Virus record (IMG/VR): IMGVR_UViG_3300042887_005053
Location: 62,001 to 126,000 of that record
Length of the DNA stretch: 64,000 nucleotides
Source: a virus
Reading direction: 5' to 3' (one strand)
The notes under the pieces are model-generated. The model ran no database searches and had not been told where the DNA came from. It was given only the letters and a program-made list of their open reading frames with translations. Position numbers and translations under genes: made by a program. Shown here one piece after another: positions 1-64,000 of this stretch; the stretch's first letter is position 1, and the number at the start of each line of letters is the position of its first letter.

Positions 1-254
1 TGCCAAATTTGATCTTTGATATTGAATGTTTGAAAAACTTTTATTAATCCTTCATTGTTTAATTGATCAAAATTTTGATTATCTATGAAGTTGTAGTCTA
101 TCCCGTCATTTTCAAGTTGTCGTTTTGGACGAGTTGTAAATTTAGGAGAATATCTTAACTCTTTTTTAATTAAACCTCTTAGCAAAAAGTCTTTGCCTGA
201 TCCAGACGGACCAACTAAAATTGTTTTTTCTTGTTTAGTATTAGGTGCTTTCAA
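1..254 (-). CDS. gmk: Guanylate kinase-like protein (3' end outside window)
   Basis: Eighty-four codons of a nucleoside monophosphate kinase are visible. A P-loop GPSGSGK lies at residues 15-21, followed by FTTRPKR at 39-45 and DGIDYNFI at 50-57, the order seen in guanylate kinase (GMP + ATP to GDP + ADP). An in-frame TAA two codons upstream forces a TTG start at 254. The gene lies just downstream of carB on the same strand, so it may be co-transcribed with it. The C-terminal lid region is cut off by the window edge, so a guanylate kinase-like domain with another role cannot be excluded. Confidence 0.75.
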   Translation of the reverse strand, partial: MKAPNTKQEKTILVGPSGSGKDFLLRGLIKKELRYSPKFTTRPKRQLENDGIDYNFIDNQNFDQLNNEGLIKVFQTFNIKDQIW

Positions 255-285
255 CTTTTATTATAAATATAATTTTTATTAAAGT

Positions 286-3030
286 TTAATATTCGTTCTC
301 AAAGATAATTCTTTCACCAGTTGATTTCATCTCTGGTCCTAATTCGATTTCAACTCCGAACTTATGTGTTGAGAATACTGGTTCTTTAAGTGCCCATCCT
401 TTTAGTTTAGATTCTGGAAATATAAAATCCTTTAATTTCAAGTCTCCAAGAATTACCTGAGTCGCTATTTTAATATAAGGTATTTCATTTGCCTTCGAAA
501 TAAATGGAACTGTTCGAGAAGAACGAGGGTTCGCCTCTATTACCCATAGATTATTTTCCTTTACAACAAATTGTATATTAATAAGACCTTTAATTCCTAA
601 ACTAATACTAATCAGTTTAGACCATTCTTTAATTCTATTTAGTATTGTATTATCTAAGTTTTTGGTCGGAAGATAAGAGTATGAATCACCAGAATGAACT
701 CCTGCTCTGTCAACATGTTCCATTATTCCAATAATATGTATATCATCTCCATCACAAATTAAATCAACTTCAGCTTCGATAGCATTTTCTATAAACTGAT
801 CAATAATAATCGTATTATTAGGAAAAAATTCAATCAACTCTTCACATTGTGTGAGTAATTCTTCTTGTGTATTTATGATTTTCATTCTTTGTCCACCAAT
901 TACATAAGACGGTCTTATCAAGACCGGAAATTCAAAGTTAATATTATTGATTTCCTCAATTTTATTTATGACATGATACTTAGGATAAAGTATGTTGTGT
1001 TTATCTAATATCGAATAGAACCTATCTCTATCTTCTGCCATATCAATACCTTCAAAAGAAGTTCCAAGTATATTAACACCTAACTTATCTAATTCACCTG
1101 CTAGTTTCAGTGCAGTCTGTCCACCTAATTGAACTACAACACCGTATGGTTTTTCAAGTCTAACTATGTCTAAAACATGTTCAAGCGTAACTGGCTCAAA
1201 GTATAACTTGTCTGGTAGATTAAAGTCAGTAGATACTGTTTCTGGATTATTGTTAATCATAATTGTTTCCCAACCTGATTCTTTAGCTGAAAGAACTCCA
1301 TGTACACATGCATAATCAAATTCAATACCTTGACCAATTCTGTTTGGTCCAGATCCTAAGAATATTACTTTCTTTTTATTGTTTGTAGAGTGACTTTCAT
1401 TTTGTGAAGTTAATGAAGAAATAGGTCTCTCAAAGGTTGAATAGTAGTAAGGCGTTTGTGCTTTGAATTCAGCTGAACAAGTGTCAATACTTTTATAAAT
1501 TCTGTTGATTTTCCAACTTTGTCTCATAGAATAAATATCCACTTCTGATACACCAGTTATTTTAGAAATTTGTTCATCACTAAATCCGTTTTGTTTAGCA
1601 ACAAGTAGTGACTCTTTATTAATTTTTCTTTTTAATTCAATTTCAATTTTACAAATAAGCTCAATTTGTTCTAACAACCACATATCTATACCAGTAACCT
1701 TTTGTATTGATTCAAGTGAAATACCTTTTTCAATTGCTGATTTTACTTGATAAATTCTCTTTGGTGTTGGGTTAGATAATTCTTCTAAGTTTTTAAAGTC
1801 TATCGAAATTAGTCCACATTTTGATTCTTCAAGACCTTGGATGGCTTTTTGAAGAGCTTCGGTGAGTGATCTACCAATAGCCATTGACTCACCAACACTT
1901 CTCATTTGAAGACCTAATGTTGAATTGGATTTAGGAAATTTCTCAAAATTCCACTTTGGTACTTTTACAACTACATAGTCTAAACTTGGTTCAAACATTG
2001 CTGATTTACCAACAATTGGATTTGATATTTCATCTAAATTATAACCAATAGCTAATTTAGCAGATATTCTTGCGATTGTATAACCAGTTGCTTTTGAGGC
2101 AAGTGCTGATGATCTTGATACTCTTGGATTTACTTCAACTGCAATAATTTCTTCTGATTGAGGTTCAACTGCGAACTGAACATTACATCCACCTGCGAAT
2201 TTACCTAAATTTCTCATCATCATAATTGACATGTCTCTCATTCTTTGAAAGGTAGTATCAGAAAGAGTCATTGCCGGAGCTATTGTAATTGAGTCACCAG
2301 TGTGAACACCCATTGGATCAAAGTTCTCAATAGTGCAGACAATAGTAACATTATCATTATTATCTTTAAGTAGTTCAAGTTCATATTCTTTCCAACCAAG
2401 AACTGCTTTTTCTACTAATACCTGAGATGTTGGAGAAGCGTCTAATCCTTTTGTAACAACTGATTCAAATTCTGATTCAGTTTTAGCAAAACCACCACCA
2501 AATCCACCCAAGGTGAAACTTGGTCTAACTACAAGTGGAAATCCTAATTTCTTAGAAGCTATAGTGGCCTCTTCTAATGTGTTTACCGCAATCGATTCTG
2601 AGATTCCGATATTTAATCTTTTCATAAACTTTCTGAATTCATCTCTGTTCTCAGTGAGTTCAATTGTATTAAGATCAACTCCGATTATTTTACAATCGTA
2701 TTTCTCCCAGATTCCGAGTTCGTCACAATCTTTACATAGATTAAGTGCTGTTTGACCACCCATAGTTGGTAGAACAGAATCTATGTTATGTGTTTCTAGT
2801 ATTTTGATTATACTATCAGGAGTTAGAGGCCACATATAAACTTTATCAGCAGTTTGTGGATCTGTCATAATAGTTGCGGGATTGTCATTAATAAGAATGA
2901 CTTCGATGCCCTCTTCTTTAAGAGATTTTGAAGCTTGAGTTCCTGAGTAATCAAATTCACAAGCTTGGCCGATTACGATAGGTCCGGATCCGATAATTAA
3001 TACTGAGCTGATAGAGTTGTTTCTTGGCAT
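286..3030 (-). CDS. carB: Carbamoyl-phosphate synthase large subunit, short form
   Basis: CarB makes carbamoyl phosphate from ammonia (delivered by CarA), bicarbonate and two ATP, for pyrimidine and arginine synthesis. Both ATP-grasp halves are present. The first starts at VLIIGSGPIVIGQACEFDY (about residue 9) and the second at VIFLGSGPNRIGQGIEFDY (about residue 550), each followed by GGQTAL. At 914 aa it is about 160 residues shorter than E. coli CarB. It stops right after the LGPEMKSTGE motif, so the C-terminal MGS-like allosteric domain is missing. I recall Bacteroidota CarB also being short, but did not check. It overlaps the end of carA by 34 bp, which suggests translational coupling. 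No frameshift is seen. Confidence 0.95.
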   Translation of the reverse strand: MPRNNSISSVLIIGSGPIVIGQACEFDYSGTQASKSLKEEGIEVILINDNPATIMTDPQTADKVYMWPLTPDSIIKILETHNIDSVLPTMGGQTALNLCKDCDELGIWEKYDCKIIGVDLNTIELTENRDEFRKFMKRLNIGISESIAVNTLEEATIASKKLGFPLVVRPSFTLGGFGGGFAKTESEFESVVTKGLDASPTSQVLVEKAVLGWKEYELELLKDNNDNVTIVCTIENFDPMGVHTGDSITIAPAMTLSDTTFQRMRDMSIMMMRNLGKFAGGCNVQFAVEPQSEEIIAVEVNPRVSRSSALASKATGYTIARISAKLAIGYNLDEISNPIVGKSAMFEPSLDYVVVKVPKWNFEKFPKSNSTLGLQMRSVGESMAIGRSLTEALQKAIQGLEESKCGLISIDFKNLEELSNPTPKRIYQVKSAIEKGISLESIQKVTGIDMWLLEQIELICKIEIELKRKINKESLLVAKQNGFSDEQISKITGVSEVDIYSMRQSWKINRIYKSIDTCSAEFKAQTPYYYSTFERPISSLTSQNESHSTNNKKKVIFLGSGPNRIGQGIEFDYACVHGVLSAKESGWETIMINNNPETVSTDFNLPDKLYFEPVTLEHVLDIVRLEKPYGVVVQLGGQTALKLAGELDKLGVNILGTSFEGIDMAEDRDRFYSILDKHNILYPKYHVINKIEEINNINFEFPVLIRPSYVIGGQRMKIINTQEELLTQCEELIEFFPNNTIIIDQFIENAIEAEVDLICDGDDIHIIGIMEHVDRAGVHSGDSYSYLPTKNLDNTILNRIKEWSKLISISLGIKGLINIQFVVKENNLWVIEANPRSSRTVPFISKANEIPYIKIATQVILGDLKLKDFIFPESKLKGWALKEPVFSTHKFGVEIELGPEMKSTGERIIFENEY

Positions 3031-4097
3031 AATTTAATTTCTTTAATAAATTTTTCAAATAGATATTTTGAATCGTTTGGACCTGGTCCTGCTTCTGGAT
3101 GATATTGAACTGAAAATACTGGTAGGTTTTTCATTTTAATACCCATAACAGTTTGATCATTTAAGTGTTCGTGTGTTATTTCTAAATTTGGATTATTTAG
3201 TATCTGTTCTCTAACGAGACAGAATCCATGATTTTGTGAGGTTATTTCACACTTACCGGTTTCTAAGTTCTTAACTGGATGATTACAACCACGATGTCCA
3301 TAGAACATCTTATAAGTATCTATGTTGTTGACTATACCAATTAATTGATGACCCATACAGATTCCGAAAACTGGCTTTTTAAGATTAATTATCTTTTTAA
3401 TAAGCTGAACCATCTCAGGCATTGCTTGTGGATCACCTGGACCATTAGATATAAAAAAACCATCAACTTTATAAGATTTGATGGTTTCGAAATCCGTTGT
3501 TGACGGAAAAATAACTAAGTTGGTATCGAACTGAAGTAAATTCTTTATAATAGATGATTTGATACCTAAATCAATAATACCAATTTTATTCTTACCAGTT
3601 CCAATTTCTTGTATTTTACTACTTGTTACTTTACTGTGAAGATTTTGACCAGTCATTTTAGGATGTTCAGATAATCTTTTTTTCAATTCAGATAATTCTA
3701 ATATCTCAGATGAAATAATACAGTTTTGAGCACCAAACTCTCTAACATGATTTACAAGTGCTCTAGTATCTATATCACTTATACCAACCGTATCTTCTAA
3801 ATATTTTTGTAGAGATGTCGCGTTGTTTCTAGAATAGTTTTGTGAGAAGTTTCGACAGATTACACCAGAAACTTGAACTTTGTCAGACTCAATATCATCT
3901 GAATTTGATCCATAATTCCCAAGATGTGAATTAGTGAGAATTACGATTTGGCCAAAATAAGATGGATCTGAAAAAATTTCTTGATAACCGGTCATTCCGG
4001 TATTGAAACAAATTTCACCAAGTGTGGTGCCGATTTTCCCGAAAGACTTTCCTTCAAAAACACTTCCGTCTTCAAGAAGTAGTATGCATTTAGGCAT
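2997..4097 (-). CDS. carA: Carbamoyl-phosphate synthase small subunit (glutaminase)
   Basis: CarA hydrolyses glutamine and passes ammonia to CarB. At 366 aa it is close to the usual length. The N-terminal CPSase domain (FNTGMTGYQEIFSDPSYFG) is followed by a class I glutamine amidotransferase domain with SNGPGDP, the nucleophile Cys in GICMGHQ, and QYHPEAGPGP carrying the catalytic His and Glu. All catalytic residues are intact, so the enzyme should work. It is the first gene of a carA-carB pair that probably continues into the guanylate kinase-like gene. Phage-borne carAB is unusual. Confidence 0.95.
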   Translation of the reverse strand: MPKCILLLEDGSVFEGKSFGKIGTTLGEICFNTGMTGYQEIFSDPSYFGQIVILTNSHLGNYGSNSDDIESDKVQVSGVICRNFSQNYSRNNATSLQKYLEDTVGISDIDTRALVNHVREFGAQNCIISSEILELSELKKRLSEHPKMTGQNLHSKVTSSKIQEIGTGKNKIGIIDLGIKSSIIKNLLQFDTNLVIFPSTTDFETIKSYKVDGFFISNGPGDPQAMPEMVQLIKKIINLKKPVFGICMGHQLIGIVNNIDTYKMFYGHRGCNHPVKNLETGKCEITSQNHGFCLVREQILNNPNLEITHEHLNDQTVMGIKMKNLPVFSVQYHPEAGPGPNDSKYLFEKFIKEIKLCQETTLSAQY

Positions 4098-4159
4098 AGT
4101 TTATTGATTTCTTTCTTTTAGATTAAAATGATTGAAATGTTTAATTAAATTAAAAAAAA

Positions 4160-4723
4160 TTATTGTTTGTTGTGTGTTACCTTATTTAACTCATCTTTTG
4201 AGAAAGAGTCGAAGTTCATAAGTTTTTTTGGTTTACTTTCACCTTGACCTTTTGTAAAATCTTGTCTAGACATAACAGCACTTTTTAACTGTGCTAAGAT
4301 TTTATTCTTTCTTCTTTTGTTATTACCTTTTCTATTATCAACTGGCACTTTCTGGAACATTTTAGTACCACCAGCATTGTAAGGCATACTAACATCACCA
4401 GATCCAGTAGTACCACCACCTGCACTGTACCCAGGTTCTGTAGTTACACCGGTGTTATTAGAAGGTTGAGCGGCAACAACAGCTCCCATCCCACCAATTG
4501 CGGCGTTTGAGTAGGCTACACCACCTCCGCCAATACCGATACTAGCCGCACCTGCTGCACCTGCTGGACCACCAGTGCCACTCGTATCTTCAAATATTGA
4601 ATAAAGATATTCTTGTTCTTTTTCGGTTATTAGAATGTTGATATCAGAAGTATCTTGATTTTCTAAAATCATTTTAGTTCTTAGTTCAACTAGTTCTTCA
4701 ATATTTAGCTTTGTTAGATTCAT
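4160..4723 (-). CDS. Gly/Ala-rich protein with basic C-terminus, unknown function
   Basis: 187 aa in three parts: a helical acidic N-terminus (1-48), a low-complexity Gly/Ala/Ser segment (about 50-118), and a Lys/Arg-rich stretch followed by a short motif LMNFDSFSKDEL near the C-terminus. I do not recognise a family. The glycine-rich linker and basic tail would fit a virion or nucleic-acid-binding protein, which is a guess. A TATATATTAT box lies 4 nt upstream of the ATG on this strand. It is divergent from the J-domain-like gene. Confidence 0.7.
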   Translation of the reverse strand: MNLTKLNIEELVELRTKMILENQDTSDINILITEKEQEYLYSIFEDTSGTGGPAGAAGAASIGIGGGGVAYSNAAIGGMGAVVAAQPSNNTGVTTEPGYSAGGGTTGSGDVSMPYNAGGTKMFQKVPVDNRKGNNKRRKNKILAQLKSAVMSRQDFTKGQGESKPKKLMNFDSFSKDELNKVTHNKQ

Positions 4724-4727
4724 ATTT

Positions 4728-4737
4728 TATATATTAT
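4728..4737 (-). promoter_or_regulatory. TTAATATATA-type box (variant ATAATATATA)
   Basis: On the minus strand this reads ATAATATATA and ends 4 nt before the ATG of the Gly/Ala-rich gene. It is a one-base variant of the box found before many genes in this window. The promoter role is inferred. Confidence 0.4.
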
Positions 4738-4761
4738 TTTTTGAAACTGAAATAATATCTT

Positions 4762-4771
4762 TTGATATATA
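4762..4771 (+). promoter_or_regulatory. TTAATATATA-type box (variant TTGATATATA)
   Basis: TTGATATATA lies 4 nt upstream of the GTG start of the J-domain-like gene. It lies back to back with the minus-strand box at 4728-4737, making a divergent pair. Confidence 0.4.
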
Positions 4772-4775
4772 ACTT

Positions 4776-5399
4776 GTGGAGAGCTTAAGAAATCTTGAAG
4801 TCAACAGATTAATCAAAGAATTAGACTTTATTAAATCGGATTATAATTATCGGTCAGAACTAATTCAATCAATAGATAAAGAATTTATAAATTCAGTTGA
4901 AAATTTTCTAAATACACATCAAAGTCTTAAAGATATTTTTGATGAGAAAACTAAAAAAAATACTGAACATCAAAACATTGAACAAGTTCAAGAGTCAAAC
5001 TATTTTGATGAAGGCCAAGATGAGATGGTTGAGGTTATAGATGATACAATAGTTGAAATAGATGAAAATGCCAAACTTAAACAATTATATAGATTAATAG
5101 CAAAGTCTACACATCCAGATAGAATTAAAGATACTAATCTCAAAGAATTGTATGTTGAGGCAACAATGGCATATGATGAAAATAATATACTACCAATTTT
5201 AAGTATTTGTAATAAGCTACAAATTCCTTATGAAATATCAGAAGACGAAATAGCTTTAGTTAAAGAAGAAATTGAATTAACAAAGAAGAGAATAAAATTT
5301 CTAGAAAGTACATTCACTTGGGAGTGGTATAGAAACGAAGACATCAAGATTAAAGACCAGGTAATATTAAACTATATAAAACAACAGATATCTAAATAG
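4776..5399 (+). CDS. J-domain-like protein
   Basis: 207 aa. Residues 101-150 resemble DnaJ helices II and III: LYRLIAKSTHPDR contains the HPD tripeptide (113-115) that stimulates Hsp70 ATPase. The N-terminal 100 residues are acidic and probably helical, so the J-like part is internal rather than N-terminal. The start is GTG: an in-frame TAA lies two codons upstream and no ATG occurs until residue 84. Redirecting host DnaK during assembly is a possible role (inference). The 3' end overlaps the convergent gene at 5392 by 8 bp. Confidence 0.75.
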   Translation: MESLRNLEVNRLIKELDFIKSDYNYRSELIQSIDKEFINSVENFLNTHQSLKDIFDEKTKKNTEHQNIEQVQESNYFDEGQDEMVEVIDDTIVEIDENAKLKQLYRLIAKSTHPDRIKDTNLKELYVEATMAYDENNILPILSICNKLQIPYEISEDEIALVKEEIELTKKRIKFLESTFTWEWYRNEDIKIKDQVILNYIKQQISK

Positions 5400-5925
5400 T
5401 ATGTTTATAAAGTAAATATTGTAATTCAATATTATTTTTGACATAGATTGGATCTGGTTCAACATCTCTTGGCCAAAACTCAATACCACCTAAAAAGTTC
5501 AATCCTCTTACTAAACTGCAATTATTCGGTAGTCCCTTGACTACTCTTGCATCACTCATTCTAAAACTTCCAGCAACATCCCCTAAATTTTTAGCTAAAT
5601 CATGTTGTTCCCATTTCAAATCTTCTACCTTAATGTGTTTGTTATAAAATTCTTTATTAACAACTAAAACATAAAAGTCACCATACTCCATTTCACTTTT
5701 GATTATTAAATCGGCAAATCTTGAACCACTTAAATATCTTTTAAGTTTTTCATACATAATATCAGCTTGAACTAAGCTTTCAGAGGGATTTACAAATTGA
5801 CTATATTCAACATATAACCAATTATCTGATTGGTCTATAAAACTTGGATCCTTATCAAAAAAAGAAAATAAAAAATCTTCATAATCATTCATCAATGATT
5901 CATTGAATCTTTTCAAATATTTCAT
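5392..5925 (-). CDS. Unknown protein with capsid-targeting-like N-terminus
   Basis: 177 aa, no recognised domain. The N-terminus MKYLKRFNESL matches a peptide shared by about a dozen proteins in this window. It resembles T4 capsid-targeting sequences cut after L/I-x-E, with a possible cut after FNE. The rest is mixed alpha/beta with no membrane segment. Its start overlaps the stop of the upstream gene (5922-6554) in an ATGA arrangement, so the two are translationally coupled. Confidence 0.75.
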   Translation of the reverse strand: MKYLKRFNESLMNDYEDFLFSFFDKDPSFIDQSDNWLYVEYSQFVNPSESLVQADIMYEKLKRYLSGSRFADLIIKSEMEYGDFYVLVVNKEFYNKHIKVEDLKWEQHDLAKNLGDVAGSFRMSDARVVKGLPNNCSLVRGLNFLGGIEFWPRDVEPDPIYVKNNIELQYLLYKHTI

Positions 5926-6554
5926 ATTATATTAATCGTTGGTTTCAATTCATTGATAAGCTTTTCAAACTCATCTTTTCTGAAATACTTTTTGAATTGA
6001 TCATTTTCTTTTTCTATATTAGATAGAGTCCACTCATTTGTATTAGAACTGTTATAGATATATTTATTGCCATCATGTTCAATCTCAATTACTTTTGATG
6101 ACAACTTATCATAGAAGTTTTTGATGTCGCTATTCACTTTGTATAATTTAGAGTCATCCCATTTATTAAGTGTATCATTCCAAGATTGGAAAATAATATA
6201 AATTGGATTTTCTAACTCATTAGCACCAATATTGTAAACTAAAATAAATCTACAAGGTTTGTTCAAAAAAGTTTCTAAATCTTCTGTGTTCTGAAGTGAT
6301 GATGTTTTAAGACCAATACTTGATAATGAATTTATAAATTCAGTATTAGTTGTTAGTAAATCTAAATTTAACTTATCCGCAAAATCTTGTTGTGGTAAAT
6401 GAAATGTATCGTAGATATCAACTTCTTCAGCACCAATTGATTTTAATATGTTTTCGTAGAACATACCAAGAGACTCATTTATATCAATATCAACTAAAGC
6501 GACATCAATTACTAATGATTCTAAATATTTTTGATACGACTTCAAATACTTCAT
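5922..6554 (-). CDS. Unknown protein with capsid-targeting-like N-terminus
   Basis: 210 aa. It begins MKYLKSYQKYLESL, again fitting the shared N-terminal peptide, with a possible cut after YLE. The remainder is acidic and soluble-looking, with no motif I can name. It is the first gene of a two-gene minus-strand unit with 5392-5925. The upstream region on this strand is T/A-rich (TTTATATATA, about 14 nt before the ATG), a variant of the recurring box. Confidence 0.75.
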   Translation of the reverse strand: MKYLKSYQKYLESLVIDVALVDIDINESLGMFYENILKSIGAEEVDIYDTFHLPQQDFADKLNLDLLTTNTEFINSLSSIGLKTSSLQNTEDLETFLNKPCRFILVYNIGANELENPIYIIFQSWNDTLNKWDDSKLYKVNSDIKNFYDKLSSKVIEIEHDGNKYIYNSSNTNEWTLSNIEKENDQFKKYFRKDEFEKLINELKPTINII

Positions 6555-6586
6555 ATTGTGTATATATAAATAACTGATCTAATAAT

Positions 6587-6596
6587 TTAATATATA
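6587..6596 (+). promoter_or_regulatory. TTAATATATA box
   Basis: Exact TTAATATATA, 23 nt before the ATG of the 471-aa gene. Candidate phage promoter element. Confidence 0.5.
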
Positions 6597-6619
6597 TATT
6601 AAAATTGTCTAAAAATTAA

Positions 6620-8035
6620 ATGAAGTTAGTTAAATCATATAACTTATTCTTAGAAGCTCAAAGTCAAGTACAAGCTCAAAACGATTTAGAAAGACCAAAA
6701 ACTATTTATAACCCTTCTAATTTAGTTTCTGAAATTTGTGTTAGTATGGTATTGCTTAATAATGAATTTCTTGATAATATCTTAGATAGAGGTATGAAGG
6801 CAAGATATTCGGAAAACTCTCAAGTATTTTTAACTGATTTGAAAAACTTATTAATATCTAAAAACCGTTTACACTTGGGTAAATTTGAAAATGGTAGATG
6901 TGTAAGTGATGAAGAGTATTCAAAAATAAATGGATTCTTTGGAGAAGTTGACTTTTCGATTGAAAAAGACTGGAATAAACTTAACGATTCTAGAATTACA
7001 GCAAGAAATATAATTGATAAGCTATTAGTTGATTCTAAATTAGAAGAAGATATGATTTCTAAGATCTATTGGATTGGTCCTAATAAGACTAAGGAAAATA
7101 GTGAAGATATTGTAATAGAAACTACCGACGGTAAACAATACAGTTTTTATTTGAACAAAAATTTGAGTATGACTAAATCATCATCATTCAACACTTTTGC
7201 TGATGATATTATAGGTCAAGATATAGAACAGTTATATAGTGAAGAATACATTTCTAAATGGGATAAGTTAATTCAAAACTGGGTTAGAGTAATTTATGAA
7301 AATGCTAAAAAAGGTATTCAAATTCACATTGAAAAATTTATTGATCCAAGTCGAATCAATACTATAGGATGGTTTGAGTTTTTTGATATCAAACACAGAG
7401 ATCCAAGATTCAAGCATTTAGGAGAATTTATTCCTGAACTAAATAAAAATATTTTAGAGTTTTCTGATTTATTGAATGAAATTTGGAAAAATAGTGAGAG
7501 TTGTTTCATGGATTTTGATAGAGTATACAAAGATTGGATGGAAAAGAAAATTTATATTCTTAATTCTAGAATATTGGAACATATTATAACAGACTCACTT
7601 ACTGTTAATAATATTGACGAAATAAAGAAATTAGAAGATGGATTTAAGTCAGCTGATGGTACTCTTAAAATGAAAATAATCAAAAATATAGTTGAAAAAT
7701 TAGGATGCACTGAGAAGTCAGTCTATTATTTAGGAAATAAAGGAAACTCATTTCATCAAGTACCGTCTCGTCAATTTTTTAGAGAGTTTTATGATGACTT
7801 AAAAGTTAAATTTGATTATCATGTTAAATTAATAGTTGAAAAAGAAGAGGAAAGTAATGACTTCAATTTCAAGCTTATTTTAGAACTAGATAATCAACCA
7901 CTAATAAATTGTAATATTCAAGTTAAGTTTTCTGGTGGTGAAGTATCTAACAAATTGTCAGCTAAATTTAAATTCGAGCCTGTTGATAATTTTAATGTAT
8001 TGATCTCAAATAAAATAAGTGGTGTAGATTCATAA
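6620..8035 (+). CDS. Unknown 471-aa protein with capsid-targeting-like N-terminus
   Basis: It begins MKLVKSYNLFLEAQSQ, one of the closest matches here to a T4-type capsid-targeting peptide (predicted cut FLE|A). The rest is long, charged and mostly helical, without a recognised catalytic motif. It is preceded by an exact TTAATATATA box and followed 2 nt later by another gene with the same kind of N-terminus, so the two form an operon. A packaged internal head protein is the simplest inference. Confidence 0.75.
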   Translation: MKLVKSYNLFLEAQSQVQAQNDLERPKTIYNPSNLVSEICVSMVLLNNEFLDNILDRGMKARYSENSQVFLTDLKNLLISKNRLHLGKFENGRCVSDEEYSKINGFFGEVDFSIEKDWNKLNDSRITARNIIDKLLVDSKLEEDMISKIYWIGPNKTKENSEDIVIETTDGKQYSFYLNKNLSMTKSSSFNTFADDIIGQDIEQLYSEEYISKWDKLIQNWVRVIYENAKKGIQIHIEKFIDPSRINTIGWFEFFDIKHRDPRFKHLGEFIPELNKNILEFSDLLNEIWKNSESCFMDFDRVYKDWMEKKIYILNSRILEHIITDSLTVNNIDEIKKLEDGFKSADGTLKMKIIKNIVEKLGCTEKSVYYLGNKGNSFHQVPSRQFFREFYDDLKVKFDYHVKLIVEKEEESNDFNFKLILELDNQPLINCNIQVKFSGGEVSNKLSAKFKFEPVDNFNVLISNKISGVDS

Positions 8036-8037
8036 CT

Positions 8038-8358
8038 ATGAAATATTTGAAGGCTTTTAATGAAATGAATTATCAAGATTTGTTTGATTATGATCATATA
8101 ATTAACATATTGAAAAAGTCTCACGGATGGGGTTTTGGTGTAATTTCAAATACTGATGAGTTTGAAAATAACGAAGAGTATTTTTTGAATCCTCAAAATG
8201 ATAATGAATACGCTGAACAATTTCACATTTTTCTTACCGATAAAACAACTGGTCAACTAAGAGGTGAGTTCAACAATAAACATAGTCTAAGACTTGGTAA
8301 ATGGAAGACTGGTATTCAAGTTGCTGCTCCAGTGTCTATTTATAACAAGTTAACGTAA
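8038..8358 (+). CDS. Small unknown protein with capsid-targeting-like N-terminus
   Basis: 106 aa beginning MKYLKAFNEMN. The body has a WGFGVIS segment and an H/F-rich beta-like region, with no known motif. It starts 2 nt after the stop of the 471-aa gene, so translation is probably coupled. Confidence 0.7.
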   Translation: MKYLKAFNEMNYQDLFDYDHIINILKKSHGWGFGVISNTDEFENNEEYFLNPQNDNEYAEQFHIFLTDKTTGQLRGEFNNKHSLRLGKWKTGIQVAAPVSIYNKLT

Positions 8359-8368
8359 AAGACTAGTC

Positions 8369-8378
8369 ATAATATATA
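8369..8378 (+). promoter_or_regulatory. TTAATATATA-type box (variant ATAATATATA)
   Basis: ATAATATATA lies 4 nt before the ATG of the 1304-aa gene, in the short gap after 8358. Confidence 0.4.
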
Positions 8379-8382
8379 ATTT

Positions 8383-11300
8383 ATGGCTTTAGTTAATTTT
8401 TCAATACCTAATATACCGAGTTTTAAAAGTACTACACCTAGTCCTAAACCAATTTTGTTTGTTCCAGATGTTGAAAAACTAATAAAATTTGCACAAGGTG
8501 ATCTTGGAATAGCAGATAGTATAAGAACTAGTATGATAGTTACTAATATTGCTAAGTGCACTGATCCATTTCAACTCGAAAGCTTTCTTAAAGCAGCTGG
8601 TGGCAAATTGAAAAATCCAATTGAATCATACTTTCAAGATGGTAGACTAACATTCGATCCTTCGGATTTATCAATTGATCCAAAGCCAGGTGATCTAGGT
8701 GGATTAAAATCATTGGAAAAAGCTTTGTTTCAATCAATTTTCGACACACAAAAACCTTATGTTGAGATAATTAAACTTGTTACTGAAAATTTAGTTAAGA
8801 TAGAAGACATTGTTGCAAGAGTATTGGCCGCTGGGGGTTCATCTATGAAACCAGCTGATAATCCTAAAGCTCTTGGTTATAAAGGAAATTCAGAAGTAGC
8901 TCAAAGTATGTTTAAACTACAAAGTCTAGCCAAACCATCAACTTCAAATCAAAATCAAAATCAAAATCAAGATCAGAATGTTGAAAGTAATACTCCTGAA
9001 GAAAAAACTGCTGAAGTTTTACCTCCTGGTTTTAGTTACGCAACTCAATCAATTTTATATTCAACAGGAGAGTTTGATCCTACAGTTGATTATACATACA
9101 TCTACAAAGATTTCAAAGATGATAGTATTGTTTTACCAGATGGCACTGCTTCAGCCACTGCCAATCAAGATGATGAAAAACCAAAGGTAGTTGTTTTTGG
9201 TATATTTGATAGTACTTGGAAGCCATTACAGAGTTCTTTCATAGATACTCCTATACAGACTGCAAACTCAAATGGTACGGTTCAAAAAAATGTAAATTGG
9301 TTAAAAAGATCGAATAAGTGGTTTAATAAATTTGACCAATATGTAGAAGGTACAGATTTCTCATATCAAACTGACGCAGACGGCAATATAATATACTATG
9401 GTTCAAATGAAGGTCCATCAGTTACTTTAGAAGGAGAAACTAAATATGTAAAAGAAGGATTTCCAAAATTAAGTGTTAAAAATGGTCTAATATCCAGTTA
9501 TCGTAATTATTATATTGATGAGACTAGAATTAAACTATCTAAGAGAGAAGATTTAAGTGTTCAGGAAAGACAGAACATAATTAGTGAAATTGGTAAGACA
9601 ATAGATAAAACTGACTCAACCGGAATACCTAACCTACAAAATGTGATTGAAGGCAATCTTAAAAATAGCTTTTGCTCTATCACAAATGAAAATAATACAC
9701 CTGGTTTACCTGCTGATTTCATAACAAATGCTAAGTTTCCTTTCAAACCAAAAAAGATCACTTATAACAGTAAGGAAGTTTGGATAGATCCAGAAGCACA
9801 ATATGATTTGAAAATAATTAAATGTGATTCGTCTATTGATATCAAGTATTTAGATATTGAAGGTGATAGTTCAAAGACTGTATCAACTCAAATATTAAGA
9901 TTCGTCAAAAAAAGTTTAGTTATCAGACTTTCAAATGATGAGAATTTTGATTACATATTAACAGGAACAACTGATACAATTCCTCTACAAGATAACACAA
10001 ATGAATTTGTTTTAGATAATCATAGTGATAGTTCTGCTTATTCAATAGAGATCAGACAGTCTAAGATACCAAATGAGTACTCAGATGGTATAAGTTGGGA
10101 TGAAATAATTGGAAACACTACGACCGGAAATCGGTTTACTCTTACTACAAGTAATGGAACCTCACGATTGAGTATATCATTCTTAGATAGTCAAGTACAA
10201 AATCCAACTTTTAACGACTCATATATTCTACCAAACGGAAAGAAGTTTTTTGTTGATGATAGTGGTGTTCTTTTATATACAGAAATATATAATGGTAGCC
10301 TAAGTGATTATTTACCAAGTAATTTAGAGAAAAATACAGTGATAATCAATATGTCGGACTTTTCACTTACTGAGACAAGAGGTATTATACCTCCTAATTT
10401 AATTAGAGTAAAGGATACTAATTATAAATTTGGTAAATTAATTAGTAATACACAAATAACTAATGAACAACTAGTCACGACTAACCCATATTCAAAAAAT
10501 GGTTTATACGGAACTCCAAACATAAAAAATCAAAACATAGAGCAGATCTATCGTTATATGATAACTGAAGACGACACCGAGACTTATTACATTGTAGAAG
10601 GAATTCTGTCATCTGATAATAAACAAAAATTAAATGCTCCAAATGGTGGATCATCGACAAATGCTTCTGGTAATTCACCAGATAGTGGTGATTATAGTTT
10701 ACCAGATGTAGTAGGCGCTTTTCCAATTTTCATTGAAATGCTTGTAGATATTTTTTCAAAGTTAATACCTTTAATCAATCAATTTATAAACACAATTAAA
10801 AATCCAACGCAAATTGTTTTTAATATTATAGTTGCAAAGATGGGAGATGCATTTGGCACTGAGGCTCCTAAGTTTGGTTTCTTCTCATCTGACTTCTTGA
10901 ATGATTTGAGAAAATTACGTAAAATTGAAGATGATGATGTAACAGAGAGAGCAAAAAAAATGAGAGAATTTGTAAATAATTCGAAGTTGTTCAATTATGT
11001 AAATATTGACGAGAATGCTAATCCAAGATTTATTCTTGATGGAATAGCAACTGTGAAACTATTTGGGGATGCTCCTGGTCTGAGCTCACTACCTGGTATC
11101 AAATTTGGTATTGAATCGAATCTAACTAGTTTAGCCAGTTCAGATCCAAAAGAACCTTTTAAGTTGGTGTTTCAAGGTCCAACTGTAAATACTTTAAAAT
11201 CTATACCAGAGTTATCAGGTTTAGTTGCTAATCTTGAGAATTTGAAATCAAGTGCTCTATCAAATGTAAATTTAGAACCAAAACTTGAGATACCTTCTGA

Positions 11301-12297
11301 GATTCAACAACCTAATGGCCAATTTGAAGATGTTTCTATACAATATTCAACTGGTGTATTTAGAGAGGATGTTGACTACAAATATATTTATATAACAGAA
11401 GAATCTAAAAAATTAGTAGATGAAGCAAAAAAATACGAAGAAGAAGGTGACCTAAACAAAGCAGTAAGTTTGCTTGAAGATGCTGCTAAATTAGATCCAA
11501 ATAATTCATTTATTTTTGATAAGTTAGAACAACTTAAAAAGTTATCTGAGTTAATGAGAACTAATCCTATATTTGATTTTTTACTGAATATTGTTACTCT
11601 ACCCCTGAAGGTCATATTCAATGTAGTTGAATATATTATGAATTTTTTCAAATCTCTAACAAATCCATTTGAGTTACCAGGAGCGATTGCTGAATTTGTT
11701 TCATTCAAATGGTTAAAGGATTTGTTTGACCCAACAAGTAAAAAGAGTATGTTTGCACTGGCTGGTATATTATTTGATGTTCCAACTTTTACTAAAGAGT
11801 GGTTACCTAGTTTAATATCTGGTTCAAAAAACGAATTTGATTTCAATAAAATTATCAAACTTCCTTGGGTCATGAGACTTCCTAAATTTAGTTTAGAACA
11901 GTTTAGATTTTTGACATTTGGATACTATGGTAAACCAACTCCAAATTTGATACCTCTTCAGATGTTAAATGCAATTCTATCTTTAATTGAAAAAATAATA
12001 AATGCTTTTATAGATTTTGTCTGGAGTCTTTTAGGATTAGGTGCAATAATTGATCCACCCTATGTCAGACTAACGAGAGATTTTAATTTAGCAGAAAATA
12101 TGAGTCCAAAAGATATTTTGGATTTACTATCAGGTAATTATAAAGATCCAAACAGTGAAGAAAATTCAAATAAAGAGTACAACTTTGCTTATGAAATTAA
12201 GGCACCTGATGGTAGAGATATTAGAGATTTGAACTACGAAGAGTTACAAAAATGGGTAGATGAGAATAAAAACCTGCAATTTGTTTATAACTTTTAA
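8383..12297 (+). CDS. Very large probable virion structural protein
   Basis: 1304 aa. I do not recognise the family. A Gln/Asn run (QNQNQNQNQDQN, near residue 190) separates the N-terminal region from a beta-rich middle. A module with the pattern YSTGxFxxxVDYxYIY occurs twice (about residues 226 and 986). A single TPR-like helix pair follows the second copy (about 1010-1045). Long hydrophobic helices occur near 780-810, 1060-1090 and 1200-1225. Size, repeats and its place beside packaged-type genes suggest a tail or baseplate component; a scaffold or tape-measure role is also possible. It ends by sharing stop-codon bases with the convergent exported-protein cassette. Confidence 0.75.
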   Translation: MALVNFSIPNIPSFKSTTPSPKPILFVPDVEKLIKFAQGDLGIADSIRTSMIVTNIAKCTDPFQLESFLKAAGGKLKNPIESYFQDGRLTFDPSDLSIDPKPGDLGGLKSLEKALFQSIFDTQKPYVEIIKLVTENLVKIEDIVARVLAAGGSSMKPADNPKALGYKGNSEVAQSMFKLQSLAKPSTSNQNQNQNQDQNVESNTPEEKTAEVLPPGFSYATQSILYSTGEFDPTVDYTYIYKDFKDDSIVLPDGTASATANQDDEKPKVVVFGIFDSTWKPLQSSFIDTPIQTANSNGTVQKNVNWLKRSNKWFNKFDQYVEGTDFSYQTDADGNIIYYGSNEGPSVTLEGETKYVKEGFPKLSVKNGLISSYRNYYIDETRIKLSKREDLSVQERQNIISEIGKTIDKTDSTGIPNLQNVIEGNLKNSFCSITNENNTPGLPADFITNAKFPFKPKKITYNSKEVWIDPEAQYDLKIIKCDSSIDIKYLDIEGDSSKTVSTQILRFVKKSLVIRLSNDENFDYILTGTTDTIPLQDNTNEFVLDNHSDSSAYSIEIRQSKIPNEYSDGISWDEIIGNTTTGNRFTLTTSNGTSRLSISFLDSQVQNPTFNDSYILPNGKKFFVDDSGVLLYTEIYNGSLSDYLPSNLEKNTVIINMSDFSLTETRGIIPPNLIRVKDTNYKFGKLISNTQITNEQLVTTNPYSKNGLYGTPNIKNQNIEQIYRYMITEDDTETYYIVEGILSSDNKQKLNAPNGGSSTNASGNSPDSGDYSLPDVVGAFPIFIEMLVDIFSKLIPLINQFINTIKNPTQIVFNIIVAKMGDAFGTEAPKFGFFSSDFLNDLRKLRKIEDDDVTERAKKMREFVNNSKLFNYVNIDENANPRFILDGIATVKLFGDAPGLSSLPGIKFGIESNLTSLASSDPKEPFKLVFQGPTVNTLKSIPELSGLVANLENLKSSALSNVNLEPKLEIPSEIQQPNGQFEDVSIQYSTGVFREDVDYKYIYITEESKKLVDEAKKYEEEGDLNKAVSLLEDAAKLDPNNSFIFDKLEQLKKLSELMRTNPIFDFLLNIVTLPLKVIFNVVEYIMNFFKSLTNPFELPGAIAEFVSFKWLKDLFDPTSKKSMFALAGILFDVPTFTKEWLPSLISGSKNEFDFNKIIKLPWVMRLPKFSLEQFRFLTFGYYGKPTPNLIPLQMLNAILSLIEKIINAFIDFVWSLLGLGAIIDPPYVRLTRDFNLAENMSPKDILDLLSGNYKDPNSEENSNKEYNFAYEIKAPDGRDIRDLNYEELQKWVDENKNLQFVYNF

Positions 12298-12743
12298 CGA
12301 TAGACCTCTATCATTTTTTCAACATGTCTTATAATCCAAGGCTCAACAACTGGTAATTGATTTAAGAAATCTAATTCATAGTTATAAGCTCTAAATTCTT
12401 CTAATTTCGGATCAATCAATATTTTTTCATTGTACACAAAAAGGTGATATGATTCATGTACAATTAAAGATGATATATTTGTTATTGAATTAATCTTCAG
12501 GTCTTTTGTATTTATAACAATCGTATTTGGAGGAAATGTTGTTGAAGAAGTGCCAATTATATAATCGATATTCTTGCAATACTTCACAACCATATTATAT
12601 TTTACCTCGTCATATCTCTTTATTAGGTAGAGAGCACTATCGACTTTTTGCTTGTAATTACTGACATCACTTATCTTTATTTGTGAGAATAAATTAAGTG
12701 TATTAAGTAATAAAATTAAAATTATGGCATTTTTGATATACAT
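12294..12743 (-). CDS. Exported HExxH putative metallopeptidase
   Basis: 149 aa. An N-terminal signal peptide (hydrophobic core about 5-18, ending LFSQ) predicts export. The motif VHESYH fits HExxH zinc binding, and an acidic run ELxxFRAYNYE about 20 residues later could give the third ligand, as in gluzincins. No other domain is visible, so this is a minimal catalytic unit or a non-catalytic relative. It overlaps the upstream gene by 22 bp and is the last gene of the exported-protein cassette. Confidence 0.65.
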   Translation of the reverse strand: MYIKNAIILILLLNTLNLFSQIKISDVSNYKQKVDSALYLIKRYDEVKYNMVVKYCKNIDYIIGTSSTTFPPNTIVINTKDLKINSITNISSLIVHESYHLFVYNEKILIDPKLEEFRAYNYELDFLNQLPVVEPWIIRHVEKMIEVYR

Positions 12744-13177
12744 TCTTGAACTCCTTTTTTGATTGCCGATGAAACAGTAGTTTTAGAAAATGGAACTTTT
12801 CCATCTGTTAATTCAATAAATGAAGCTCTGACTTCTGTATCTGATTCTCCTATACCTTCATATATCTGATCTTTGTGATAGAACCTAATACCAACCTGAG
12901 TTATTTGATTTGTTTTTTCCATGCCACCTATTCTTAAAGATTTTTTAGGAACACCAAAGTAGAAAACTTCAATTTTAATTGGAGAACCATCATCTGATAA
13001 GCAATATTTGTTTGACAGCTCATCTTCAGCCATTTGCTTAATACCGAAACAGATGTTCCTGTTGCCAAGTTCTTTAACCTTGGCAGTAGAATAAACTGTG
13101 TCAATAAAAACACAATCTTGTGCATAAAATATATTTGTAATTAAGATAACTAAGATTGATAAAATAATTTTTTTCAT
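12722..13177 (-). CDS. Exported CsgG-related small protein
   Basis: 151 aa with signal peptide (core 3-17, ending FYAQ). Residues about 65-151 echo the CsgG-like protein at 16818: an IEVFYFGV strand, a TNQITQVGIRFY strand, GIGES, and a closing SSAIKKGVQE helix match IEVYDFSV, TTQTTRLGLQV, GLGEAS and a closing Ile/Lys-rich helix there. I infer a shortened paralogue of the CsgG fold; an unrelated periplasmic protein is the alternative. It lies in the same tight minus-strand unit. Confidence 0.6.
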   Translation of the reverse strand: MKKIILSILVILITNIFYAQDCVFIDTVYSTAKVKELGNRNICFGIKQMAEDELSNKYCLSDDGSPIKIEVFYFGVPKKSLRIGGMEKTNQITQVGIRFYHKDQIYEGIGESDTEVRASFIELTDGKVPFSKTTVSSAIKKGVQECISKMP

Positions 13178-13186
13178 TTCTATTTG

Positions 13187-14896
13187 TTAATTTTGTTTTC
13201 CAGTTTTTATTAGGTAAAAATTAGTAGTTCCGTTATTAACTGGTGATTGTATTGTTACTGTTTGTGACCCAGGTATTGTATTTCTGAGATCTGTATTACT
13301 ATTTTGTATTGTAGACCACTCAGATGTAGTAAATATTCTATAGTTAGGTAAAGGACTTATCCAGCTAGTGAATCTATCATTTATTCTTGCATAAATGTAA
13401 TAACTATCACTTACACTAATCTTACCATCATTGTTGACATCAAATAGATAAAATGATTTAGATGTAGGATTTATTGATCCTAAGACAATAGAAGATGTAG
13501 ATTGAAAATCTAAGACTGATGGTTTGTCAATCGTAAGATTCGAAATTTCAAAATAATATTCTGTCATAGGATTACTTGGTTTACTGATTGTGTATTTACC
13601 AGTCAAATCTGTATAGACTGTTTCATCAAGTATCCAAGAACTAGTCGTTATGATATTATCAAATTCTATAACATAGTTTAATGATACATAATCTGGTAGA
13701 TCGTTCCAAAGACCACCACCAACAAACTGTGCGTAATTTTCACCTCCTGAGTTGTTTGGTTCTCCTCCGTTCCAGTTATTATAAATAGTTCTTCCAAATC
13801 GAGCTTGTGATTTCATGAATACTCTTTTAATTTCATCATCAGTAAGAGCGACATTGTGTACCTCAAATCTACCTATTCTACCGTCAAAAAATAAACCAGA
13901 TCCCATATTTGTAACATCAGAACCAGCTAAGAAATAATGTAAACCGTTTCCATTTGCATATGGTGTTTGTCTTGAAAAGGCAACTTGTGAGAAATAAATA
14001 CCATTAAGATATCCTTTAAGAGTTGTACCAGAATATGTTAATGTTACCATGTTCCAACTTCCCACCGAAATCGTTGTTGATATTTGACTAATACCACTAC
14101 CATTCCAAAGACCAAGTCTTAGAGTTGCTGTCGTTCCATTTGAACCAGTGACTTCGATGTTTGAATCATGCCAACCGGAATTGATTGATTGTGCTCCTCT
14201 TTCTGAGACTATTACGCCGTTACCCCAAGCAAGTACCCAAATGTTTAGAGTAAGATCTTTAGATGATACTGGAAAATTTGCGGCTAAATTTCTAGTAGCC
14301 ATATATCCTTGTGGATTAGCTGCACCACCAGTATTGAAGAACATAAAGTCTCCTAATAAGGTTGAGTATCCATATCCATTTGTTTGACTTCTAAAGAGAT
14401 CGGCGTGAACTGTACCTGATAAGTTATTAACAACAGTACCACTACCACTGTAAGATCTATTTACACTGAAATCATAATCAGCTACTTTTCCTCTAGTTAC
14501 ATCAGATTCTGTCCATGACCATCCACCACTTGGCTCAGAGTAGTAGTCTGATGTGACATCTTGTGAATATCCTATCCAACCAGAGGGCCAAGTATTGAAT
14601 AAGAATGAGTTTTCACTTGCATCTGAGATAGTGGCTAGATGACCATTCATGGACTCACAGATTGTCTTGGAATTAGTCCAAGTATTAGTTGTTGTTGAAC
14701 GATAGTATGAGTGTCCGTTATAGTTTGTTTGAGCTGTAAATCCAGTCAGATTAGATGTGGTTCTTTTGTATATTTTTACTGGTATACCTGATACACCAAC
14801 ACCATCCTGATTGTAAATATATCCAGAATAGTTTAAATTTTGTGAAAAAACTATTGAGTGAAGTAATAAAAGAAGTAATAAATTTAGTATTTTCAT
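13187..14896 (-). CDS. Secreted C-type lectin interrupted by a ConA/LamG-like domain
   Basis: 569 aa with signal peptide (1-18). Residues 60-131 carry the first half of a C-type lectin fold (WTNSKTICESMNGHLATIS, then GWIGYSQD). The second half (NWNGGEPNNSGGENYAQ, then GGLWNDLP) appears only at 371-413. In between, 135-368, is a concanavalin/LamG-like jelly roll ending GRIGRFEVHNVALTDDEI. A dockerin-like segment (FDVNNDGKISVSDSYYIYAR) is at about 484-503, and a related module occurs in the 18457 protein. A glycan-binding surface role is likely; whether it is on the virion or the infected cell is unknown. Confidence 0.8.
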   Translation of the reverse strand: MKILNLLLLLLLHSIVFSQNLNYSGYIYNQDGVGVSGIPVKIYKRTTSNLTGFTAQTNYNGHSYYRSTTTNTWTNSKTICESMNGHLATISDASENSFLFNTWPSGWIGYSQDVTSDYYSEPSGGWSWTESDVTRGKVADYDFSVNRSYSGSGTVVNNLSGTVHADLFRSQTNGYGYSTLLGDFMFFNTGGAANPQGYMATRNLAANFPVSSKDLTLNIWVLAWGNGVIVSERGAQSINSGWHDSNIEVTGSNGTTATLRLGLWNGSGISQISTTISVGSWNMVTLTYSGTTLKGYLNGIYFSQVAFSRQTPYANGNGLHYFLAGSDVTNMGSGLFFDGRIGRFEVHNVALTDDEIKRVFMKSQARFGRTIYNNWNGGEPNNSGGENYAQFVGGGLWNDLPDYVSLNYVIEFDNIITTSSWILDETVYTDLTGKYTISKPSNPMTEYYFEISNLTIDKPSVLDFQSTSSIVLGSINPTSKSFYLFDVNNDGKISVSDSYYIYARINDRFTSWISPLPNYRIFTTSEWSTIQNSNTDLRNTIPGSQTVTIQSPVNNGTTNFYLIKTGKQN

Positions 14897-14898
14897 AA

Positions 14899-16818
14899 TT
14901 AAAGTATAAATCTTGTGCCCATTAATATTGTGTAGTTTAGAACATTTTCTTTAATAGCATATGCTCCTCCTATATTTATATTAAATTTAAATGTCTTTGT
15001 AATTGAAATATTCGTTCCAACAATAGGTAAAATAACATGAGGTGATTTTAGAAGAATATCATTATAATATTTTACATAAGGTGCATATACATAAAGTCCA
15101 ATAAGTTTTACATCAAATCTCTGATTGACTTTCCAATCATACATGGATCCTGCTATAAAAGCAGTACCAATAAATTTATTTTCATAAACATTCCCATAAG
15201 AGGTGGTAACTAAATAAACTAATTTTAAATTTTGTGGTTTCTGAAACTTCCACATTTGACCAATTGCTAGGGTTCCATATATAGACTTCTTCGCATCTAA
15301 TCCAAATGTAACTGATGTACAAGCAAGATCAATTCTTTTTTCAGTTAAGTTTGCATAAAATCCCATAACATTTGGACCTTTAATTGAGCTAGTATAATCA
15401 GCCATAATGCCATGAACTTTAAGTCCATCCCATCTCATAGATGTATAACCGCCAGAGATTTTTGTTCCATATTTTATATCATTATTTTGAAAATTGAATC
15501 CAGCATAATCACTAGCCAAGATAACAGTAGGTTTACCATTATTTGATGTTGACTTTTCGACAGAGTTAACTGAATTACCAACAACATTCACGGATCCACC
15601 ACCTTTTTCTTCAGCTTTGTTTTCTGTTGTATTGTCACCGGGTAATTGTTCACTTTTCTTTAGTTCACCATTCTGAGATGTTCCATTATTAGAGTTTGTC
15701 GTATTCGAACTATTTTCTGATGACTGATTGTTATTAGTATTTGAAGAATTATTCGGATTCTGAGATGTTGAATTGTTATTTGCAGTTGATGAATTATTTT
15801 GAGGTGACTGGTTGTTTGTATTGTTAGCAGAATTCTGAGATGATTGAGTATTAGTATTTGATGAGTTACTTTGAGATGATGTATTATTCGACTGCTGATT
15901 AGTATTGGTATTTAATGAATTTGAAGAGTTATTCGATGACTGATTACCATTAACAGTTGTTTGATTATTATTAGGATTTTGAGTATTACTGGTCTGATTA
16001 TTACTCTGATTATTAGTTTGGTTGTTGTTAGGATTTTGAGTATTAACGGTCTGATTATTACTCTGATTATTAGTTTGGTTATTAGTTTGATTATTATTAG
16101 AATTTTGACTACCAGATTGATTATTAGTCTGTAAATTACTATTTTGTTGACTATTTGTAGTTTGATTAGTGTTATTAGTCGTTGTATTTTGATTATTCGA
16201 ACTATTATTAGTAGAATTTGAGTTACTAGATTGTTGTGAATTACTCGAATTTGAGCTACTCTGATTTGTTGAATTTGATTGTTGATTGATGTTATTATTT
16301 TTGTTATCTGAATCACCACTCATCTCAATCCCGGTATTTTGACTTTCGTTATTTTTCTTTTTTGATTCTTCACTTTTACTAGTACCATTCAATGTGGCAT
16401 CTAAAAGATTCATGCTACTATTTCTCATATTAGCGGCGTCTTGAACCGCTGAGAGTGAGTTTAATATACTTATGAAATTAAGTGCTGTGGTTTGTCCAAT
16501 ATTTATAGCAGTAGGTAGTCCTACAATACTCGCACAAGGATTATTACCACCAAATGAATTATAAACATCATCTGCCCAATTCTCAAATGATCCATTGTAG
16601 AAGTCATTTGATTGAAATGTTTGAATCTGACCATAGTAAGAGACTGTTATTCCATTACTGGGTACACTTAGAGTTTTCTTGACACCGGTACAAGGATCGA
16701 TATAAGAATATTGAAATGTTGATTGTGAAAAAGTGGTGAAATTTAAAAAAGAAAATAGTAAGGTAATTAATACGCCTATTACCTTACTATTTTTTCTTTT
16801 GAATTTCTCATATAACAT
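14899..16818 (-). CDS. Asn/Gln-rich exported protein with C-terminal beta-barrel-like domain
   Basis: 639 aa in three parts. A signal peptide and Cys-containing N-terminal domain (IDPCTGVKKTLS, to about 150) come first. A roughly 240-residue Asn/Gln/Ser/Thr tract built of NNQTNNQSNNQT-like units follows. The C-terminal 190 residues alternate in the manner of an outer-membrane barrel and end in GTRFIL. Composition of the middle is prion-like or amyloid-like. The gene starts on the last base of the csgG-like gene (TAATG overlap), so the two are coupled. Cargo or partner of the CsgG-like pore is an inference. Confidence 0.75.
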   Translation of the reverse strand: MLYEKFKRKNSKVIGVLITLLFSFLNFTTFSQSTFQYSYIDPCTGVKKTLSVPSNGITVSYYGQIQTFQSNDFYNGSFENWADDVYNSFGGNNPCASIVGLPTAINIGQTTALNFISILNSLSAVQDAANMRNSSMNLLDATLNGTSKSEESKKKNNESQNTGIEMSGDSDNKNNNINQQSNSTNQSSSNSSNSQQSSNSNSTNNSSNNQNTTTNNTNQTTNSQQNSNLQTNNQSGSQNSNNNQTNNQTNNQSNNQTVNTQNPNNNQTNNQSNNQTSNTQNPNNNQTTVNGNQSSNNSSNSLNTNTNQQSNNTSSQSNSSNTNTQSSQNSANNTNNQSPQNNSSTANNNSTSQNPNNSSNTNNNQSSENSSNTTNSNNGTSQNGELKKSEQLPGDNTTENKAEEKGGGSVNVVGNSVNSVEKSTSNNGKPTVILASDYAGFNFQNNDIKYGTKISGGYTSMRWDGLKVHGIMADYTSSIKGPNVMGFYANLTEKRIDLACTSVTFGLDAKKSIYGTLAIGQMWKFQKPQNLKLVYLVTTSYGNVYENKFIGTAFIAGSMYDWKVNQRFDVKLIGLYVYAPYVKYYNDILLKSPHVILPIVGTNISITKTFKFNINIGGAYAIKENVLNYTILMGTRFIL

Positions 16819-17540
16819 TATGACCTAAAAATACCTTTTTTGATCATTCTTGAAACTATTCTCGAAGAAGCCGTCTCAAGTGACTTTTTCGTAGTTATAC
16901 CAATAGTTGATTGATTGAACTTTACTTCTGTGTCATCTACTCCATCTAATATTGAAGCAGTTTTAATTGTACTAGCTTCACCTAATCCAGAACCAACTAT
17001 TACTTCTCCAGTTTCAGCATCAACAAATTTTACTTGTAGACCCAATCTAGTTGTCTGTGTAGTCTTCGATTCGCCATTTATCTTTACAACCTCATCCTCT
17101 GAGACCGAAAAGTCATAAACTTCAATATAAACAAAGTATTCAGCAAGTTTTATTTTACCTCTACCATCAACTTTATTTTCGGTGAATCCTTTATCAGATG
17201 CTTTGAATTGATTGACCATTCTTTCTTTTATTTCAAGTTTATCTTCAGTGAAAACAAATCTACCAGTATATTCTAAATACTCAAGTACTATGTTTGTAAC
17301 ACCAAGACCAACTCTTTTGTCTTTCAATTCTGGGTACATTGAATATAACTCTTCATTGATTCCGATTTTTAATAATTGAATTGGAATAACTATTGAATCA
17401 GTATAGTCTGATACCACATCTATAGATTGTTGTTTCTCAAAAGCAGCTTGGTATTGCTCAGTCTTAACACTACCGACAGGCTGAGCAATACTAGCTATTG
17501 AAAAAATCATATAAATTAAGAGTAAGCCTAATTTTTTCAT
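16818..17540 (-). CDS. csgG: CsgG-family curli secretion pore-like protein
   Basis: 240 aa. CsgG forms the outer-membrane pore that exports curli subunits. Seen here: signal peptide (1-19, ending SIAQ), GLGVTNIVLEYLEYTGRF, YVEV-type strands around VYIEVYDFSVSE, TTRLGLQVKFVDAETGEVI, GSGLGEAS and a C-terminal helix SRIVSRMIKKG, in the CsgG order. It lacks the Cys lipobox of E. coli CsgG, so it would not be lipid-anchored in the same way. It sits inside a unit of exported proteins. CsgG-like genes are, as I recall, known from some marine phages; their job there is unresolved. Confidence 0.8.
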   Translation of the reverse strand: MKKLGLLLIYMIFSIASIAQPVGSVKTEQYQAAFEKQQSIDVVSDYTDSIVIPIQLLKIGINEELYSMYPELKDKRVGLGVTNIVLEYLEYTGRFVFTEDKLEIKERMVNQFKASDKGFTENKVDGRGKIKLAEYFVYIEVYDFSVSEDEVVKINGESKTTQTTRLGLQVKFVDAETGEVIVGSGLGEASTIKTASILDGVDDTEVKFNQSTIGITTKKSLETASSRIVSRMIKKGIFRS

Positions 17541-17548
17541 TTTATTAA

Positions 17549-18100
17549 TTAATTTTGTTCTTCATCTGTTACATCACCACTGAAGTCTCTAGGTTCTTGA
17601 TAGTTAGGCTCTTCTTCTACATATGTGTCAGTAGTATTCTCTTCAACAAATGTATTTGTCTCTTGAGTTGGCTCATTCACTACTGTAGATTCAGAAGGTG
17701 TTGGTACATAAGATGCCTGAGATGTTGGTGGAGTTGGTGTCTTAGGTGAAGTGTATTCAGCAACATTTGATAGACTGTTACCGTCTTCTTCGTCAACTTT
17801 CTGAATCAACATTTTATCTCTGTCTTCTGAATTGAACCAATAATCAACAACTTTATTTAAGTTACCAACAAATGCACCTAATAATATAAGTAACATTTCT
17901 TTCCAGTTCTCTTGTATTTCCACACTGAAAAATACTGCTGAGTTTATACCAGCTATTATGAAGAAGAATAGAAATAATACAATTACCGTGATTCTCCATC
18001 TGTTAGCTTGCATTTGTTGTAACATATAGTAGAATCTATTTTTATCCTCTACTTTTACATATCCAGTTTCTCCGAATACTGTTCTTTTGAATTTTGACAT
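17549..18100 (-). CDS. Membrane protein with two transmembrane helices (holin candidate)
   Basis: 183 aa. Two hydrophobic helices at about 36-60 and 68-86 are separated by a short loop, followed by DYWFNSEDRD and a long Pro/Thr/Glu-rich soluble tail. Two close helices plus a charged tail would fit a holin or an inner-membrane anchor. There is no specific signature, so lysis is only a suggestion. It lies 8 nt upstream of the csgG-like gene and 17 nt downstream of another membrane protein. Confidence 0.65.
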   Translation of the reverse strand: MSKFKRTVFGETGYVKVEDKNRFYYMLQQMQANRWRITVIVLFLFFFIIAGINSAVFFSVEIQENWKEMLLILLGAFVGNLNKVVDYWFNSEDRDKMLIQKVDEEDGNSLSNVAEYTSPKTPTPPTSQASYVPTPSESTVVNEPTQETNTFVEENTTDTYVEEEPNYQEPRDFSGDVTDEEQN

Positions 18101-18117
18101 AGTTTTAATTTATTTTT

Positions 18118-18447
18118 TTACCAAGGAGAATCTTCGGTCTCACTTTTTTTCTCTTGCTTTTTCTCTACTGGCTTTTCAACAACAGTTTCTTTGATGATTG
18201 TTGTTGTACCACCGGATTTTTGTTGTTGTGTGTTCTCTTGATTTTGTTGAACATTTACAACTACTGGAGCAGGAGCTGGTTGTACTTGTTCAGTCTTAGT
18301 AGATTCTTCATCATCTGAGTGTCCACCGAATAGGGTTGTTGAGATCCATACTCCGCCTCCGGCGATTACTGTTGTTAAAGTACCAATGATAGTCTTTTTT
18401 AGACCTGACCAAGTACCATCGTTTGTCTCTTGTGTTTCTTCTGACAT
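18118..18447 (-). CDS. Single-span membrane protein with charged tail
   Basis: 109 aa. One hydrophobic segment (about 19-40, rich in Gly/Ile/Thr) is followed by a Pro/Gln/Val linker and a Lys/Glu-rich C-terminus. This layout is seen in spanin-like and TonB-like linkers, but no diagnostic motif is present. It lies 9 nt downstream of the cohesin/T9SS gene. Confidence 0.6.
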   Translation of the reverse strand: MSEETQETNDGTWSGLKKTIIGTLTTVIAGGGVWISTTLFGGHSDDEESTKTEQVQPAPAPVVVNVQQNQENTQQQKSGGTTTIIKETVVEKPVEKKQEKKSETEDSPW

Positions 18448-18456
18448 AATTTTAAT

Positions 18457-20382
18457 TTATTTTTTTATTATTTTACAAGTTTGTGATTGTGAATTAGCTT
18501 TCATATTTGCAAAGTACAAACCACTTGAAAAATTCGATATATTATCTTGATAGATATATTTACCAGCTGGCATATCCTGATTTATAATCATCTGATTAGT
18601 GACACCGTTCGGATCTGAAATATAAATCAAGACCGCTCCTGCATTTTTTACTTCAAACTCCAATGTTATCTCTCCAGTTGTTGGATTTGGATAAACTTGA
18701 AAAACTTGATCGTTCTGACCAGCAACTTTAGTGACAACCACAACACCATTTGAAGGGTTAATATTTAAATCTTTTGAAAATTCATTTCCTGAGAACTTTC
18801 TTGTTGTAAATAATGGTGAAAAATCCCAGTCACTTTGAGGTTGTTTAGCTAAAAATCTTAGTGTAAAGATTTGATCATCATTATTAACTAAATACTCTAG
18901 TTCAGCTGTTGGGTCATATCCACCCCATTCAATAGTATTATCTCTAGTATTTAAGAATGTCAACCACATCATAGTTTTCTCAGAATTCAAAATATCTTTG
19001 AACTCAAGAATTTCAGGATTATACATTACAGCAAGTTGTAAAGAAGATACTTGTTCACCATTAGTTAAAACTTTAACTGGTACTTCAACTAAGTTTCCTT
19101 CACTAACAGTGAGACTCGGCATATTTATTTCTATATCAGATGTTGGAAAATCGTACTGAACTCTTAAATCAATAACATTCTCTGTTGCTGATGGATATTC
19201 TGGGTGGTTTACTTCAACATTTATTGGTGTCAAACGAGCCATGTGGAAACCAGTACCATTTGCATCACCAGGAACTAAAACATAAAATTGAACTGAACTT
19301 GGTTGACCAGGTAAAATATTATACACAAAGTTTGTAACACCTGATATAGAAGATGTATAGTTATTTGTTGGATTTGTAGTAATAGTATTAAACTCTGTTT
19401 GTGTAAAAAACTTTATATCAGATGTAGAGTTAGGCCAAGTTGTAAATCTACCAGCAATTCTACCAAATACGCCATAAGCATCACTAATGGTTACATTGTT
19501 ACTTGAGTTCACATCAGCACTGTAAAAATCAAATCCAGATGGATTAGATGTGCCTAAAACCCATTGATTGATCAACTCAGCATCTGCAGTTGAAATTACA
19601 TTACCAACATTCATAGTGTCTCCTTGAACTGAAATCCTTACATCAAAGAATGTGGTATCGATTGATTCATTAAAAGAAAAATAACCATCTACATTTGTAG
19701 TGTATGTATCATGTATAGACCAAACGCTACCTGTTTTTGGTTTCTTTTCTAAAGCAACAGATAAATTCTTAGCACCAGATCCAGTAACATTTGTGAATGT
19801 GCCTGAAAAATTCAAAGTGTGTAAAAGAAAGTTACCACCATAATTATGTAAACTAAGAGGTAGATCGAAACCTGGTTGAGTCGCAACATAACTTGTGTAG
19901 TTATTAGTTGGTATTAAAGTCGTCCAACTAAGATTGTTTATACTTGTTATATTTGTAAATATAGAACTCTCAACATGCTCAAAGGTCAATTGGAATGTTT
20001 CTCCATTTGATAAACTAAAAGTGCTACTATTACCGGTATAAACTAAAGTAATTGTTATATAACCTTGAGCATTGTTGTCTACATATTGTAAATAAAGATT
20101 CGATGAAGACCCAACTAAATTTACACTACAAGATGTAAAAGCTGTGTTATCATAGAACACTCTAAACTGAGTACCTGTTGTTAAAGTAGTTGTAGTATTT
20201 TGTAGGGTTATCAAAGCAACTGTTTGGCCTTGATTAGTAGTACCAACTGTATAGTTAGTATCGATAATAGCCCAAATGCCATTACTTGGCGCAGGTGGTC
20301 CACTTTGTGAGTAAAGTGAAACTGGTAATGTAGACAACAATGTCAAGATTACCACCGAAAGGACGGATTTCAGTAGTTTCAT
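18457..20382 (-). CDS. Secreted cohesin/dockerin protein with T9SS sorting domain
   Basis: 641 aa. Signal peptide (1-25); beta-rich N-terminal region; a dockerin-like segment near 270-300 (FYSADVNSSNNVTISDAYGV); a cohesin-like domain near 410-545 (EGNLVEVPVKV, LQLAVMYNPEILEF); and a C-terminal domain of about 80 residues with VYPNPTTGEITLEF and SSGLYFANMK, the type A sorting signal of the Bacteroidota type IX secretion system. The product should therefore be moved to the cell surface by host T9SS. It is the first gene of the cassette. A T9SS substrate in a phage-type region is unusual. Confidence 0.85.
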   Translation of the reverse strand: MKLLKSVLSVVILTLLSTLPVSLYSQSGPPAPSNGIWAIIDTNYTVGTTNQGQTVALITLQNTTTTLTTGTQFRVFYDNTAFTSCSVNLVGSSSNLYLQYVDNNAQGYITITLVYTGNSSTFSLSNGETFQLTFEHVESSIFTNITSINNLSWTTLIPTNNYTSYVATQPGFDLPLSLHNYGGNFLLHTLNFSGTFTNVTGSGAKNLSVALEKKPKTGSVWSIHDTYTTNVDGYFSFNESIDTTFFDVRISVQGDTMNVGNVISTADAELINQWVLGTSNPSGFDFYSADVNSSNNVTISDAYGVFGRIAGRFTTWPNSTSDIKFFTQTEFNTITTNPTNNYTSSISGVTNFVYNILPGQPSSVQFYVLVPGDANGTGFHMARLTPINVEVNHPEYPSATENVIDLRVQYDFPTSDIEINMPSLTVSEGNLVEVPVKVLTNGEQVSSLQLAVMYNPEILEFKDILNSEKTMMWLTFLNTRDNTIEWGGYDPTAELEYLVNNDDQIFTLRFLAKQPQSDWDFSPLFTTRKFSGNEFSKDLNINPSNGVVVVTKVAGQNDQVFQVYPNPTTGEITLEFEVKNAGAVLIYISDPNGVTNQMIINQDMPAGKYIYQDNISNFSSGLYFANMKANSQSQTCKIIKK

Positions 20383-20516
20383 AATATAAATATTTTTTTA
20401 TGACTTATATATTTTCATTTTAAAACAAAAAAGAATTCGCTATCTAAATTTTAGAAAATAAACCAACTTTTATTTTAAAAAAGTATATAAAGTCAAAATT
20501 TAATAAATTTATAATA

Positions 20517-20756
20517 ATGAGTAAAGGTAAAAAAGCCAAAGAGCACCGTAGAAAAGTAATGTTGAGAAACGAAAGAATCAAACATGAAAAAAGAAAAATG
20601 CAAAAAGCTCAACAAGAAATGTTGATGAAATTGATCGAACAAGAGAAAGAAAAAGGATCATTCGATGCTCCGGTAATGTCTATGCCAGGATTTGAAGGAC
20701 CAAATCTAGGATTAGATACTAATTCAACTGAGACTGTTACAGGACCACAAATATAA
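20517..20756 (+). CDS. Small basic protein, unknown
   Basis: 79 aa. The first 50 residues are one Lys/Arg/Glu-rich helix (KKAKEHRRKVMLRNERIKHE), the rest is disordered with PGFEGPNLG. A nucleic-acid-binding or scaffold-like role is possible. It is followed by a hairpin terminator, supporting a short single-gene transcript. Confidence 0.65.
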   Translation: MSKGKKAKEHRRKVMLRNERIKHEKRKMQKAQQEMLMKLIEQEKEKGSFDAPVMSMPGFEGPNLGLDTNSTETVTGPQI

Positions 20757-20922
20757 GATCGAGTAGACTTGACTTTTTAGAAGGTGTTAGATTATTTTCT
20801 AACGCCTTTTTTATTTTGAGATTCAAATAACTTCTGATCTTATCAGATTTTTCTTTATCGTGTTTACACAGAGTAAGATATTTATCAACAGTTAAGATAG
20901 AGTTAATTTGTTTGTTTTTCAT
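20737..20922 (-). CDS. Possible small protein, unknown
   Basis: 61 aa, beginning MKNKQINSILTVDKYL. Composition is protein-like and helical (YLTLCKHDKEKSDKIRSYL). It overlaps the convergent 20517 gene by 20 bp and contains the terminator hairpin at 20781-20816, so it may be spurious. No homology is recognised. Confidence 0.4.
   Translation of the reverse strand: MKNKQINSILTVDKYLTLCKHDKEKSDKIRSYLNLKIKKALENNLTPSKKSSLLDLIFVVL
20781..20816 (+). terminator. Rho-independent terminator
   Basis: Stem AAGGTGTTAGA / TCTAACGCCTT (one G-T pair), 6-nt loop, then a T-rich tail. It ends the 20517 transcript. Confidence 0.75.
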
Positions 20923-20972
20923 TGTATAAACATTTTGTGTAAGTCTATATATAAATAAAAAAATTAAAAAAA

Positions 20973-22052
20973 TTGAATACTAAACTAAATATCAATATTG
21001 ATAAAGAAGATCATAACTTAAATGATTACTTATACTGTTGGCATATATTCAAAGAAAGACCCAACAGACTAAATATATTTGACAACTTTGACTCAAAGTC
21101 ATTTACTGAATTCATTAGTAATAAAGAAGTTAAAATTGAATCTTCTTTCTCTGATATTGCTCGTTCTCAATCTGGTGAATTCGTAATAAACGAGAGAAGA
21201 CTTTTGAAATATGATGATTTCATTTTCATCTCATATGTAGAAGTTGATAAAATGTCAACATTAGAAGAAAGTTTAATAACAGATGTATCAATTATCTACT
21301 CAAGTTCAATCGAGATATCTAAGATAAATGATTTGATAAATGAGTTAAACAACTTCTCTGTTGTAGAAGAGTCTGAAGAAGTAGAGGAATCAAAAGTTTC
21401 TGCTGTAACATTTACACCAAATGGTTTAGATACTCTTTCTATATCACTAATACAAGCTGACTATGATAATATTGATTTCTACTATAATGATGATACTATT
21501 AAAGAGTCAGATAAACTAATTAAAATACTAAAGAAAAAATCAAAAAGTTTAAGCTTAGTTTTTGGTGATAGAGGTAACGGTAAGACAACGCTACTTAATT
21601 ACATAAGTTCAAAGATTAAAAAGAATGTTATTTTTATTCCATTAAATCTGATAGAAAGTACAATCAACAATCCTGACTTCCGAAATTTCATTACAAGTCA
21701 CTCTAATTCAATTTTAGTAATTGAAGATTTAGATAACTATTTATTGAACTCAAAATCAACTTATTTCATAAACAATCTATTACAACTAGTTGATGGATTT
21801 CAGTCAGATGATTTAAAACTTCATATTTTATGTAGTGTTAATGTCGACAACATTGATGAAATAGATGAAAATCTTCTTCAGTGTAATAATATTGGAAAGA
21901 TAATTGAAATAAAAAGATTAGAGGCCGACAAAGTAGATGAGTTATGCAAACATTTAGGTCAAAAAAATAAGTTCAAATCTTCACAAAGAGTTGTGGATGT
22001 TTTAAGAAACAATAAAACTAAAGAACCAATTACTGAGATTGGATTCAATTAA
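20973..22052 (+). CDS. AAA+ ATPase
   Basis: 359 aa. Walker A GDRGNGKT at 198-205 and Walker B SILVIEDLD at 246-254 define an AAA-type ATPase core in the C-terminal half. The N-terminal 190 residues are acidic and unrecognised, possibly an adaptor. An in-frame TAA upstream and no early ATG force a TTG start, preceded by an A-rich leader. It heads a run with a coiled-coil protein and a membrane coiled-coil protein. Substrate is unknown; it is not obviously a clamp loader. Confidence 0.8.
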   Translation: MNTKLNINIDKEDHNLNDYLYCWHIFKERPNRLNIFDNFDSKSFTEFISNKEVKIESSFSDIARSQSGEFVINERRLLKYDDFIFISYVEVDKMSTLEESLITDVSIIYSSSIEISKINDLINELNNFSVVEESEEVEESKVSAVTFTPNGLDTLSISLIQADYDNIDFYYNDDTIKESDKLIKILKKKSKSLSLVFGDRGNGKTTLLNYISSKIKKNVIFIPLNLIESTINNPDFRNFITSHSNSILVIEDLDNYLLNSKSTYFINNLLQLVDGFQSDDLKLHILCSVNVDNIDEIDENLLQCNNIGKIIEIKRLEADKVDELCKHLGQKNKFKSSQRVVDVLRNNKTKEPITEIGFN

Positions 22053-22058
22053 TATATA
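22049..22058 (+). promoter_or_regulatory. TTAATATATA box
   Basis: Exact TTAATATATA overlapping the stop codon of the AAA gene, 6 nt before the next ATG. A start from it would give an almost leaderless message. Confidence 0.45.
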
Positions 22059-22064
22059 GTAATC

Positions 22065-22397
22065 ATGATTAATAATTTGACAGAAGAAGCAATTTTAGAA
22101 TATTTGATGACATCTGAGTTCAATGAAGGATTGACACCAGAAGAGCTAAAATTTCTATTATTTAAGTTTAGAAACTATTATAGAGTATTAAATAGTAAAA
22201 ACGATTTTCACAAAGGTCAGATTGATCTAAAGAGTAGGGAAATAAGTCAACTTGAAACTGATAAAGATCGAATCATAAACGAGTTACAGATTTCTAATGT
22301 AAAAATTCAAGAAGAACATAGTATTCTTCTAAAAAGAAAGCTTTCTTGGAAAGAAAGAATTCTTGGAAAAATAATTAATGAAGATGAAAATAAGTGA
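22065..22397 (+). CDS. Small coiled-coil protein
   Basis: 110 aa. Residues about 45-90 form a heptad-like coiled coil (KSREISQLETDKDRIINEL). A basic C-terminus KRKLSWKERILGKI could be amphipathic. No family recognised. It overlaps the following membrane protein gene by 20 bp, so they are probably partners. Confidence 0.65.
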   Translation: MINNLTEEAILEYLMTSEFNEGLTPEELKFLLFKFRNYYRVLNSKNDFHKGQIDLKSREISQLETDKDRIINELQISNVKIQEEHSILLKRKLSWKERILGKIINEDENK

Positions 22398-23511
22398 ATT
22401 TAAAAAACTTGAAGAAAAAATTAAAGAACAAGACTTTAATAAAAGCTTCAAAAATATAAACAAAGTAATGTTTATACTGTCCATATTTGGACATTTTGCC
22501 TCAATTTTCTTGGCTTACTTTTTGGTATCTAAAATTCTATCTGGTGCCATAACGGATAATACAATACTCGTTGGTGTGTCTAGTGTTATTTTATTGGGTG
22601 GCTTAGAACTTCTAAAAAGAGAAATATTTGACAAATTCAGTCTTCAACAAATAAAAATTAAAAGTTTATTCAGCAAAGATGTTTTGCCACTAGCTATTGT
22701 TAGTTTAGTAATTGTTTCTATTTCTTTCTATGCGTCAATTAAAGGTGCTGCCGAATTCTCAAGTAAGTCTAAGGAGATTGAAAAAGAAGTAACAGTAGAT
22801 ATTAAGAATTATGAGGATAGTTTAAAAGCTTTATACTCAACTAAGATTACAGAAGTTGAAAGTCAAATTGCCAATAACAAAACTAAAATTGAAGATAAGG
22901 ATAAAGAACAAACACAAATTGAAAGTTCTGAGCGATTAACATCACAACAGAAAAATAGAGTTAAAGATTTAAAATCCGAGAAAGTTGAATTAAAAGAAGA
23001 AATTAAATCCCTCGAAGACAAGATCGCTTTGTTAAATAGTGAATTACAGAAAGAAGTTTCTGATTTTGAAGAACAAACTAAAACAGAAGGAGAAGAAAAG
23101 AAGTCAGAAAATGAAGACAACTCTTTATTCTTTGTCATCATCTCTACTCTTATAGAACTTGTTATCTTAACTGGAGTTTATTTTAATGAATATTATAAGT
23201 TCAGATCATATGATGAATTCAAAAAGAAAATTGAAAATGATGTTAACTTTCAAAAGTGGTATAATTACAATAAAGTCTTAGACATAATTTACAACACTGA
23301 TACTAAAATAAATGACAAACTACCAAGTGGAAAAACTCTTCAAGACTTGTGTAAAGTAAATGGTATTATTTTACTGAATAAAGACATTACTGATTTGAAC
23401 AAGTTGTTCAATTCTCTTGGAATCATAAAGTCATCAGGTAGCACTAAGTATATTTCAAAAAGTAAAGAAAATGCTCAAGAAATTTTGAAGAATCACTTTA
23501 ATATAGATTAA
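22378..23511 (+). CDS. Membrane protein with long central coiled coil
   Basis: 377 aa. Hydrophobic helices lie near 28-52, 58-78, 101-121 and 256-275. Between the last two is a long Lys/Glu coiled coil (about 125-245). The soluble C-terminal 100 residues are unrecognised. The layout suggests a membrane-anchored scaffold or a sensor of infection stress, but no catalytic domain is seen. A second ATG lies two codons downstream. Confidence 0.7.
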   Translation: MKMKISEFKKLEEKIKEQDFNKSFKNINKVMFILSIFGHFASIFLAYFLVSKILSGAITDNTILVGVSSVILLGGLELLKREIFDKFSLQQIKIKSLFSKDVLPLAIVSLVIVSISFYASIKGAAEFSSKSKEIEKEVTVDIKNYEDSLKALYSTKITEVESQIANNKTKIEDKDKEQTQIESSERLTSQQKNRVKDLKSEKVELKEEIKSLEDKIALLNSELQKEVSDFEEQTKTEGEEKKSENEDNSLFFVIISTLIELVILTGVYFNEYYKFRSYDEFKKKIENDVNFQKWYNYNKVLDIIYNTDTKINDKLPSGKTLQDLCKVNGIILLNKDITDLNKLFNSLGIIKSSGSTKYISKSKENAQEILKNHFNID

Positions 23512-23527
23512 TTTGTGAATTTCGCAA

Positions 23528-23537
23528 TTAATATATA
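23528..23537 (+). promoter_or_regulatory. TTAATATATA box
   Basis: Exact TTAATATATA, 22 nt before the ATG at 23560. Confidence 0.5.
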
Positions 23538-23559
23538 ATATCAAAATATAGTATTCAAA

Positions 23560-24006
23560 ATGAAAATAGCAAATTATAACGATTTCTTAATTTTAGAAGC
23601 AAGAAAGAGTAAAGCCGAGATCGAAACTGCAGTTATAGAGTTCATTAAAAAAGATTCTAAAGTCGAAACAGGTAAAGGTTGGCCAAATGAAAAAAGTCTA
23701 TATTCACTTTCGACTATTATCAAGTCACTAAAAGATGACTTTAAGAGTGAGCAAGTAGCAAATGCTATTACATCTTGTAAAGAGATTAAAAGTATTAATG
23801 TAAAAGTTCCTAAATATGGAAGTTATCCTTATTATTATATTGGTCTATCAGAAGAAGATGCTAAAGAAATAAAGGAAAATTACGAAAAAGAAGTTGAAGG
23901 TGAATCAAAACCGACAAAAAAAGTAGCTACAAAAGAAGTTAAGAAAGCTCCAAAGAAGAGAGTATCACCTTCGAGTAAATCAAAGATTGAAAGAAAAGAA
24001 AAATAA
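23560..24006 (+). CDS. Basic-tailed protein with capsid-targeting-like N-terminus
   Basis: 148 aa beginning MKIANYNDFLILEARKS, a very good fit to the T4 internal-protein targeting peptide (predicted cut ILE|A). A compact middle domain (to about 105) is followed by a Lys/Pro-rich tail of 40 residues (KKVATKEVKKAPKKRV) like a histone tail. A DNA-binding head protein is the likely role. It has its own promoter box and terminator, so it is a single-gene unit. Confidence 0.75.
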   Translation: MKIANYNDFLILEARKSKAEIETAVIEFIKKDSKVETGKGWPNEKSLYSLSTIIKSLKDDFKSEQVANAITSCKEIKSINVKVPKYGSYPYYYIGLSEEDAKEIKENYEKEVEGESKPTKKVATKEVKKAPKKRVSPSSKSKIERKEK

Positions 24007-24010
24007 GTAA

Positions 24011-24040
24011 AAGAGAGAGTTTAACTCTCTCTTTTTATTT
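24011..24040 (+). terminator. Rho-independent terminator
   Basis: Perfect 10-bp stem AAGAGAGAGT / ACTCTCTCTT with a 3-nt loop, followed by TTTATTTT. Confidence 0.8.
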
Positions 24041-24064
24041 TAAAATGAGGGAAAATTGAAAAAA

Positions 24065-24074
24065 TCAATATATA
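24065..24074 (+). promoter_or_regulatory. TTAATATATA-type box (variant TCAATATATA)
   Basis: One-base variant, 21 nt before the ATG of the histone H1-like gene. Confidence 0.45.
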
Positions 24075-24095
24075 CTTCAAAAATAAAATAAAATT

Positions 24096-24326
24096 ATGTC
24101 TAAAGAGAATATGGAATACTTGGACAAGTATGATTACCTATTGAAAGTTCTAACTGAAGAGATTGATATTGATGGTAAAAAAGTAAGACTAAAGGATGAT
24201 TTTGAAAAGTTCTTTATCAAAGGAAATAAAACCGCAGGAACTAGAGTAAGAAAGTTTATGCAGATTCTAAGAAGAACGGCTGAAGAAGTCAGAAATGATG
24301 TTCAAGATTACAAAGATCGTTTATAA
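24096..24326 (+). CDS. Histone H1/Hc1-like DNA-binding protein
   Basis: 76 aa. The segment FFIKGNKTAGTRVRKFMQIL followed by RRTAEEVRNDVQDYK closely follows the Bacteroidota/Chlamydia Hc1-like histone H1 pattern (KGNKxAGxRxRKxxQxxK). That family condenses DNA. Here it could compact phage DNA or mimic the host protein. It is flanked by its own promoter box and terminator, so it is expressed alone. The match is strong by eye but the N-terminus is longer than I expect. Confidence 0.75.
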   Translation: MSKENMEYLDKYDYLLKVLTEEIDIDGKKVRLKDDFEKFFIKGNKTAGTRVRKFMQILRRTAEEVRNDVQDYKDRL

Positions 24327-24333
24327 ATCACAG

Positions 24334-24364
24334 AAAGACCTCACATTGTGAGGTTTTCTTTTTT
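24334..24364 (+). terminator. Rho-independent terminator
   Basis: Stem ACCTCAC / GTGAGGT with a 3-nt loop, followed by TTTCTTTTTT. Confidence 0.75.
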
Positions 24365-24372
24365 AATATATA
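24363..24372 (+). promoter_or_regulatory. TTAATATATA box
   Basis: Exact TTAATATATA, 25 nt before the ATG at 24398, immediately after the preceding terminator. Confidence 0.5.
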
Positions 24373-24397
24373 CTGGAAATATAAAATTTTAATTCAA

Positions 24398-24979
24398 ATG
24401 AAAAAATTTAGTAAGGTTTCTGGCTTCGAAGTCAATGAAGAACCAAAAGTTAATAATAAGAAAGACCAACAGATTGTTGCAGTAAAGTCTAAAATTTTCA
24501 AATTGATTGATGATTTTTTAACTATTCAATCTTATGGATCAGCTCATAGAGATTTGTTAAACACATCAGTGAAAATTGTTGGAAAAGAAATGTTTGCCGA
24601 TGCTCTTTTAGATTTTATGGCAGATGAAAACTTGATGAATCAGATAAAGGCTTTAGAATCATTAAAACAAAATAACAAAGATTGGGAAACTATTGACAAT
24701 AAAATAAATCAACTTGAAACAGAAAAAGAATCTAATAATCTTTTAGTTGAAAAGGTAACAGAAGTCAAAAGTGTTAAAAATTTTATAAATTCTTATTTAG
24801 AGAATGATAATTTTAGTGAAATTGCAGAAATGTATTCAGAGAGATTAGTATCTAAGGAGAAAATTCAACTAAAGTCAATCATTTCGGAAAAGCTTTCTGA
24901 AAAAGAATTGGATAATGATAAAAAAAGTAAACTATTACTATTGTCTGAAATATTAAATAAAAGGTCAAACGAAATTTAA
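24398..24979 (+). CDS. Helical protein, unknown
   Basis: 193 aa, mostly alpha-helical and charged, with coiled-coil tendency around 95-125. The N-terminus MKKFSKVSGFEVNEEP is a loose match to the shared packaged-protein peptide (possible cut VNE|E). It is followed 3 nt later by the 252-aa gene. No family recognised. Confidence 0.65.
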   Translation: MKKFSKVSGFEVNEEPKVNNKKDQQIVAVKSKIFKLIDDFLTIQSYGSAHRDLLNTSVKIVGKEMFADALLDFMADENLMNQIKALESLKQNNKDWETIDNKINQLETEKESNNLLVEKVTEVKSVKNFINSYLENDNFSEIAEMYSERLVSKEKIQLKSIISEKLSEKELDNDKKSKLLLLSEILNKRSNEI

Positions 24980-24982
24980 TTT

Positions 24983-25741
24983 ATGTCTAATAAATCAGCT
25001 CAGTTAGATTTACTCAGCGAAGTCTGTAATTTAACAATAATCAATCAATTGGTTGAAACACATTGTGTTGAAGAATCTATAGGTCAAATAGAAGTATCAA
25101 AGACTATTAAAGACCATGATGCTGTGAGACACATAAATGAAACTATTGATTATAAACTTAAACAACACAGACTCATTATTAAAAAACACAAACATAATTC
25201 TGTAGTTATATCAGATCTTCCAATTAGTAACACAATATCGAGTAATAAATCAACTTGTGAGTGTATATCATCTGATATTAATCAAATATTCATAAATGAA
25301 CTAAAGTCCTTTAAGAACATACAAACTTTTGAATATGATTTTTTCAAACAAAGTTTTTTCAAAAGAATTTTCAATCCGAACACCGACGAAAAACTTACAC
25401 AACATATCATAGAATTAGGAAAAGATTGTTCTTGGATCATTGTGCCAACATTCTTATATGAAATAATTGTCGACTCAGAATGGTTTCAACCTTCAAACAT
25501 GAAAGAAGATTCTTTGATATTCAATGTTGGGAAATTAGATGAAATACAAGTCTATTTAAATCCAGATGAAGATGAGTCAGTAGTATATTTTGGAAACTAT
25601 GACTCAACTACAATTTTGATAAATAAGAATATTCAAGATGAAGATCTAAAAATTTGTTCCTTATTTAAGGAAGGAAGATCATTAATAGTTGAATATTTAT
25701 TTTTAGAAACAGGAAGAACGAAACTATTAAAGGTTAGTTAA
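24983..25741 (+). CDS. Unknown protein
   Basis: 252 aa. The first 95 residues contain several His and Cys without a clear metal motif. From about 100 on, it looks like a folded alpha/beta domain (IIELGKDCSWIIVPTFLYE, EDESVVYFGNYDSTTILIN). Co-transcribed with the gene before it. The 3' end overlaps the convergent gene by 15 bp. Confidence 0.65.
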   Translation: MSNKSAQLDLLSEVCNLTIINQLVETHCVEESIGQIEVSKTIKDHDAVRHINETIDYKLKQHRLIIKKHKHNSVVISDLPISNTISSNKSTCECISSDINQIFINELKSFKNIQTFEYDFFKQSFFKRIFNPNTDEKLTQHIIELGKDCSWIIVPTFLYEIIVDSEWFQPSNMKEDSLIFNVGKLDEIQVYLNPDEDESVVYFGNYDSTTILINKNIQDEDLKICSLFKEGRSLIVEYLFLETGRTKLLKVS

Positions 25742-26620
25742 AAGATCATCTAAAAGAGAATTTCTTACTTCTTTAACACTATCAAAGTATCTAAAGTTAT
25801 ACTTTTGAGATCTACCTTTATCATTCATAATAACTACTTTAAGAACGCCATTTTCTAAACTTTTGGAAATTAAATTGTAATATGAATTTATTGTTAACTC
25901 ACCAAAGTTATTTGGCAATTCAATACACTTGATTTTTTCTCCTGGTTCAATTTCCAACATTTTAGATCTTAGTTCGTTTCCAATTCTTTGAATGAGATTG
26001 TCATAATTAATTTTAAGAAAATCAGACTTCGAATCGTTGAGTTGTTGAGTGATGAAAGAAACAATATCTTGTGTTTTTTGTATTTCAAATTTAATTGAGT
26101 TATCGGGTTCGGGTAGAGAGTTTATATACCAATTGCATATACGGTGGTATTCTTCGACTTCTATTTCGTTTTGAATGACAAAATTAGCAATAATCGGAGA
26201 GCTTAAAACCAAGTTATCACTATAGTGCCATCTACTACGCTTACGAGATCTATTAGTTAAAAGATCCCATCTTTTTGAATTTATTAGATTGCCAAAAGAT
26301 TTTACACTCTTATTCTTTAGCGATTTTTTAGCAAAATCATCTTTAGAGTTCTCAACAAGAACAGATTGAAAGTCTTTAACTTTAATTTTATCAGTGTAGT
26401 ATACCTGTTGATTTCTTTTCTGTGTATAAATACAAAATTCAATGAAGTCCATATAGATTGATAAACCGTAGTTTTGACACTCTCTTTTAAGTATATCAAA
26501 CTTCGAGTCTCTTATCTCTTGTTCTAAGCATAAAGAAAAATCCTTCAAAATTGGATAGAATTCTTTAATTTTCTCTATTTTTTCTAAATTACCTATAATT
26601 ATGTCTTTTGTGATCTTCAT
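25727..26620 (-). CDS. Unknown protein under a host-type promoter
   Basis: 297 aa, basic and mixed alpha/beta, with an RSRKRSRWHYSD stretch in the middle. No motif I can assign. It is preceded by a good Bacteroidota-type promoter rather than the TTAATATATA box, so it may be expressed early by unmodified host RNA polymerase. Early host-takeover function is an inference from that alone. Confidence 0.65.
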   Translation of the reverse strand: MKITKDIIIGNLEKIEKIKEFYPILKDFSLCLEQEIRDSKFDILKRECQNYGLSIYMDFIEFCIYTQKRNQQVYYTDKIKVKDFQSVLVENSKDDFAKKSLKNKSVKSFGNLINSKRWDLLTNRSRKRSRWHYSDNLVLSSPIIANFVIQNEIEVEEYHRICNWYINSLPEPDNSIKFEIQKTQDIVSFITQQLNDSKSDFLKINYDNLIQRIGNELRSKMLEIEPGEKIKCIELPNNFGELTINSYYNLISKSLENGVLKVVIMNDKGRSQKYNFRYFDSVKEVRNSLLDDLLTNL

Positions 26621-26625
26621 AGATA

Positions 26626-26656
26626 CAAAGATAGTAAAATTATCTTGATTACCAAA
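26626..26656 (-). promoter_or_regulatory. Bacteroidota-type promoter (TTTG-N19-TATCTTTG)
   Basis: On the minus strand TTTG (26656-26653), 19 nt, then TATCTTTG (26633-26626), matching the -33 TTTG and -7 TAnnTTTG elements known for Bacteroidota. It ends 5 nt before the ATG at 26620, so the message would be nearly leaderless. Confidence 0.55.
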
Positions 26657-26676
26657 ATCAAATTAATAATACATTT

Positions 26677-26686
26677 TTAATATATA
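26677..26686 (+). promoter_or_regulatory. TTAATATATA box
   Basis: Exact TTAATATATA, 5 nt before the ATG of the amidoligase-like gene; divergent from the host-type promoter at 26626. Confidence 0.5.
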
Positions 26687-26691
26687 GAACT

Positions 26692-28080
26692 ATGAAAAAG
26701 TATTCTGAGACCTTTATCAATAATTCTGATATTCTAAAGTTAGCTAAAATAGGTTTTGAGTTCGAGTTTTTTATGAAAGATTTATCTTACTATAAAACTA
26801 TGGAATTGTTGAATCAATATCTATCACCAGTAAAAGTCTGGGGATTTAGACAATACCACTCAGATTTTACACCTGACTCACAGAATTTCAAAATTGAACC
26901 AGATTTATCGGGTGGTGCAAACATGGTTGAGTTAGTAACTGGACCTTTACAATATTTTGAAGCAAAATATTTCTTAGTAAAAATTTTGAAATTTATACAA
27001 GAATATGGATTTACAAATGAAAAATGTTCAATACACTTCAATATATCATTTATAGATGAAGCAGACAAAAATCTAAACGATCTGAATGTATTAAAGTTGA
27101 TTCTAAGTGTTGATGAAGATGAGATTTATAGAGTTTACCCATCAAGAAAAAACAATGTTTATGCTAAAACTATAAAGAAAGTTATTCCTTTCAAAGACTA
27201 TGATTTTAATAATATTGGTATTGATGTAGTCAAAAATAATCTAAGACTACCAAATGATAAGTATTATGGTGTGAATTTCTTGCATATAAATAATCCGAAA
27301 CAAACTCAGAGATTAGAATTCAGATATATTGGAGGCAAAGACTATGAGAAGAACATTGGTCAAATAAATTACTTCTTAGATAGATTTATACTCGATGTTT
27401 ATTCGTCAATTGACGCTGGATTTACGAATGAAGACATTCAAGATTTAGAGAAGTATTTAGATGAAAATATCACTAACTTCAAAAATTTCTCTAAATACGA
27501 TAGTTTTATCGTAGACTTTCCAAGTATCTCTTTACAGATTGACCAAAACTATGGATATGATATTGTAAACGCTTATTATGATAGAGTCTATAGTAAGTTA
27601 TACACACTTTTAGATTCTACAGATTCTCTTAAAGATTGTATAATAAACTATGTAACATCTACTCAGAGAGTTGAGATTATTGATGGAAATATTAAATCAA
27701 CTCAAAATATATCAAATTATGATTTTATAAATTGCACAATCAGTGATGGTATTTTTGAAAACTGTCATTTTATCAACTCAGACATAACCAACTCACAAAT
27801 AATAAAGTCAAAAGTTCACGGATCGGAATTAACGAAGACAAAAGTTCTTAACTGTTCGGTTGAATCATCAGAACTAAAAGATTGTTTCTTTATGAATGGT
27901 TATTTAAATGCAGATATGTATGGTGGTGTATTTAGAAGTGGTAAACTTGGTCCATATGCAAATATTAGCTCAGAAACTAAAATAGTTCAAGAAGATGGTA
28001 ATTTCTTTGATACAACATTTGATGATGATAGATATGATATTAAAAAAGACCAAGGTGTTATCAAAGCCTTCAAAAAATAA
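26692..28080 (+). CDS. Amidoligase-like protein with C-terminal pentapeptide-like repeats
   Basis: 462 aa. Residues 18-250 match the Amidoligase_2 pattern, a glutamine-synthetase-fold family that joins carboxylates to amines: GFEFEF (21-26), IEPDLSGGANMVELVTGPL (68-86) and CSIHFNISF (112-120), carrying the expected acidic and His ligands. Residues about 335-430 form a pentapeptide-like repeat (NYDFINCTISDGIFENC and so on), predicted to fold as a right-handed beta-helix. The fusion suggests a modifying enzyme tethered to, or mimicking, a rod-like surface. Substrate is unknown. Confidence 0.75.
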   Translation: MKKYSETFINNSDILKLAKIGFEFEFFMKDLSYYKTMELLNQYLSPVKVWGFRQYHSDFTPDSQNFKIEPDLSGGANMVELVTGPLQYFEAKYFLVKILKFIQEYGFTNEKCSIHFNISFIDEADKNLNDLNVLKLILSVDEDEIYRVYPSRKNNVYAKTIKKVIPFKDYDFNNIGIDVVKNNLRLPNDKYYGVNFLHINNPKQTQRLEFRYIGGKDYEKNIGQINYFLDRFILDVYSSIDAGFTNEDIQDLEKYLDENITNFKNFSKYDSFIVDFPSISLQIDQNYGYDIVNAYYDRVYSKLYTLLDSTDSLKDCIINYVTSTQRVEIIDGNIKSTQNISNYDFINCTISDGIFENCHFINSDITNSQIIKSKVHGSELTKTKVLNCSVESSELKDCFFMNGYLNADMYGGVFRSGKLGPYANISSETKIVQEDGNFFDTTFDDDRYDIKKDQGVIKAFKK

Positions 28081-28091
28081 TTGTTTACAAA

Positions 28092-28101
28092 TTAATATAT
28101 A
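28092..28101 (+). promoter_or_regulatory. TTAATATATA box
   Basis: Exact TTAATATATA, 4 nt before the ATG of the DHH gene. Confidence 0.5.
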
Positions 28102-28105
28102 AGTT

Positions 28106-29563
28106 ATGAAAGTAGAAAAATTTAACAACTGGGGATTAATCAAAGAGGAAGCCGCCCCAAGATTGCCAATAAAAGAAGAGTATTGGTTATCTAAAGGCAA
28201 AGATGGTAAAAAAGTAGCTTTATACACTCACGATGATATGGATGGTATATTTTGTGCTGTCGAGATGAAAAAATGGTTGTTAAACAAAGGATTTGAAATT
28301 GTAAAATATGGAATATTAAATTATTCCGAAGGTTGGAAATACACTACATTAGATCCCAATCTTATTAACATCGTATTAGACTTTGCAAATATGCCAGGTG
28401 ATGAAAGAGATGAGATGATTGACTATTATCTTGACCATCACGGTCTTTTTAGTGCAGAAGAACTAGAAAAATATAAAAAGTCACCAGTTCAGAAAAAAGC
28501 AACTTCTTCAGCTTATGAAGCAGTTTGTATTGCATTGGGAATACCACAAGATAGTTTGACAGTTGAAGTCATCGATATGATTGATGCAGCAAAATATCAA
28601 GATTATGAAGTTTCTTGGCAGAGATTACTTAGTTATGACTTGTCTGAAATTAAAAAGTCTAAGAATATTAGATTAGAGTTTGCAGCAGCATTCAATCAAT
28701 TTTTGAAAAGATCTGATACAAAAACACTTATTTCAGTAATTCACAATTGTAAAGATGCTTCTATATACTCTATTTTTACTATAATGAGTAAAGTATATCC
28801 AGCTCATAACTTATATACAGCTGGTCCAATGAAAGGTCTACCAAAAGAATTCAAAGCAGATTCAGAGTGGAGATTACAAACTATGCAAAGAAGAACCACT
28901 GGTGTAGATAGAATGAAGAAAATTTATAGATCACAGAATGAGTTTTTGACAGCATTTCAAAGAGGTGAGAGTATTAGACTAGATGGTTATCAGATAATTG
29001 GAGATTTGGCTTTCATACCAACTGGAACTTGGGCAAATGCACTAAGAGCAAGAAGTATTATTGAAGCAGATTTTCAAAAAGGATTAATACCTGCTGAACC
29101 TAAATTCATATTATTACAATATGGTGGAACACTTCAAGTTTGTGCTTATAAAAAGATTTCAGAGACAAAAGACTTACCTAAATTAAAGAGTGGTAAGGTA
29201 GTAGACGATTTAGGAGAATATATGACTAGTTTATTAAGTAATTTCAAAAAACACTTTGGCTACTATGATCCTGATACATCAATCGGTCAAGATGAAATAA
29301 CTGTTTCTGGTGGTCACGGTGGTATCGGTAGTGTTTCTAATATTTTTGGAACTTGTGAAGTTAGTCCATATGAGGGTTGTAGGTTTATTGATATGTTTAA
29401 GAACAAAATAATCTCAGATCTATCTGGTGTACCTTTTAGTATCAAATTAAAATGGGGTGAAGCATCTGAAAGAAAAGGACCTGAGCCGGAAATGGATAAT
29501 AAGGTCATTAGTGCTTCTGATGTAACTGAATTAGATGAATATGGTAATATTATAGAAAAATAA
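28106..29563 (+). CDS. DHH-family phosphoesterase with capsid-targeting-like N-terminus
   Basis: 485 aa. THDDMDGI (41-48), VLDF (90-93) and DHHG (110-113) are the DHH metal-binding motifs, and GGHGGIGS near 403 is the DHHA1 signature. Family members are nanoRNases, c-di-AMP phosphodiesterases or RecJ-like nucleases. The N-terminus MKVEKFNNWGLIKEEAA fits the shared packaged-protein peptide (cut after IKE). If packaged, it could degrade cyclic dinucleotides or small RNAs on entry (inference). It is a single-gene unit with its own box and terminator. Confidence 0.8.
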   Translation: MKVEKFNNWGLIKEEAAPRLPIKEEYWLSKGKDGKKVALYTHDDMDGIFCAVEMKKWLLNKGFEIVKYGILNYSEGWKYTTLDPNLINIVLDFANMPGDERDEMIDYYLDHHGLFSAEELEKYKKSPVQKKATSSAYEAVCIALGIPQDSLTVEVIDMIDAAKYQDYEVSWQRLLSYDLSEIKKSKNIRLEFAAAFNQFLKRSDTKTLISVIHNCKDASIYSIFTIMSKVYPAHNLYTAGPMKGLPKEFKADSEWRLQTMQRRTTGVDRMKKIYRSQNEFLTAFQRGESIRLDGYQIIGDLAFIPTGTWANALRARSIIEADFQKGLIPAEPKFILLQYGGTLQVCAYKKISETKDLPKLKSGKVVDDLGEYMTSLLSNFKKHFGYYDPDTSIGQDEITVSGGHGGIGSVSNIFGTCEVSPYEGCRFIDMFKNKIISDLSGVPFSIKLKWGEASERKGPEPEMDNKVISASDVTELDEYGNIIEK

Positions 29564-29580
29564 AATATATTAAATTTTCA

Positions 29581-29612
29581 AAAAAACCACGATTAGTCGT
29601 GGTTTTTTGTTT
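29581..29612 (+). terminator. Rho-independent terminator
   Basis: Perfect stem AAAAAACCACGA / TCGTGGTTTTTT with a TTAG loop, then GTTTTA. Confidence 0.85.
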
Positions 29613-29639
29613 TATATAAGGAGGGCCGAGTAAAAAAAA

Positions 29640-29647
29640 TATAAATA
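29640..29647 (+). promoter_or_regulatory. TATAAATA element (T4 late-promoter-like)
   Basis: Exact TATAAATA, 27 nt before the ATG at 29675, identical to the T4 late promoter core. It may be chance in AT-rich DNA. Confidence 0.35.
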
Positions 29648-29674
29648 CTTTAATAGTTAAAAAACAAGAAAGGA

Positions 29675-30067
29675 ATGGAGTTTTTTTGTGTCTATGTTAA
29701 GACAAGAAAGAAATTAGATAAGTATATAAAAGTCAATAGAGTTAGAAATAAGTACATAATTGATATTAAAAAAATTATGGAAGAAGAAGAAATAACCATT
29801 GATAAAGAAAAAACTTATTTGAAAATAATTATCTTCCAGAAGATACAACAAGCAATAGACAAGAATAAAGACATCTACTACATTCCCGACTTTGAAAGTC
29901 AATTCTCAATAGAAAAACTAATCAACATCAAAAAAATACTTGGAGAAGACAATAATTTCAATGTATTGATTTTCTACAACGAATTCAGAAAAGAACCTCA
30001 GATATTAGACGACGTTCTAAGTAACTTATCAAAATTTAATGCATCACAAATAATTAGAGATTATTAA
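29675..30067 (+). CDS. Unknown small protein
   Basis: 130 aa, Lys/Ile-rich, with a possible alpha/beta core (KDIYYIPDF, NFNVLIFYNEF). No P-loop or other motif, although the strands resemble a degenerate nucleotide-binding fold. It sits between the DHH gene terminator and the baseplate operon. Confidence 0.6.
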   Translation: MEFFCVYVKTRKKLDKYIKVNRVRNKYIIDIKKIMEEEEITIDKEKTYLKIIIFQKIQQAIDKNKDIYYIPDFESQFSIEKLINIKKILGEDNNFNVLIFYNEFRKEPQILDDVLSNLSKFNASQIIRDY

Positions 30068-30071
30068 TTGT

Positions 30072-30081
30072 TTAATATATA
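30072..30081 (+). promoter_or_regulatory. TTAATATATA box
   Basis: Exact TTAATATATA, 23 nt before the first baseplate gene; it probably drives 30105-35454. Confidence 0.55.
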
Positions 30082-30104
30082 CATTAAAATACTCATAATT
30101 AAAG

Positions 30105-31973
30105 ATGGCATCACCACTTGGTCTTACATTTGATAATACCACAAATTCAACAAAGATTGGAAGCTATAAAGTTGTCAAATCTAAAGCTGTAAAATCCTTA
30201 TTCGGTGGTGGACAATTTAGTCCTTTTCCATCTGGAATTAACACAGAAAGTGGTAGCGTCACATCTATCAGAAATGCAACCGATGTACATAAAGATGAAA
30301 TATATGACATATCTATACCATCAATAGTTGATTATACTAGTAAGTATAATTCTATGAAGCTCACATTTGCTGATTTTGCTTATCTAAAAAATGTAGGCGT
30401 ATTTCCTAACAACAGGTTAATAGTTGCTAGAAGATTCGCATCAGGAGTTGGAAACGATTTGACTGCTATAAAATCCACACCTCTTGCAACTTTAATTTCT
30501 TGGGTAAAAGATGGTGATGAGTTTATTTCAGTTGATTACTCAGAAGAATGGATTGAAGCATCAGCTTCATTTGAAGAAGTTCTAAATGACATAGGAAAGG
30601 ATATCAAGGCATCAAGTGATCAAGGATCTGGTCTTGGAGGTGCAGCAGCTAAGGCATTTAATGCAATTCCGTTACCTGGTTTCATGGAAGGTATACAATA
30701 CCAAGTTATGAAAAACATGGGACTTACAGATGCCGGTATTGGTAACTCACCACTTGGTAATCCAAATCTTATTAGACAAGCTAAACAAAGAAAAACTGTT
30801 GGTAAAGGAGAGGCTGACTCTGGTCTGAAAGCTTCATTTTCAATTAAGATGAGTGTGGAATACGAACAAAAATTCATAAATGGGGTTGATCCAACACTTG
30901 TTTATATGGATATAATTCAGAATGCGTTGACTTTCGGAACATCAGATTCGGCTTTTCAATTCAGTTCAGCATTTGGTACAGGCACCGCTCAAATCATCAA
31001 GGATTTAATAAGTGGTGACATAGGAGCTATAGCAAGTGCGATTGGAAAATTTGTGACAAGTTTATTGGACGCTATAGCAACAGTCGGTAAAGAGTTGATT
31101 CAAGCACTTATAGACCCACCACAAGATGAAGAAAACCCAAGTGCAGATTCAATATTGAATTTTATTCAGAAAGCTTTTGCGTCAACTATAGGACACGTTG
31201 TATCAAAGTATAGAATAAAATTAATTGGTATTTCTAATGCTCTTACTGGTAGCCCTTCAACTCCTTGGCATGTTACCATAGGTAATCCAAAAAAACCTAT
31301 ATTTAGTTCAGGTGACATGCTTTGTACAGATGTGAGTTTGTCTGTTGGTAAGAATTTGGCTTTTAACGATTTACCTTCTTACATCAAAATTGAGTTCACA
31401 TTAACTAATGCAAGACCTCTTGGTGCACAAGAAATATTTAATAGATTCAATACTGGTAAGGGAAGATCTTATGTGAGATTTAATAAATCATTTGTGGAGG
31501 CGCCAGATACTATTATTGAAGGTTCTACAATCGATAATAGTGTACCTCCAGCAGAAACAACTAGACAAGTACCTGATGACTATACCGTAACATTTGAGGA
31601 TAATGGTGGAACTGAATATTTAGACTTAGGTAAACCACAAAGTGCTACCCAGCCAAAGCAAGGCGATTCAACACAACCACAAATAACGAATCAACCACAA
31701 ACCAATCCATCACTTAATTCAGCTAATAATAATTCATTACCAACAGCTGCTGTTCCTGCTGCTACTACATCTTTACCAGCACCAACCAGTTCGCCTTTGT
31801 CATCAAGTCAAATAAGAGCAGCTGATGATGAAACTCTGAATAACAGAAGTAACGACATATTAAATGAAATAACAAACCTACCTCCTGGTGATCCAAGACT
31901 TAGTGAACTAGATGATGAAAGAAGAGCAATTCAATCTGAGCAAAATAACAGAATAGAAGGTAACTTAGGATAA
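30105..31973 (+). CDS. Baseplate/tail-tube-associated protein
   Basis: 622 aa. Residues about 385-460 (PWHVTIGNPKKPIFSSGDM, DVSLSVGKNLAFNDLP, FTLTNARPLGAQEIFNRFNTG) resemble the tail-tube initiator/cap proteins of T4-like phages (gp54/gp48 type). A hydrophobic central region (about 280-350) and a Pro/Gln/Thr-rich C-terminal tail are present. It heads the baseplate operon with gp53-, hub- and spike-like genes, which supports the call. Which T4 protein it matches is not certain. Confidence 0.65.
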   Translation: MASPLGLTFDNTTNSTKIGSYKVVKSKAVKSLFGGGQFSPFPSGINTESGSVTSIRNATDVHKDEIYDISIPSIVDYTSKYNSMKLTFADFAYLKNVGVFPNNRLIVARRFASGVGNDLTAIKSTPLATLISWVKDGDEFISVDYSEEWIEASASFEEVLNDIGKDIKASSDQGSGLGGAAAKAFNAIPLPGFMEGIQYQVMKNMGLTDAGIGNSPLGNPNLIRQAKQRKTVGKGEADSGLKASFSIKMSVEYEQKFINGVDPTLVYMDIIQNALTFGTSDSAFQFSSAFGTGTAQIIKDLISGDIGAIASAIGKFVTSLLDAIATVGKELIQALIDPPQDEENPSADSILNFIQKAFASTIGHVVSKYRIKLIGISNALTGSPSTPWHVTIGNPKKPIFSSGDMLCTDVSLSVGKNLAFNDLPSYIKIEFTLTNARPLGAQEIFNRFNTGKGRSYVRFNKSFVEAPDTIIEGSTIDNSVPPAETTRQVPDDYTVTFEDNGGTEYLDLGKPQSATQPKQGDSTQPQITNQPQTNPSLNSANNNSLPTAAVPAATTSLPAPTSSPLSSSQIRAADDETLNNRSNDILNEITNLPPGDPRLSELDDERRAIQSEQNNRIEGNLG

Positions 31974-31995
31974 ATCAAAATAATAATAATAAAGT

Positions 31996-32457
31996 ATGAA
32001 ATTTTATGATTTAGACAGTTTAGTAAGAGATAGTAAACAAAATAATCTTTACAATCTCGCTGAACCTACTTTTAGAAAAGATACCACTATTTTGTTACAA
32101 AAACATATTGTAACACCAGAACAGACTATGAGACTTGACTTAGTTTGTTTTGAACTCTATAATAGGACTGACTATGTTGATTTCCTATTAAGTTTGAACG
32201 ACATTGACAACCCATTAAATATAATGGAAGGTGATGAGATCCTCTATGCAGCAGAAACTGCAATACCTGATTATAGATTATCACTTGCACAAACCAATGA
32301 TGTAAGAGCTCAGTTGTTGAATGTTAATAAAACAACAAGAAAAGATGATAGTAGAAAAAAATATGTGGAAGAGAATTTTTCTTTACCACCTACATTTAAC
32401 GAAAGACCTCAAGATCCAATTAAAATTGAAAATAATCAACTTGTCATCGGTAGATAA
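31996..32457 (+). CDS. 53: Baseplate wedge protein, gp53-like
   Basis: 153 aa. RLDLVCFELYNRTDYVDFLL followed by LNDIDNPLNIMEGDEILY is the LysM-like core seen in T4 gp53-type wedge proteins (a xxDLVxxxLY ... LNxIxNPxxIxxGDxLxxP pattern). The 5' and 3' neighbours are baseplate genes. The LysM-like fold suggests peptidoglycan or inter-subunit contact at the baseplate rim. Confidence 0.7.
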   Translation: MKFYDLDSLVRDSKQNNLYNLAEPTFRKDTTILLQKHIVTPEQTMRLDLVCFELYNRTDYVDFLLSLNDIDNPLNIMEGDEILYAAETAIPDYRLSLAQTNDVRAQLLNVNKTTRKDDSRKKYVEENFSLPPTFNERPQDPIKIENNQLVIGR

Positions 32458-32472
32458 AAAATTAAGTATTAA

Positions 32473-35454
32473 ATGGAGTCATATTGGGTATTAGGTATAA
32501 GAGTAGAAAATGAAGGTAAAAGTCCAACATTACACGATTATTATTCAAGGCCTATTGAGAAGTATAGCCAAACAGAAAACACATCTGGAACTAGTGAAGG
32601 GCCGCTAATTTCTATTTTACAAATAACTTTAGAATCATATTTTTCTCAACTAGCAGAGAAGTATAAAGCAAATGTAACAAATGAAGAATATGACTCTCAG
32701 GATAGTGAAGACATTTCTTATTTTCGAGCTGAACTTATATTTAATGCCAAAGAATCTAAACAATTACAGTCAAGTATTGTTAATGAAATCAAACTTAACT
32801 TTAAAAAGGTATTTGATGCTGCTTATTCTGCTCAACAAAAAGAAAATATTCCAGTAAAGCCAGAATATGTTCTTGTTGAGGATAATTCTAAACCATCAAA
32901 TAATGCCTTTTCCCAAGATGAAGGTGGCGGATATCAAATAACATATAGAATAAGAAAAGCTCAAGAGTTGCCAATAGAACTCATTCAAACTCAACCAGAT
33001 CCTGTTAATCAACCATCTTCTATAGAAAATAGTGGTCCAGATCAAAGTATAGTAAATCAACTATCACTTACACAACCTGGTCCTACTCAATCACCAGCTG
33101 AAATACAAAAACAACAACAAATTGCAAATATTGGCCCAAGTCAATCAAATGCTGATGGTCCGACTGCAACTATTCCACTTCAGGAAGAACAAATAAGTAG
33201 AGCTGAGAGAACTGGTCAAGACCCAAATACTTCTAACTCAAATACTGAGAAGCAAGAACCGCCAAAACCAAGTATAGTAAATATATCTCAACCAGCAATT
33301 AAGGCTAAAGAGATTAAATTTGATTTACCACCACAAGAAGATCAAAGAAAAGAAATAGCTCTTAGTTTTGGTAATATTCCATTTATATGGTATAATTCAT
33401 ATCAAATTCATCAAAGAGATATTGAATACTTTCAACTTTCCACTTCTGGTAATTTACCTAAAATTTCTATAAACTTTAGAGATAGTCTAAACTTAATGAA
33501 AGACAAAGGTTTTCCATTAGATGATACTAAAATATCTATTTTCATAAATCCAAGAAGTAAGCAATTAAAACCAATTCACATGGACTTTAAAATCGTGAAG
33601 TTTAATGTTATAGGTGATATGTATTCAATTACTGGTTTGGTAGATGCAAATGAGCTATATGTGAAAAAATTTAAGTCATTGTCGAAGATGACAAGCTTTG
33701 AAGCATTAAAACAACTAGCATCTGAAATAGGTCTTGGTTTTGCAAGTAATGTTGATAATACTAATGATAGAATGACTTGGATAAATTCCGGTGAAAGAAT
33801 AATAGAGTTTATTGAAAATATAGTTGATAATTCTTATAAATCAGATGAGACATATTTACTTTCATATATTGACTTTTATTATAACTTAACTTATGTTGAC
33901 TTAGAAAAAGAATTAACAAGAGATATTAAGAATGAGCTTGGTGTAGCTAATATAGGTATTGAGGAAGTTACAAAAATTAAAGATCAAGATAAGGTGGCAT
34001 CTCTATTATTGACTAATGATTTTTCTATGCAAAATAGTAACTCATTTTTCAGAGACTATAGAGTGATTAATAACTCAACAGCAATTTCTTTAGATGAAGG
34101 TTACTTAACTAAAGTGAAATTCTATGATCAAATTAAAAAGAACTTTTTAGTATTTGATGTCGATTCTATCACAAGTGAAGGTGATAAAAATATTATATTA
34201 AAAGGATCACCTCAGAGTGAGACTTTTTATAAGCAAAATGTAAACTTAGTTTACACGGGTAAGATTGATGATGATAATATGCATTTAAACTATCACTACT
34301 CTTATGTGCAAAATATTAGAAATATAGTAGAATTAGATAAGATATCACTTGAAATAGACATGCAGTCTCCAAATTATAATATTTATAGATTTCAAAAGAT
34401 TAATGTTTTAATTTCAAATCAAGCATCTACTCCTTCTCAACCACACATAAACAATAGATTGAGTGGTGAATGGTTTATCACAGATATTAAATTTAGATAT
34501 CAAAATGGTAAATATAGTCAAATCGTTAAACTAATTAAAAGAGAACTTGAATTATCACCAGAAGAATTAAAGTCAGAAGGACCTCAAGCTAAAAAGACTA
34601 AAGAGAATACTGGTTCACCATCCACTTCGAATGATAATACAAATCCAACTGATGCAACACCACCAGTTGAAACACCAGGTGATAATTTAGTTGGAGCTAC
34701 TTCATCGACGAATCAACCCGTTGATGATAGTAAATTTCCGTTGACTAAGGATATATTCAGATCTATCTATAAAGGAAAAGTAAATGATAAAGTCATTGAA
34801 CAGTATTATGAACCCATGAAAAACGCAATGATTAAATATCAAATTACAACAAAAGAAAGAGTTGCAGCTTTTCTATCACAAGTAAATGCTGAGACAAACT
34901 ATCTTATTTATAGTAGTGAGTTGGCTTCTGGTGAAGCCTATGAAGGAAGAAAAGATTTAGGTAATACAAACCCAGGTGATGGTAGAAAGTTTAAAGGAAG
35001 AGGACTTATTCAATTAACTGGTAGAAGTAATTATAAAAGCGCTGGGGAATACTTCAATAAAGATTTTATTAGTGATACTACAGTTGTAGCGGCAGATAAT
35101 GCAACTCATAAAAAAGGTGCAGCAACTCCTGAACAGATTGAGAACACAATACTCACATCTGTAAGATATTGGCTTTTAGGTTCGACTAAAGGAAATTTGA
35201 ATGATTATGCTGATAAGATGGACATAAGAAAGGGATTTGATTTTGGTGGCACTTCATTAGAAAATTTGCCTGAGTCTAACAAACAAGGAAAGCAGTATGG
35301 TAATGGTAAAAGTAAAAATTATGCAACTGCCTTTAATGCGAATGATGCTAACTTTGTCAATTTAACTATTATTTGTTTAGGAGTAAATGGTGGATATAAT
35401 GGTTACAGAGAAAGATTCAAGAATTGGTTGAGAATAAGAGAGCTACTGACTTAA
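32473..35454 (+). CDS. Baseplate hub protein (gp27-like) fused to GH19-type lysozyme
   Basis: 993 aa. Residues 1-185 are an unassigned N-terminal domain and 185-285 a Gln/Pro/Ser linker. Residues about 290-720 look like a gp27-type hub (IPFIWYNSYQIHQRDIEYF, ISINFRDSLNLM, VDANELYVKKFKSLSKMTSF). Residues about 758-993 are a GH19/chitinase-like muramidase: FLSQVNAETNYL with a catalytic Glu, SSELASGEAYEGRKDLGNT with a second acidic residue, and GRKFKGRGLIQLTGRSNY. In T4 the lysozyme is on gp5, not gp27, so this is a rearranged fusion. It likely digests peptidoglycan during injection. Confidence 0.8.
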   Translation: MESYWVLGIRVENEGKSPTLHDYYSRPIEKYSQTENTSGTSEGPLISILQITLESYFSQLAEKYKANVTNEEYDSQDSEDISYFRAELIFNAKESKQLQSSIVNEIKLNFKKVFDAAYSAQQKENIPVKPEYVLVEDNSKPSNNAFSQDEGGGYQITYRIRKAQELPIELIQTQPDPVNQPSSIENSGPDQSIVNQLSLTQPGPTQSPAEIQKQQQIANIGPSQSNADGPTATIPLQEEQISRAERTGQDPNTSNSNTEKQEPPKPSIVNISQPAIKAKEIKFDLPPQEDQRKEIALSFGNIPFIWYNSYQIHQRDIEYFQLSTSGNLPKISINFRDSLNLMKDKGFPLDDTKISIFINPRSKQLKPIHMDFKIVKFNVIGDMYSITGLVDANELYVKKFKSLSKMTSFEALKQLASEIGLGFASNVDNTNDRMTWINSGERIIEFIENIVDNSYKSDETYLLSYIDFYYNLTYVDLEKELTRDIKNELGVANIGIEEVTKIKDQDKVASLLLTNDFSMQNSNSFFRDYRVINNSTAISLDEGYLTKVKFYDQIKKNFLVFDVDSITSEGDKNIILKGSPQSETFYKQNVNLVYTGKIDDDNMHLNYHYSYVQNIRNIVELDKISLEIDMQSPNYNIYRFQKINVLISNQASTPSQPHINNRLSGEWFITDIKFRYQNGKYSQIVKLIKRELELSPEELKSEGPQAKKTKENTGSPSTSNDNTNPTDATPPVETPGDNLVGATSSTNQPVDDSKFPLTKDIFRSIYKGKVNDKVIEQYYEPMKNAMIKYQITTKERVAAFLSQVNAETNYLIYSSELASGEAYEGRKDLGNTNPGDGRKFKGRGLIQLTGRSNYKSAGEYFNKDFISDTTVVAADNATHKKGAATPEQIENTILTSVRYWLLGSTKGNLNDYADKMDIRKGFDFGGTSLENLPESNKQGKQYGNGKSKNYATAFNANDANFVNLTIICLGVNGGYNGYRERFKNWLRIRELLT

Positions 35455-35460
35455 TATATA
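35451..35460 (+). promoter_or_regulatory. TTAATATATA box
   Basis: Exact TTAATATATA overlapping the stop codon of the hub gene, 24 nt before the ATG at 35485. An internal promoter of the baseplate operon. Confidence 0.5.
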
Positions 35461-35484
35461 CACTATAAAAATTAAGTTACTAAA

Positions 35485-37227
35485 ATGCCATTTGGACTCT
35501 TTGATGATAAAGGACAAAAACTGTTTGGTCAAGATGATCCTCAAATTTCTGCATTAAAAAAATCCGCAGAACAAGGTCAAAAAAGAGGTACAAGTCAAAA
35601 TGTTATTGGTGGTGCCTTTCCTGTGCCATTAGTTAGTGCACTTAATTTAGAAGGTTCACTTGGTGATTGGTCAGAGACAACACCTGCTCATTTTTTACCT
35701 TATCCCGGAATTGAACTTAAAACTGGATTTACTGATCCTCAAAAAGTAGGAGAAGAATACGAATATGTATCATATGATGAAAATTCGAATCCAACAACAC
35801 CTAATGATAATTTAGACTCAAGAATTCAAACCTATGACTTTTTTAATGACTATTCAGCAAAGCAGTTCACCCATCTTCTTGATTATTTCATGGAGCAAAA
35901 TGGTACTCTTGGTGATAGAAGAAAGATAAATGTCGGTGAATCTGAAAATGGAGTAACTATTCCAGCAAATACAAAAGACATTTATTTAGGTTCATATATC
36001 AGAACATGGGATGATAATGAAGATCCAACAATGCACGGTTATGATATCTATATAAGATGGAATGAATCACCTCTTTTCAATGGTACTATTGATAGTTTTA
36101 TAACTGGATTTGGTAATATAGGTAATTCTGAAATTGCAAGTAGATTAGATGTTCTAAACAAATTTAAACAACAACTTGTTAGATTCATAAAAAATGATAG
36201 TCCATCCGCTTCAGGAAGACCAGATTTTCTTAATCAAAATGGTGTCAAAACCTATTACATGAGAAACCTTAGTGGGTTGAATTCTTTGGTTGAATCAAAT
36301 GATAGTAATAAAATAAAGTCATTTGTAGATTATGGAAATGAATTTATAACATTAGAATTTAACGAAGATGTGTCACAAAATATAGGTTACTTGGCATCTC
36401 TTTACAAAAGTCTTTCTTGGTCAAGGATTAATGGTAAACAAATTATACCTGAAAATTTATTAAGATTTGATGTTGATATTGAAATAACAGAAGTCAGAAA
36501 GTATAATAAGGTAATTTCAAATAAAGGGAAAGACGCAAAAGTTTATTCAGATCTGATCTCAAAGTACACTTACACACTATATGAGTGTCAATTCTTTTTT
36601 CAGAACCTACCACACGGTGATTCAATCGATATGAGTAATATCAAAGCGATTGACAAATATGATATTAAATTTAACTTTAAGTATTCAACCATGAAATTTG
36701 GTAGACTTTCATTTGAAGAAGTATTGGGAAACTATGGTAAAATGGAATATGTTAATGATAATAGATACATTAACACAAATACGATTACTTCTGGTTCAAC
36801 GAATAATTCAACTATTCAGAACAACACAATAACAAATGCTACACCTTATTATCCTCTGCCTTATTATAATGCTTATTCCTCGACTGGTGAACCAGATCCA
36901 ACACCAACACCAAGAACAGGACCATTACAAGTTGTAAAAGAGTCAGAGTCAAGAAAAAGTAAACTAAAGAAAGCTGCTCAAACACTCAAAAAAGATTTGA
37001 CAAATGCAGTCATAAATGAGGCAAACAGACAAATAATTGCTCAAGCTTCATTACTAAATAAAACTTTAGATAATATAAGGAATGCCATACCAGGTGCTGG
37101 TAGAATGAGTGCACCTACAAATGTTTATTCTGAGTATAACATACCACTAGCTAATGATGCAATAAATGCTGCGAGAAATTTTGTAGGTAGTTCTATAAAA
37201 AGTTTTTTCAGTGATCCAGGAGAATAA
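35485..37227 (+). CDS. Baseplate/tail-tube-associated protein
   Basis: 580 aa. The region about 350-410 (YTLYECQFFFQNLPHGDSID, KYDIKFNFKYSTMKFGRLSF) has the tube-like beta pattern also seen in T4 gp48/gp54-type and tail-tube proteins. The N-terminal half is probably an additional baseplate domain; the C-terminal 150 residues are Thr/Asn-rich then helical. It is placed between hub and spike genes. The 3' end is 3 nt from the spike gene. Confidence 0.6.
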   Translation: MPFGLFDDKGQKLFGQDDPQISALKKSAEQGQKRGTSQNVIGGAFPVPLVSALNLEGSLGDWSETTPAHFLPYPGIELKTGFTDPQKVGEEYEYVSYDENSNPTTPNDNLDSRIQTYDFFNDYSAKQFTHLLDYFMEQNGTLGDRRKINVGESENGVTIPANTKDIYLGSYIRTWDDNEDPTMHGYDIYIRWNESPLFNGTIDSFITGFGNIGNSEIASRLDVLNKFKQQLVRFIKNDSPSASGRPDFLNQNGVKTYYMRNLSGLNSLVESNDSNKIKSFVDYGNEFITLEFNEDVSQNIGYLASLYKSLSWSRINGKQIIPENLLRFDVDIEITEVRKYNKVISNKGKDAKVYSDLISKYTYTLYECQFFFQNLPHGDSIDMSNIKAIDKYDIKFNFKYSTMKFGRLSFEEVLGNYGKMEYVNDNRYINTNTITSGSTNNSTIQNNTITNATPYYPLPYYNAYSSTGEPDPTPTPRTGPLQVVKESESRKSKLKKAAQTLKKDLTNAVINEANRQIIAQASLLNKTLDNIRNAIPGAGRMSAPTNVYSEYNIPLANDAINAARNFVGSSIKSFFSDPGE

Positions 37228-37230
37228 TTT

Positions 37231-38787
37231 ATGTCAAAAGAAGCATTAAGAAAACATATTTACATAGGAGTTGTTGAAGACAACAAAGATCCAAAAAAAT
37301 TAGGTAGATGTAGAGTTCGAGTATTTAATATATTCGATGATATACCGGTTGAAGACATTCCTTGGGCGTCACCTTGGAAAGACTTAAATGGAAATGGATT
37401 TACTGTTCCAGAAAAAGGAAAAGTCCTATCAGTTGTTTTTGATGAAGGCAATAAATATAAACCAGAGTATATCTGTGCAGAACATTATAATGTTAATTTA
37501 GAAAAGAAGTTAGAGTCTTTGGGTGAATCTGATTACCTATCAATGAGAACTTTATTATTTGATCATAAAACACAAATATATTCAAACGATAATGAAGGTC
37601 TTAAAATAGACTACAAGTTTAACAATATCAACATAACCGATACTAATATTGATGTAAATCTAAAAGATAATTTTGGAACATTGAATTTAGGAACATCTAC
37701 TGCTAATCAACAAGCAATTTTAGGTAATCACTTTCTGGATTGGTTTGATGAATTTTTAGATAATTTACTTGGATCAAGAGGAGGACCATATCTTGGTAAT
37801 TTGGGAGCACCAGTAGTTGCAAATCCTGATTTGATTCAGTGTATTTCTAAATACAAAGCTTTGAAAGATCCTAAATTTCTTTCACATCATGTTAATATCG
37901 TGGACAACGAGTATGTTAATAAATTAGATAGAGTTTGTGATCCACAATTGGGTGACACTTGGAAATCAACTGTTAAAGAAAATGAAACTGTTGTCAAAGA
38001 AAGGCCAGCATTCCTTCCACAAAGTGGTAATTCAACTGATACTCCTGAGGGTGACTTGACTACTTCTGTTGACGAAAAAGGCGTAGTAGAAAATGCAGTA
38101 AAAACAGAAGAACCACCAAAAGTTGAAGTAACTGTAAATCCAGATTTGAATAATATTCTGAAAGCGATGGAAAAGAAAAAATACAAGATTTTGACTAGAC
38201 CTTTCGAAGCAAATATTGTCGGAATTAGAAGACAATATGAAGGACAGAAATATTCAAATGCTTTCAAAGATGATTTGTTTTTATTTTTCAAGGATACTAG
38301 TGGTAATTGGCAAACTTACAAATTTAAGATTTCGACTATGCCTGGCTTCTATAATGGAGTCGACGTCCTAAAAGACGGTAAGTGGAAATTTAAAAAAGAT
38401 AAAAACTCTAAATTAAATGTAAAACAATCACAAATGATGTTAGGTCGTGGTGGTATGGGTATTTTAATGGAGGCTCAGTATATTAATTTGTATACGATCG
38501 GTGATTATCACAGCGCTCCAGCAATGAAAACACTTGGTGCACAAAAATTTTATAGAGACACTAATCCAACTGATACTATTACTTATACTAAAAAAGGTGA
38601 AGGTACAGCAGCGATGTATATACATTTAGGATATAATGGTGGTAGAACTGTAGATAACTGGAGTGAAGGCTGTCAGGTATTCTCACAGAAGTCTGAACAT
38701 TTGAAGTTTTTTGACCTTTGTCAAGAACATAAGAACAGATACGGAAATAAGTTCAACTACACGCTAATGTTAGAGAGAGACTTATAA
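37231..38787 (+). CDS. 5: gp5-like OB-fold spike protein with C-terminal cell-wall-active-like domain
   Basis: 518 aa. Residues 8-90 (YIGVVEDNKDPKKLGRCRVR, VEDIPWASPW, PEKGKVLSVVF) are the OB-fold of gp5/VgrG-type spike proteins. The C-terminal 130 residues have His465 in MYIHLGYNGG and NWSEGCQVF with Cys481, an H...SxGC pattern like YkuD-type L,D-transpeptidases. The T4 gp5 lysozyme domain is absent, consistent with its replacement by the GH19 domain on the hub. The peptidoglycan role of the C-terminal domain is inferred. Confidence 0.75.
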   Translation: MSKEALRKHIYIGVVEDNKDPKKLGRCRVRVFNIFDDIPVEDIPWASPWKDLNGNGFTVPEKGKVLSVVFDEGNKYKPEYICAEHYNVNLEKKLESLGESDYLSMRTLLFDHKTQIYSNDNEGLKIDYKFNNINITDTNIDVNLKDNFGTLNLGTSTANQQAILGNHFLDWFDEFLDNLLGSRGGPYLGNLGAPVVANPDLIQCISKYKALKDPKFLSHHVNIVDNEYVNKLDRVCDPQLGDTWKSTVKENETVVKERPAFLPQSGNSTDTPEGDLTTSVDEKGVVENAVKTEEPPKVEVTVNPDLNNILKAMEKKKYKILTRPFEANIVGIRRQYEGQKYSNAFKDDLFLFFKDTSGNWQTYKFKISTMPGFYNGVDVLKDGKWKFKKDKNSKLNVKQSQMMLGRGGMGILMEAQYINLYTIGDYHSAPAMKTLGAQKFYRDTNPTDTITYTKKGEGTAAMYIHLGYNGGRTVDNWSEGCQVFSQKSEHLKFFDLCQEHKNRYGNKFNYTLMLERDL

Positions 38788-40419
38788 ATTCATCTTTATA
38801 ACTTTATAAGGGTATTTTCTCTTCTTGTAGAACTTCTCTCTTTCTAAGAAATGTTTATATAAAATATTGTTCATTTCTTTAGGATCAAACACATCAACAA
38901 TATCGAATATTGTAGCTATTTTCTTTTGATCGTGTTTTCTGAGAGCTCTACCAATAGACTGTATAATTATTTGTTCTGATTTGAATGAGTCTGCAAAAAT
39001 TACATTAAATATAGCATTTATTGAGACACCTGTACTTAATGTGCCATAGCTCGCCACTAGAACCTTGACATTACCATCAGTCTTCTCCATTTCTTTTTTT
39101 ATAAACTCTCTTTGTTTGTTGTTGACTTCTCCGTCAATATAATAAAAGTCTTTATTGGAGATTTCTTGTTTAAGTTTTTCAAATATTTTAGTACCATATT
39201 CAATTGTGTGAAATAGTAATAGAGTGTTTGAATCACACTTATCTACTAGTTTCTTAATAAACTCTAATCTTTTATCTGAGTTCTGTATAAATTCTTTTTC
39301 ATATCTAAAAGCATCAGCACCAGCTCCCATTTTTCTTATATAATTAAGCCTTTCATTTATTTCACCAGTTGAATGATTCAATACCACAGCTTTAATGTTC
39401 ATAGGAGTAATTGTACCAGAATCAACTAAGGTCGAGGCTTCAATTTGAGTAACTTTCGGACCAAGAACTGATTGTATAGTAAGTATTTCCAGGGTCTCAT
39501 CATTTGGAAATGTTCCTGAAACTCCAAATCTATTATAGGCATGTTTGAAAGTTCTTTTCAGTATTTGTGTTAAAGTTGTAGCTTTTGCACCGTGTGCTTC
39601 GTCACAGGCGACTGTGTGAAATTGTTGAAAGAATTCTTTAGGCCATTTTTCAAGTGATTGATAACATCCAACATAAATATTTGGTTGAGAAGGTCCAGTA
39701 TACTTTCTAGGTCTATCTGACATTATCTCTTCAAGTTTAATATGACAAGGATTATAGTTTGGATTTTCGTCTAAAATAGGTTCAATCATATGATCTCTGA
39801 ACTCTACTTTATCGCCATATTTAGCTAGGTAATTAAATCCATAATTATATTCCATGATGTTCTCATAAAACTGAGTAACAAGTGTTATTGAAGGAACTAT
39901 TATTAAGAATTTTGCATTTTCGTCCATGTTTCTTAATACATAAAACATTACAATTGAAATGACTAAAGATTTACCACCAGAAGTAGCTACTTCGGCCATA
40001 CAATATCTATTTTTTAGAATTTTATAAGCAGTTTCAATTTGATAATCATAAGGCATAAATGGTATCCACTCACCAGTCTTTTTATCTTTCATTTTGTGAT
40101 CTTTGAAGAATTCTTTACAAAAATTTGTAACTGATTCTAAAGTAACCTCTCTGTTTAATGGAAACTCATCACGGTTTTCGATATTAAATGTAACTCCAAT
40201 TTCTTTACAAGCTTTATAACACTCTCGCCAAAGACCAAGATTAACTTTACCGTTATCAAAGTAAGATTGTTGTCCATTCCATACACCCATTTTAAAAGCA
40301 GGCATAAATCTATATCCCTTAACATGTCGAGTAAGCCAAATATTGATTTGGTGATATTCTACACGAGTTGCTGAAGAGACAACTAATTTTTCGTCATTTG
40401 AATCGTACCGAAAATTCAT
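38782..40419 (-). CDS. uvsW: UvsW-type SF2 DNA/RNA helicase
   Basis: 545 aa. Walker A ATSGGKS (145-151), DEAH in VACDEAHGA (273-276), SGTF motif III, and a C-terminal RecA domain with IQSIGRALRKH (motif VI). The N-terminal 90 residues match the small UvsW N-domain. UvsW unwinds R-loops and branched DNA and shifts T4 from origin to recombination-dependent replication. Length fits T4 UvsW plus some extension. The 3' end overlaps the spike gene by 6 bp (convergent). A TATAAATA element lies just upstream. Confidence 0.85.
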   Translation of the reverse strand: MNFRYDSNDEKLVVSSATRVEYHQINIWLTRHVKGYRFMPAFKMGVWNGQQSYFDNGKVNLGLWRECYKACKEIGVTFNIENRDEFPLNREVTLESVTNFCKEFFKDHKMKDKKTGEWIPFMPYDYQIETAYKILKNRYCMAEVATSGGKSLVISIVMFYVLRNMDENAKFLIIVPSITLVTQFYENIMEYNYGFNYLAKYGDKVEFRDHMIEPILDENPNYNPCHIKLEEIMSDRPRKYTGPSQPNIYVGCYQSLEKWPKEFFQQFHTVACDEAHGAKATTLTQILKRTFKHAYNRFGVSGTFPNDETLEILTIQSVLGPKVTQIEASTLVDSGTITPMNIKAVVLNHSTGEINERLNYIRKMGAGADAFRYEKEFIQNSDKRLEFIKKLVDKCDSNTLLLFHTIEYGTKIFEKLKQEISNKDFYYIDGEVNNKQREFIKKEMEKTDGNVKVLVASYGTLSTGVSINAIFNVIFADSFKSEQIIIQSIGRALRKHDQKKIATIFDIVDVFDPKEMNNILYKHFLEREKFYKKRKYPYKVIKMNL

Positions 40420-40421
40420 AT

Positions 40422-40429
40422 TATTTATA
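40422..40429 (-). promoter_or_regulatory. TATAAATA element before uvsW
   Basis: Minus-strand TATAAATA, 2 nt before the ATG at 40419, identical to the T4 late core. It is too close for an ordinary leader, so either a leaderless start or chance. Confidence 0.3.
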
Positions 40430-40474
40430 TGTATTAAAATAATCTATGTTTATTCAGAAGGAAAGTCATGTCTT

Positions 40475-40484
40475 TTGATATATA
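40475..40484 (+). promoter_or_regulatory. TTAATATATA-type box (variant TTGATATATA)
   Basis: TTGATATATA, 18 nt before the ATG at 40503. Confidence 0.45.
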
Positions 40485-40502
40485 AAATAAAAAATAGAAA
40501 CT

Positions 40503-40901
40503 ATGGAATTTTTCAAAAAAATCAAGAATTCAATTTTAGGTTTCTTTGGATTAGGTAAAACTAAAGTTAAAGAAGTAGAAGCTAAGATTGAGCAACAAAT
40601 TCATAAATTTGAAGATCAAGTAAAGAAACAAGATGATCAAATTCGTGAAAAAATATCAACTTTAGCTGATAAAACTGAAGAAGTGATTGAAAAAGTAGAA
40701 GAAAAAGTTGAGGCAAAAATCGAAGAAGTTGAGAAAAAAGTAGAACAAAAAGTTGTTAAGACAAAAGAAAAAGCAACTGAAACGGTTAAGGATATCAAAT
40801 CTAGGTCTCGTAAAAAACCAAATCAACCTCAAGGTGAACAAAAGACTAATAACAACTCTAAACCTAGAAGAAGAAAGCCAACACCAAAGAAAACTAACTA
40901 A
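40503..40901 (+). CDS. Amphipathic/coiled-coil protein with basic tail
   Basis: 132 aa: a hydrophobic amphipathic N-terminus (FFKKIKNSILGFFGLG), a long Glu/Lys/Val coiled coil (20-95) and an Arg/Lys/Pro-rich tail. It looks like a membrane-touching, apolipoprotein-like helix with a nucleic-acid-binding end. Unknown function. It stands alone between its own promoter box and terminator. Confidence 0.7.
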   Translation: MEFFKKIKNSILGFFGLGKTKVKEVEAKIEQQIHKFEDQVKKQDDQIREKISTLADKTEEVIEKVEEKVEAKIEEVEKKVEQKVVKTKEKATETVKDIKSRSRKKPNQPQGEQKTNNNSKPRRRKPTPKKTN

Positions 40902-40905
40902 AATT

Positions 40906-40938
40906 AAAAACCCACTTAAAAGTGGGTTTTTGTTTATT
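40906..40938. terminator. Bidirectional rho-independent terminator
   Basis: Stem AAAAACCCACT / AGTGGGTTTTT with a TAAA loop; A- and T-runs on both sides serve the 40503 gene and the convergent clpP gene, whose stop is at 40934. Confidence 0.8.
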
Positions 40939-41596
40939 TCTTTTTGATAATCTCATCGATTATTCCATATTTAAGAGCATCTTCCGCAGTCATCCAATAA
41001 TCTCTATCTGCGTCTTTTTCAATTTTTGAATAAACTTGTCCAGTTCTTTCTGCTAATATCTCGTAAAGTTCTCTTTTCAAAGAGTTTACTTCACGAGCAT
41101 CGATTTCTACATCTGAAGCTTGAGAGTAACCATAGCTACCCGATAAAGGCTGATGAATCATTGTTCTAGCTCTTTTAAGAGACTTTCTTTTACCTTTTGT
41201 GCCACAAGCAAGTAAGATAGATCCCATTGAAGCTGCTAGACCAGTATTAACTGTTACAATATCTGGTCCGATATAATCCATAGTATCTAATAGACCAAGT
41301 CCACTATAAATATCCCCACCAGGTGAATCAATATAAATTTTGATATCTTTCTTTGGATCTAATTGTTCTAAGTATAATAATTGAGCTTTGATAATGTTAC
41401 AACTATCTGTATTGATGTCGGTGCATAGGAATATAATTCTACTCTCTATTAGTTTAGAGAAAATATCTACCATGATACCTTCTGTTGCGTCATCTAAAAC
41501 ATGTTGAGTATATCCTACTTTAGCATAAGAGTCATAGTAGTTACTGTTTATGTTGAGGTGCTTTGTAGCAAAATTTCTAAAATCTCTATTTGACAT
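40934..41596 (-). CDS. clpP: ClpP-family serine protease
   Basis: 220 aa, with the ClpP core: IYIDSPGGDIYSGLGLLDTM, catalytic Ser123 in GLAASMGS, His148 in MIHQP, and Asp195 in the KDADRD segment before YWMTAEDAL. All triad residues are present. Cellular ClpP degrades unfolded proteins with ClpX/ClpA; S14 proteases also serve as prohead proteases in other tailed phages. Neighbours do not decide between the two roles. No unfoldase partner is visible in the window. Confidence 0.9.
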   Translation of the reverse strand: MSNRDFRNFATKHLNINSNYYDSYAKVGYTQHVLDDATEGIMVDIFSKLIESRIIFLCTDINTDSCNIIKAQLLYLEQLDPKKDIKIYIDSPGGDIYSGLGLLDTMDYIGPDIVTVNTGLAASMGSILLACGTKGKRKSLKRARTMIHQPLSGSYGYSQASDVEIDAREVNSLKRELYEILAERTGQVYSKIEKDADRDYWMTAEDALKYGIIDEIIKKK

Positions 41597-41665
41597 AATT
41601 TAATTTATTTTGATTTCTACTATTTTTTATTGATAAAGTTTGATTTAAAAAAGAGATTTCCAGAT

Positions 41666-41675
41666 TTAATATATA
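41666..41675 (+). promoter_or_regulatory. TTAATATATA box
   Basis: Exact TTAATATATA, 21 nt before the ATG at 41697. Confidence 0.5.
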
Positions 41676-41696
41676 ATAAAAAATATTTGTAAAATT

Positions 41697-42023
41697 ATGA
41701 AAACAACTATCGAAGTAAATGGTTTTGAAATCAAAATCGAAGAACTTGAAGGAAAAATTATAGTTTCTGCTCACAAAGATGATGAGGTTATTGAAGAGTT
41801 TGCTCTTGAAACTGGCGCACCTATGGAAAAAGAAGAGGATACTGAAGAAGTAATGCCTTTTGGTGAAGAAGAAGATGACTTTGAAGAAGCTCAAGAAGAA
41901 GAGGAAGAGAATGAAATGGAAGAGATGGAAGAAGAAGCTGAGGAACTAGAGGAAGAGGAAGAAGAGGAAGAGGAAGGTAAATTAGAGTCTTTCTCAAGTT
42001 TCATTAAGAACAGAAAAAAGTAA
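41697..42023 (+). CDS. Highly acidic small protein
   Basis: 108 aa. The first 40 residues form a beta-like folded unit. Residues 45-95 are almost entirely Glu/Asp/Met. The C-terminus is LESFSSFIKNRKK. Such acidity is seen in scaffolding cores and DNA mimics, and neither can be chosen. It heads a run with the HAD-like and Cys-rich genes. Confidence 0.7.
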   Translation: MKTTIEVNGFEIKIEELEGKIIVSAHKDDEVIEEFALETGAPMEKEEDTEEVMPFGEEEDDFEEAQEEEEENEMEEMEEEAEELEEEEEEEEEGKLESFSSFIKNRKK

Positions 42024-42034
42024 TATTAATCTAA

Positions 42035-43099
42035 ATGATTAAAAAATTTCAGACATCTTCAGATGTTAATTATTTATTCTACTATGCTTTAGATTGGGAT
42101 GACAACATATTAAATATGCCAACTGTTATTCAATTAGAGAAAAAGGATGGTGATAATTGGATTCCTGTTGAGGTTTCTACTTCTGAATTTGCTATAGTCA
42201 GAAATGATATAGAAAACTACAGAATGCCAGATAATAAACCAGAATTAGCATTTTCTAACTTCAGAGATACAGGTCCTAAAGGTGACGCTGTATTTCTTGA
42301 AGATGTAAAGAAAGCAGTTATGGCAGAAAGATTTGGTCCAAGTTGGAATGACTTTATAGAATGTTTATCAAATGGCTCTATATTCTCAATCATCACAGCT
42401 CGTGGTCACGAATCAGAAACTATGAGAAAAGGTGTAGAATGGATCATTGATAACGAATTGACCGATGATGAGTTATACAGTATGTATAATAATATTCTGA
42501 AGTTTAGATATCTTTTCAATTTAATTGACAGTGAAGACTATCCAAGAATATTGAAAGGAAAACCAACTGAAAACCCACTAGTATCATCTTATTTAGATAG
42601 CTGTCACTTTATTGGTGTTTCAGCTCCATCAAGAGGTGGTTCTCCGTCAAATCCAGAAAAAGCAAAAGAAGATGCTTTGTTACTTTTTATCGATGAAATG
42701 GATTCTCATGTAGAAGAGCTAAAAAGAATTACTAATCAGAATTGGGTAGGTGTTATTGGTTTTTCTGACGATGATGTAAAAAATGTAAAACATGTTGAAG
42801 ATTTAGTTGAAAACCTTCATCATGAAAGATTTTCAAATATTTTTAAAATAACAGTTAAAGGAACAAAAGATCCAAGTGATATAACTAAAAAGATAAGAAC
42901 TTTCACTGAAGAAGCTTCTTATCAAGCACCTGGTTTAGAAAATTCAGTAATACCGTTTACTAAATGGGCAAATATGACTCAAAGATTATATCCAAATTCA
43001 AAAGATAGACCATTAGATGATTATCATAATTTGACTAAAAATCAAGTTGGTCAATTAAAAGATTTGTATAAAGAATTTGCTTACAAAAGAAAAAAATAA
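42035..43099 (+). CDS. HAD-superfamily-like hydrolase
   Basis: 354 aa. DWDDNI at residues 20-25 (motif I, with the nucleophile and acid/base Asp), TARG at 121-124 (motif II), and GFSDDD near 247 (motif IV, acidic) fit a HAD phosphatase. A large insertion lies between motifs II and IV. Substrate unknown; a nucleotide or 3'-phosphatase role like the T4 Pnk phosphatase half is possible. It lies 11 nt after the acidic gene and 8 nt before the Cys-rich gene. Confidence 0.7.
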   Translation: MIKKFQTSSDVNYLFYYALDWDDNILNMPTVIQLEKKDGDNWIPVEVSTSEFAIVRNDIENYRMPDNKPELAFSNFRDTGPKGDAVFLEDVKKAVMAERFGPSWNDFIECLSNGSIFSIITARGHESETMRKGVEWIIDNELTDDELYSMYNNILKFRYLFNLIDSEDYPRILKGKPTENPLVSSYLDSCHFIGVSAPSRGGSPSNPEKAKEDALLLFIDEMDSHVEELKRITNQNWVGVIGFSDDDVKNVKHVEDLVENLHHERFSNIFKITVKGTKDPSDITKKIRTFTEEASYQAPGLENSVIPFTKWANMTQRLYPNSKDRPLDDYHNLTKNQVGQLKDLYKEFAYKRKK

Positions 43100-43107
43100 T
43101 TAAGAAA

Positions 43108-43662
43108 ATGAAATACCTAAAGACTTTTGAATCATATGGGTCTGAAATGTCCAGAGAAGAAATGTGTAACTACTTATGTAATTGTGGTTATGAAATGGCT
43201 GAACTTGAAACTTGTCCTAATGAAGAGTTAATGATGATGTGTAAAGTATGCATGGCTGAAGAGACTAACGAAACCAATGAGACTCACTCATACGAAACAG
43301 AGATGTCAAGAGAAGAAATGTGTAATTACCTATGTAGTTGTGGTTATGAAATGGCTGAACTTGAAACTTGTCCTAATGAAGAGTTAATGATGATATGTAG
43401 AGTTTGTAGAGAAGAAGAAGAAACTAATGAAGCTAAAGGCGACAAGTGGATTCAAGACGCTATTAAAAGACCAGGTGCATTAAGAAAGAAGATGAAGAAA
43501 GGTGAATCAGAAAAAATATCTATGGAAGAAATTGCTGATGAGCTATCTGACTTAAAGAAAAAAGATAAAGATAAAGAAAAACCAGGTCTTCAATTAAGTG
43601 CAACTGATAGAAGAAAACAAAAACAATTAGTGTTAGCAAGAACACTTAAAAATTTCAAATAA
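43108..43662 (+). CDS. Cys-rich tandem-repeat protein with capsid-targeting-like N-terminus
   Basis: 184 aa. It starts MKYLKTFESYG. Two near-identical 52-residue units follow, each with MSREEMCNYLCxCGYEMAE and CPNEELMMxCxVC; the six cysteines per unit suggest zinc binding. The C-terminal half is Lys-rich (KGDKWIQDAIKRPGALRKKM, then LARTLKNF). A DNA- or head-associated zinc protein is a fair guess. It is the last gene before a bidirectional terminator. Confidence 0.75.
   Translation: MKYLKTFESYGSEMSREEMCNYLCNCGYEMAELETCPNEELMMMCKVCMAEETNETNETHSYETEMSREEMCNYLCSCGYEMAELETCPNEELMMICRVCREEEETNEAKGDKWIQDAIKRPGALRKKMKKGESEKISMEEIADELSDLKKKDKDKEKPGLQLSATDRRKQKQLVLARTLKNFK
43147..43410 (+). repeat. 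156-bp tandem duplication inside the Cys-rich gene
   Basis: The first copy begins at 43147 and the second at 43303. About 105 nt of each unit are nearly identical (a handful of mostly silent changes), separated by a diverged Glu/Thr linker. The low divergence points to a recent duplication. Confidence 0.8.
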
Positions 43663-43690
43663 AAAAAAGAGTCGAAAGACTCTTTTTTTG
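43662..43690. terminator. Bidirectional rho-independent terminator
   Basis: Stem AAAAAAAGAGTC / GACTCTTTTTTT with a GAAA tetraloop between convergent genes. Confidence 0.85.
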
Positions 43691-43691
43691 T

Positions 43692-44615
43692 TTAAGGTAA
43701 TTTTTCAATTCTATTGTCTTGATAAGCTTGTAAGAACTTTTCTACATAATTGGAATCAATAAAATCTTTTATCTTTAAGTAATTATCAGTAGCAAACTGT
43801 CTAAACCAACCAGAACAAAGAGTCGTACAAATTCTCATTAGAGACCAATCTAATGCATCTTGTGATGATGAGTATTTACCACCACCAAATAACATCGGTA
43901 GGATTTTTCTCTCAAGTGCAATTACATAAGCTTCTTCTAAAACACATTTACACTTTTGTTCAAATGAAAATTCATTCCACATTTCTTTTTCACACATAGC
44001 CAGTTCGGAATTATTTTGCATCATTTCGTACAAAGGTTTATCATAGTGTGACATAACTCGATGTATATCATCATGTATGAAAAATGATTTAACAAATCCA
44101 TCCGATTGTCCAAAAAATTGTTTTGTTGACTTTTTGAGAGAAGGTGTTTTTAACTTACCTATTCTTAATTCGGTTTCTTTGAAATTAATTTTAGTAATTG
44201 TTTCTAAAATATCAAGACCATTTAACTTATCATATAACAAACAGTAGTCTTGGATGTGTTTATCAAATTTAATTGGAAAGTGTATGTGGCTTTTCTTTAT
44301 AGAAAATAAAACTTCATTAGAAGCATATTTTAATTTATTTTCGGCTTTGTTCTTTGAATCATATTCAACATATTTTTTTAATGATTCTGAATTATCTGAA
44401 TTTAGAATTTCAACATTGTCAGTAATCCAAATACCGAATTTATTTTGAACTCCAATTAAGGTTGTTAAATATTCAGTCGACTTGACCTTAGTTGGTTTCA
44501 AAGTATTGATAAGATAGTTAATATCACTTTGACCACCAATCAAATCAATATCTTTGATCTTTCTATCAATATCGGGAAAATTATTTTTAAGTGCAGCAGA
44601 GCCAACTATTAACAT
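43692..44615 (-). CDS. Nucleotidyltransferase-fold protein
   Basis: 307 aa. MLIVGSAAL followed by KDIDLIGG is the GS...DxD signature of the polymerase-beta nucleotidyltransferase fold. The rest (about 95-307) is helical with HDDIHRVMSH and LEEAYVIALER, unassigned. Proteins of this kind occur in other T4-like phages with unknown substrate (recollection). Possible roles include tRNA or protein nucleotidylation. It precedes no obvious partner. Confidence 0.65.
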   Translation of the reverse strand: MLIVGSAALKNNFPDIDRKIKDIDLIGGQSDINYLINTLKPTKVKSTEYLTTLIGVQNKFGIWITDNVEILNSDNSESLKKYVEYDSKNKAENKLKYASNEVLFSIKKSHIHFPIKFDKHIQDYCLLYDKLNGLDILETITKINFKETELRIGKLKTPSLKKSTKQFFGQSDGFVKSFFIHDDIHRVMSHYDKPLYEMMQNNSELAMCEKEMWNEFSFEQKCKCVLEEAYVIALERKILPMLFGGGKYSSSQDALDWSLMRICTTLCSGWFRQFATDNYLKIKDFIDSNYVEKFLQAYQDNRIEKLP

Positions 44616-44626
44616 ATATTTTTGTT

Positions 44627-44884
44627 TTAATAAGATGAATCATAGTCTTCATATGAAGAAGAATCGTCTTCGTCTCGATACTCAAATGATCTTTCATCAT
44701 CGAGTAAAAGTATATTGGAATCATCTAAAATATGATCAATATCAATTTTGATTTCAAGATTTGATTCTTCTGCTTTTTCTAAAAGAGAAAGAATTTTTTT
44801 CTTTGCTTCATCTTTGGTGAGTAGATATTCTCTTTTTCTGGTGAGAACTTTTGATAATTCTTTGTAAAAATCAACTATTGTCAT
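44627..44884 (-). CDS. Small acidic protein, unknown
   Basis: 85 aa, helical N-terminus, then an acidic Ser/Tyr/Asp-rich tail (DEDDSSSYEDYDSSY). Its ATG overlaps the stop of the upstream SH3-like gene at 44884, so they are coupled. Confidence 0.6.
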   Translation of the reverse strand: MTIVDFYKELSKVLTRKREYLLTKDEAKKKILSLLEKAEESNLEIKIDIDHILDDSNILLLDDERSFEYRDEDDSSSYEDYDSSY

Positions 44885-45114
44885 TATTTTGTAATTTGGT
44901 TAATCGTATATTGTCTAAATTCATTTTTATCAATAAATCTGATATGAGAATACGAATAGATCTCTCCTTCATCATTCCTAATATCGAGATCAATGTAATC
45001 ATCATAATCATTTACATGTTCAATTGTATATTCTTTACCAACAGTTAGAGTGGCTCTACTGTTGATAATACAAATAACTGACTGTCCTTCTGTGAACTTA
45101 ACTTTATTTACCAT
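44884..45114 (-). CDS. Small SH3-like barrel protein
   Basis: 76 aa with alternating strands and GKEYTIEHVNDYDDYIDLDI, a pattern common in short phage SH3-like proteins. A host-type TATATTTG -7 element lies just upstream, hinting at early expression. Function unknown. Confidence 0.6.
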   Translation of the reverse strand: MVNKVKFTEGQSVICIINSRATLTVGKEYTIEHVNDYDDYIDLDIRNDEGEIYSYSHIRFIDKNEFRQYTINQITK

Positions 45115-45115
45115 A

Positions 45116-46228
45116 TTACAAATATAATGAATTTTTTTGAAAAAAATTAGATAAAATTTCTGAAATTTTATCTTTATTCTTATAAGATATTCTAAGTAGA
45201 TGAATGTTATTATTTATACAATAGTTATTTTTTATCTCATCGTTTCTTTTAATTCTCTCGAGAGTGTTCTCACCTCCAAATAATACGCAAGGCTTAAAAT
45301 GTAGTTCTCCATCAAATTCAATGCAAAGATTTAGTTTTTGAATATAAAAGTCAAAAGGTAGCTTGTTTATATTTTTACAATCTATGAATTTCTTTTCAGT
45401 TTCAAACTCTATATTTTTTTCTTCTAGAAATCTTTTGATCAATTTCTCACCAATTGACTTTTTATTACCATCGCTGGTAAGATAATTTAAGTAGCCGGAC
45501 CAATTACTACGATAAACATATTCTGGTCTTTTTGGTAAAAAGGTAATATTATTTTTTTTGATATAGTTGAGGTATTCAAATCTATCAATCAAATTTAATT
45601 CTTTAAGTAGTTTCACTGCTGATTTATAATCTAAAAATTGTTTAGATTTTGTAAGAGGTGACATTTGAGAATCCAAAAATGTTTCCCAGTTAATCCATTT
45701 GCCATCTTTCTTGTAAACATGATCTGGTCTTTTAGGAATATTGATTGGTAGTATGTTTCTATCTAATAATAACCATTGTTTTCTATTTTTGATATTAAAA
45801 TTTTGTTTTATAAATAGTTTACAATCATCATATCTTAAATAATTGATATTTGTCAAATTTTTAAAGCTATTTAGGCCTAGCCAATCAGCAAGTGATACCC
45901 ATTCTTTGTAAACAGAGCTTGGATTTGAAGGTATTTTTATACTTCCTTTATTTACACACCACTTACACCAATCTTTTTGATTTTTCAATTTCAGTGTTCT
46001 TACATAGTCTCTAGCTTCACGGAATTCTAAATATTTACTTTTACCATCACTAGATAAGAAATCGGTCCACGAAATCCATTCATGTTTTCTTTTGTAAAAT
46101 TCATATGGTCTTTTATTTACTTTCTCATCAAAACTTCCTTTCTTAGCTAATATATAAAATTGGTAAGATGATAATATATCAAAATCCTTTAGATACTCTT
46201 TGCATTCTTCATATGAAAAATATTTCAT
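45116..46228 (-). CDS. Mobile endonuclease-like protein with INT_rpt-type repeats and VSR-like domain
   Basis: 370 aa from the ATG at 46228. This start is preferred over an upstream one at 46324 because a TTAATATATA box sits just before it and because the longer form would overlap the divergent primase gene. Four repeats of a SYEEAREYVRxLxLKxxKxW...P.xPxxVYKxWxxWxDWLG kind (to about 270) resemble integrase-associated repeat units. The C-terminal 100 residues (GEKLIKRFLEEKNIEFETEK, LPFDFYIQKLNLCIEFDGEL, NNIHLLRISY) fit a VSR/PD-(D/E)XK nuclease. A free-standing homing nuclease is likely. Confidence 0.7.
   Translation of the reverse strand: MKYFSYEECKEYLKDFDILSSYQFYILAKKGSFDEKVNKRPYEFYKRKHEWISWTDFLSSDGKSKYLEFREARDYVRTLKLKNQKDWCKWCVNKGSIKIPSNPSSVYKEWVSLADWLGLNSFKNLTNINYLRYDDCKLFIKQNFNIKNRKQWLLLDRNILPINIPKRPDHVYKKDGKWINWETFLDSQMSPLTKSKQFLDYKSAVKLLKELNLIDRFEYLNYIKKNNITFLPKRPEYVYRSNWSGYLNYLTSDGNKKSIGEKLIKRFLEEKNIEFETEKKFIDCKNINKLPFDFYIQKLNLCIEFDGELHFKPCVLFGGENTLERIKRNDEIKNNYCINNNIHLLRISYKNKDKISEILSNFFQKNSLYL
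45119..45126 (-). promoter_or_regulatory. Host-type -7 element TATATTTG
   Basis: Minus-strand TATATTTG fits Bacteroidota TAnnTTTG, ending 4 nt before the ATG at 45114. No good -33 TTTG is seen at the expected spacing, so support is weak. Confidence 0.3.
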
Positions 46229-46232
46229 AGGA

Positions 46233-46242
46233 TATATATTAA
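46233..46242 (-). promoter_or_regulatory. TTAATATATA box
   Basis: Exact match on the minus strand, ending 4 nt before the ATG at 46228; it decides the start of that gene. Confidence 0.5.
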
Positions 46243-46275
46243 TTTTCTTGTACCTTATGACCAAAAAGAAATACG

Positions 46276-47436
46276 ATGGATAAAAAATACATAAAAGATA
46301 TAGTTCAGTCAATACTGAATGCACAATTTACTTCCAAAAATAGAAGAATTGTACATGAGTACTTAGATAGGTTGAACTTCTGTTGTGTTTATTGTGGAGA
46401 TGGTAAATCCGAGTTCAAAAAAAGAGGTAATATTTGGTTCAATAAACTTATCTATGTATGCTTTAACTGTGGTAAAAAAACCAACCTCGACAGACTGACT
46501 AAAGACTTTAATATCAGAATTGATCCTGATAAAAAACTTGAAATGATTAATCATTTAAGTCAATCGGTTTCATACAGAGACGCTGAAGATGATTTGATTG
46601 ATACTGAGTTTGATAAGTTATTAGATTTAGAAGACATATCAAGAGTTTTCAATAATGGTGATAATGTAATCACTGATTTCAAACCGCTTGTTAAAAATTC
46701 AACTGTATATCAATATCTTGTTAATCGAGGAATTGGTGAAAAGCTACATGAGAATATATATGAAGGAAAGTATTGGTTAAATTCTGATAGATATGAACCT
46801 ATTATAATTCTTTTGAACAAAAGAAATTCAAAAGTTTTAGGAGCACAAATAAGAAATTTAAAAGATGGAAAAAGAAGGTTATTCAAAATTTACAACTTCG
46901 AAACACTTTATAAGTGGATCAAAGAGGTGGATGAGATTACCGAGATTGATATTAATTCCCTGGTTATATATAACAAGCTTTCTTATTATTTCAACATTCT
47001 TAATGTTGACTTCGGTGAAAAAGTTACTATCTTCGAAGGATATTTGGATTCACTTTTTTATCCAAACAGCATTGGCGTTGTTGGGGTCAACACTGATATG
47101 AAGTTCTTAGAGTCTAATAACCTCGAACTACAATATTTTTATGATAATGATAAAGCAGGATTCGATAAATCTGAGTTGAAGATAAAAGAAGGTTTTCCCA
47201 TTTTTCTTTGGAAAAAACTGTTTCAAGACATAGTTGATCAGAAGAAATCTAACGATCCTTATCAATTACTTTATAGAATCAGTAAAGTTAAAGACTTAAA
47301 TAAACTCGCTGAGTTAGTACCAAATCCTTATAATAAATTAAGATTAGAAAATTACTTCTCAAAAGACATTTTAGATATTAGATGGTTACCAAGAAAAGAA
47401 AAGAAAAAATTTCAAAACTGGAAAGTAAAATCTTAA
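46276..47436 (+). CDS. 61: DNA primase (T4 gp61/DnaG-like)
   Basis: 386 aa. A zinc ribbon at the N-terminus (Cys36/37, Cys40, Cys62, Cys65) is followed by a toprim domain: VTIFEGYLDSLFYP (acidic Glu) and LQYFYDNDKAGFD (DxD-type). These are the template-recognition and catalytic parts of phage primases that lay RNA primers for the lagging strand. Length matches T4 gp61 (342 aa). No helicase domain is fused. Confidence 0.8.
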   Translation: MDKKYIKDIVQSILNAQFTSKNRRIVHEYLDRLNFCCVYCGDGKSEFKKRGNIWFNKLIYVCFNCGKKTNLDRLTKDFNIRIDPDKKLEMINHLSQSVSYRDAEDDLIDTEFDKLLDLEDISRVFNNGDNVITDFKPLVKNSTVYQYLVNRGIGEKLHENIYEGKYWLNSDRYEPIIILLNKRNSKVLGAQIRNLKDGKRRLFKIYNFETLYKWIKEVDEITEIDINSLVIYNKLSYYFNILNVDFGEKVTIFEGYLDSLFYPNSIGVVGVNTDMKFLESNNLELQYFYDNDKAGFDKSELKIKEGFPIFLWKKLFQDIVDQKKSNDPYQLLYRISKVKDLNKLAELVPNPYNKLRLENYFSKDILDIRWLPRKEKKKFQNWKVKS

Positions 47437-47699
47437 ATTAATAATCTTAGAGATTTTTCTCTGTTTTCAATTCTTAAAAAATTATCTACAAAATCTTCTG
47501 TTGACAAAAGACCATTTATCAGTATATTTATCAAGTCATTGTCAATCTTTTTAACATCAAAATTTGAGTAATCAATATTACTTGAGAATATTACTTGGTA
47601 TTTTGTTCCAACACATTCAATACTAAAACAAAATTTATCATCGATTTTATCTACGGAAATAACAGATTTCTTCTCGATTCTTTTTTTCAAATGAGTCAT
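47433..47699 (-). CDS. Unknown small protein
   Basis: 88 aa with a beta-rich middle (FCFSIECVGTKYQVIFSSNI) and helical C-terminus. No family recognised. It lies directly after the HNH gene (same strand, adjacent ends) and overlaps the convergent primase end by 4 bp. Confidence 0.55.
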   Translation of the reverse strand: MTHLKKRIEKKSVISVDKIDDKFCFSIECVGTKYQVIFSSNIDYSNFDVKKIDNDLINILINGLLSTEDFVDNFLRIENREKSLRLLI

Positions 47700-48173
47700 T
47701 TAAACAAAAGGATACCTAATATTTTTATACTTAGGATTTTTGGTTTTCAAATATTGATTGAACTCCATATTTCCTCTTTCGTTGTTACAATCTTTACAAC
47801 AGACTATTAGGTTTACTTGAGTATTATTACCACCATCTGAAATAGGTATAATATGATCAGAAGTGGCATTTTCTTGATTTAATATCGTTGTGCAATAAAT
47901 ACATTTAGGATTTCTGTGATGTTCTAAGAATTCTTTAGCAAAACCACTGGTTCGTCTTTTGACATTTTTTCCGCCCCATTTTAGGCCAACAATAACAATA
48001 TTACGATGAAATTTGTATTTTCTTCTAAAAATTTCACAACTAATGTATTCTGAGTTGAATATGACAGCTAATCTAATTAGCCATTTATACTTTTTATAAA
48101 ATTCAAAATCTACTGATAAGAAATGTTCGTGCTTTGATTTATAAAGATTTTTTAATATTTTAAATTCTTTCAT
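47700..48173 (-). CDS. HNH endonuclease
   Basis: 157 aa. CIYC (91-94), SDHIIPISDGG (105-115), NLIVCCKDCNNERG (121-134) form a classic HNH zinc finger nuclease with the catalytic His and metal-binding His/Asn. The N-terminal 80 residues are basic. Its place between primase and later genes fits a free-standing homing endonuclease. Confidence 0.85.
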   Translation of the reverse strand: MKEFKILKNLYKSKHEHFLSVDFEFYKKYKWLIRLAVIFNSEYISCEIFRRKYKFHRNIVIVGLKWGGKNVKRRTSGFAKEFLEHHRNPKCIYCTTILNQENATSDHIIPISDGGNNTQVNLIVCCKDCNNERGNMEFNQYLKTKNPKYKNIRYPFV

Positions 48174-48209
48174 TATGGATTAACATCCAAATTTTTTCTA
48201 CTTCCATAT

Positions 48210-48219
48210 TTTATATATA
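48210..48219 (+). promoter_or_regulatory. TTAATATATA-type box (variant TTTATATATA)
   Basis: TTTATATATA, 20 nt before the ATG at 48240. Confidence 0.4.
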
Positions 48220-48239
48220 TCTAAAAATAACTTTTGTTT

Positions 48240-48542
48240 ATGTTATCAAATATTTCGAAATTTTCATGGGCTGAAATGTTTTCCAACGACAACGGTAAAA
48301 CATCAGCAACTGCTTTTAGTGGATGGCTTATTTGTGTTATTGGTTCTATCTGTTTTTTACTTGGGTGTATAGATAAAATGTGGCTTTCACATTCAGTAGA
48401 CATCATCACTCAATCAATTGTATTTGTTACTATTGGCGCAGCTTTACTTGGCATCAGAAAAGTCGCAACTAATAAAACTACTTCAACTCCTACACAAGAA
48501 ACTCTTACACAAGAACCTCCTATTGAACAGATCAACTCTTAA
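48240..48542 (+). CDS. Small two-helix membrane protein (holin candidate)
   Basis: 100 aa from ATG at 48240 (a TTG two codons upstream is less likely). Two hydrophobic helices at about 25-44 and 55-75 are separated by a short loop with a charged Thr/Gln/Pro-rich C-terminus. This is a class II holin-like layout, but no lysis partner is adjacent. It is a single-gene unit with its own promoter box and terminator. Confidence 0.6.
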   Translation: MLSNISKFSWAEMFSNDNGKTSATAFSGWLICVIGSICFLLGCIDKMWLSHSVDIITQSIVFVTIGAALLGIRKVATNKTTSTPTQETLTQEPPIEQINS

Positions 48543-48546
48543 AAAC

Positions 48547-48577
48547 AAAAAACCTCTCAAATTTGAGAGGTTTTTTT
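48547..48577 (+). terminator. Rho-independent terminator
   Basis: Palindrome AAAAAACCTCTCAAA / TTTGAGAGGTTTTTT followed by T-run. Confidence 0.8.
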
Positions 48578-48597
48578 ATATCCTAATATTAAATCAA

Positions 48598-49014
48598 TTA
48601 TTTTCTTCTTTTGTTTCTTTTAGATTCCATTACAGCTTCTTTCTCAACAACATCAGACTTTAGAAAATCTAAAACTTCTTCCATTGAATCAAATTTCTTT
48701 TTGTCAACATGAAAAGATTCTGTTTCTGAAAAATAGTTAATTTTATGACCTTCATAGTTAATCTCATTATTAACTACTTCAGCTCCTAAAGCATCTGCTA
48801 GCTGTTTCATCAAAACAGTACCCTCATACTGACTACCTTCTTCTTCTTCGTATTCATTAGAAGAGTCAACAATGTTACTTGGGTCTTTTTCTTCCATTTC
48901 TTCAGTAGCTTGTAGACCAGCCTCTAATTCTGTGGATTCAACTGGAGCTTCGATTGGCTCATTTGACTCGTTGATTTTACTTACGAAGTCACTATAATTT
49001 TTAACTATTTTCAT
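48598..49014 (-). CDS. Acidic protein with capsid-targeting-like N-terminus
   Basis: 138 aa beginning MKIVKNYSDFVSKINESNEP, with a predicted cut INE|S matching the T4 I/L-x-E rule. Then comes a long Glu-rich segment, a compact beta/helix unit (about 80-125) and a basic end SKRNKRRK. Very acidic internal proteins would fit a prohead core or packaged cargo. Confidence 0.7.
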   Translation of the reverse strand: MKIVKNYSDFVSKINESNEPIEAPVESTELEAGLQATEEMEEKDPSNIVDSSNEYEEEEGSQYEGTVLMKQLADALGAEVVNNEINYEGHKINYFSETESFHVDKKKFDSMEEVLDFLKSDVVEKEAVMESKRNKRRK

Positions 49015-49036
49015 AGAACTTTAATTGATTTTTTAT

Positions 49037-49046
49037 TATATATTAA
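49037..49046 (-). promoter_or_regulatory. TTAATATATA box
   Basis: Exact match on the minus strand, 22 nt before the ATG at 49014. Confidence 0.5.
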
Positions 49047-49048
49047 TT

Positions 49049-49513
49049 TTATCCAACGGTTTTTTCATCTTCTATCGTATTTACGACATATTCTAAAAAA
49101 TTGTCCAACTCATATTCTAAACCGTTACAATACTCTAATATATCATATCCTTCTCTTTCAAAATAAGGAATCAATTGTTCACCGACCTTCAAAATATAAC
49201 CTTCTAATTCACCACTAAGTCTCTTATTATTTCCAAATTCTAAGTCTGGTACTGTTATAGTTCCATAATAGTATTTTTCTTCACCGAAATCTTCTATACT
49301 CTTTAATTTAAAAGTAAAATACTTATCAGTAAATGTTTGTTGTTTCATTAAAGTCAAAATTCTATTCATCTCAACTTTATTATCCCAAGCTTTCAAGAAA
49401 TCTTTTTCTAAATTATCCAACGAGTCAAAACCAGACCTATTAATCTTATCTAAGATCTCATCCAAAACCTCATTATAAAAGGTCCAATTCTCATATGTTT
49501 TTAGATATAACAT
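49049..49513 (-). CDS. Unknown protein with capsid-targeting-like N-terminus
   Basis: 154 aa beginning MLYLKTYENWTFYNEV. Residues about 60-120 look beta-rich (YFTFKLKSIEDFG, YYYGTITVPDLEF). No catalytic motif. A degenerate TTGTATATATA box lies about 22 nt upstream. Confidence 0.65.
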   Translation of the reverse strand: MLYLKTYENWTFYNEVLDEILDKINRSGFDSLDNLEKDFLKAWDNKVEMNRILTLMKQQTFTDKYFTFKLKSIEDFGEEKYYYGTITVPDLEFGNNKRLSGELEGYILKVGEQLIPYFEREGYDILEYCNGLEYELDNFLEYVVNTIEDEKTVG

Positions 49514-49548
49514 TATAAATCATAGTCGTTTGGATTATATATACAAAA

Positions 49549-49851
49549 TTAAAAGTCAAAAAAATCATCTTCTAAATCTGTAGAACTCTTAGATGTAGTA
49601 ACAGTTTTGTCATCAAATAACAATTCAAATTCATCTTTTTCTAAAATCGTTTCAATCTTATTTTCTCTTTTAATCGATGTAAATAACTTATCTTGTTTTG
49701 ATTTGAAATCTGGATTTGTATCGTATCTATGAGCAAAATCATTAAACATAGAACTCGACATTTGTGCTAATTTGAAAGCACCTTTGTTCATTTTTTTACT
49801 CTCTAAATATGAAATGTAAATAGGATATAATTCGTCATCCTTTATGGCCAT
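49549..49851 (-). CDS. Small protein with acidic/aromatic C-terminal tip
   Basis: 100 aa, helical. The C-terminus DLEDDFFDF resembles short acidic-hydrophobic tips that bind sliding clamps or other replication proteins. T4 gp33 (late transcription co-activator, 112 aa) also has a short clamp-binding C-terminus, so a gp33-like role is possible but not shown by the body sequence. Confidence 0.55.
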   Translation of the reverse strand: MAIKDDELYPIYISYLESKKMNKGAFKLAQMSSSMFNDFAHRYDTNPDFKSKQDKLFTSIKRENKIETILEKDEFELLFDDKTVTTSKSSTDLEDDFFDF

Positions 49852-49869
49852 CAGTTAAAACATATAATT

Positions 49870-50724
49870 TTAAAGAAGAACCTCAGTTCTATCTCTAAGA
49901 TTATATATCTTAATTGGTCTTGTCTCAGCCACCCAATCTACTTTATAATATTGAAGTTTTGACCAATCTCTGATCTTTGTTTTTACTTGAACAGTCTTAT
50001 AACCAATATCATCTCTAAAAACAATCATATCAGTACCAAAAATCATATCAATGAAATCACCATTACCACCAGAATACACTATTTGAAAATCTTTTGAAAC
50101 TAAAAGTTTCATTACTTCTTCTTCTGCTCTTTCTCCAATATCAGTAAATTGTTTACTGAATTTCGTGAATTTTCTAAAATCCTCTAATCCATCACCATTA
50201 GTCACAAAGTAAAAAATAATTAACTTTTTCAAATAAGGCTTTATAGATTCTAATCCAGTTTTAGGATCCTTAACAACAGAATCATATATTGATTTACCTT
50301 TTTCAAAATTTTTCTGAATACCTCTCATTATTAATTCAGTCAGTAAATCAGCTAAATCACTCATATTAGTATTTAACTTATTTACATAATCCCACTCACC
50401 ACTCTCATTACGAACAATACTCTTAGATTCAATTCCGCCAAATTTAAACAATCTACTCTCAATGTAAGAATTATCCATAGATGTCTTTCTAAGAACTTCT
50501 AGACCAGAATAAAATTTAGAAATCTCTTCATTGGTCAAAGGACTTTCATAAGACTGTTCTTCGAAAATCTCATCAATTATCTTCATCATACCAAGACCAG
50601 ATGACATATATAGCCAATCTTTTAAAGTATTTATTCTATCAAATAAGATATTTCTGTCTGGTATCTCTGGTGAGTCAAATATAGAGATATTATATTCAGT
50701 TATGTATTCAGTAAATCTTTTCAT
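49870..50724 (-). CDS. PD-(D/E)XK nuclease-like protein with capsid-targeting-like N-terminus
   Basis: 284 aa beginning MKRFTEYITEYNIS, with a predicted cut ITE|Y. The C-terminal 90 residues carry GERAEEEVMKLLVS (Glu helix), then GGNGDFIDMIFG (catalytic Asp) and KTVQVKTK (the Q-V-K strand), the PD-(D/E)XK arrangement. The N-terminal 190 residues are helical and unassigned. If packaged, it would be a nuclease delivered with phage DNA; a free restriction-like nuclease is the alternative. Confidence 0.65.
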   Translation of the reverse strand: MKRFTEYITEYNISIFDSPEIPDRNILFDRINTLKDWLYMSSGLGMMKIIDEIFEEQSYESPLTNEEISKFYSGLEVLRKTSMDNSYIESRLFKFGGIESKSIVRNESGEWDYVNKLNTNMSDLADLLTELIMRGIQKNFEKGKSIYDSVVKDPKTGLESIKPYLKKLIIFYFVTNGDGLEDFRKFTKFSKQFTDIGERAEEEVMKLLVSKDFQIVYSGGNGDFIDMIFGTDMIVFRDDIGYKTVQVKTKIRDWSKLQYYKVDWVAETRPIKIYNLRDRTEVLL

Positions 50725-50729
50725 GATGG

Positions 50730-50739
50730 TATATATTAA
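50730..50739 (-). promoter_or_regulatory. TTAATATATA box
   Basis: Exact match on the minus strand, ending 5 nt before the ATG at 50724 and overlapping the stop codon of the polymerase fragment. Confidence 0.5.
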
Positions 50740-51830
50740 AACCCACCACTAAAAATGTCCATTATAACAGTAAGCCTTTTAGATATTTCCGGCAGTCCAA
50801 GAGGCGCAATAATCGAATTAATTGGACTCAATATACACTTTTCAAATTGAGTATCTAAGTCAATCTCAGGTGCCATCTCAATAGGATATGATCCTCTAAT
50901 GTAAGCAAAAGTATCATTCATTGATTTATCTTTGACATAGTAATACTTGATCTTAGTTCCAGATTTGATAAACTCATACTTAGATTGTAAAGATTTATTT
51001 CTATGTAGTAAGAAGTTATAATAAGCAGAAGCTTTAACAGCAAAGTGAGCTCCACTAACAAACTCTAATTTGTCCTTATCATTCAAACACTTATCATCAT
51101 AATTTGAACAAGAAGATTGCATACAGATCTCATCTATTCGATCTGGTACACACAAGTCAAACTCTTTTCTTAAATTCTTTACTAACTTTAGTAACTCCTT
51201 AATGTTAAATGTATCTGGGTGTTCAAACAAATATTTAACAATACCAACAATCTTATCTCTTGCAAAAAGAGGAGTAGATGATCTCACAAGTTCAACTCCC
51301 TTAGGATACATATAAGTCAATCTATCATAAGGAATTCCATCTTCATAAACAATATGTTGAATATACTTCTTTTTAGCAATGTTTATAATTGATTCAGAAA
51401 TACGCTCTAACTCAAAATCTTGTTTGTTTTCAACACCATACTCAGCAGCATGTTCATCTAAACATTTTTTGAAATATCCAGCATATCTATTCTTATCTAA
51501 TGCATGAATAAACTCTAATTCTGTTTTGTATGCATGTTTCCATTCACAATGATCCATCGCTGGCTTAAATGATACAAAAAGTGAATCAGTATCAGCATAT
51601 ATAGAAACTTGCTCATCTCTTTCAATTGGAGTAACATTTTTGAGATTCATTTTTTCATGCAACTCAGTATCTAAATGCCATTGATTATACCAATAGTCTT
51701 CATTTACTTTATGCATTGTTTGCGTCAGGTTTCTACCTTCAGCTGTTATGGTTCCAGCAACATGGTTATTAAATAAAATAAAATAGGGTGTTGCGAATGC
51801 ACCGTAACTACCATTTAACACTAACTTCAA
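50736..51830 (-). CDS. 43: DNA polymerase family B, C-terminal fragment (motif B to end)
   Basis: 364 codons. The open frame begins at motif B (LKLVLNGSYGAFATPYF), includes motif C IYADTDSLF and the thumb region. The exonuclease domain and motif A are absent. The annotated TTG start is unlikely to be the true beginning: the codons just before it read KKA and are then stopped by TGA, while the expected upstream residues (NALQLA) lie 44 nt further up in another frame (51869-51973). Either ribosomes bypass 51831-51874, or the gene is broken. The N-terminal half is not in the window. Confidence 0.85.
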   Translation of the reverse strand: MKLVLNGSYGAFATPYFILFNNHVAGTITAEGRNLTQTMHKVNEDYWYNQWHLDTELHEKMNLKNVTPIERDEQVSIYADTDSLFVSFKPAMDHCEWKHAYKTELEFIHALDKNRYAGYFKKCLDEHAAEYGVENKQDFELERISESIINIAKKKYIQHIVYEDGIPYDRLTYMYPKGVELVRSSTPLFARDKIVGIVKYLFEHPDTFNIKELLKLVKNLRKEFDLCVPDRIDEICMQSSCSNYDDKCLNDKDKLEFVSGAHFAVKASAYYNFLLHRNKSLQSKYEFIKSGTKIKYYYVKDKSMNDTFAYIRGSYPIEMAPEIDLDTQFEKCILSPINSIIAPLGLPEISKRLTVIMDIFSGGF

Positions 51831-51874
51831 AGCTTTTTTTCACCCCCTCTGAAAATAATCAGAGGGGGTTATCT
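51831..51874 (-). other. Putative 44-nt translational bypass element in the polymerase gene
   Basis: On the minus strand: take-off codon GCT (51877-51875), then AGA and an in-frame TAA stop, an 11-bp perfect stem ACCCCCTCTGA / TCAGAGGGGGT with a TTATTT loop, G, seven A, and landing codon GCT (51833-51831). Joining the two GCT codons restores ...FNALQLA-LKLVLNGSYG..., the expected motif B context. GGGGGTGA before the landing site is Shine-Dalgarno-like. T4 gene 60 is skipped by 50 nt with the same parts: matching codons, stop, hairpin and an SD-like site. A plain inactivating insertion is the alternative. Confidence 0.6.
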
Positions 51875-51973
51875 AGCGAGCTGAAGAGCGTTGAAATAAT
51901 CAACTTCCTTCTTCAGCTCGTTTGCTTGTTTTTTTAGTGACTCGATCTTTTCTAATCTTTCTTCTCTAGTCAT
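51869..51973 (-). CDS. Short polymerase segment upstream of the bypass element
   Basis: 34 codons from ATG (51973) to TAA: MTREERLEKIESLKKQANEL, then KKEVDYFNALQLAR. This is a typical fingers-helix stretch leading into family B motif B (xxQLALKLxLNxxYG). An in-frame TAA lies three codons upstream of the ATG, so the N-terminal half of the polymerase is not continuous here. It is presumably the 5' exon-like part of the C-terminal polymerase gene and would be read through by bypassing. Confidence 0.6.
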   Translation of the reverse strand: MTREERLEKIESLKKQANELKKEVDYFNALQLAR

Positions 51974-52019
51974 TAATTTTTATTTTTTGTAAATTTGTTC
52001 TAAACAGAACTAATGGTAT

Positions 52020-52031
52020 TTAATATATTAA
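52020..52031. promoter_or_regulatory. Palindromic TTAATATATTAA box, divergent
   Basis: The self-complementary 12-mer can serve both strands: the endonuclease gene (ATG 52042, 12 nt from the 10-nt core) and the polymerase C-terminal gene (ATG 51973). Candidate divergent promoter. Confidence 0.45.
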
Positions 52032-52041
52032 CTTAAATAAC

Positions 52042-53061
52042 ATGACTTATATGTTTAAAGAAGAAGAAGTTTTAGTTAAGATCAATGCTCGTAATGTCAA
52101 TTACTATAAAGAAAAAGGATATGATGTATCTATATCTGGGTTCACTGACTCAAAAGATTTTTTAGTAAAAACATTGGATATACCCAAAGGTTCACATTTG
52201 AAAATAATCGCAATCTGTGAATTGTGTCAGTGTGAAAAAAATATATCGATTGAGAAATATTATACAAATAAAGAAAGAAATAATAAAGGATATTATTCAT
52301 GTTTTAGTTGTAAGACAGTAGAAAAAGAAAAAACTTGCTTGAATAAGTATGGTGTAAAATCATACTCACAAACAAGTGAGTTCAAAGAGTCTGAAAGTAA
52401 AAAGTGGAAAGGAATACAGAAAGGTTCAGAAAAAGGTAAAAAAACTAATTTAGAAAGATATGGATTTGAATCTTTTTTTCAAACAGAAAAGATGAGAGAA
52501 ATGAATAGAAGTTGGATGTCATCTGATGAGTTTAGATCAAAATCAAAACAAACAATATTAGAAAAATATGGAGTTGATAGTTTTTCAAAAACATCCAATT
52601 TTAGAAACATAATTAATGAAAACAAAGAACAGATAGTAGAAAAAATAAAACAAGTTTTTTTGGACAAGTATGGTGTTAATTGGCCATCTAAAGTAAAAGA
52701 TATTGTCGATAAGTCCTTAAAAACTAGAGAGGAAAATGGTGATATCATACCACCTGAAAATTTAAGTGATTTTCAAAAATACCGAAAATTAGTTAGGAAA
52801 ATTACCAATAGAAATAAGAAAAAACTTTTTGAGGACTGGCTTGGATTTGACTATTATGATAACGAGTTTATTAAAGGTAATTTTTCACTATCATCATCAC
52901 ACAGACTATATCCAACAATTGATCATAAAATATCGATACATTACGGATTTACAAATAAAATATCAGCCTCTGAGATAGGCCATTTAGACAATTTATGTAT
53001 AACAAAAAGAAGAATTAACTCAACGAAGAGACAGTTAATAGAAGAAGTATTTAACTCATAG
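52042..53061 (+). CDS. Homing endonuclease with KYG-type repeats and HNH-like domain
   Basis: 339 aa. Four or more copies of LxKYGVxSxSxTxxFRE (about residues 108-230) are the DNA-binding repeats of large free-standing phage endonucleases. The C-terminus YPTIDHKISIHYGF then HLDNLCITKRRINSTK is an HNH-type nuclease pattern (DH, H, N). It is inserted beside the split polymerase on the opposite strand and 17 bp before purB, which fits a homing cassette that invaded the polymerase gene. Confidence 0.8.
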   Translation: MTYMFKEEEVLVKINARNVNYYKEKGYDVSISGFTDSKDFLVKTLDIPKGSHLKIIAICELCQCEKNISIEKYYTNKERNNKGYYSCFSCKTVEKEKTCLNKYGVKSYSQTSEFKESESKKWKGIQKGSEKGKKTNLERYGFESFFQTEKMREMNRSWMSSDEFRSKSKQTILEKYGVDSFSKTSNFRNIINENKEQIVEKIKQVFLDKYGVNWPSKVKDIVDKSLKTREENGDIIPPENLSDFQKYRKLVRKITNRNKKKLFEDWLGFDYYDNEFIKGNFSLSSSHRLYPTIDHKISIHYGFTNKISASEIGHLDNLCITKRRINSTKRQLIEEVFNS

Positions 53062-53078
53062 TTCTACTTAGTAGATGA

Positions 53079-54401
53079 TTAAATACCAGTATAATTAGTT
53101 GGACTCATACTTTTTAATTCTTTTTTTATGAGTTCTGGTATTTCTAATTGGTCGATAAATTGGTTGATTACTTCTTGGTCTATTTCTTTTCCTCTAGCAA
53201 GTTCTTTAAGTTTTTCGTAGGGTTCTTGTACTTTTTCTCTTCTTAAAACAGTTTGGATTCCTTCGGTTACAACAGACCAATTATTTTCTAAATCTTCTGT
53301 TATTACTTCTTCATTTAATACAAGTTTATCTATTCCTTTTTTAATTGAGTCTATACTTATTGTAATGTGCGCAATTGGAACCCCGATATTTCTGAGTACA
53401 GTTGAATCTGTTAAATCTCTTTGTAGTCTTGAGATTGGTAGTTTTTCTGATAGATGAGTTAGTATAGCATTTGCCATTCCTAAATTTCCTTCTGCATTTT
53501 CGAAGTCGATTGGATTTACTTTGTGTGGCATTGCTGAAGAACCGGTTTCATTTGGATTCGTTTTTTGATTGAAATAGTTCATAGAAATGTATTGCCAAAT
53601 ATCTCTACAAAAATCAATTAGAATTACATTGATTCTTCTTAGGTTGTCGAACAAAACAGCAAGTGAATCATAATGATCAATTTGAGTAGTATATTGAGAC
53701 CTTTTTAATCCCATTTTTTGAGTGAAAATATTTGCAAATTCTTTCCAATCGATTTGTGGATAAGCTACATGATGGGCATTAAAGTTACCTGTTGCTCCGC
53801 CAAATTTACAAGAAAGTTCTATTTTATGTAAACTAAGAATTTGATTATCTAATCTTTCAACAAATACCATTAATTCTTTGTCCATTTTGGTTGGAGAAGC
53901 AGGTTGACCGTGTGTATGAGCAAGCATTGGTGTGTCTTTACAATTATCTGACAAAGACTTAATCTTATTATTTAGTTCGGTTATATCTTTGATATAAGTA
54001 TTTAGCCAATTAAGAAGTTGTAAAGGAATTGCTGTGTTATTAATATCTTGTGATGTTAGACCAAAATGAACAAACTCTTTGAATTCAGATAGGTTAAGTT
54101 TTTCTAATTTTGTTTTGATAAAATACTCGACTGCTTTTACATCGTGATTGGTCTTTTTTTCGATTTCTTTTATCTCATTAGCATCGGCTTCACTAAAGTC
54201 ATAGTAAATACTCATAAGATCATTAGCATTAGGTATGTTAAGATTTATGGCATTATTTAGTTCAATTAAATATTTGACTTCAACATATACTCTATATTTA
54301 ATAAGAGCGAATTCCGAAAAGAATTCTGATAGTTTTTGAGTTTTGTTGTGATATCTACCATCAATTGGACTTACTGAGGTTAAGGGTGTTAATTTATTCA
54401 T
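53079..54401 (-). CDS. purB: Adenylosuccinate lyase
   Basis: 440 aa from the ATG at 54401 (an 8-codon extension to a TTG is possible but unlikely). Fumarase/aspartase superfamily signature GSSAMPHKVNP, MLAHTHGQPASPT with catalytic His, and VSPIDGRY at the N-terminus. It removes fumarate from SAICAR and adenylosuccinate in purine and AMP synthesis. Its start overlaps the clamp stop (ATGAATAA), so it is translated with the clamp gene. PurB in a phage replication operon is an unusual metabolic gene. Confidence 0.95.
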   Translation of the reverse strand: MNKLTPLTSVSPIDGRYHNKTQKLSEFFSEFALIKYRVYVEVKYLIELNNAINLNIPNANDLMSIYYDFSEADANEIKEIEKKTNHDVKAVEYFIKTKLEKLNLSEFKEFVHFGLTSQDINNTAIPLQLLNWLNTYIKDITELNNKIKSLSDNCKDTPMLAHTHGQPASPTKMDKELMVFVERLDNQILSLHKIELSCKFGGATGNFNAHHVAYPQIDWKEFANIFTQKMGLKRSQYTTQIDHYDSLAVLFDNLRRINVILIDFCRDIWQYISMNYFNQKTNPNETGSSAMPHKVNPIDFENAEGNLGMANAILTHLSEKLPISRLQRDLTDSTVLRNIGVPIAHITISIDSIKKGIDKLVLNEEVITEDLENNWSVVTEGIQTVLRREKVQEPYEKLKELARGKEIDQEVINQFIDQLEIPELIKKELKSMSPTNYTGI

Positions 54402-55179
54402 CGTCTGCGGTAAAGTCTTGTTCAAAGCTGAGCATCAAATTTGAGTTTTCGTCTTTGACTAAAATAAAGGTTTCGAAAATACTGAAATAAATGTTGTCAT
54501 TTTGATCATTAATATTTGATAAATATTTTTTACCAAAAATTAATTGTGTGTTTTTAGCATCAACTTCATCAACTATAAGTTCCCATTTTGATAGTTCATT
54601 CATAGTTACTTTATTATCAGTTACATTAATATTAACAATTCTTTCTTCGTTGTTAATACCACAAAGTTTCTTAACATCTGCGAAATCTTCTTTAGAAATT
54701 TTGAATGACCACTTTGATAATTTTGGATTTAGTCTTGTTTCTAAAAATTGTGGATTTAGATCACGGATTTTGTGTTGTTCTCCACCAACAATAGTGATTT
54801 TCAGTTTGTTATTTGTAAACTGTGCTGCTCTAACATGCATAGTATCTTCTGAGTCTGGACTTGGTTTGAATACTAAATCTAGTTTAATAGTCGAGTTAGT
54901 GTTAAATAAAGCTAAGTTCTTAGCAAATTTTGTAGCAGAAGTGATGATTAAATCGAAAGTAGTATCTTGTTTGAAACCTTCAATATAGTCATCTGTCTTC
55001 AAGAGATAAGTTTTAAGTGCTAAAACACTAACATCGTTAGATATCATTGAATAGAGTAGAATATTAGAACTTGTGATTTTAATTTTAACACAGTCTTCAA
55101 TATTAGTGAGGTCTTTGAATTTTTGTAGAAAGTCACTAAAGTTATTTTGATTAAATTTTAATGCTAATTTATTTGCCAT
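54394..55179 (-). CDS. 45: DNA polymerase sliding clamp, gp45-like
   Basis: 261 aa. Two repeated beta-alpha-beta halves with LALKFNQNNFSDFLQKFKDL at the start and KWSFKISKEDFADVKKLCGI at the second half fit the T4 gp45 clamp, slightly longer than T4 (228 aa). It rings DNA and tethers polymerase; in T4 it also activates late transcription. It precedes purB with an 8-bp overlap. A TTAATATACA box is just upstream. Confidence 0.75.
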   Translation of the reverse strand: MANKLALKFNQNNFSDFLQKFKDLTNIEDCVKIKITSSNILLYSMISNDVSVLALKTYLLKTDDYIEGFKQDTTFDLIITSATKFAKNLALFNTNSTIKLDLVFKPSPDSEDTMHVRAAQFTNNKLKITIVGGEQHKIRDLNPQFLETRLNPKLSKWSFKISKEDFADVKKLCGINNEERIVNINVTDNKVTMNELSKWELIVDEVDAKNTQLIFGKKYLSNINDQNDNIYFSIFETFILVKDENSNLMLSFEQDFTADDE

Positions 55180-55183
55180 AAAA

Positions 55184-55193
55184 TGTATATTAA
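55184..55193 (-). promoter_or_regulatory. TTAATATATA-type box (variant TTAATATACA)
   Basis: Minus-strand TTAATATACA, one base from the common box, 4 nt before the clamp ATG. Confidence 0.45.
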
Positions 55194-55224
55194 AAAGCTG
55201 AAATGAAGTTTTTCAAAAAGATTT

Positions 55225-55665
55225 TTAGTCAAACCACTTATTGAGTATTTGATTTATTTTCTTGTCTCTCGATATTAATTCTGAATTATTCTCAAATCTA
55301 TCTAAATATTCTAGCGTTTTAATTTGTCTATAGAGTGAAGAAAAGAAACAAAATCCTAATATAGAAGTTAGTCCAGCTAATGATTTTGAATTCATACTTA
55401 GACTAATAATACTTCCGGAAATTTCAATTAAAAATATTTTCAAATCAAATAGACTAACAAATAGTCCTGATATAAAACCAGATAAATAAATAGGCCAGTT
55501 TTTATTTTCGTTTGATTTGAAGTTAATAAGAAATAAAAGTAAAGTAACTAAAAATAGAGATAAAAAAATATTAGTCAAGTTTTGAATATTACCAAACAAA
55601 AGTGGAGGCAAAATCAAAAAAACAAGACTAAATATTAGATATTCTTTTTTTGTAGAACTACTCAT
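55225..55665 (-). CDS. Small multi-span membrane protein
   Basis: 146 aa with four likely transmembrane helices (about 9-24, 31-46, 58-80, 95-112) and a charged C-terminal tail (KTLEYLDRFENNSELISRDK). No family recognised. It overlaps the aminotransferase gene by 4 bp (coupled). Candidates include a holin or a membrane modifier; neither is shown. Confidence 0.6.
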   Translation of the reverse strand: MSSSTKKEYLIFSLVFLILPPLLFGNIQNLTNIFLSLFLVTLLLFLINFKSNENKNWPIYLSGFISGLFVSLFDLKIFLIEISGSIISLSMNSKSLAGLTSILGFCFFSSLYRQIKTLEYLDRFENNSELISRDKKINQILNKWFD

Positions 55666-56756
55666 ATCTTTATTTTATCAAAATAGTCTTTGAATGTTTC
55701 GTGAGGTACTGCTACAGATATTCTTGAGTATTGTGAATTTACAGTTCTATTAAGTGAAAATTTGTTTAAAGGAACTGAAGATATTTTATTGAATAAGAGT
55801 ATATCGAAATTAATATTCACGATTGCAAAGGGACCTGTTGGTAGTGTTGGATATTCATCAAAAAGAAATCCTCTATCTTTTAGATATTGAATATTCTTTT
55901 TAATACTCATTTGTGTTTGTAATTTGTAATTATCTAATGATAATTTTCCATTGTCTGTTGTGAGTAATCGAGTTATTATTTGTTGTGGTATGGTTGAAAT
56001 AGAGTTATACTTATATAAAGATCTAATCTTCATTGAGTTATATAATTCTTGATTTTTTGTTGCTATGTAGCCGATTCTTAATCCAGATAATCCCATAGAT
56101 TTAGAAAAAGAAGATAATACGATTACATTATCATAAAATAATTCGTGGATAGGATTAGTCAAATCGTTGAAAAGATAGTAATATGGTAGATCTAAAATAA
56201 CTGTAATATTATTTTCCTTTGTGTGATCTAAGAATTTTTTTAGTTCTTCGAAGTCTGGTGCCCATCCTGTTGGATTAGAAGGATAACACAACATTACAAC
56301 CCCTGAGAAGCCATTTATTGGATCAAAGGCTTTAAAATTTGATATGTTGAAGTCATCGAATTCTTGCGTGTTTTTACCATGAATTTTAAGAATTTTGTTC
56401 CAAGATCCCCAGTGGTATTTTGGTATCCAGAAGTTTTCTTCAGATAACGAATTAATTACTAAGTCGAGTGTTGCCATACCACCTGGTACAGTCATCACAT
56501 AGTGGTCTTTTAACTGAAATTTATCTTTAATAACTTCTACTAATTTAGTATCTCCATCATTCCCACCGTATTGTTGAACTGTTTTTTGATTGTAGTCAAA
56601 GTCACTCATAAAAGAATTTAAGTCGATCATATCGACATCCATAACACCACGATGAAGTTTCAAATAAGTCTCTCCTGTTGTTTTTTCGAGGTAAGAAGTT
56701 CTTTCTCCTATTTCGACGATTGATGAATAGGTAACTGGTGAATGGTTTACTTTCAT
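55662..56756 (-). CDS. PLP-dependent class I/II aminotransferase
   Basis: 364 aa. CYPSNPTG (NPTG 161-164), ILDLPYYYLF (Asp189, pyridine-nitrogen binding), SSFSKSMGLSGLRIGY (Lys219, PLP lysine) and a C-terminal SRISVAVPHE (substrate Arg). Fold type I aminotransferase, about the usual length. Substrate cannot be told by eye; histidinol-phosphate or aromatic aminotransferase-like are both possible. It is embedded among phage genes and coupled to both neighbours, so it is expressed in infection. Confidence 0.85.
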   Translation of the reverse strand: MKVNHSPVTYSSIVEIGERTSYLEKTTGETYLKLHRGVMDVDMIDLNSFMSDFDYNQKTVQQYGGNDGDTKLVEVIKDKFQLKDHYVMTVPGGMATLDLVINSLSEENFWIPKYHWGSWNKILKIHGKNTQEFDDFNISNFKAFDPINGFSGVVMLCYPSNPTGWAPDFEELKKFLDHTKENNITVILDLPYYYLFNDLTNPIHELFYDNVIVLSSFSKSMGLSGLRIGYIATKNQELYNSMKIRSLYKYNSISTIPQQIITRLLTTDNGKLSLDNYKLQTQMSIKKNIQYLKDRGFLFDEYPTLPTGPFAIVNINFDILLFNKISSVPLNKFSLNRTVNSQYSRISVAVPHETFKDYFDKIKI

Positions 56757-57076
56757 ATAAATTCTTTAAGTGTTTTTCTTAGTATTGATTCGATTTCTCT
56801 AGCTTTTTTTCTATTAGTTTTAATGTCTAATTGTATTCTAAAGTTTTTAATCTGAAGATCTTCTTCATCAGATACTTCAATAATCTCAATATCAATTTCT
56901 TTATCATCTATAATTTCTTGGAAATTTGAAGAAGAGATGATATCATTTATTGGAATTGTAAATTCTAATCCTTCTACACTAACTTGATGTTCTTTATCAA
57001 TTTTGATAGTTTCTCCTTTATTAAGGATTTTTTTCCCAAAGAAAACTACATCTTCTAAAACTAAAAATTCTCTCAT
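56753..57076 (-). CDS. Unknown small protein
   Basis: 107 aa, beta-rich first half (FLVLEDVVFFGKKILNKGET), acidic middle and helical end (NRKKAREIESILRKTLKEF). No family recognised. It overlaps the aminotransferase start by 4 bp and follows the UvsY-like gene by 2 nt. Confidence 0.6.
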   Translation of the reverse strand: MREFLVLEDVVFFGKKILNKGETIKIDKEHQVSVEGLEFTIPINDIISSSNFQEIIDDKEIDIEIIEVSDEEDLQIKNFRIQLDIKTNRKKAREIESILRKTLKEFI

Positions 57077-57078
57077 AA

Positions 57079-57570
57079 TTATCTTCCTAAATAGTTCATT
57101 AATTCTATAATATTTTTAATTGTATATCCTAAACTTTCTAAGTTTTTGGATGAGCTTCTTAAAAATTCAATATAGTTTTCTATTAATTGTATATTTCTGT
57201 CATTTTCAGAAATGTGTGCATCAATTAGTAGTCCTTTTTCACCAAGATTGGTTTTAAGTCCAAATCCGGTTGCATAGAAAACAAACTTATCTTGTTTTAG
57301 TTTTTTAATTTTTACTTCTTCTTTTGATCTCTTATTTAAGAAGAAAGAAATTTGTTCATTTATGACTTGTCGATAGCTAAGTGCTAAAGATTGAACTTCC
57401 ATAATTTTTTGAGAGTTTTCTAAAGTAAAGTTATTTTTAATCACATCAAATAATGGCGTAATATTTTTACTCCATTCTTCTCTCTTTTGATTAAAAAAGT
57501 CTTCTAGTTTATCATTTGTTTCTTTTGCTTTTTCGATTCTGATTCTTTCTTCGTCTGTATAGAGATTCAT
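57079..57570 (-). CDS. uvsY: UvsY-like recombination mediator (tentative)
   Basis: 163 aa, helical, with a central charged helix and a C-terminal helix SLGYTIKNIIELMNYLGR that parallels the T4 UvsY end (RGFAIKHIQDMRAFEAG). T4 UvsY (137 aa) loads UvsX recombinase on gp32-coated DNA. Context among replication genes fits. The match is by pattern only, so it may be another helical protein. Confidence 0.5.
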   Translation of the reverse strand: MNLYTDEERIRIEKAKETNDKLEDFFNQKREEWSKNITPLFDVIKNNFTLENSQKIMEVQSLALSYRQVINEQISFFLNKRSKEEVKIKKLKQDKFVFYATGFGLKTNLGEKGLLIDAHISENDRNIQLIENYIEFLRSSSKNLESLGYTIKNIIELMNYLGR

Positions 57571-57591
57571 ATTAAAAATTAAATATTTGTA

Positions 57592-57601
57592 TTTATATAT
57601 A
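57592..57601 (+). promoter_or_regulatory. TTAATATATA-type box (variant TTTATATATA)
   Basis: TTTATATATA, 24 nt before the ATG at 57626. Confidence 0.4.
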
Positions 57602-57625
57602 CCAGAAATAATCTTGTTTAAGAGA

Positions 57626-57847
57626 ATGGATATTAAATTTGAAATCGAAAAGGCTCAAAAAATTGAAATTCTCAATGATAATGATTTACAAAGTGTAAAA
57701 GAATTATACTTTTCTAAGGATGGTATTTTACCAAAAATTTATAATTTTGCTACTACGAAAAAAGGAGAAGAGTCTTCACTTATTTTATCGGATTTAAATA
57801 AAATCAGAAGTATAATTACCAAAAAAATAAGTGATTATACTAGCTAA
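57626..57847 (+). CDS. Small unknown protein
   Basis: 73 aa from ATG 57626 (an upstream TTG would add 13 hydrophobic residues). Lys/Glu/Asp-rich helices, no motif recognised. Alone on the plus strand, overlapping the convergent PPK2 end by 8 bp. Confidence 0.55.
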   Translation: MDIKFEIEKAQKIEILNDNDLQSVKELYFSKDGILPKIYNFATTKKGEESSLILSDLNKIRSIITKKISDYTS

Positions 57848-59000
57848 TAACACTAACTACTTCAGGATAATACTCACAAGCTTCTGGATTTTTGCCTTCA
57901 TAGTTAATAACTGATAATGCATATCTCATGGCATTTAATCTACCAATTCTTTTATCGTTTGAATTGATTATTGTCCAAGGAGCTTTTTTAGTTGATGTTT
58001 TTTCAAACATCTGATTTTTGTACATTGTAATAATATTCCACTTTCCGATTACTTTTTCATCGTTTGGTGAAAACTTCCAGAATTTAATAGGTGATGTTTT
58101 TCTTAATTCAAATCTTTGAATTTGTTTTTCTTGTGTTATAGAAAACCAAAACTTAATTAAAGTAATTCCTTGATTAACTAATCCAGCTTCCCACTTATTA
58201 ACATTTTCCATGAAATCTCTATACTGTTCTTCAGTACAATATCCCATAGCTGGTTCAACTACAGCTCTGTTATACCAAGAACGATCAAAGAAAACAATTT
58301 CACCAGGTTTAGGTAATTCTTTTTCGTATCTCGCAAACCAATTATTCTTTTCTTCTTCAGTTGGCATTCCAAGAGCAACAATTCTGAATATTCTTGGATT
58401 CAAAACTTCTGTGAATCTTTTTATAGTAGAACCTTTACCAGCTGAATCTCTACCTTCAAAAACTATTGCAATTCTTTGATTTGTATTTTTAACCCATTCT
58501 TGTAGTTTAACTAGTTCAATTTGAATTTGGTATTTTTCATCTTCGTATTGTCTTCTTGTTAGAATAGATTTTTCACCTTCCATTCTGTCAATGTGTTCTT
58601 CTTCTGGTGATAAACCTTCAGCTTTTTCAATGTATTCATCAACTCTATCGATTAATGACTCATAGTAGATTTCGAATTCTGCTGAAATCATTTTTTTGGT
58701 CCTTTTTCCTTTTAAATCGAGTAGTTGGTGTATTTTTCTTAAAAAAGTTTCTGTATTAAAAAAAGTAACTATTTCTTTAGTGAATTCTTTTTCTAGTTCA
58801 CTTAAAATCATTTCAATATCGATATTGTCAAAATCTTTATAGATTACTTCGCCTTTTTCTGTAGAAATATTTTCTAATATAAAATCACGATAAGTGTTCA
58901 ATCTCATCACAAATTGATTTTCGATATCTTGAAGTTCTTCTACTGGTAGTTCGAATTCTAATTCTTCGTTTAGAAATGTATTAAATGGTTTGAGTTTCAT
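57840..59000 (-). CDS. ppk2: Polyphosphate kinase 2 with capsid-targeting-like N-terminus
   Basis: 386 aa. PPK2 core from about 145: VKLQEWVKNTNQRIAIVFEG, Walker A EGRDSAGKGS (182-191), Walker B FFDRSWYNRAVVEP (237-250), and the lid region EKQIQRFELR. PPK2 moves phosphate between polyphosphate and nucleotides (mostly NDP to NTP). The core is about 240 aa; the extra 140 N-terminal residues begin MKLKPFNTFLNEELE, a good match to the packaged-protein peptide (cut LNE|E). Delivery with the virion to make ATP/GTP from host polyphosphate is the inference. Confidence 0.9.
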   Translation of the reverse strand: MKLKPFNTFLNEELEFELPVEELQDIENQFVMRLNTYRDFILENISTEKGEVIYKDFDNIDIEMILSELEKEFTKEIVTFFNTETFLRKIHQLLDLKGKRTKKMISAEFEIYYESLIDRVDEYIEKAEGLSPEEEHIDRMEGEKSILTRRQYEDEKYQIQIELVKLQEWVKNTNQRIAIVFEGRDSAGKGSTIKRFTEVLNPRIFRIVALGMPTEEEKNNWFARYEKELPKPGEIVFFDRSWYNRAVVEPAMGYCTEEQYRDFMENVNKWEAGLVNQGITLIKFWFSITQEKQIQRFELRKTSPIKFWKFSPNDEKVIGKWNIITMYKNQMFEKTSTKKAPWTIINSNDKRIGRLNAMRYALSVINYEGKNPEACEYYPEVVSVIS

Positions 59001-59005
59001 ATAAT

Positions 59006-59015
59006 TATATATTAA
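59006..59015 (-). promoter_or_regulatory. TTAATATATA box
   Basis: Exact match on the minus strand, 5 nt before the ppk2 ATG, overlapping the stop of the upstream gene. Confidence 0.5.
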
Positions 59016-59914
59016 ATTTTTGAGTCAAATATATAAACATCAAAAGTAGTATTACCTTTGACTTTTTTAATCTTTTTAAGTACATCGCCTGATATTGAAT
59101 CCAAAACTTTAAATACTCCAATATTCGTTCCTTTTTCATCTAATATCTTAACTGTATTTCCTGGTTGACCGAGTGCACCAAGCATTGCTACATATTTGTT
59201 TCCATAAATACTTTTTAAGAAAGAAACTCTAATATTTGCAACATCCTTAATATTATTTACATAAGGATTGTCTAATGGATTATTTAAATCTAAGATTGTA
59301 TCAGTTGCTTTAGCTTTAACTGTGACGAATTTTCTGGTTTCTTCTCCTAAGGTTATATCTTCTTTATTTTGAATTTCTTGTGATTTAATTAAAGCTTGTT
59401 GATTTTTTCTTATTTCGTTAAAATCAGCTCTTGCTAAAATTCCACCTCTCATTCCTTTGTCATTCATATTATATCCTGATGGTGGAAGTCTATAGAAAGA
59501 ACCTGTAAATGTAACTGATAAAAGTCTATCGAATCTAAATAGCCTCCAAATTTTATTAATATGTCTATTTCCTGATACAGACCATCCATTTAAGTGGTAT
59601 CCTCTTATTAAAAATTTCCCTTTAGATGATTTACCGATAACCATTGGATAAATCACTCTTTCTGATCCCATAAATCTTTTATCTTTTTCCCCTTTATAAT
59701 TGATAAGAAAAACCATTCCATATTTAATAGCCTTCATAATGAGTTCTTGTGTGGGTTTTAGTGGCTCATTAACTGGTATATCCGCTATATTTTTAATATT
59801 TTTTAATTGAAATCTAGGAACATAGGAATTATCCTCTTTTAGGTTATAATTCTCTTTAATTACAAACTCAATTGGCTTGGTGTTAAAATAATTTTTTACT
59901 TGACTTATGTTCAT
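59012..59914 (-). CDS. WYL-like domain protein
   Basis: 300 aa. About residues 62-140 (MVFLINYKGEKDKRFMGSER, VIYPMVIGKSSKGKF, LIRGYHLNGWSVSG) resemble a WYL ligand-binding domain. No helix-turn-helix is seen, so it may sense a ligand rather than bind DNA. The C-terminal part (about 240-300) is beta-rich. A truncated copy of its 5' end lies at 60880-60967, across the GIY-YIG gene. The GIY-YIG end overlaps this start by 32 bp. Confidence 0.6.
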   Translation of the reverse strand: MNISQVKNYFNTKPIEFVIKENYNLKEDNSYVPRFQLKNIKNIADIPVNEPLKPTQELIMKAIKYGMVFLINYKGEKDKRFMGSERVIYPMVIGKSSKGKFLIRGYHLNGWSVSGNRHINKIWRLFRFDRLLSVTFTGSFYRLPPSGYNMNDKGMRGGILARADFNEIRKNQQALIKSQEIQNKEDITLGEETRKFVTVKAKATDTILDLNNPLDNPYVNNIKDVANIRVSFLKSIYGNKYVAMLGALGQPGNTVKILDEKGTNIGVFKVLDSISGDVLKKIKKVKGNTTFDVYIFDSKI

Positions 59915-60842
59915 TATATTTAAATATCTTTTTAGATTTTATAAGTGAAAGTAAATTATTGATTTTCACATTTTTATTATCATGTATTACGTGAAGAATA
60001 TTTTTATATATTTTGTTATCTTTTTCACTTTTTATTTCTTTATCCATTAGTATCAAATATTGTCCAAAATTATTTTCAATTTTTGATTGAAAATAATCAA
60101 TTTTTGGATGAGATTTATATCTCCATAGATATCCTGCAGTTTGAAACCTTTCTCCCATACAAACTTGATTTATTTTAGATAGACTAATTTTATTATACAT
60201 TGATGCTTCTGTTAAGGATTTATATTCTGTTTGATTATTTAAATAATCAATTCTTGTAACAGGATACTGTTTTTTGTTTCTTATTCTTTCTTCAAATTTA
60301 TCTTCTTTATATAAAAATATAAATTTATTTTTCCATATTTTTATATCACCATTGCATATTTGACTAATAGTCTGTGGATGAGTATTATTCATCTCACCAG
60401 CCTCCTTTACTGATTTGTATTCTTCTATAAAATTACCATCTATATCATATTTAACCACTGGTCTATTTAACTTTTCTATGTAATCATTTTTGTGTTTATA
60501 TCCAATAAAAGTTTCACCACCCTTGGTATAATTTGTTAAAGGACCTGTTTTATCCACAATTCTACCTATTTCTCTTATTAGTTTTATTTCTATTTCTATA
60601 GCCTCTTCATTTGTGAGGTTATTTTGGATTTTTCTTATAATTGGTTCTATTCCTGCCTTTTGTATTTTTAATATCTTATTATTCTTTAGTGGATTCCATT
60701 CTTTAATTTTAAGATGTCTGAGATATCTTGATTTTTTGCCTTTACCAATATAAAATGGTTCATATTCTAATTTGTATCCATCATAGTTATATTGTCCTGG
60801 TTTTCTTGGATCCATATAGACATAGATATAATATTCATTCAT
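59883..60842 (-). CDS. GIY-YIG homing endonuclease with NUMOD-type repeats
   Basis: 319 aa. YYIYVYMD (4-11) and FYIGKGKKSRYLRHL (about 30-44) form the GIY-YIG nuclease core; later acidic Glu in TNEEAIEIEIKLIREIG. Two NUMOD1-like units (VKYDIDGNFIEEYKSVKEAG and RIDYLNNQTEYKSLTEAS) follow. It sits between a remnant and the full copy of the WYL-like gene, fitting homing into that gene. Confidence 0.85.
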   Translation of the reverse strand: MNEYYIYVYMDPRKPGQYNYDGYKLEYEPFYIGKGKKSRYLRHLKIKEWNPLKNNKILKIQKAGIEPIIRKIQNNLTNEEAIEIEIKLIREIGRIVDKTGPLTNYTKGGETFIGYKHKNDYIEKLNRPVVKYDIDGNFIEEYKSVKEAGEMNNTHPQTISQICNGDIKIWKNKFIFLYKEDKFEERIRNKKQYPVTRIDYLNNQTEYKSLTEASMYNKISLSKINQVCMGERFQTAGYLWRYKSHPKIDYFQSKIENNFGQYLILMDKEIKSEKDNKIYKNILHVIHDNKNVKINNLLSLIKSKKIFKYNEHKSSKKLF

Positions 60843-60847
60843 AAAAC

Positions 60848-60857
60848 TATATATTAA
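60848..60857 (-). promoter_or_regulatory. TTAATATATA box
   Basis: Exact match on the minus strand, 5 nt before the GIY-YIG ATG at 60842. Confidence 0.5.
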
Positions 60858-60879
60858 AAGTAAAGGTCACAAAGTGATT

Positions 60880-60967
60880 ATCTTTTTCACCTTTGTAATT
60901 GATAGGAAAAACCATTCTATACATGATGGCTTTAGTTATAAAAATCTCTAACTTGTTTGATATTCAT
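60880..60967 (-). pseudogene. Truncated copy of the WYL-like gene 5' region
   Basis: Minus-strand reading from ATG 60967 gives MNIKQVRDFYN, matching MNISQVKNYFN of the 59012 gene. It is then stopped by TAA and resumes in another frame with sequence matching AIKYGMVFLINYKGEKDK (residues about 57-75). About 45 codons are deleted. A TATATATA box lies upstream, as for a formerly active gene. It is probably left behind when the GIY-YIG gene inserted. Confidence 0.7.
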
Positions 60968-60985
60968 ACTTAGAGTATATATAAA

Positions 60986-61017
60986 AAAAGTCAGACACAT
61001 TTCTGAATCTGACTTTT
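60986..61017. terminator. Hairpin terminator after the methyltransferase gene
   Basis: Stem AAAAGTCAGA / TCTGACTTTT with a 12-nt loop; on the minus strand it is followed by a T-run. It ends the 61077 transcript. Confidence 0.7.
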
Positions 61018-61076
61018 AATTGAGCCCAACTGGATCTACCGGTTGTCCACCAATCTATTTTAAGTAAATAGATAAA
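61018..61076 (-). other. Structured 3' UTR with two hairpins
   Basis: On the minus strand: ATCTATTT...AAATAGAT (8 bp stem, 5-nt loop), then CAACCGG-TAGAT-CCAGTTG (one C-A mismatch) before the terminator. It is GC-richer than its surroundings. Possibly a small RNA or a 3' stability element; no known family is recognised and it is not a tRNA. Confidence 0.4.
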
Positions 61077-61622
61077 CTATTTCTTTCTAAAAATTCTTAA
61101 ATATGTATCACTATCATTCCAGACAGAAAGTGGTTTTTTACTTGGTTCTATTTCTTCGTAAGTCTCAAAAGACATATTCTTTACATATTCGGCACCAACA
61201 TTTACTGGTTGAAAATCACAGTCATCAATAAATATTATACCATTTTGAATCATGAACTTTTGACAAAGTTCCCAATCATTAACAACTGCTTCTGGTGTAT
61301 GTAATCCATCGATAAATGTAAACGCTAATTTTAAATCAAAAACTGAATCTAAAAATTCTCTTGCTTCAAAGCTTTCTGATCCGGTTCTACAATGAAATAC
61401 ATTATCTAAGTGTTTAGTGTTATTGATGAAGATGTCATATTTGCTTGGTACACCTTGTTGTCTACCATCCCATGGATCAATTACAAAAACTCTCTTAAAG
61501 AATCTAGATAAATATTGGGTTGTTAATCCATCTAAAGCGCCAATCTCCAAACAGTCTAATTCGCTAAAAGTATCAAAGTATTTGTCTGACCACCTGACAG
61601 TATGTTCTGTAGTTTCAATCAT
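61077..61622 (-). CDS. Class I SAM methyltransferase-like protein
   Basis: 181 aa. CLEIGALDGLTTQYL is a Rossmann motif I (E-x-G-x-x-x-G), VFVIDPWDG the motif II acidic strand, and LAFTFIDGLHTPEAVVNDWE with IFIDDCDF the later strands; this resembles Methyltransf_24-type O- or sugar-methyltransferases. Substrate unknown. Its 3' UTR carries hairpins and a terminator. Confidence 0.75.
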   Translation of the reverse strand: MIETTEHTVRWSDKYFDTFSELDCLEIGALDGLTTQYLSRFFKRVFVIDPWDGRQQGVPSKYDIFINNTKHLDNVFHCRTGSESFEAREFLDSVFDLKLAFTFIDGLHTPEAVVNDWELCQKFMIQNGIIFIDDCDFQPVNVGAEYVKNMSFETYEEIEPSKKPLSVWNDSDTYLRIFRKK

Positions 61623-61665
61623 ATTAAAGTATTTTTTATTTTTATATTAAAAAAATTTATAGAGT

Positions 61666-61675
61666 TTAATATATA
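61666..61675 (+). promoter_or_regulatory. TTAATATATA box
   Basis: Exact TTAATATATA, 4 nt before the ATG at 61680. Confidence 0.5.
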
Positions 61676-61679
61676 ATGA

Positions 61680-61985
61680 ATGAAAATAATTAAAAAATTT
61701 GAAGCTTGGGCAGGATATCCAATACCGACTACTTCATTAGACAATGAATTAGAATACAAAAAGTGTAAAGATTGTGATTCGGTTTATCAAGTTTATAAGC
61801 CTAAGTCAATAAATTGTAAATATTGTGGATCAAAAGATTTATTAATGTTGAGTGAAGATGAGTTTTACAATGAACTAAAAAATAATATAGATCCAAAAGA
61901 GTACGAACTAGCTCTAAAACACAGAAGCAAGATCGCTAATACATTTATTGATTTATCTAAAGAAGAAGATGATTTTATTAATTAA
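61680..61985 (+). CDS. Zinc-ribbon protein with capsid-targeting-like N-terminus
   Basis: 101 aa. N-terminus MKIIKKFEAWAGYP fits the shared peptide loosely. CKDC and CKYC, 18 residues apart, form a zinc ribbon (about 28-50). The rest is acidic and helical. Unknown function. Confidence 0.65.
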   Translation: MKIIKKFEAWAGYPIPTTSLDNELEYKKCKDCDSVYQVYKPKSINCKYCGSKDLLMLSEDEFYNELKNNIDPKEYELALKHRSKIANTFIDLSKEEDDFIN

Positions 61986-61991
61986 TATATA
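61982..61991 (+). promoter_or_regulatory. TTAATATATA box
   Basis: Exact TTAATATATA overlapping the previous stop codon, 5 nt before the ATG at 61997. Confidence 0.5.
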
Positions 61992-61996
61992 CAAAT

Positions 61997-62671
61997 ATGA
62001 GGAAAATTACAAATAGAGAAGAAGCTAATCAATACTACAAGCAAATAAATGAAGTAATTGATGAGTATATCAAGGATTGGAAGATTAGACCTACTGAAGT
62101 ATATCACTATTTCAAAAGAAATATGAATAGTTTTTTAGAAGAGATAGGGTTATCTGACGTGATTGGTATACATAAAGTAGTTGAAGATGTTTTAACTCAT
62201 AAGAGAAACATAGAATTAGATGCCGTTTTGACCTTTGAGAGTTTCAATTCATTGGATAAATTAGAATACGAGAAGGTTTTAGGTGACTTTTTTCAAGTAG
62301 GTTTAGGACATATAGACATAGTTGATTCTAATAATAATATTTTTAGGGTGAAAGACTTTGGTGAAAGTAAATTTGTTGCTTGTTATAGTAAATCAGACAT
62401 TTTAGACATTACCGAAGAAGTTGTTAATGAACTGATGGAGATTGCAGTTTCAAGAATGGTTTCTATTCCCACAGAAGAAATGTCGGTCAAATTCTTTATT
62501 GAAGACATAGTAGATAAGGATAAACTCCGAAATAAATTGATGAGTGAAGTTAAAACTGATATATTCAAACTTCTTGAGTACAGAATAAAGAAAAATGAGT
62601 CTATTCCTTTAAGTTCGAAGATTATTAAAAGAGAGGATTTAGGCAATTATCTCGTATTCTACTTCTGTTAG
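61997..62671 (+). CDS. Unknown protein with REANQYY-type N-terminal domain
   Basis: 224 aa. The first 75 residues (TNREEANQYYKQINEVIDEY, KDWKIRPTEVYHYFKRNMNSF, DVIGIHKVVEDVL) look like a helical domain I recall from other phages with no known role. Residues 95-130 are beta-rich. No catalytic motif. Confidence 0.6.
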   Translation: MRKITNREEANQYYKQINEVIDEYIKDWKIRPTEVYHYFKRNMNSFLEEIGLSDVIGIHKVVEDVLTHKRNIELDAVLTFESFNSLDKLEYEKVLGDFFQVGLGHIDIVDSNNNIFRVKDFGESKFVACYSKSDILDITEEVVNELMEIAVSRMVSIPTEEMSVKFFIEDIVDKDKLRNKLMSEVKTDIFKLLEYRIKKNESIPLSSKIIKREDLGNYLVFYFC

Positions 62672-62773
62672 TTGGTTGGTCTTTCCTGTTATTTATTCAA
62701 CATCATGATATCTTCTACTATTATTTTTTGTGTTTTAATCTGTTCCTTTTTTTTTTAATCGGAGTTTTAAATT

Positions 62774-62783
62774 TTAATATATA
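62774..62783 (+). promoter_or_regulatory. TTAATATATA box
   Basis: Exact TTAATATATA, 21 nt before the ATG at 62805, likely opening the tail-fibre gene group. Confidence 0.5.
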
Positions 62784-62804
62784 CTTTTAAAATTAATAGT
62801 ATTT

Positions 62805-63836
62805 ATGCCATCTATAGGTTTACCGGGTTCTGCAACATATGCTGTGACTTTGACAGGTATTGAGGAAATGCTTTCGGCCTTACCCGATAATAATGCTAAT
62901 GAGATTGCAGCTCGTGATGTTCGAGATGTAGTCTATACTTTATATGATGAGATTGTAGGTTTAAGTAATTCTGTGTCGAATTTTGATATTACTTATACTA
63001 ATACAGAACCTTCGTCTGCTGCGGTTGGTGGTATTACTCAAGGTGTTGCTTTTGTAAATCGTACTATACAACAAATGTTTGATGATATGTTTTACCCTTA
63101 TGTTCCACCAGTTACTGTTTTTTCTGTATCTCCTTCGATCATTGAATTTGGTGATAGTGTAACTAGAGTTAGTTCTAACTGGACAATTCAGGCAAAAAAG
63201 AATAATATAGTAACCGCAATTATTACTAGACCTTTTAATGTACCTACTACTGAAACAGTTGTTACTCCTTTAGCAAATACTACAGCTACTGCAATTTTGA
63301 CAAATGGTATTCCACAATTGAATACTACTACGACTTTTCAATTTGATGTTAATGATGGTTCGCAAACTATAAATAAATCTGCTAACATAACTTGGGGTTC
63401 CAAAAAGTACTATGGTACAATTGATTTGTTTACCCTAACAGGGTATGACGGTTTTGTTTTAACACCAAAACTAAATTTAACATTGTATCCACTTATATCT
63501 AACGCAGGTATATCTGCCTCAGTTAATTCTGTTATTACTAATACTTCGATTTTGAATTTAGAATATAACACATTATCTTCTGGGCCAGCTCTTGCAGAGA
63601 CTAACATCCCAACTTTGAACAATACTTTCATGATGTTTGCTTGGCCAACTACTGCACAGAACATAAACTTCTTTGTTGGTGCAGGTTCTCAGTTACCAGA
63701 TACAGCTTTCACAAAAGTAAGATCTAATTGGAGTGGTATGACTAATTCATTTGGATATGACGGTACGAATTACGATGTATGGGTTTCGAATATCTCTTAC
63801 CCTAGCGCAACAAAAATAAGAATTACAGTAGGATAA
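62805..63836 (+). CDS. Putative tail-fibre or structural protein
   Basis: 343 aa. The N-terminal 90 residues are helical (ARDVRDVVYTLYDEIVGLSN), then beta-rich Thr/Asn/Ser-rich sequence of fibre type (PLANTTATAILTNGIPQLNT). No enzymatic motif. It is followed by 1 nt and another gene that starts MAQNIGTLVGSAIRP, suggesting a fibre or structural operon running off the window. Exact role unknown. Confidence 0.6.
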   Translation: MPSIGLPGSATYAVTLTGIEEMLSALPDNNANEIAARDVRDVVYTLYDEIVGLSNSVSNFDITYTNTEPSSAAVGGITQGVAFVNRTIQQMFDDMFYPYVPPVTVFSVSPSIIEFGDSVTRVSSNWTIQAKKNNIVTAIITRPFNVPTTETVVTPLANTTATAILTNGIPQLNTTTTFQFDVNDGSQTINKSANITWGSKKYYGTIDLFTLTGYDGFVLTPKLNLTLYPLISNAGISASVNSVITNTSILNLEYNTLSSGPALAETNIPTLNNTFMMFAWPTTAQNINFFVGAGSQLPDTAFTKVRSNWSGMTNSFGYDGTNYDVWVSNISYPSATKIRITVG

Positions 63837-63837
63837 T

Positions 63838-64000
63838 ATGGCACAAAACATAGGTACATTAGTAGGTTCAGCAATAAGACCAATTTATGATGATTTAGCT
63901 ATTGCTTCGGCATATAGTAATGAATTAAAAGGTGGTCATCATGTTTATGCAACACATGCAGAAATGGAACTAATTATTGAACCAAGAAGAGATTGGGGAA
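63838..64000 (+). CDS. Putative tail or structural protein (5' part only)
   Basis: Starts at ATG 63838, one nt after the preceding stop: MAQNIGTLVGSAIRPIYDDL, then AIASAYSNELKGGHHVYATH. It runs off the window edge. By position and start it belongs to the structural group; function cannot be told from 54 codons. Confidence 0.5.
   Translation, partial: MAQNIGTLVGSAIRPIYDDLAIASAYSNELKGGHHVYATHAEMELIIEPRRDWG

Follow-up and report, generated by a model that had tools for sequence, protein, structure and literature searches.

Eight adjacent genes in a large phage genome form, with strong support, one module of exported, surface-directed proteins, a reading that rests on the conserved gene set and on its type IX secretion system (T9SS), cohesin/dockerin-like, and lectin domains. 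We propose, with a probability of roughly 0.45, that the cassette is a phage-encoded surface-display module, which would act late in infection in association with lysis and use the type IX secretion of the host. The first-pass annotation had also taken the set for a surface module, and the exported, surface-directed character of the proteins is well borne out by the conservation and the domains described below.

Layout of the cassette and its spread among phages

The window, i.e., the whole stretch of 64,000 nucleotides that was analysed, belongs to a 204-kb phage record. The cassette comprises eight ORFs at 12294-20382, all on the minus strand. The features are as follows.

20406..20415, minus strand: late-promoter-like element AAAATATATA, 33 nt upstream of A
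18457..20382, minus strand: gene A, 641 aa, domains from Pfam
18118..18447, minus strand: gene B, 109 aa, described from an alignment of 49 relatives
17549..18100, minus strand: gene C, 183 aa, membrane protein, holin-like by position
16818..17540, minus strand: gene D, 240 aa, pore-like outer-membrane protein with a CsgG fold in an AlphaFold model
14899..16818, minus strand: gene E, 639 aa, outer-membrane barrel in an AlphaFold model of the relative L059
13187..14896, minus strand: gene F, 569 aa, domains from Pfam
12722..13177, minus strand: gene G, 151 aa, short exported protein paralogous to D
12294..12743, minus strand: gene H, 149 aa, exported HExxH protein

The eight near-contiguous genes on one strand lie where the first-pass annotation had placed them, and the gaps from A to H are +9, +17, +8, -1, +2, +9, and -22 bp. 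The six signal peptides that it had counted were also found. A, D, E, F, G, and H carry Sec-type signal peptides with (A/S)xQ-like sites, and most relatives agree; in a crude test, a signal peptide was seen in 44/51 relatives of A, 37/39 of D, 46/48 of E, 39/49 of F, 39/43 of G, and 25/36 of H.

The CsgG-like protein D is encoded on at least 210 viral contigs. When the set was searched for in other phages, as had been suggested, it was present in all of the 37 complete nonredundant loci with good flanks, each of which retained A, B, D, E, F, and G, and in the complete genome of the isolate Flavobacterium phage vB_FspM_immuto (hereafter immuto), as gp13-gp19. The genomic surroundings differ among these loci: the cassette sits among tail genes in the window and beside replication genes in immuto. 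A scan of genome contigs gave only two matches, both of them MAG contigs bearing the cassette and phage-type neighbours. Since the same set occurs in independent contigs and in an isolate genome, chance and misassembly are excluded; a chimeric assembly, which the first-pass annotation had raised as an objection, and bacterial contamination are thus ruled out by the 210 contigs and the complete genome of the isolate. The carriers are large viruses of Flavobacterium-type bacteria, to which a block of about eight genes is common.

A T9SS-tailed cohesin protein and an exchangeable lectin

Gene A encodes a signal peptide, beta domains, a dockerin-like loop region, a cohesin domain (27.0 bits vs 24.1, Pfam), and a T9SS type A sorting tail. 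The reading of A as a T9SS substrate is borne out in sequence by the tail, which scored 37.5 bits against the Pfam Por_Secre_tail cut-off of 27 and 34.9 against 23 for TIGR04183; the tail is present in 38/38 relatives of A and the cohesin in 34/38. Since A has both the signal peptide and the C-terminal sorting tail of a T9SS type A cargo, it is expected to leave the cell through the type IX system of the host and to be anchored on the cell surface.

The lectin/ConA-like protein was likewise recovered. F is a C-type lectin (32.9 vs 22.6 bits, Pfam) with an inserted LamG domain (44.9 bits, above the Pfam cut-off), and EPN and WND motifs can be read directly in its lectin sequence. At the C-terminus, F carries a dockerin-like domain in common with A (E 6.8e-11). 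The cohesin of A and the dockerin-like domain had both been missed in the earlier list of domains. The dockerin-like domain has one DxNxDG-like Ca-loop and scored 14.2 bits in F and 12.6 in A, below the Pfam cut-off of 22.9, and neither protein has the two Ca-loops of a type I dockerin. In immuto, the split of A falls exactly between the dockerin-like part (gp14) and a part that has a separate signal peptide, the cohesin, and the T9SS tail (gp15); binding of the two parts to one another would predict such a division.

The middle domains of F vary across relatives among Lectin_C, LamG, PA14, and GEVED. In the pair L042/L043, D is 95% shared and F 32%, and in several close pairs the coverage of F falls to 55-63% while the other genes remain aligned. 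On these alignments, the lectin part of F is exchanged between close relatives and the remaining F is kept. The swapped binding part, together with the exported set, suggests that these phages rebuild the exterior of the host late in infection. F has no T9SS tail that would account for its passage to the outside, which counts against the display reading. A copy of a fibre of the phage itself was also considered for F; the lectin has no paralogue elsewhere in the phage record, so mimicry of the phage's own receptor-binding protein is unsupported.

Predicted pore-like and barrel proteins

D is the most conserved protein of the cassette. The best Foldseek matches of its predicted fold were CsgG structures (4uv2, 6l7a, and 4uv3; TM of about 0.5), with E 1.6e-7 and probability 1.00 for 4uv2, from an AlphaFold model of middling confidence (pLDDT 67.5). 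No CsgG sequence match was obtained for D in Pfam, PHROGs, NCBIfam, or PDB, and searches of the last three with D and G gave nothing useful. The earlier CsgG-like label therefore stands for the predicted fold but not for the sequence: D is modelled with a CsgG pore fold, yet lies outside CsgG by sequence tests. CsgG (PF03783) occurs in 51/200 host-family genomes, the D profile matched only one genome (G002) among 300, and its comparison with eight host CsgG gave 0.6%; a recent capture of the host curli CsgG is ruled out by these profile searches and comparisons. D of the window has no lipoprotein signal, and a lipobox-like site was seen in 9/39 relatives. No curlin CsgA/B or CsgF family was found in any cassette protein. 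By profile comparison with D (probability 96.6%, E 5e-10), G is a remote paralogue of it.

E consists of a small N-terminal domain with two conserved Cys, an N/Q-rich linker, and a C-terminal barrel, which has 12 strands in the model of L059. The barrel of the "N/Q-rich barrel" noted earlier is thus retained, but the N/Q stretch is a nonconserved linker, N/Q-rich in the window and G/S/T/P-rich in relatives; an amyloid role for it is unsupported, because the composition varies. In E, as in FapF, the Pseudomonas amyloid exporter, an N-terminal domain and a long linker precede a 12-strand barrel, and FapF was among the top Foldseek matches. Generic porins and autotransporters scored alike, however, and the cassette has no Fap amyloid genes.

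Small membrane proteins and a probable metallopeptidase

B has a short N-terminus, a weakly hydrophobic Gly-rich segment, and a long disordered tail ending in an acidic-P-W motif that is conserved among the 49 relatives aligned; profile searches gave no family match. C has two hydrophobic segments, of which one is strong and the other weaker, and carries the very conserved ILLGAFVGNLNKVVDYWFNSEDRDK. In seven relatives the C slot is taken by n1, another small membrane protein. Neither n1 nor the holin-like ORF at 48234 showed detectable homology to C. In H, the HExxH motif noticed earlier and EE..Y..E are invariant in 26 relatives; no Pfam family scored above the cut-off, with SprT-like only below it. 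H is a probable zinc metallopeptidase.

Late-promoter-like elements and lysis-gene neighbours

New in this analysis are a nearby GH19 endolysin, holin-like genes at the C slot, and late-promoter-like elements. A genome motif, TTAATATATA, precedes many genes, including structural ones, at a distance of 14-16 or 31-35 nt; the element before A differs from it by two mismatches in the window, and an exact copy is found equally far upstream in the relative L013. Such elements stand ahead of A or the endolysin in 19/52 loci, and they precede 22/89 leaders versus 2/243 internal genes. The cassette is probably a single operon expressed late in infection, and the promoter-like elements and the long-kept intact reading frames argue against its never being expressed, the other objection raised earlier.

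In relatives, the endolysin occupies several positions: on the same strand, 14-48 bp before A or about 40 bp past F; after H behind n1; or in divergent or convergent orientation. The association of the cassette with lysis genes in relatives had been missed by the first-pass annotation and opens a lysis reading.

The main rival is that the cassette is an outer-membrane disruption device for lysis, in which C or n1 would be the holin, the GH19 neighbour the endolysin, and B a spanin-like tether, while D, E, and G would open the outer membrane and A and F loosen the surface coat. In 29/37 complete loci a GH19 endolysin lies no more than 5 kb from the cassette, which supports this rival, as do n1, which fills the C slot or precedes the endolysin, and an immuto-type holin gene adjoining A in L071; the CsgGF pore of phage Melnitz has also been proposed as a lysis regulator (PMC9004378). 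Nevertheless, the obligate A and F and the swapping of lectin domains are left unaccounted for, and C and n1 share no detectable homology. The annotated holin and GH19 endolysin of immuto are 28 kb from the cassette, and the phage record of the window yielded no stand-alone GH19 endolysin, its only GH19-type domain being in a tail protein (32473-35454). Only unimolecular spanins have been recorded in Bacteroidetes phages (PMC12596118), and B, which has no lipobox, lacks the combination of lipobox and transmembrane segment that defines them. We consider the lysis device rather unlikely.

Proposed mechanism and remaining alternatives

For the surface-display module, we envisage F bound to the cohesin of A and facing outward. 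D, with E and G, would be an outer-membrane channel or anchor that places F and its partners outside; B and C may retain the complex at the inner membrane or supply it with energy, or C may instead be a holin; and H may trim the exported proteins. The single-looped dockerin-like domain below the cut-off, the two mismatches in the promoter element of the window, and the middling confidence of the D model weigh against this reading. The glycans of the dying host could be coated or masked late, which would keep rivals as well as progeny of the phage itself from adsorbing. Such late masking, or superinfection exclusion, is the most probable benefit and the least certain step, with adhesion to other cells as the alternative. 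We put forward more tentatively that an undescribed trans-envelope machine, made of two CsgG-fold proteins, a separate barrel, inner-membrane partners, and a T9SS-exported cohesin scaffold, displays interchangeable lectins on the infected cell in time with lysis. If the display reading is true, widespread large freshwater phages remodel the outside of their hosts with exchangeable lectins through a secretion system specific to Bacteroidota, and the cassette may bear on how such phages handle the outer membrane at lysis. Since the isolate and its host, Flavobacterium sp. LMO8, exist, direct testing is possible.

An adhesin or aggregation module, by which infected cells would stick via F and the progeny meet new hosts ("sibling capture"), seems improbable. 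Swappable lectin, LamG, and PA14 modules on a surface anchor would suit it, and adhesion was proposed earlier for pelagiphage curli (PMC9599517); against it, phage Melnitz with CsgGF showed no clumping (PMC9004378). The cassette also has no curlin-like fibre gene, and late expression beside lysis genes would leave little time.

Freshwater Bacteroidota feed on glycans, and D and E could be an uptake channel feeding the infected cell with nutrients from polysaccharide collected by the lectins, as the porin-like matches of E would allow; the set has no glycan hydrolase or TonB-dependent transporter and is associated with an endolysin, which makes this very improbable. Phage tails commonly bear lectins and the cassette of the window sits among tail genes, but virion fibres or decorations are hardly credible given the signal peptides, T9SS tail, CsgG fold, outer-membrane barrel, and the immuto location by replication genes. 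The titles and abstracts consulted for papers naming immuto mention no virion proteomics.

Comparison with known systems

No published report of this gene set was found, and precedents exist for parts, namely pelagiphage curli and Cryophage T9SS cargo. Type VIII (curli) modules of pelagiphages have been proposed to serve aggregation, superinfection defence, or lysis (PMC9599517, PMC9004378). Both comprise several neighbouring phage genes that specify an exported apparatus of the envelope, including a pore of the CsgG fold, modelled in the case of the cassette. By contrast, no CsgA/B or CsgF was found in the cassette, its D falls outside Pfam CsgG, its hosts are Bacteroidota, and it adds a T9SS-tailed cohesin, a lectin, a second CsgG-like protein, a separate barrel, and a metallopeptidase.

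In most relatives, an endolysin and holin-like genes lie nearby, as in holin-endolysin-spanin cassettes. However, the conserved core here consists of exported envelope and surface proteins, the lysis genes being optional neighbours that adjoin the cassette neither in the window nor in immuto. The surface-anchored cohesin with dockerin-like partners, predicted here from genes, resembles the cohesin-dockerin scaffolds of cellulosomes, whereas the cassette is phage-encoded, lectins replace the enzymes, and the dockerin-like domain is single-looped and below the cut-off.

Finally, Cryophage likewise has genes for proteins with T9SS type A tails; there the tailed cargo varies between variants and was proposed to act in superinfection exclusion (PMC7468147). 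The Cryophage cargo comprises enzymes and a PA14 protein, whereas the cassette has one conserved tailed scaffold, A, and its variable protein, F, is a separate partner of that scaffold.

Organisation and conservation of the cassette

The eight minus-strand open reading frames (ORFs), described in the first-pass annotation as a cassette of exported proteins, perhaps for surface remodelling or adhesion, are present from 20382 to 12294 and nearly touch or overlap one another. The whole virus record has 204,336 bases, of which the window spans 62001-126000. The window carries genes for a tail sheath, a baseplate, an endolysin-domain tail protein, a helicase and a DNA polymerase, and its source, judged by sequence, is a large myovirus-like phage.

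Cassette proteins, all encoded on the minus strand
A, 18457-20382, 641 aa: signal peptide, beta domains, dockerin-like region, cohesin, T9SS type A tail
B, 109 aa: weakly hydrophobic segment and long tail
C, 183 aa: membrane protein
D, 240 aa: pore-like protein
E, 639 aa: predicted small domain, disordered linker and 12-strand barrel
F, 569 aa: C-type lectin (EPN and WND motifs) with an inserted LamG domain; dockerin-like C-terminus
G, 151 aa: short protein
H, 12294-12743, 149 aa: exported HExxH protein

When viral contigs were scanned with D, relatives were encoded in at least 210 stretches, and all ORFs of the best 80 were read. In these 80 the genes run A-B-(C)-D-E-F-G-(H); C and H shift place or drop out. 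Removal of near-duplicates left 54 loci, and A, B, D, E, F and G were all present in 37/37 of the complete ones (flanked on either side by over 3 kb). In Flavobacterium phage vB_FspM_immuto, an isolate, F-A1-A2-B-D-E-G make up gp13-gp19, and the annotation labels of all of these are vague. This recurrence in other phages, which the first-pass annotation had proposed to look for, rules out chance as well as the chimeric assembly that would have undone its claim. Since the cassette lies next to replication genes in immuto and among tail genes in the window, it behaves as a unit.

D was not found in 299/300 genomes from the family of a Flavobacterium MAG, and among 84,980 species genomes it occurred in only two records, both MAG contigs with the cassette, which we read as phage contigs from their neighbour genes. 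In a Flavobacterium MAG contig (L084, 5930-11966), a divergent cassette (G, a cohesin-like 597-aa protein, B, C, the small membrane protein n1, D) is followed by a GH19 endolysin.

Exported proteins A, F and H

The T9SS-substrate, lectin/ConA-like and HExxH proteins of the first-pass annotation correspond to A, F and H. The T9SS tail was retained in 38/38 relatives of A, with an invariant PNP, and the cohesin in 34/38; in H, the HExxH motif and a later Glu and Tyr are invariant among relatives. The dockerin-like end of F is homologous to the dockerin-like region of A (27%, E 6.8e-11), and this domain has one loop and a score below the cut-off. In immuto, A is cut into two genes exactly between the dockerin-like half and the cohesin half, the latter carrying a separate signal peptide besides the cohesin and T9SS tail. 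Since two proteins in one phage that form a single chain in others are what one would expect of interacting parts, we infer that the cohesin and dockerin-like parts probably bind each other.

The middle of F contained Lectin_C in 21/37 relatives and LamG in 14/37, besides GEVED, PA14 or other domains. Closely related phages have swapped it: one pair (L042/L043) shares 95% in D and 88% in G and 32% in F, and in another (L063/L065; D 98%) the F alignment covers only 55%. The swapping of the lectin points to a partner that changes and that the phage does not encode; host glycans are the simplest candidate.

Pore-like and barrel proteins

The claim of a CsgG-like protein holds for the predicted fold of D and not for its sequence: CsgG structures were the best matches to the predicted D model (pLDDT 67.5), and a sequence match of D to CsgG was not found. 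D and G were related in profile comparison (probability 96.6%), so the cassette would hold two CsgG-like proteins, the second one short. The predicted barrel of E, which is equally like FapF, porins and autotransporters, agrees with the N/Q-rich barrel first described; the N/Q-rich composition of the linker is not conserved among relatives. In Flavobacteriaceae host CsgG proteins (L101-L108, about 470 aa), the part that follows the CsgG domain resembles a barrel at the C-terminus.

Association with lysis genes

Among the neighbours of the cassette, an endolysin with peptidoglycan-binding and GH19 domains recurs most often; it lay within 5 kb in 29/37 complete loci. By our own estimate, random placement in genomes of 150-430 kb would bring it this near in about 5% of cases, although related loci are not independent. 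Its place varies: immediately upstream of A, immediately downstream of F, past H with a small membrane gene in between, or on the other strand; the association therefore arose or was kept in several arrangements. The n1 family occupies the slot of C in seven relatives and elsewhere stands before the endolysin, which suggests a holin-like nature for C, although homology between C and n1 was not detectable. The main rival explanation is that the cassette ruptures the outer membrane. For Bacteroidetes phages, unimolecular spanins are the only kind of spanin on record (PMC12596118), and CsgGF of Melnitz is a proposed lysis regulator (PMC9004378). The annotated holin and GH19 endolysin of immuto are 28 kb from the cassette, and a stand-alone GH19 endolysin was not found in the window's virus record, both of which argue against a pure lysis device.

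DUF481 barrels (n5) and exported non-specific nucleases (n6) also accompany the cassette. An exported DNA/RNA non-specific endonuclease lies in or beside it in L015, L044, L051, L056, L063, L064, L070 and, as immuto gp12, L081; extracellular DNA or DNA entering the cell could be its substrate. The baseplate hub C-terminus (37231-38787) and stand-alone n3 proteins have phrog_3000 in common; n3 genes adjoin the endolysin in relatives, and phrog_3000 is weakly linked to endolysins.

Expression and proposed function

The motif TTAATATATA clusters 14-16 or 31-35 nt ahead of start codons, with about 40 such places across the record (among them those upstream of 30105, 35485 and 62805); tail and other structural genes are among the genes that it precedes. 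It is reminiscent of T4 late promoters and is probably a late promoter of this phage. AAAATATATA lies 33 nt before A in the window, and an exact motif copy lies at the same distance in L013. ATA(A/T)ATA was found 20-40 nt before A or the endolysin in 22/89 cases, compared with 6.9 expected by shuffling, and before internal cassette genes in 2/243, a contrast flattered by the little upstream space there. These patterns hint at late expression of the cassette.

In the working that we propose, the operon would be made late in infection and Sec would export six of its products. The host T9SS would place A on the surface, where F would dock on it; D with E and G would build an outer-membrane pore or anchor, with B and C as inner-membrane partners. 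Our first guess at the benefit is masking of the dying cell against adsorption, and our second is adhesion.

In pelagiphages, CsgG occurs with CsgF and curlins, and aggregation or superinfection roles have been proposed (PMC9599517); variable T9SS-tailed cargo is known from Cryophages (PMC7468147). An account of this gene set was not found in the open-access literature searched, and we regard the cassette as a new version of the envelope modules that phages carry and do not count it as a T8SS.

Other genes of the window

Metabolic genes encode carbamoyl-phosphate synthase large and small subunits, ClpP, adenylosuccinate lyase and PPK2 (286-4097, 40934-41596, 53079-54425, 57840-59000). The DNA polymerase ORF (50736-51830, 364 aa) aligns with phage DNA polymerase profiles in their C-terminal part only, and a putative HNH-type endonuclease ORF lies at 52042-53061; the polymerase may thus be split. 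Many predicted proteins begin with an MKxxKxF/YxxF-like leader (5392-5925, 5922-6554, 6620-8035, 8038-8358, 43108-43662, 48598-49014, 49870-50724, 57840-59000, 61680-61985), which resembles the sequence that targets T4 internal proteins to the capsid. The leader-bearing proteins, the PPK2-type enzyme among them, may be packaged and injected.

Follow-up and report, generated by a model that had tools for sequence, protein, structure and literature searches.

The gene for the C-terminal half of a split family B DNA polymerase is interrupted, in the viral DNA studied here, by a short insert that falls within motif B and carries a stop codon and a hairpin. We consider it quite probable that the insert belongs to a mobile cassette with a linked endonuclease and that ribosomes cross it by programmed translational bypassing, which explains the arrangement best. 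A bypass like that of T4 gene 60 was the original prediction for the window (the whole 64,000-nucleotide stretch analyzed, to which all coordinates without a locus name refer). It is now the best-supported reading, and comparative evidence has added to its strength. To that prediction the present analysis adds a split gene, an upstream stem-loop, an endonuclease gene, and a family of inserts.

Anatomy of the interrupted polymerase gene

The features in the window are listed here.

50736–51973, minus strand: split DNA polymerase of family B, gene for the C-terminal half (PF00136, E = 9.4e-14; phrog_1918, E = 6e-47)
51869–51973, minus strand: 5' ORF, MTREERLEKIESLKKQANELKKEVDYFNALQLA-R-stop, starting 25 codons before YFNALQ, as in intact relatives
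51877–51920, minus strand: 5' stem-loop in coding sequence (z = −6.97 relative to synonymous shuffles)
51875–51877, minus strand: putative take-off codon GCT (Ala), 33 codons from the ATG
51834–51874, minus strand: noncoding gap of 41 nt, comprising AGA, the stop codon TAA (51871–51869), the hairpin, and an A-rich spacer
51842–51869, minus strand: gap hairpin of 11 bp with a 6-nt loop (−22.9 kcal/mol for the gap)
51831–51833, minus strand: putative landing codon GCT (Ala), 8 nt past the stem
50736–51830, minus strand: resumed reading frame (LKLVLNGSYGAFAT...), contiguous in intact homologues
52042–53061, plus strand: putative homing endonuclease, divergent (PF24308, E = 1e-13; phrog_12131, phrog_3339)

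The polymerase gene begins at ATG 51973–51971 on the minus strand and covers the fingers with motif B, motif C, and the thumb; the exonuclease domain is missing, and the break lies near the 5' end. Direct reading of the minus strand bore out the predicted interruption of motif B by an in-frame TAA and a perfect 11-bp hairpin. The hairpin arms (A51869–A51859 pairing with T51852–T51842) are followed by an A7 spacer at 51840–51834, between the hairpin and the landing codon. The predicted length of 44 nt was confirmed when measured as the gap plus the landing codon, and because of this length the 5' and resumed frames differ: the resumed frame opens GCT TTG AAG TTA and is −1 relative to the 5' ORF. 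Joining GCT to GCT yields ...YFNALQLA-LKLVLNGSYGAFAT, which intact relatives show without a break. The claimed GCT codons at both edges, their −1 relation, and the joined sequence NALQLA-LKLVLNGSYG are thus all correct. The AGA between take-off and stop is also present and, as was said, unlike T4, but a sense codon there proved to be the norm for the family. A Shine-Dalgarno (SD)-like role proposed for GGGGGTGA was unsupported; the tract exists, but the Gs in it form the 3' arm of the hairpin. Also considered was a T4-style take-off from the codon that precedes the stop; it was rejected because motif B residues would then be lost or added.

The N-terminal half, with the exonuclease domain and motif A, is encoded tens to more than 100 kb away from the C-half in relatives G001 (464 kb), G019 (436 kb), G004, G005, and G009. 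It was not found on the 204-kb record that contains the window; this record is possibly a fragment. No record examined, G001 included, had a second copy of the C-half. An ATG 25 codons before YYNALQ is kept in most loci, intact and interrupted alike, from which it follows that the gene split is older than the insert. Among the relatives are huge phages that have not been cultured, along with Prevotella Lak phages and phages of Chryseobacterium; the bacterial and archaeal genomes searched yielded no close relative, and the Lak phage polymerase has an uninterrupted motif B. Aquatic "moraphages," predicted to infect Bacteroidota (PMC12619734), may be near kin of these phages.

In one relative, motif C (DTDS) of the same polymerase gene holds an intein splicing domain (L006:3479–4054, PF14890). 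Broken frames indicate an intein at this motif in L005, L030, and L064 as well, and an intein-like sequence follows DTDS in Lak phages L275 and L276. With inserts at motif B and an intein at motif C, the gene has been invaded at two sites.

A family of inserts at motif B

Relatives were gathered by scans of IMG/VR, and about 57 distinct versions of the gene were examined. The insert was present in 33 and absent from 24; the latter, uninterrupted relatives of the kind that the original prediction had proposed to look for, were contiguous at motif B. Inserts occupied six codon positions, in codon register, within one stretch that reads NALQLALKLVLNGSYG when intact.

After the second Ala of NALQLALKLVLNGSYG: window, L006, L012/L016, L041
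After the Leu following the second Ala: about 16 loci
After Val: L030, L116
After Gly: L040/L043
After Ser: L007
After Tyr: L004, L013, L017–L019, L039, L079

The gap plus landing codon measured 36, 38, 39, 40, 41, 42, 43, 44, 46, or 48 nt, covering all three phases. Although the insert sequences were diverse, their form was constant: a take-off codon, usually one sense codon, a stop codon, a stem, an A-rich spacer, and a landing codon. The stem, C-rich on one arm and G-rich on the other, has 9–13 bp and in nearly all elements begins 5–6 nt past the take-off codon; the spacer between stem and landing is variable, mostly 4–8 nt. The stop directly follows take-off only in L007, L030, L055, and L116, and a nearby stop is missing in L003, L013, and L040/L043.

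The first two bases of the take-off and landing codons were identical in 24 of 29 elements, a match for which p-values assume independent origins and are a guide only; take-off codons mostly end in T and landing codons in A. Matching failed in five Tyr-position elements (L004, L017, L018, L019, and L079), which land on AAC, GAC, or AGC and could form at most two of three pairs with tRNA-Tyr. In L013 and L039 the change is from TAT to TAA, acceptable as a P-site codon. The loci are kin both by descent and by cassette transfer, and elements at the same position are related, so that these counts are not independent; nearly all of the data are metagenomic DNA.

Of 21 related phage records (~3 Mb), 12 contained the strict pattern TARCCCCCN{8,20}GGGGG, each of them a single time and at the polymerase gene only; a second match in G006 was the same hairpin on the opposite strand. 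The reversed control pattern had zero matches in the same 21 records. Because the strict pattern was restricted to the polymerase gene and the reversed control was empty, we concluded that the insert is not a chance occurrence. Scans of the collected loci for the element in other genes gave polymerase matches only; matches outside the polymerase gene in a further scan did not join open frames. Comparison of the gap hairpin with Rfam gave no credible match. Both ORFs of interrupted loci were under purifying selection (5' ORF, mean pN 0.205 and pS 0.748). The hairpin G run is one G longer in one of two near-identical loci, L068 and L071, that come from separate metagenomes; this difference, real or a homopolymer error, would shift the phase.

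A stem-loop upstream of the take-off codon

In the window, CGAGCTGAAGA (51920–51910) pairs with TCTTCAGCTCG (51887–51877) to form a 5' stem that reaches the take-off codon, with an inner stem at 51904–51900/51894–51890. All elements at the Ala and Leu positions had such a stem-loop (z from −3.8 to −7.2 relative to synonymous-codon shuffles), with stems of at most 13 bp, as in L016 (AGCGAGCTGAAGA/TCTTCAGCTCGCT). Intact relatives had a mean z of −0.33, with a few moderately low values (Mann-Whitney over all types, p = 8e-6). Across 19 loci, 85% of cells were paired and five pairs were changed on both sides, which none of 500 shuffles matched; for 19 intact loci, pairing in these columns was 45%, with no excess. 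Such covariation counts are inflated by relatedness; the difference from intact loci, however, holds independently of the shuffles. In Ala and Leu elements, synonymous codons build a covarying 5' stem-loop before take-off that is absent from intact loci. Elements at the Val and Gly positions had smaller stems before their own take-off codons (z = −5.0, −2.6, −3.2, and −2.5), and in Ser and Tyr elements a clear 5' stem-loop was missing or only a weak one was seen.

An adjacent putative endonuclease gene and mobility of the insert

The putative homing endonuclease gene lies 68 nt from the polymerase start and encodes a DUF7487 region and a conserved C-terminal TIDHK...NLCITKR block. Its assignment is based on profiles and context; a fold search with a model of the protein gave nothing significant, an HNH nickase (4h9d) appearing at E = 1.3. 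Homologues start 77–145 nt before the YYNALQ codons in 18 interrupted loci, that is, within ~70 nt of the polymerase ATG, and one also adjoins the gene in L082 and L272. A GIY-YIG/NUMOD3 protein takes this place in L031 and a remnant in L055. Of 32 interrupted loci (L272 having been added later), 21 had an endonuclease or remnant upstream, compared with 1 of 24 intact loci (L095; Fisher p = 1.6e-6). About eleven interrupted loci now have no neighboring endonuclease.

Several pairs of loci indicate that the insert moves horizontally with its flanks. L017 and L022 form a filled and empty pair with 92–99% identity downstream and dissimilar upstream sequences, and L012 and L013 encode the same protein downstream, with inserts at different positions. 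The endonuclease, leader, and insert of L012 and L016 are 99–100% alike, and the fall to 90% just downstream fits the end of a conversion tract. L056 is identical to L055 apart from the loss of ~400 nt that include the endonuclease remnant, with the insert retained. The inserts have a scattered distribution on the polymerase tree: their presence and absence required a minimum of 16 changes, and strongly supported branches force 9 of these.

The endonucleases of L003, L007, L017, and L018 join the conserved nuclease C terminus to differing N-terminal regions, which suggests swapped DNA-binding parts, perhaps matched to the insert positions. In L068 an N6/N4 DNA methylase gene (4303–5052, PF01555) occupies the usual endonuclease place directly upstream of the interrupted polymerase, and the methylase could protect the site. 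Elsewhere in the window are an adenylosuccinate lyase gene (53079–54425; PF00206, PF08328) adjoining the endonuclease, a phage-encoded polyphosphate kinase 2 gene (57840–59000; PF03976), and a second putative homing endonuclease gene, of the GIY-YIG type (59883–60842; PF22945, weak NUMOD1).

Proposed mechanism and alternative explanations

Alongside the anatomy, conservation, endonuclease association, and mobility documented above, we infer release, sliding, and landing of the ribosome, a nuclease target, and immunity, as follows. The cassette would consist of a homing endonuclease and a hairpin insert in the 5' part of the C-half gene, with bypassing removing the harm. By the sequence, a ribosome that has read 33 codons holds peptidyl-tRNA-Ala on GCT 51877–51875, with a strong hairpin ahead and a refoldable 11-bp stem behind. 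The peptidyl-tRNA would release this codon, and, as has been proposed for T4, the upstream stem would refold and thereby push the mRNA through the ribosome. The tRNA would then re-pair at GCT 51833–51831, and decoding would restart in the new frame, the product being an uninterrupted C-half to partner the separately encoded N-half. In the DNA, the insert would disrupt the endonuclease target in the conserved motif B sequence, and with its target broken the cassette would be immune to its own nuclease and could spread by homing. Bypassing would keep the essential polymerase alive, and the insert could outlast loss of the endonuclease.

Plain frameshifting or stop-codon readthrough might be suspected from the hairpin adjoining the stop codon, but insert lengths in all three phases mean that no fixed frameshift or readthrough can work, and the hairpin codons would enter motif B; we give this reading almost no credence. 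It is similarly hard to believe that these are dead genes or assembly errors. In favor of that view, the exact window element was matched in no other IMG/VR record, but identical or nearly identical elements of other loci were found again in independent metagenomes, the coding parts on both sides are conserved, and there is no second C-half copy. The comparative data already contradict this reading, including the assembly error that the original prediction had named as a risk. Synthesis of a leader peptide and an internally started C-terminal fragment, assembled in trans, would suit a polymerase that is already split in two, and the resumed frame of the window offers TTG 51830 and a GTG, with the G run as a possible ribosome binding site. 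However, L002, L003, L006, L012, L013, L039, L040, L068, and L071 have no ATG, GTG, or TTG before codon +29 of the resumed frame after the site. The motif B lysine precedes the gap at the Val, Gly, Ser, and Tyr positions, and purifying selection persists on the leader, which argues that the leader is translated as protein. We regard two separate products as quite improbable.

Because frameshifting, readthrough, and internal initiation fail, bypassing or RNA excision is left. Excision would require a hairpin mini-intron of 36–48 nt, cut and ligated by phage or host enzymes, and a new class; we know of no bacterial intron class of that size. It would permit any insert length and phase, would account for Tyr-position elements that lack matched codons, and could use the fixed spacing of the hairpin from the junction as a processing signal. 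Against it, no Rfam intron matched, and a recognizable intron core is missing from just 36–48 nt. Nor does it predict the matching in codon register (24 of 29), the bypass-like size ceiling, or the covarying stem-loop at take-off, and we consider excision unlikely. In favor of bypassing are the register of the codons, the upper limit on insert size, the constant spacing of the hairpin, and the stem-loop just before take-off. Counting against it are the unmatched Tyr landings, the Tyr and Ser elements without a clear 5' stem-loop, the mostly sense A-site codon, and the lack of KKYK.

Implications

Counterparts of T4 gene 60 have long been expected (PMC5009743), and among T4-related phages that gene was described as the sole case (PMC3014915). 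A device that, in phages, was known from T4 alone now looks like a widespread mobile system, and the full-text literature searched (open-licence papers only) held no description of the polymerase inserts. Nature has supplied a collection of roughly 30 variants over six codon positions, along with intact relatives to serve as controls; spacing, stem, stop and landing codons, and upstream stem-loop all vary within it. With this collection it can be tested which signal parts are needed, whether a specific nascent peptide is needed, and whether bypassing serves self-protection in homing cassettes. There is also a practical warning, as gene callers will shorten an essential polymerase in these phages.

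Comparison with known systems

Several other systems resemble the inserts in part. The Byp elements of Magnusiomyces capitatus mitochondria are likewise short bypassed inserts in many copies, whose take-off and landing codons sometimes match at only two of three bases (PMC5009743), but they occur in many genes under relaxed mitochondrial decoding, whereas here there is a single element in each genome, always at the one site and with a link to an endonuclease. The short hops proposed for the terminase of Streptomyces phage Hau3 and the adhesin of Prevotella loescheii, one of them in Bacteroidota (PMC5009743), are lone cases that have been little pursued and have neither a comparative family nor an endonuclease link. 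In Aeromonas phages 25 and 44RR, gene 43 is likewise split, so that two genes (43A/43B) encode the family B polymerase, and phage 25 has an associated endonuclease; a bypassed hairpin within the C-half is not described (PMC2988022).

The closest parallel is T4 gene 60/mobA (PMC5009743, PMC3014915, PMC11194080, PMC2988022). Both systems have a split essential replication gene with a homing endonuclease next to its downstream part, an insert a few dozen codons past the start, a stop near take-off, a hairpin in the gap, a stem-loop before take-off, matched codons, and a gap of ~50 nt or less. For T4 it has been proposed that the mRNA is pulled at take-off by a 5' stem-loop that refolds in the wake of the ribosome (PMC5009743), and sliding is processive up to 56 nt (PMC11194080). 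The differences are several. The T4 gene encodes a topoisomerase rather than a DNA polymerase and has another endonuclease, and it is one case, compared with many phages and six insert positions here, where the gene split predates the insert. In T4 the stop directly follows take-off, whereas a sense codon usually comes first here (AGA in the window), and the T4 take-off codon lies inside a stem (PMC5009743) that here begins 5–6 nt later. The T4 nascent peptide has KKYK ~30 residues before the P site; the leader here is lysine-rich and of fitting length but lacks KKYK, and intact relatives have the same leader. The SD-like site ~6 nt before the T4 landing codon is not conserved here, the only G-rich tract being in the hairpin arm. 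There is no sequence link to T4 gene 60. Given the other gene, the other endonuclease, the mostly absent direct stop, and the lack of KKYK and of a conserved SD-like site, the inserts would be filed not as descendants of T4 gene 60 but as a variant, whose kinship with it is probably one of mechanism.
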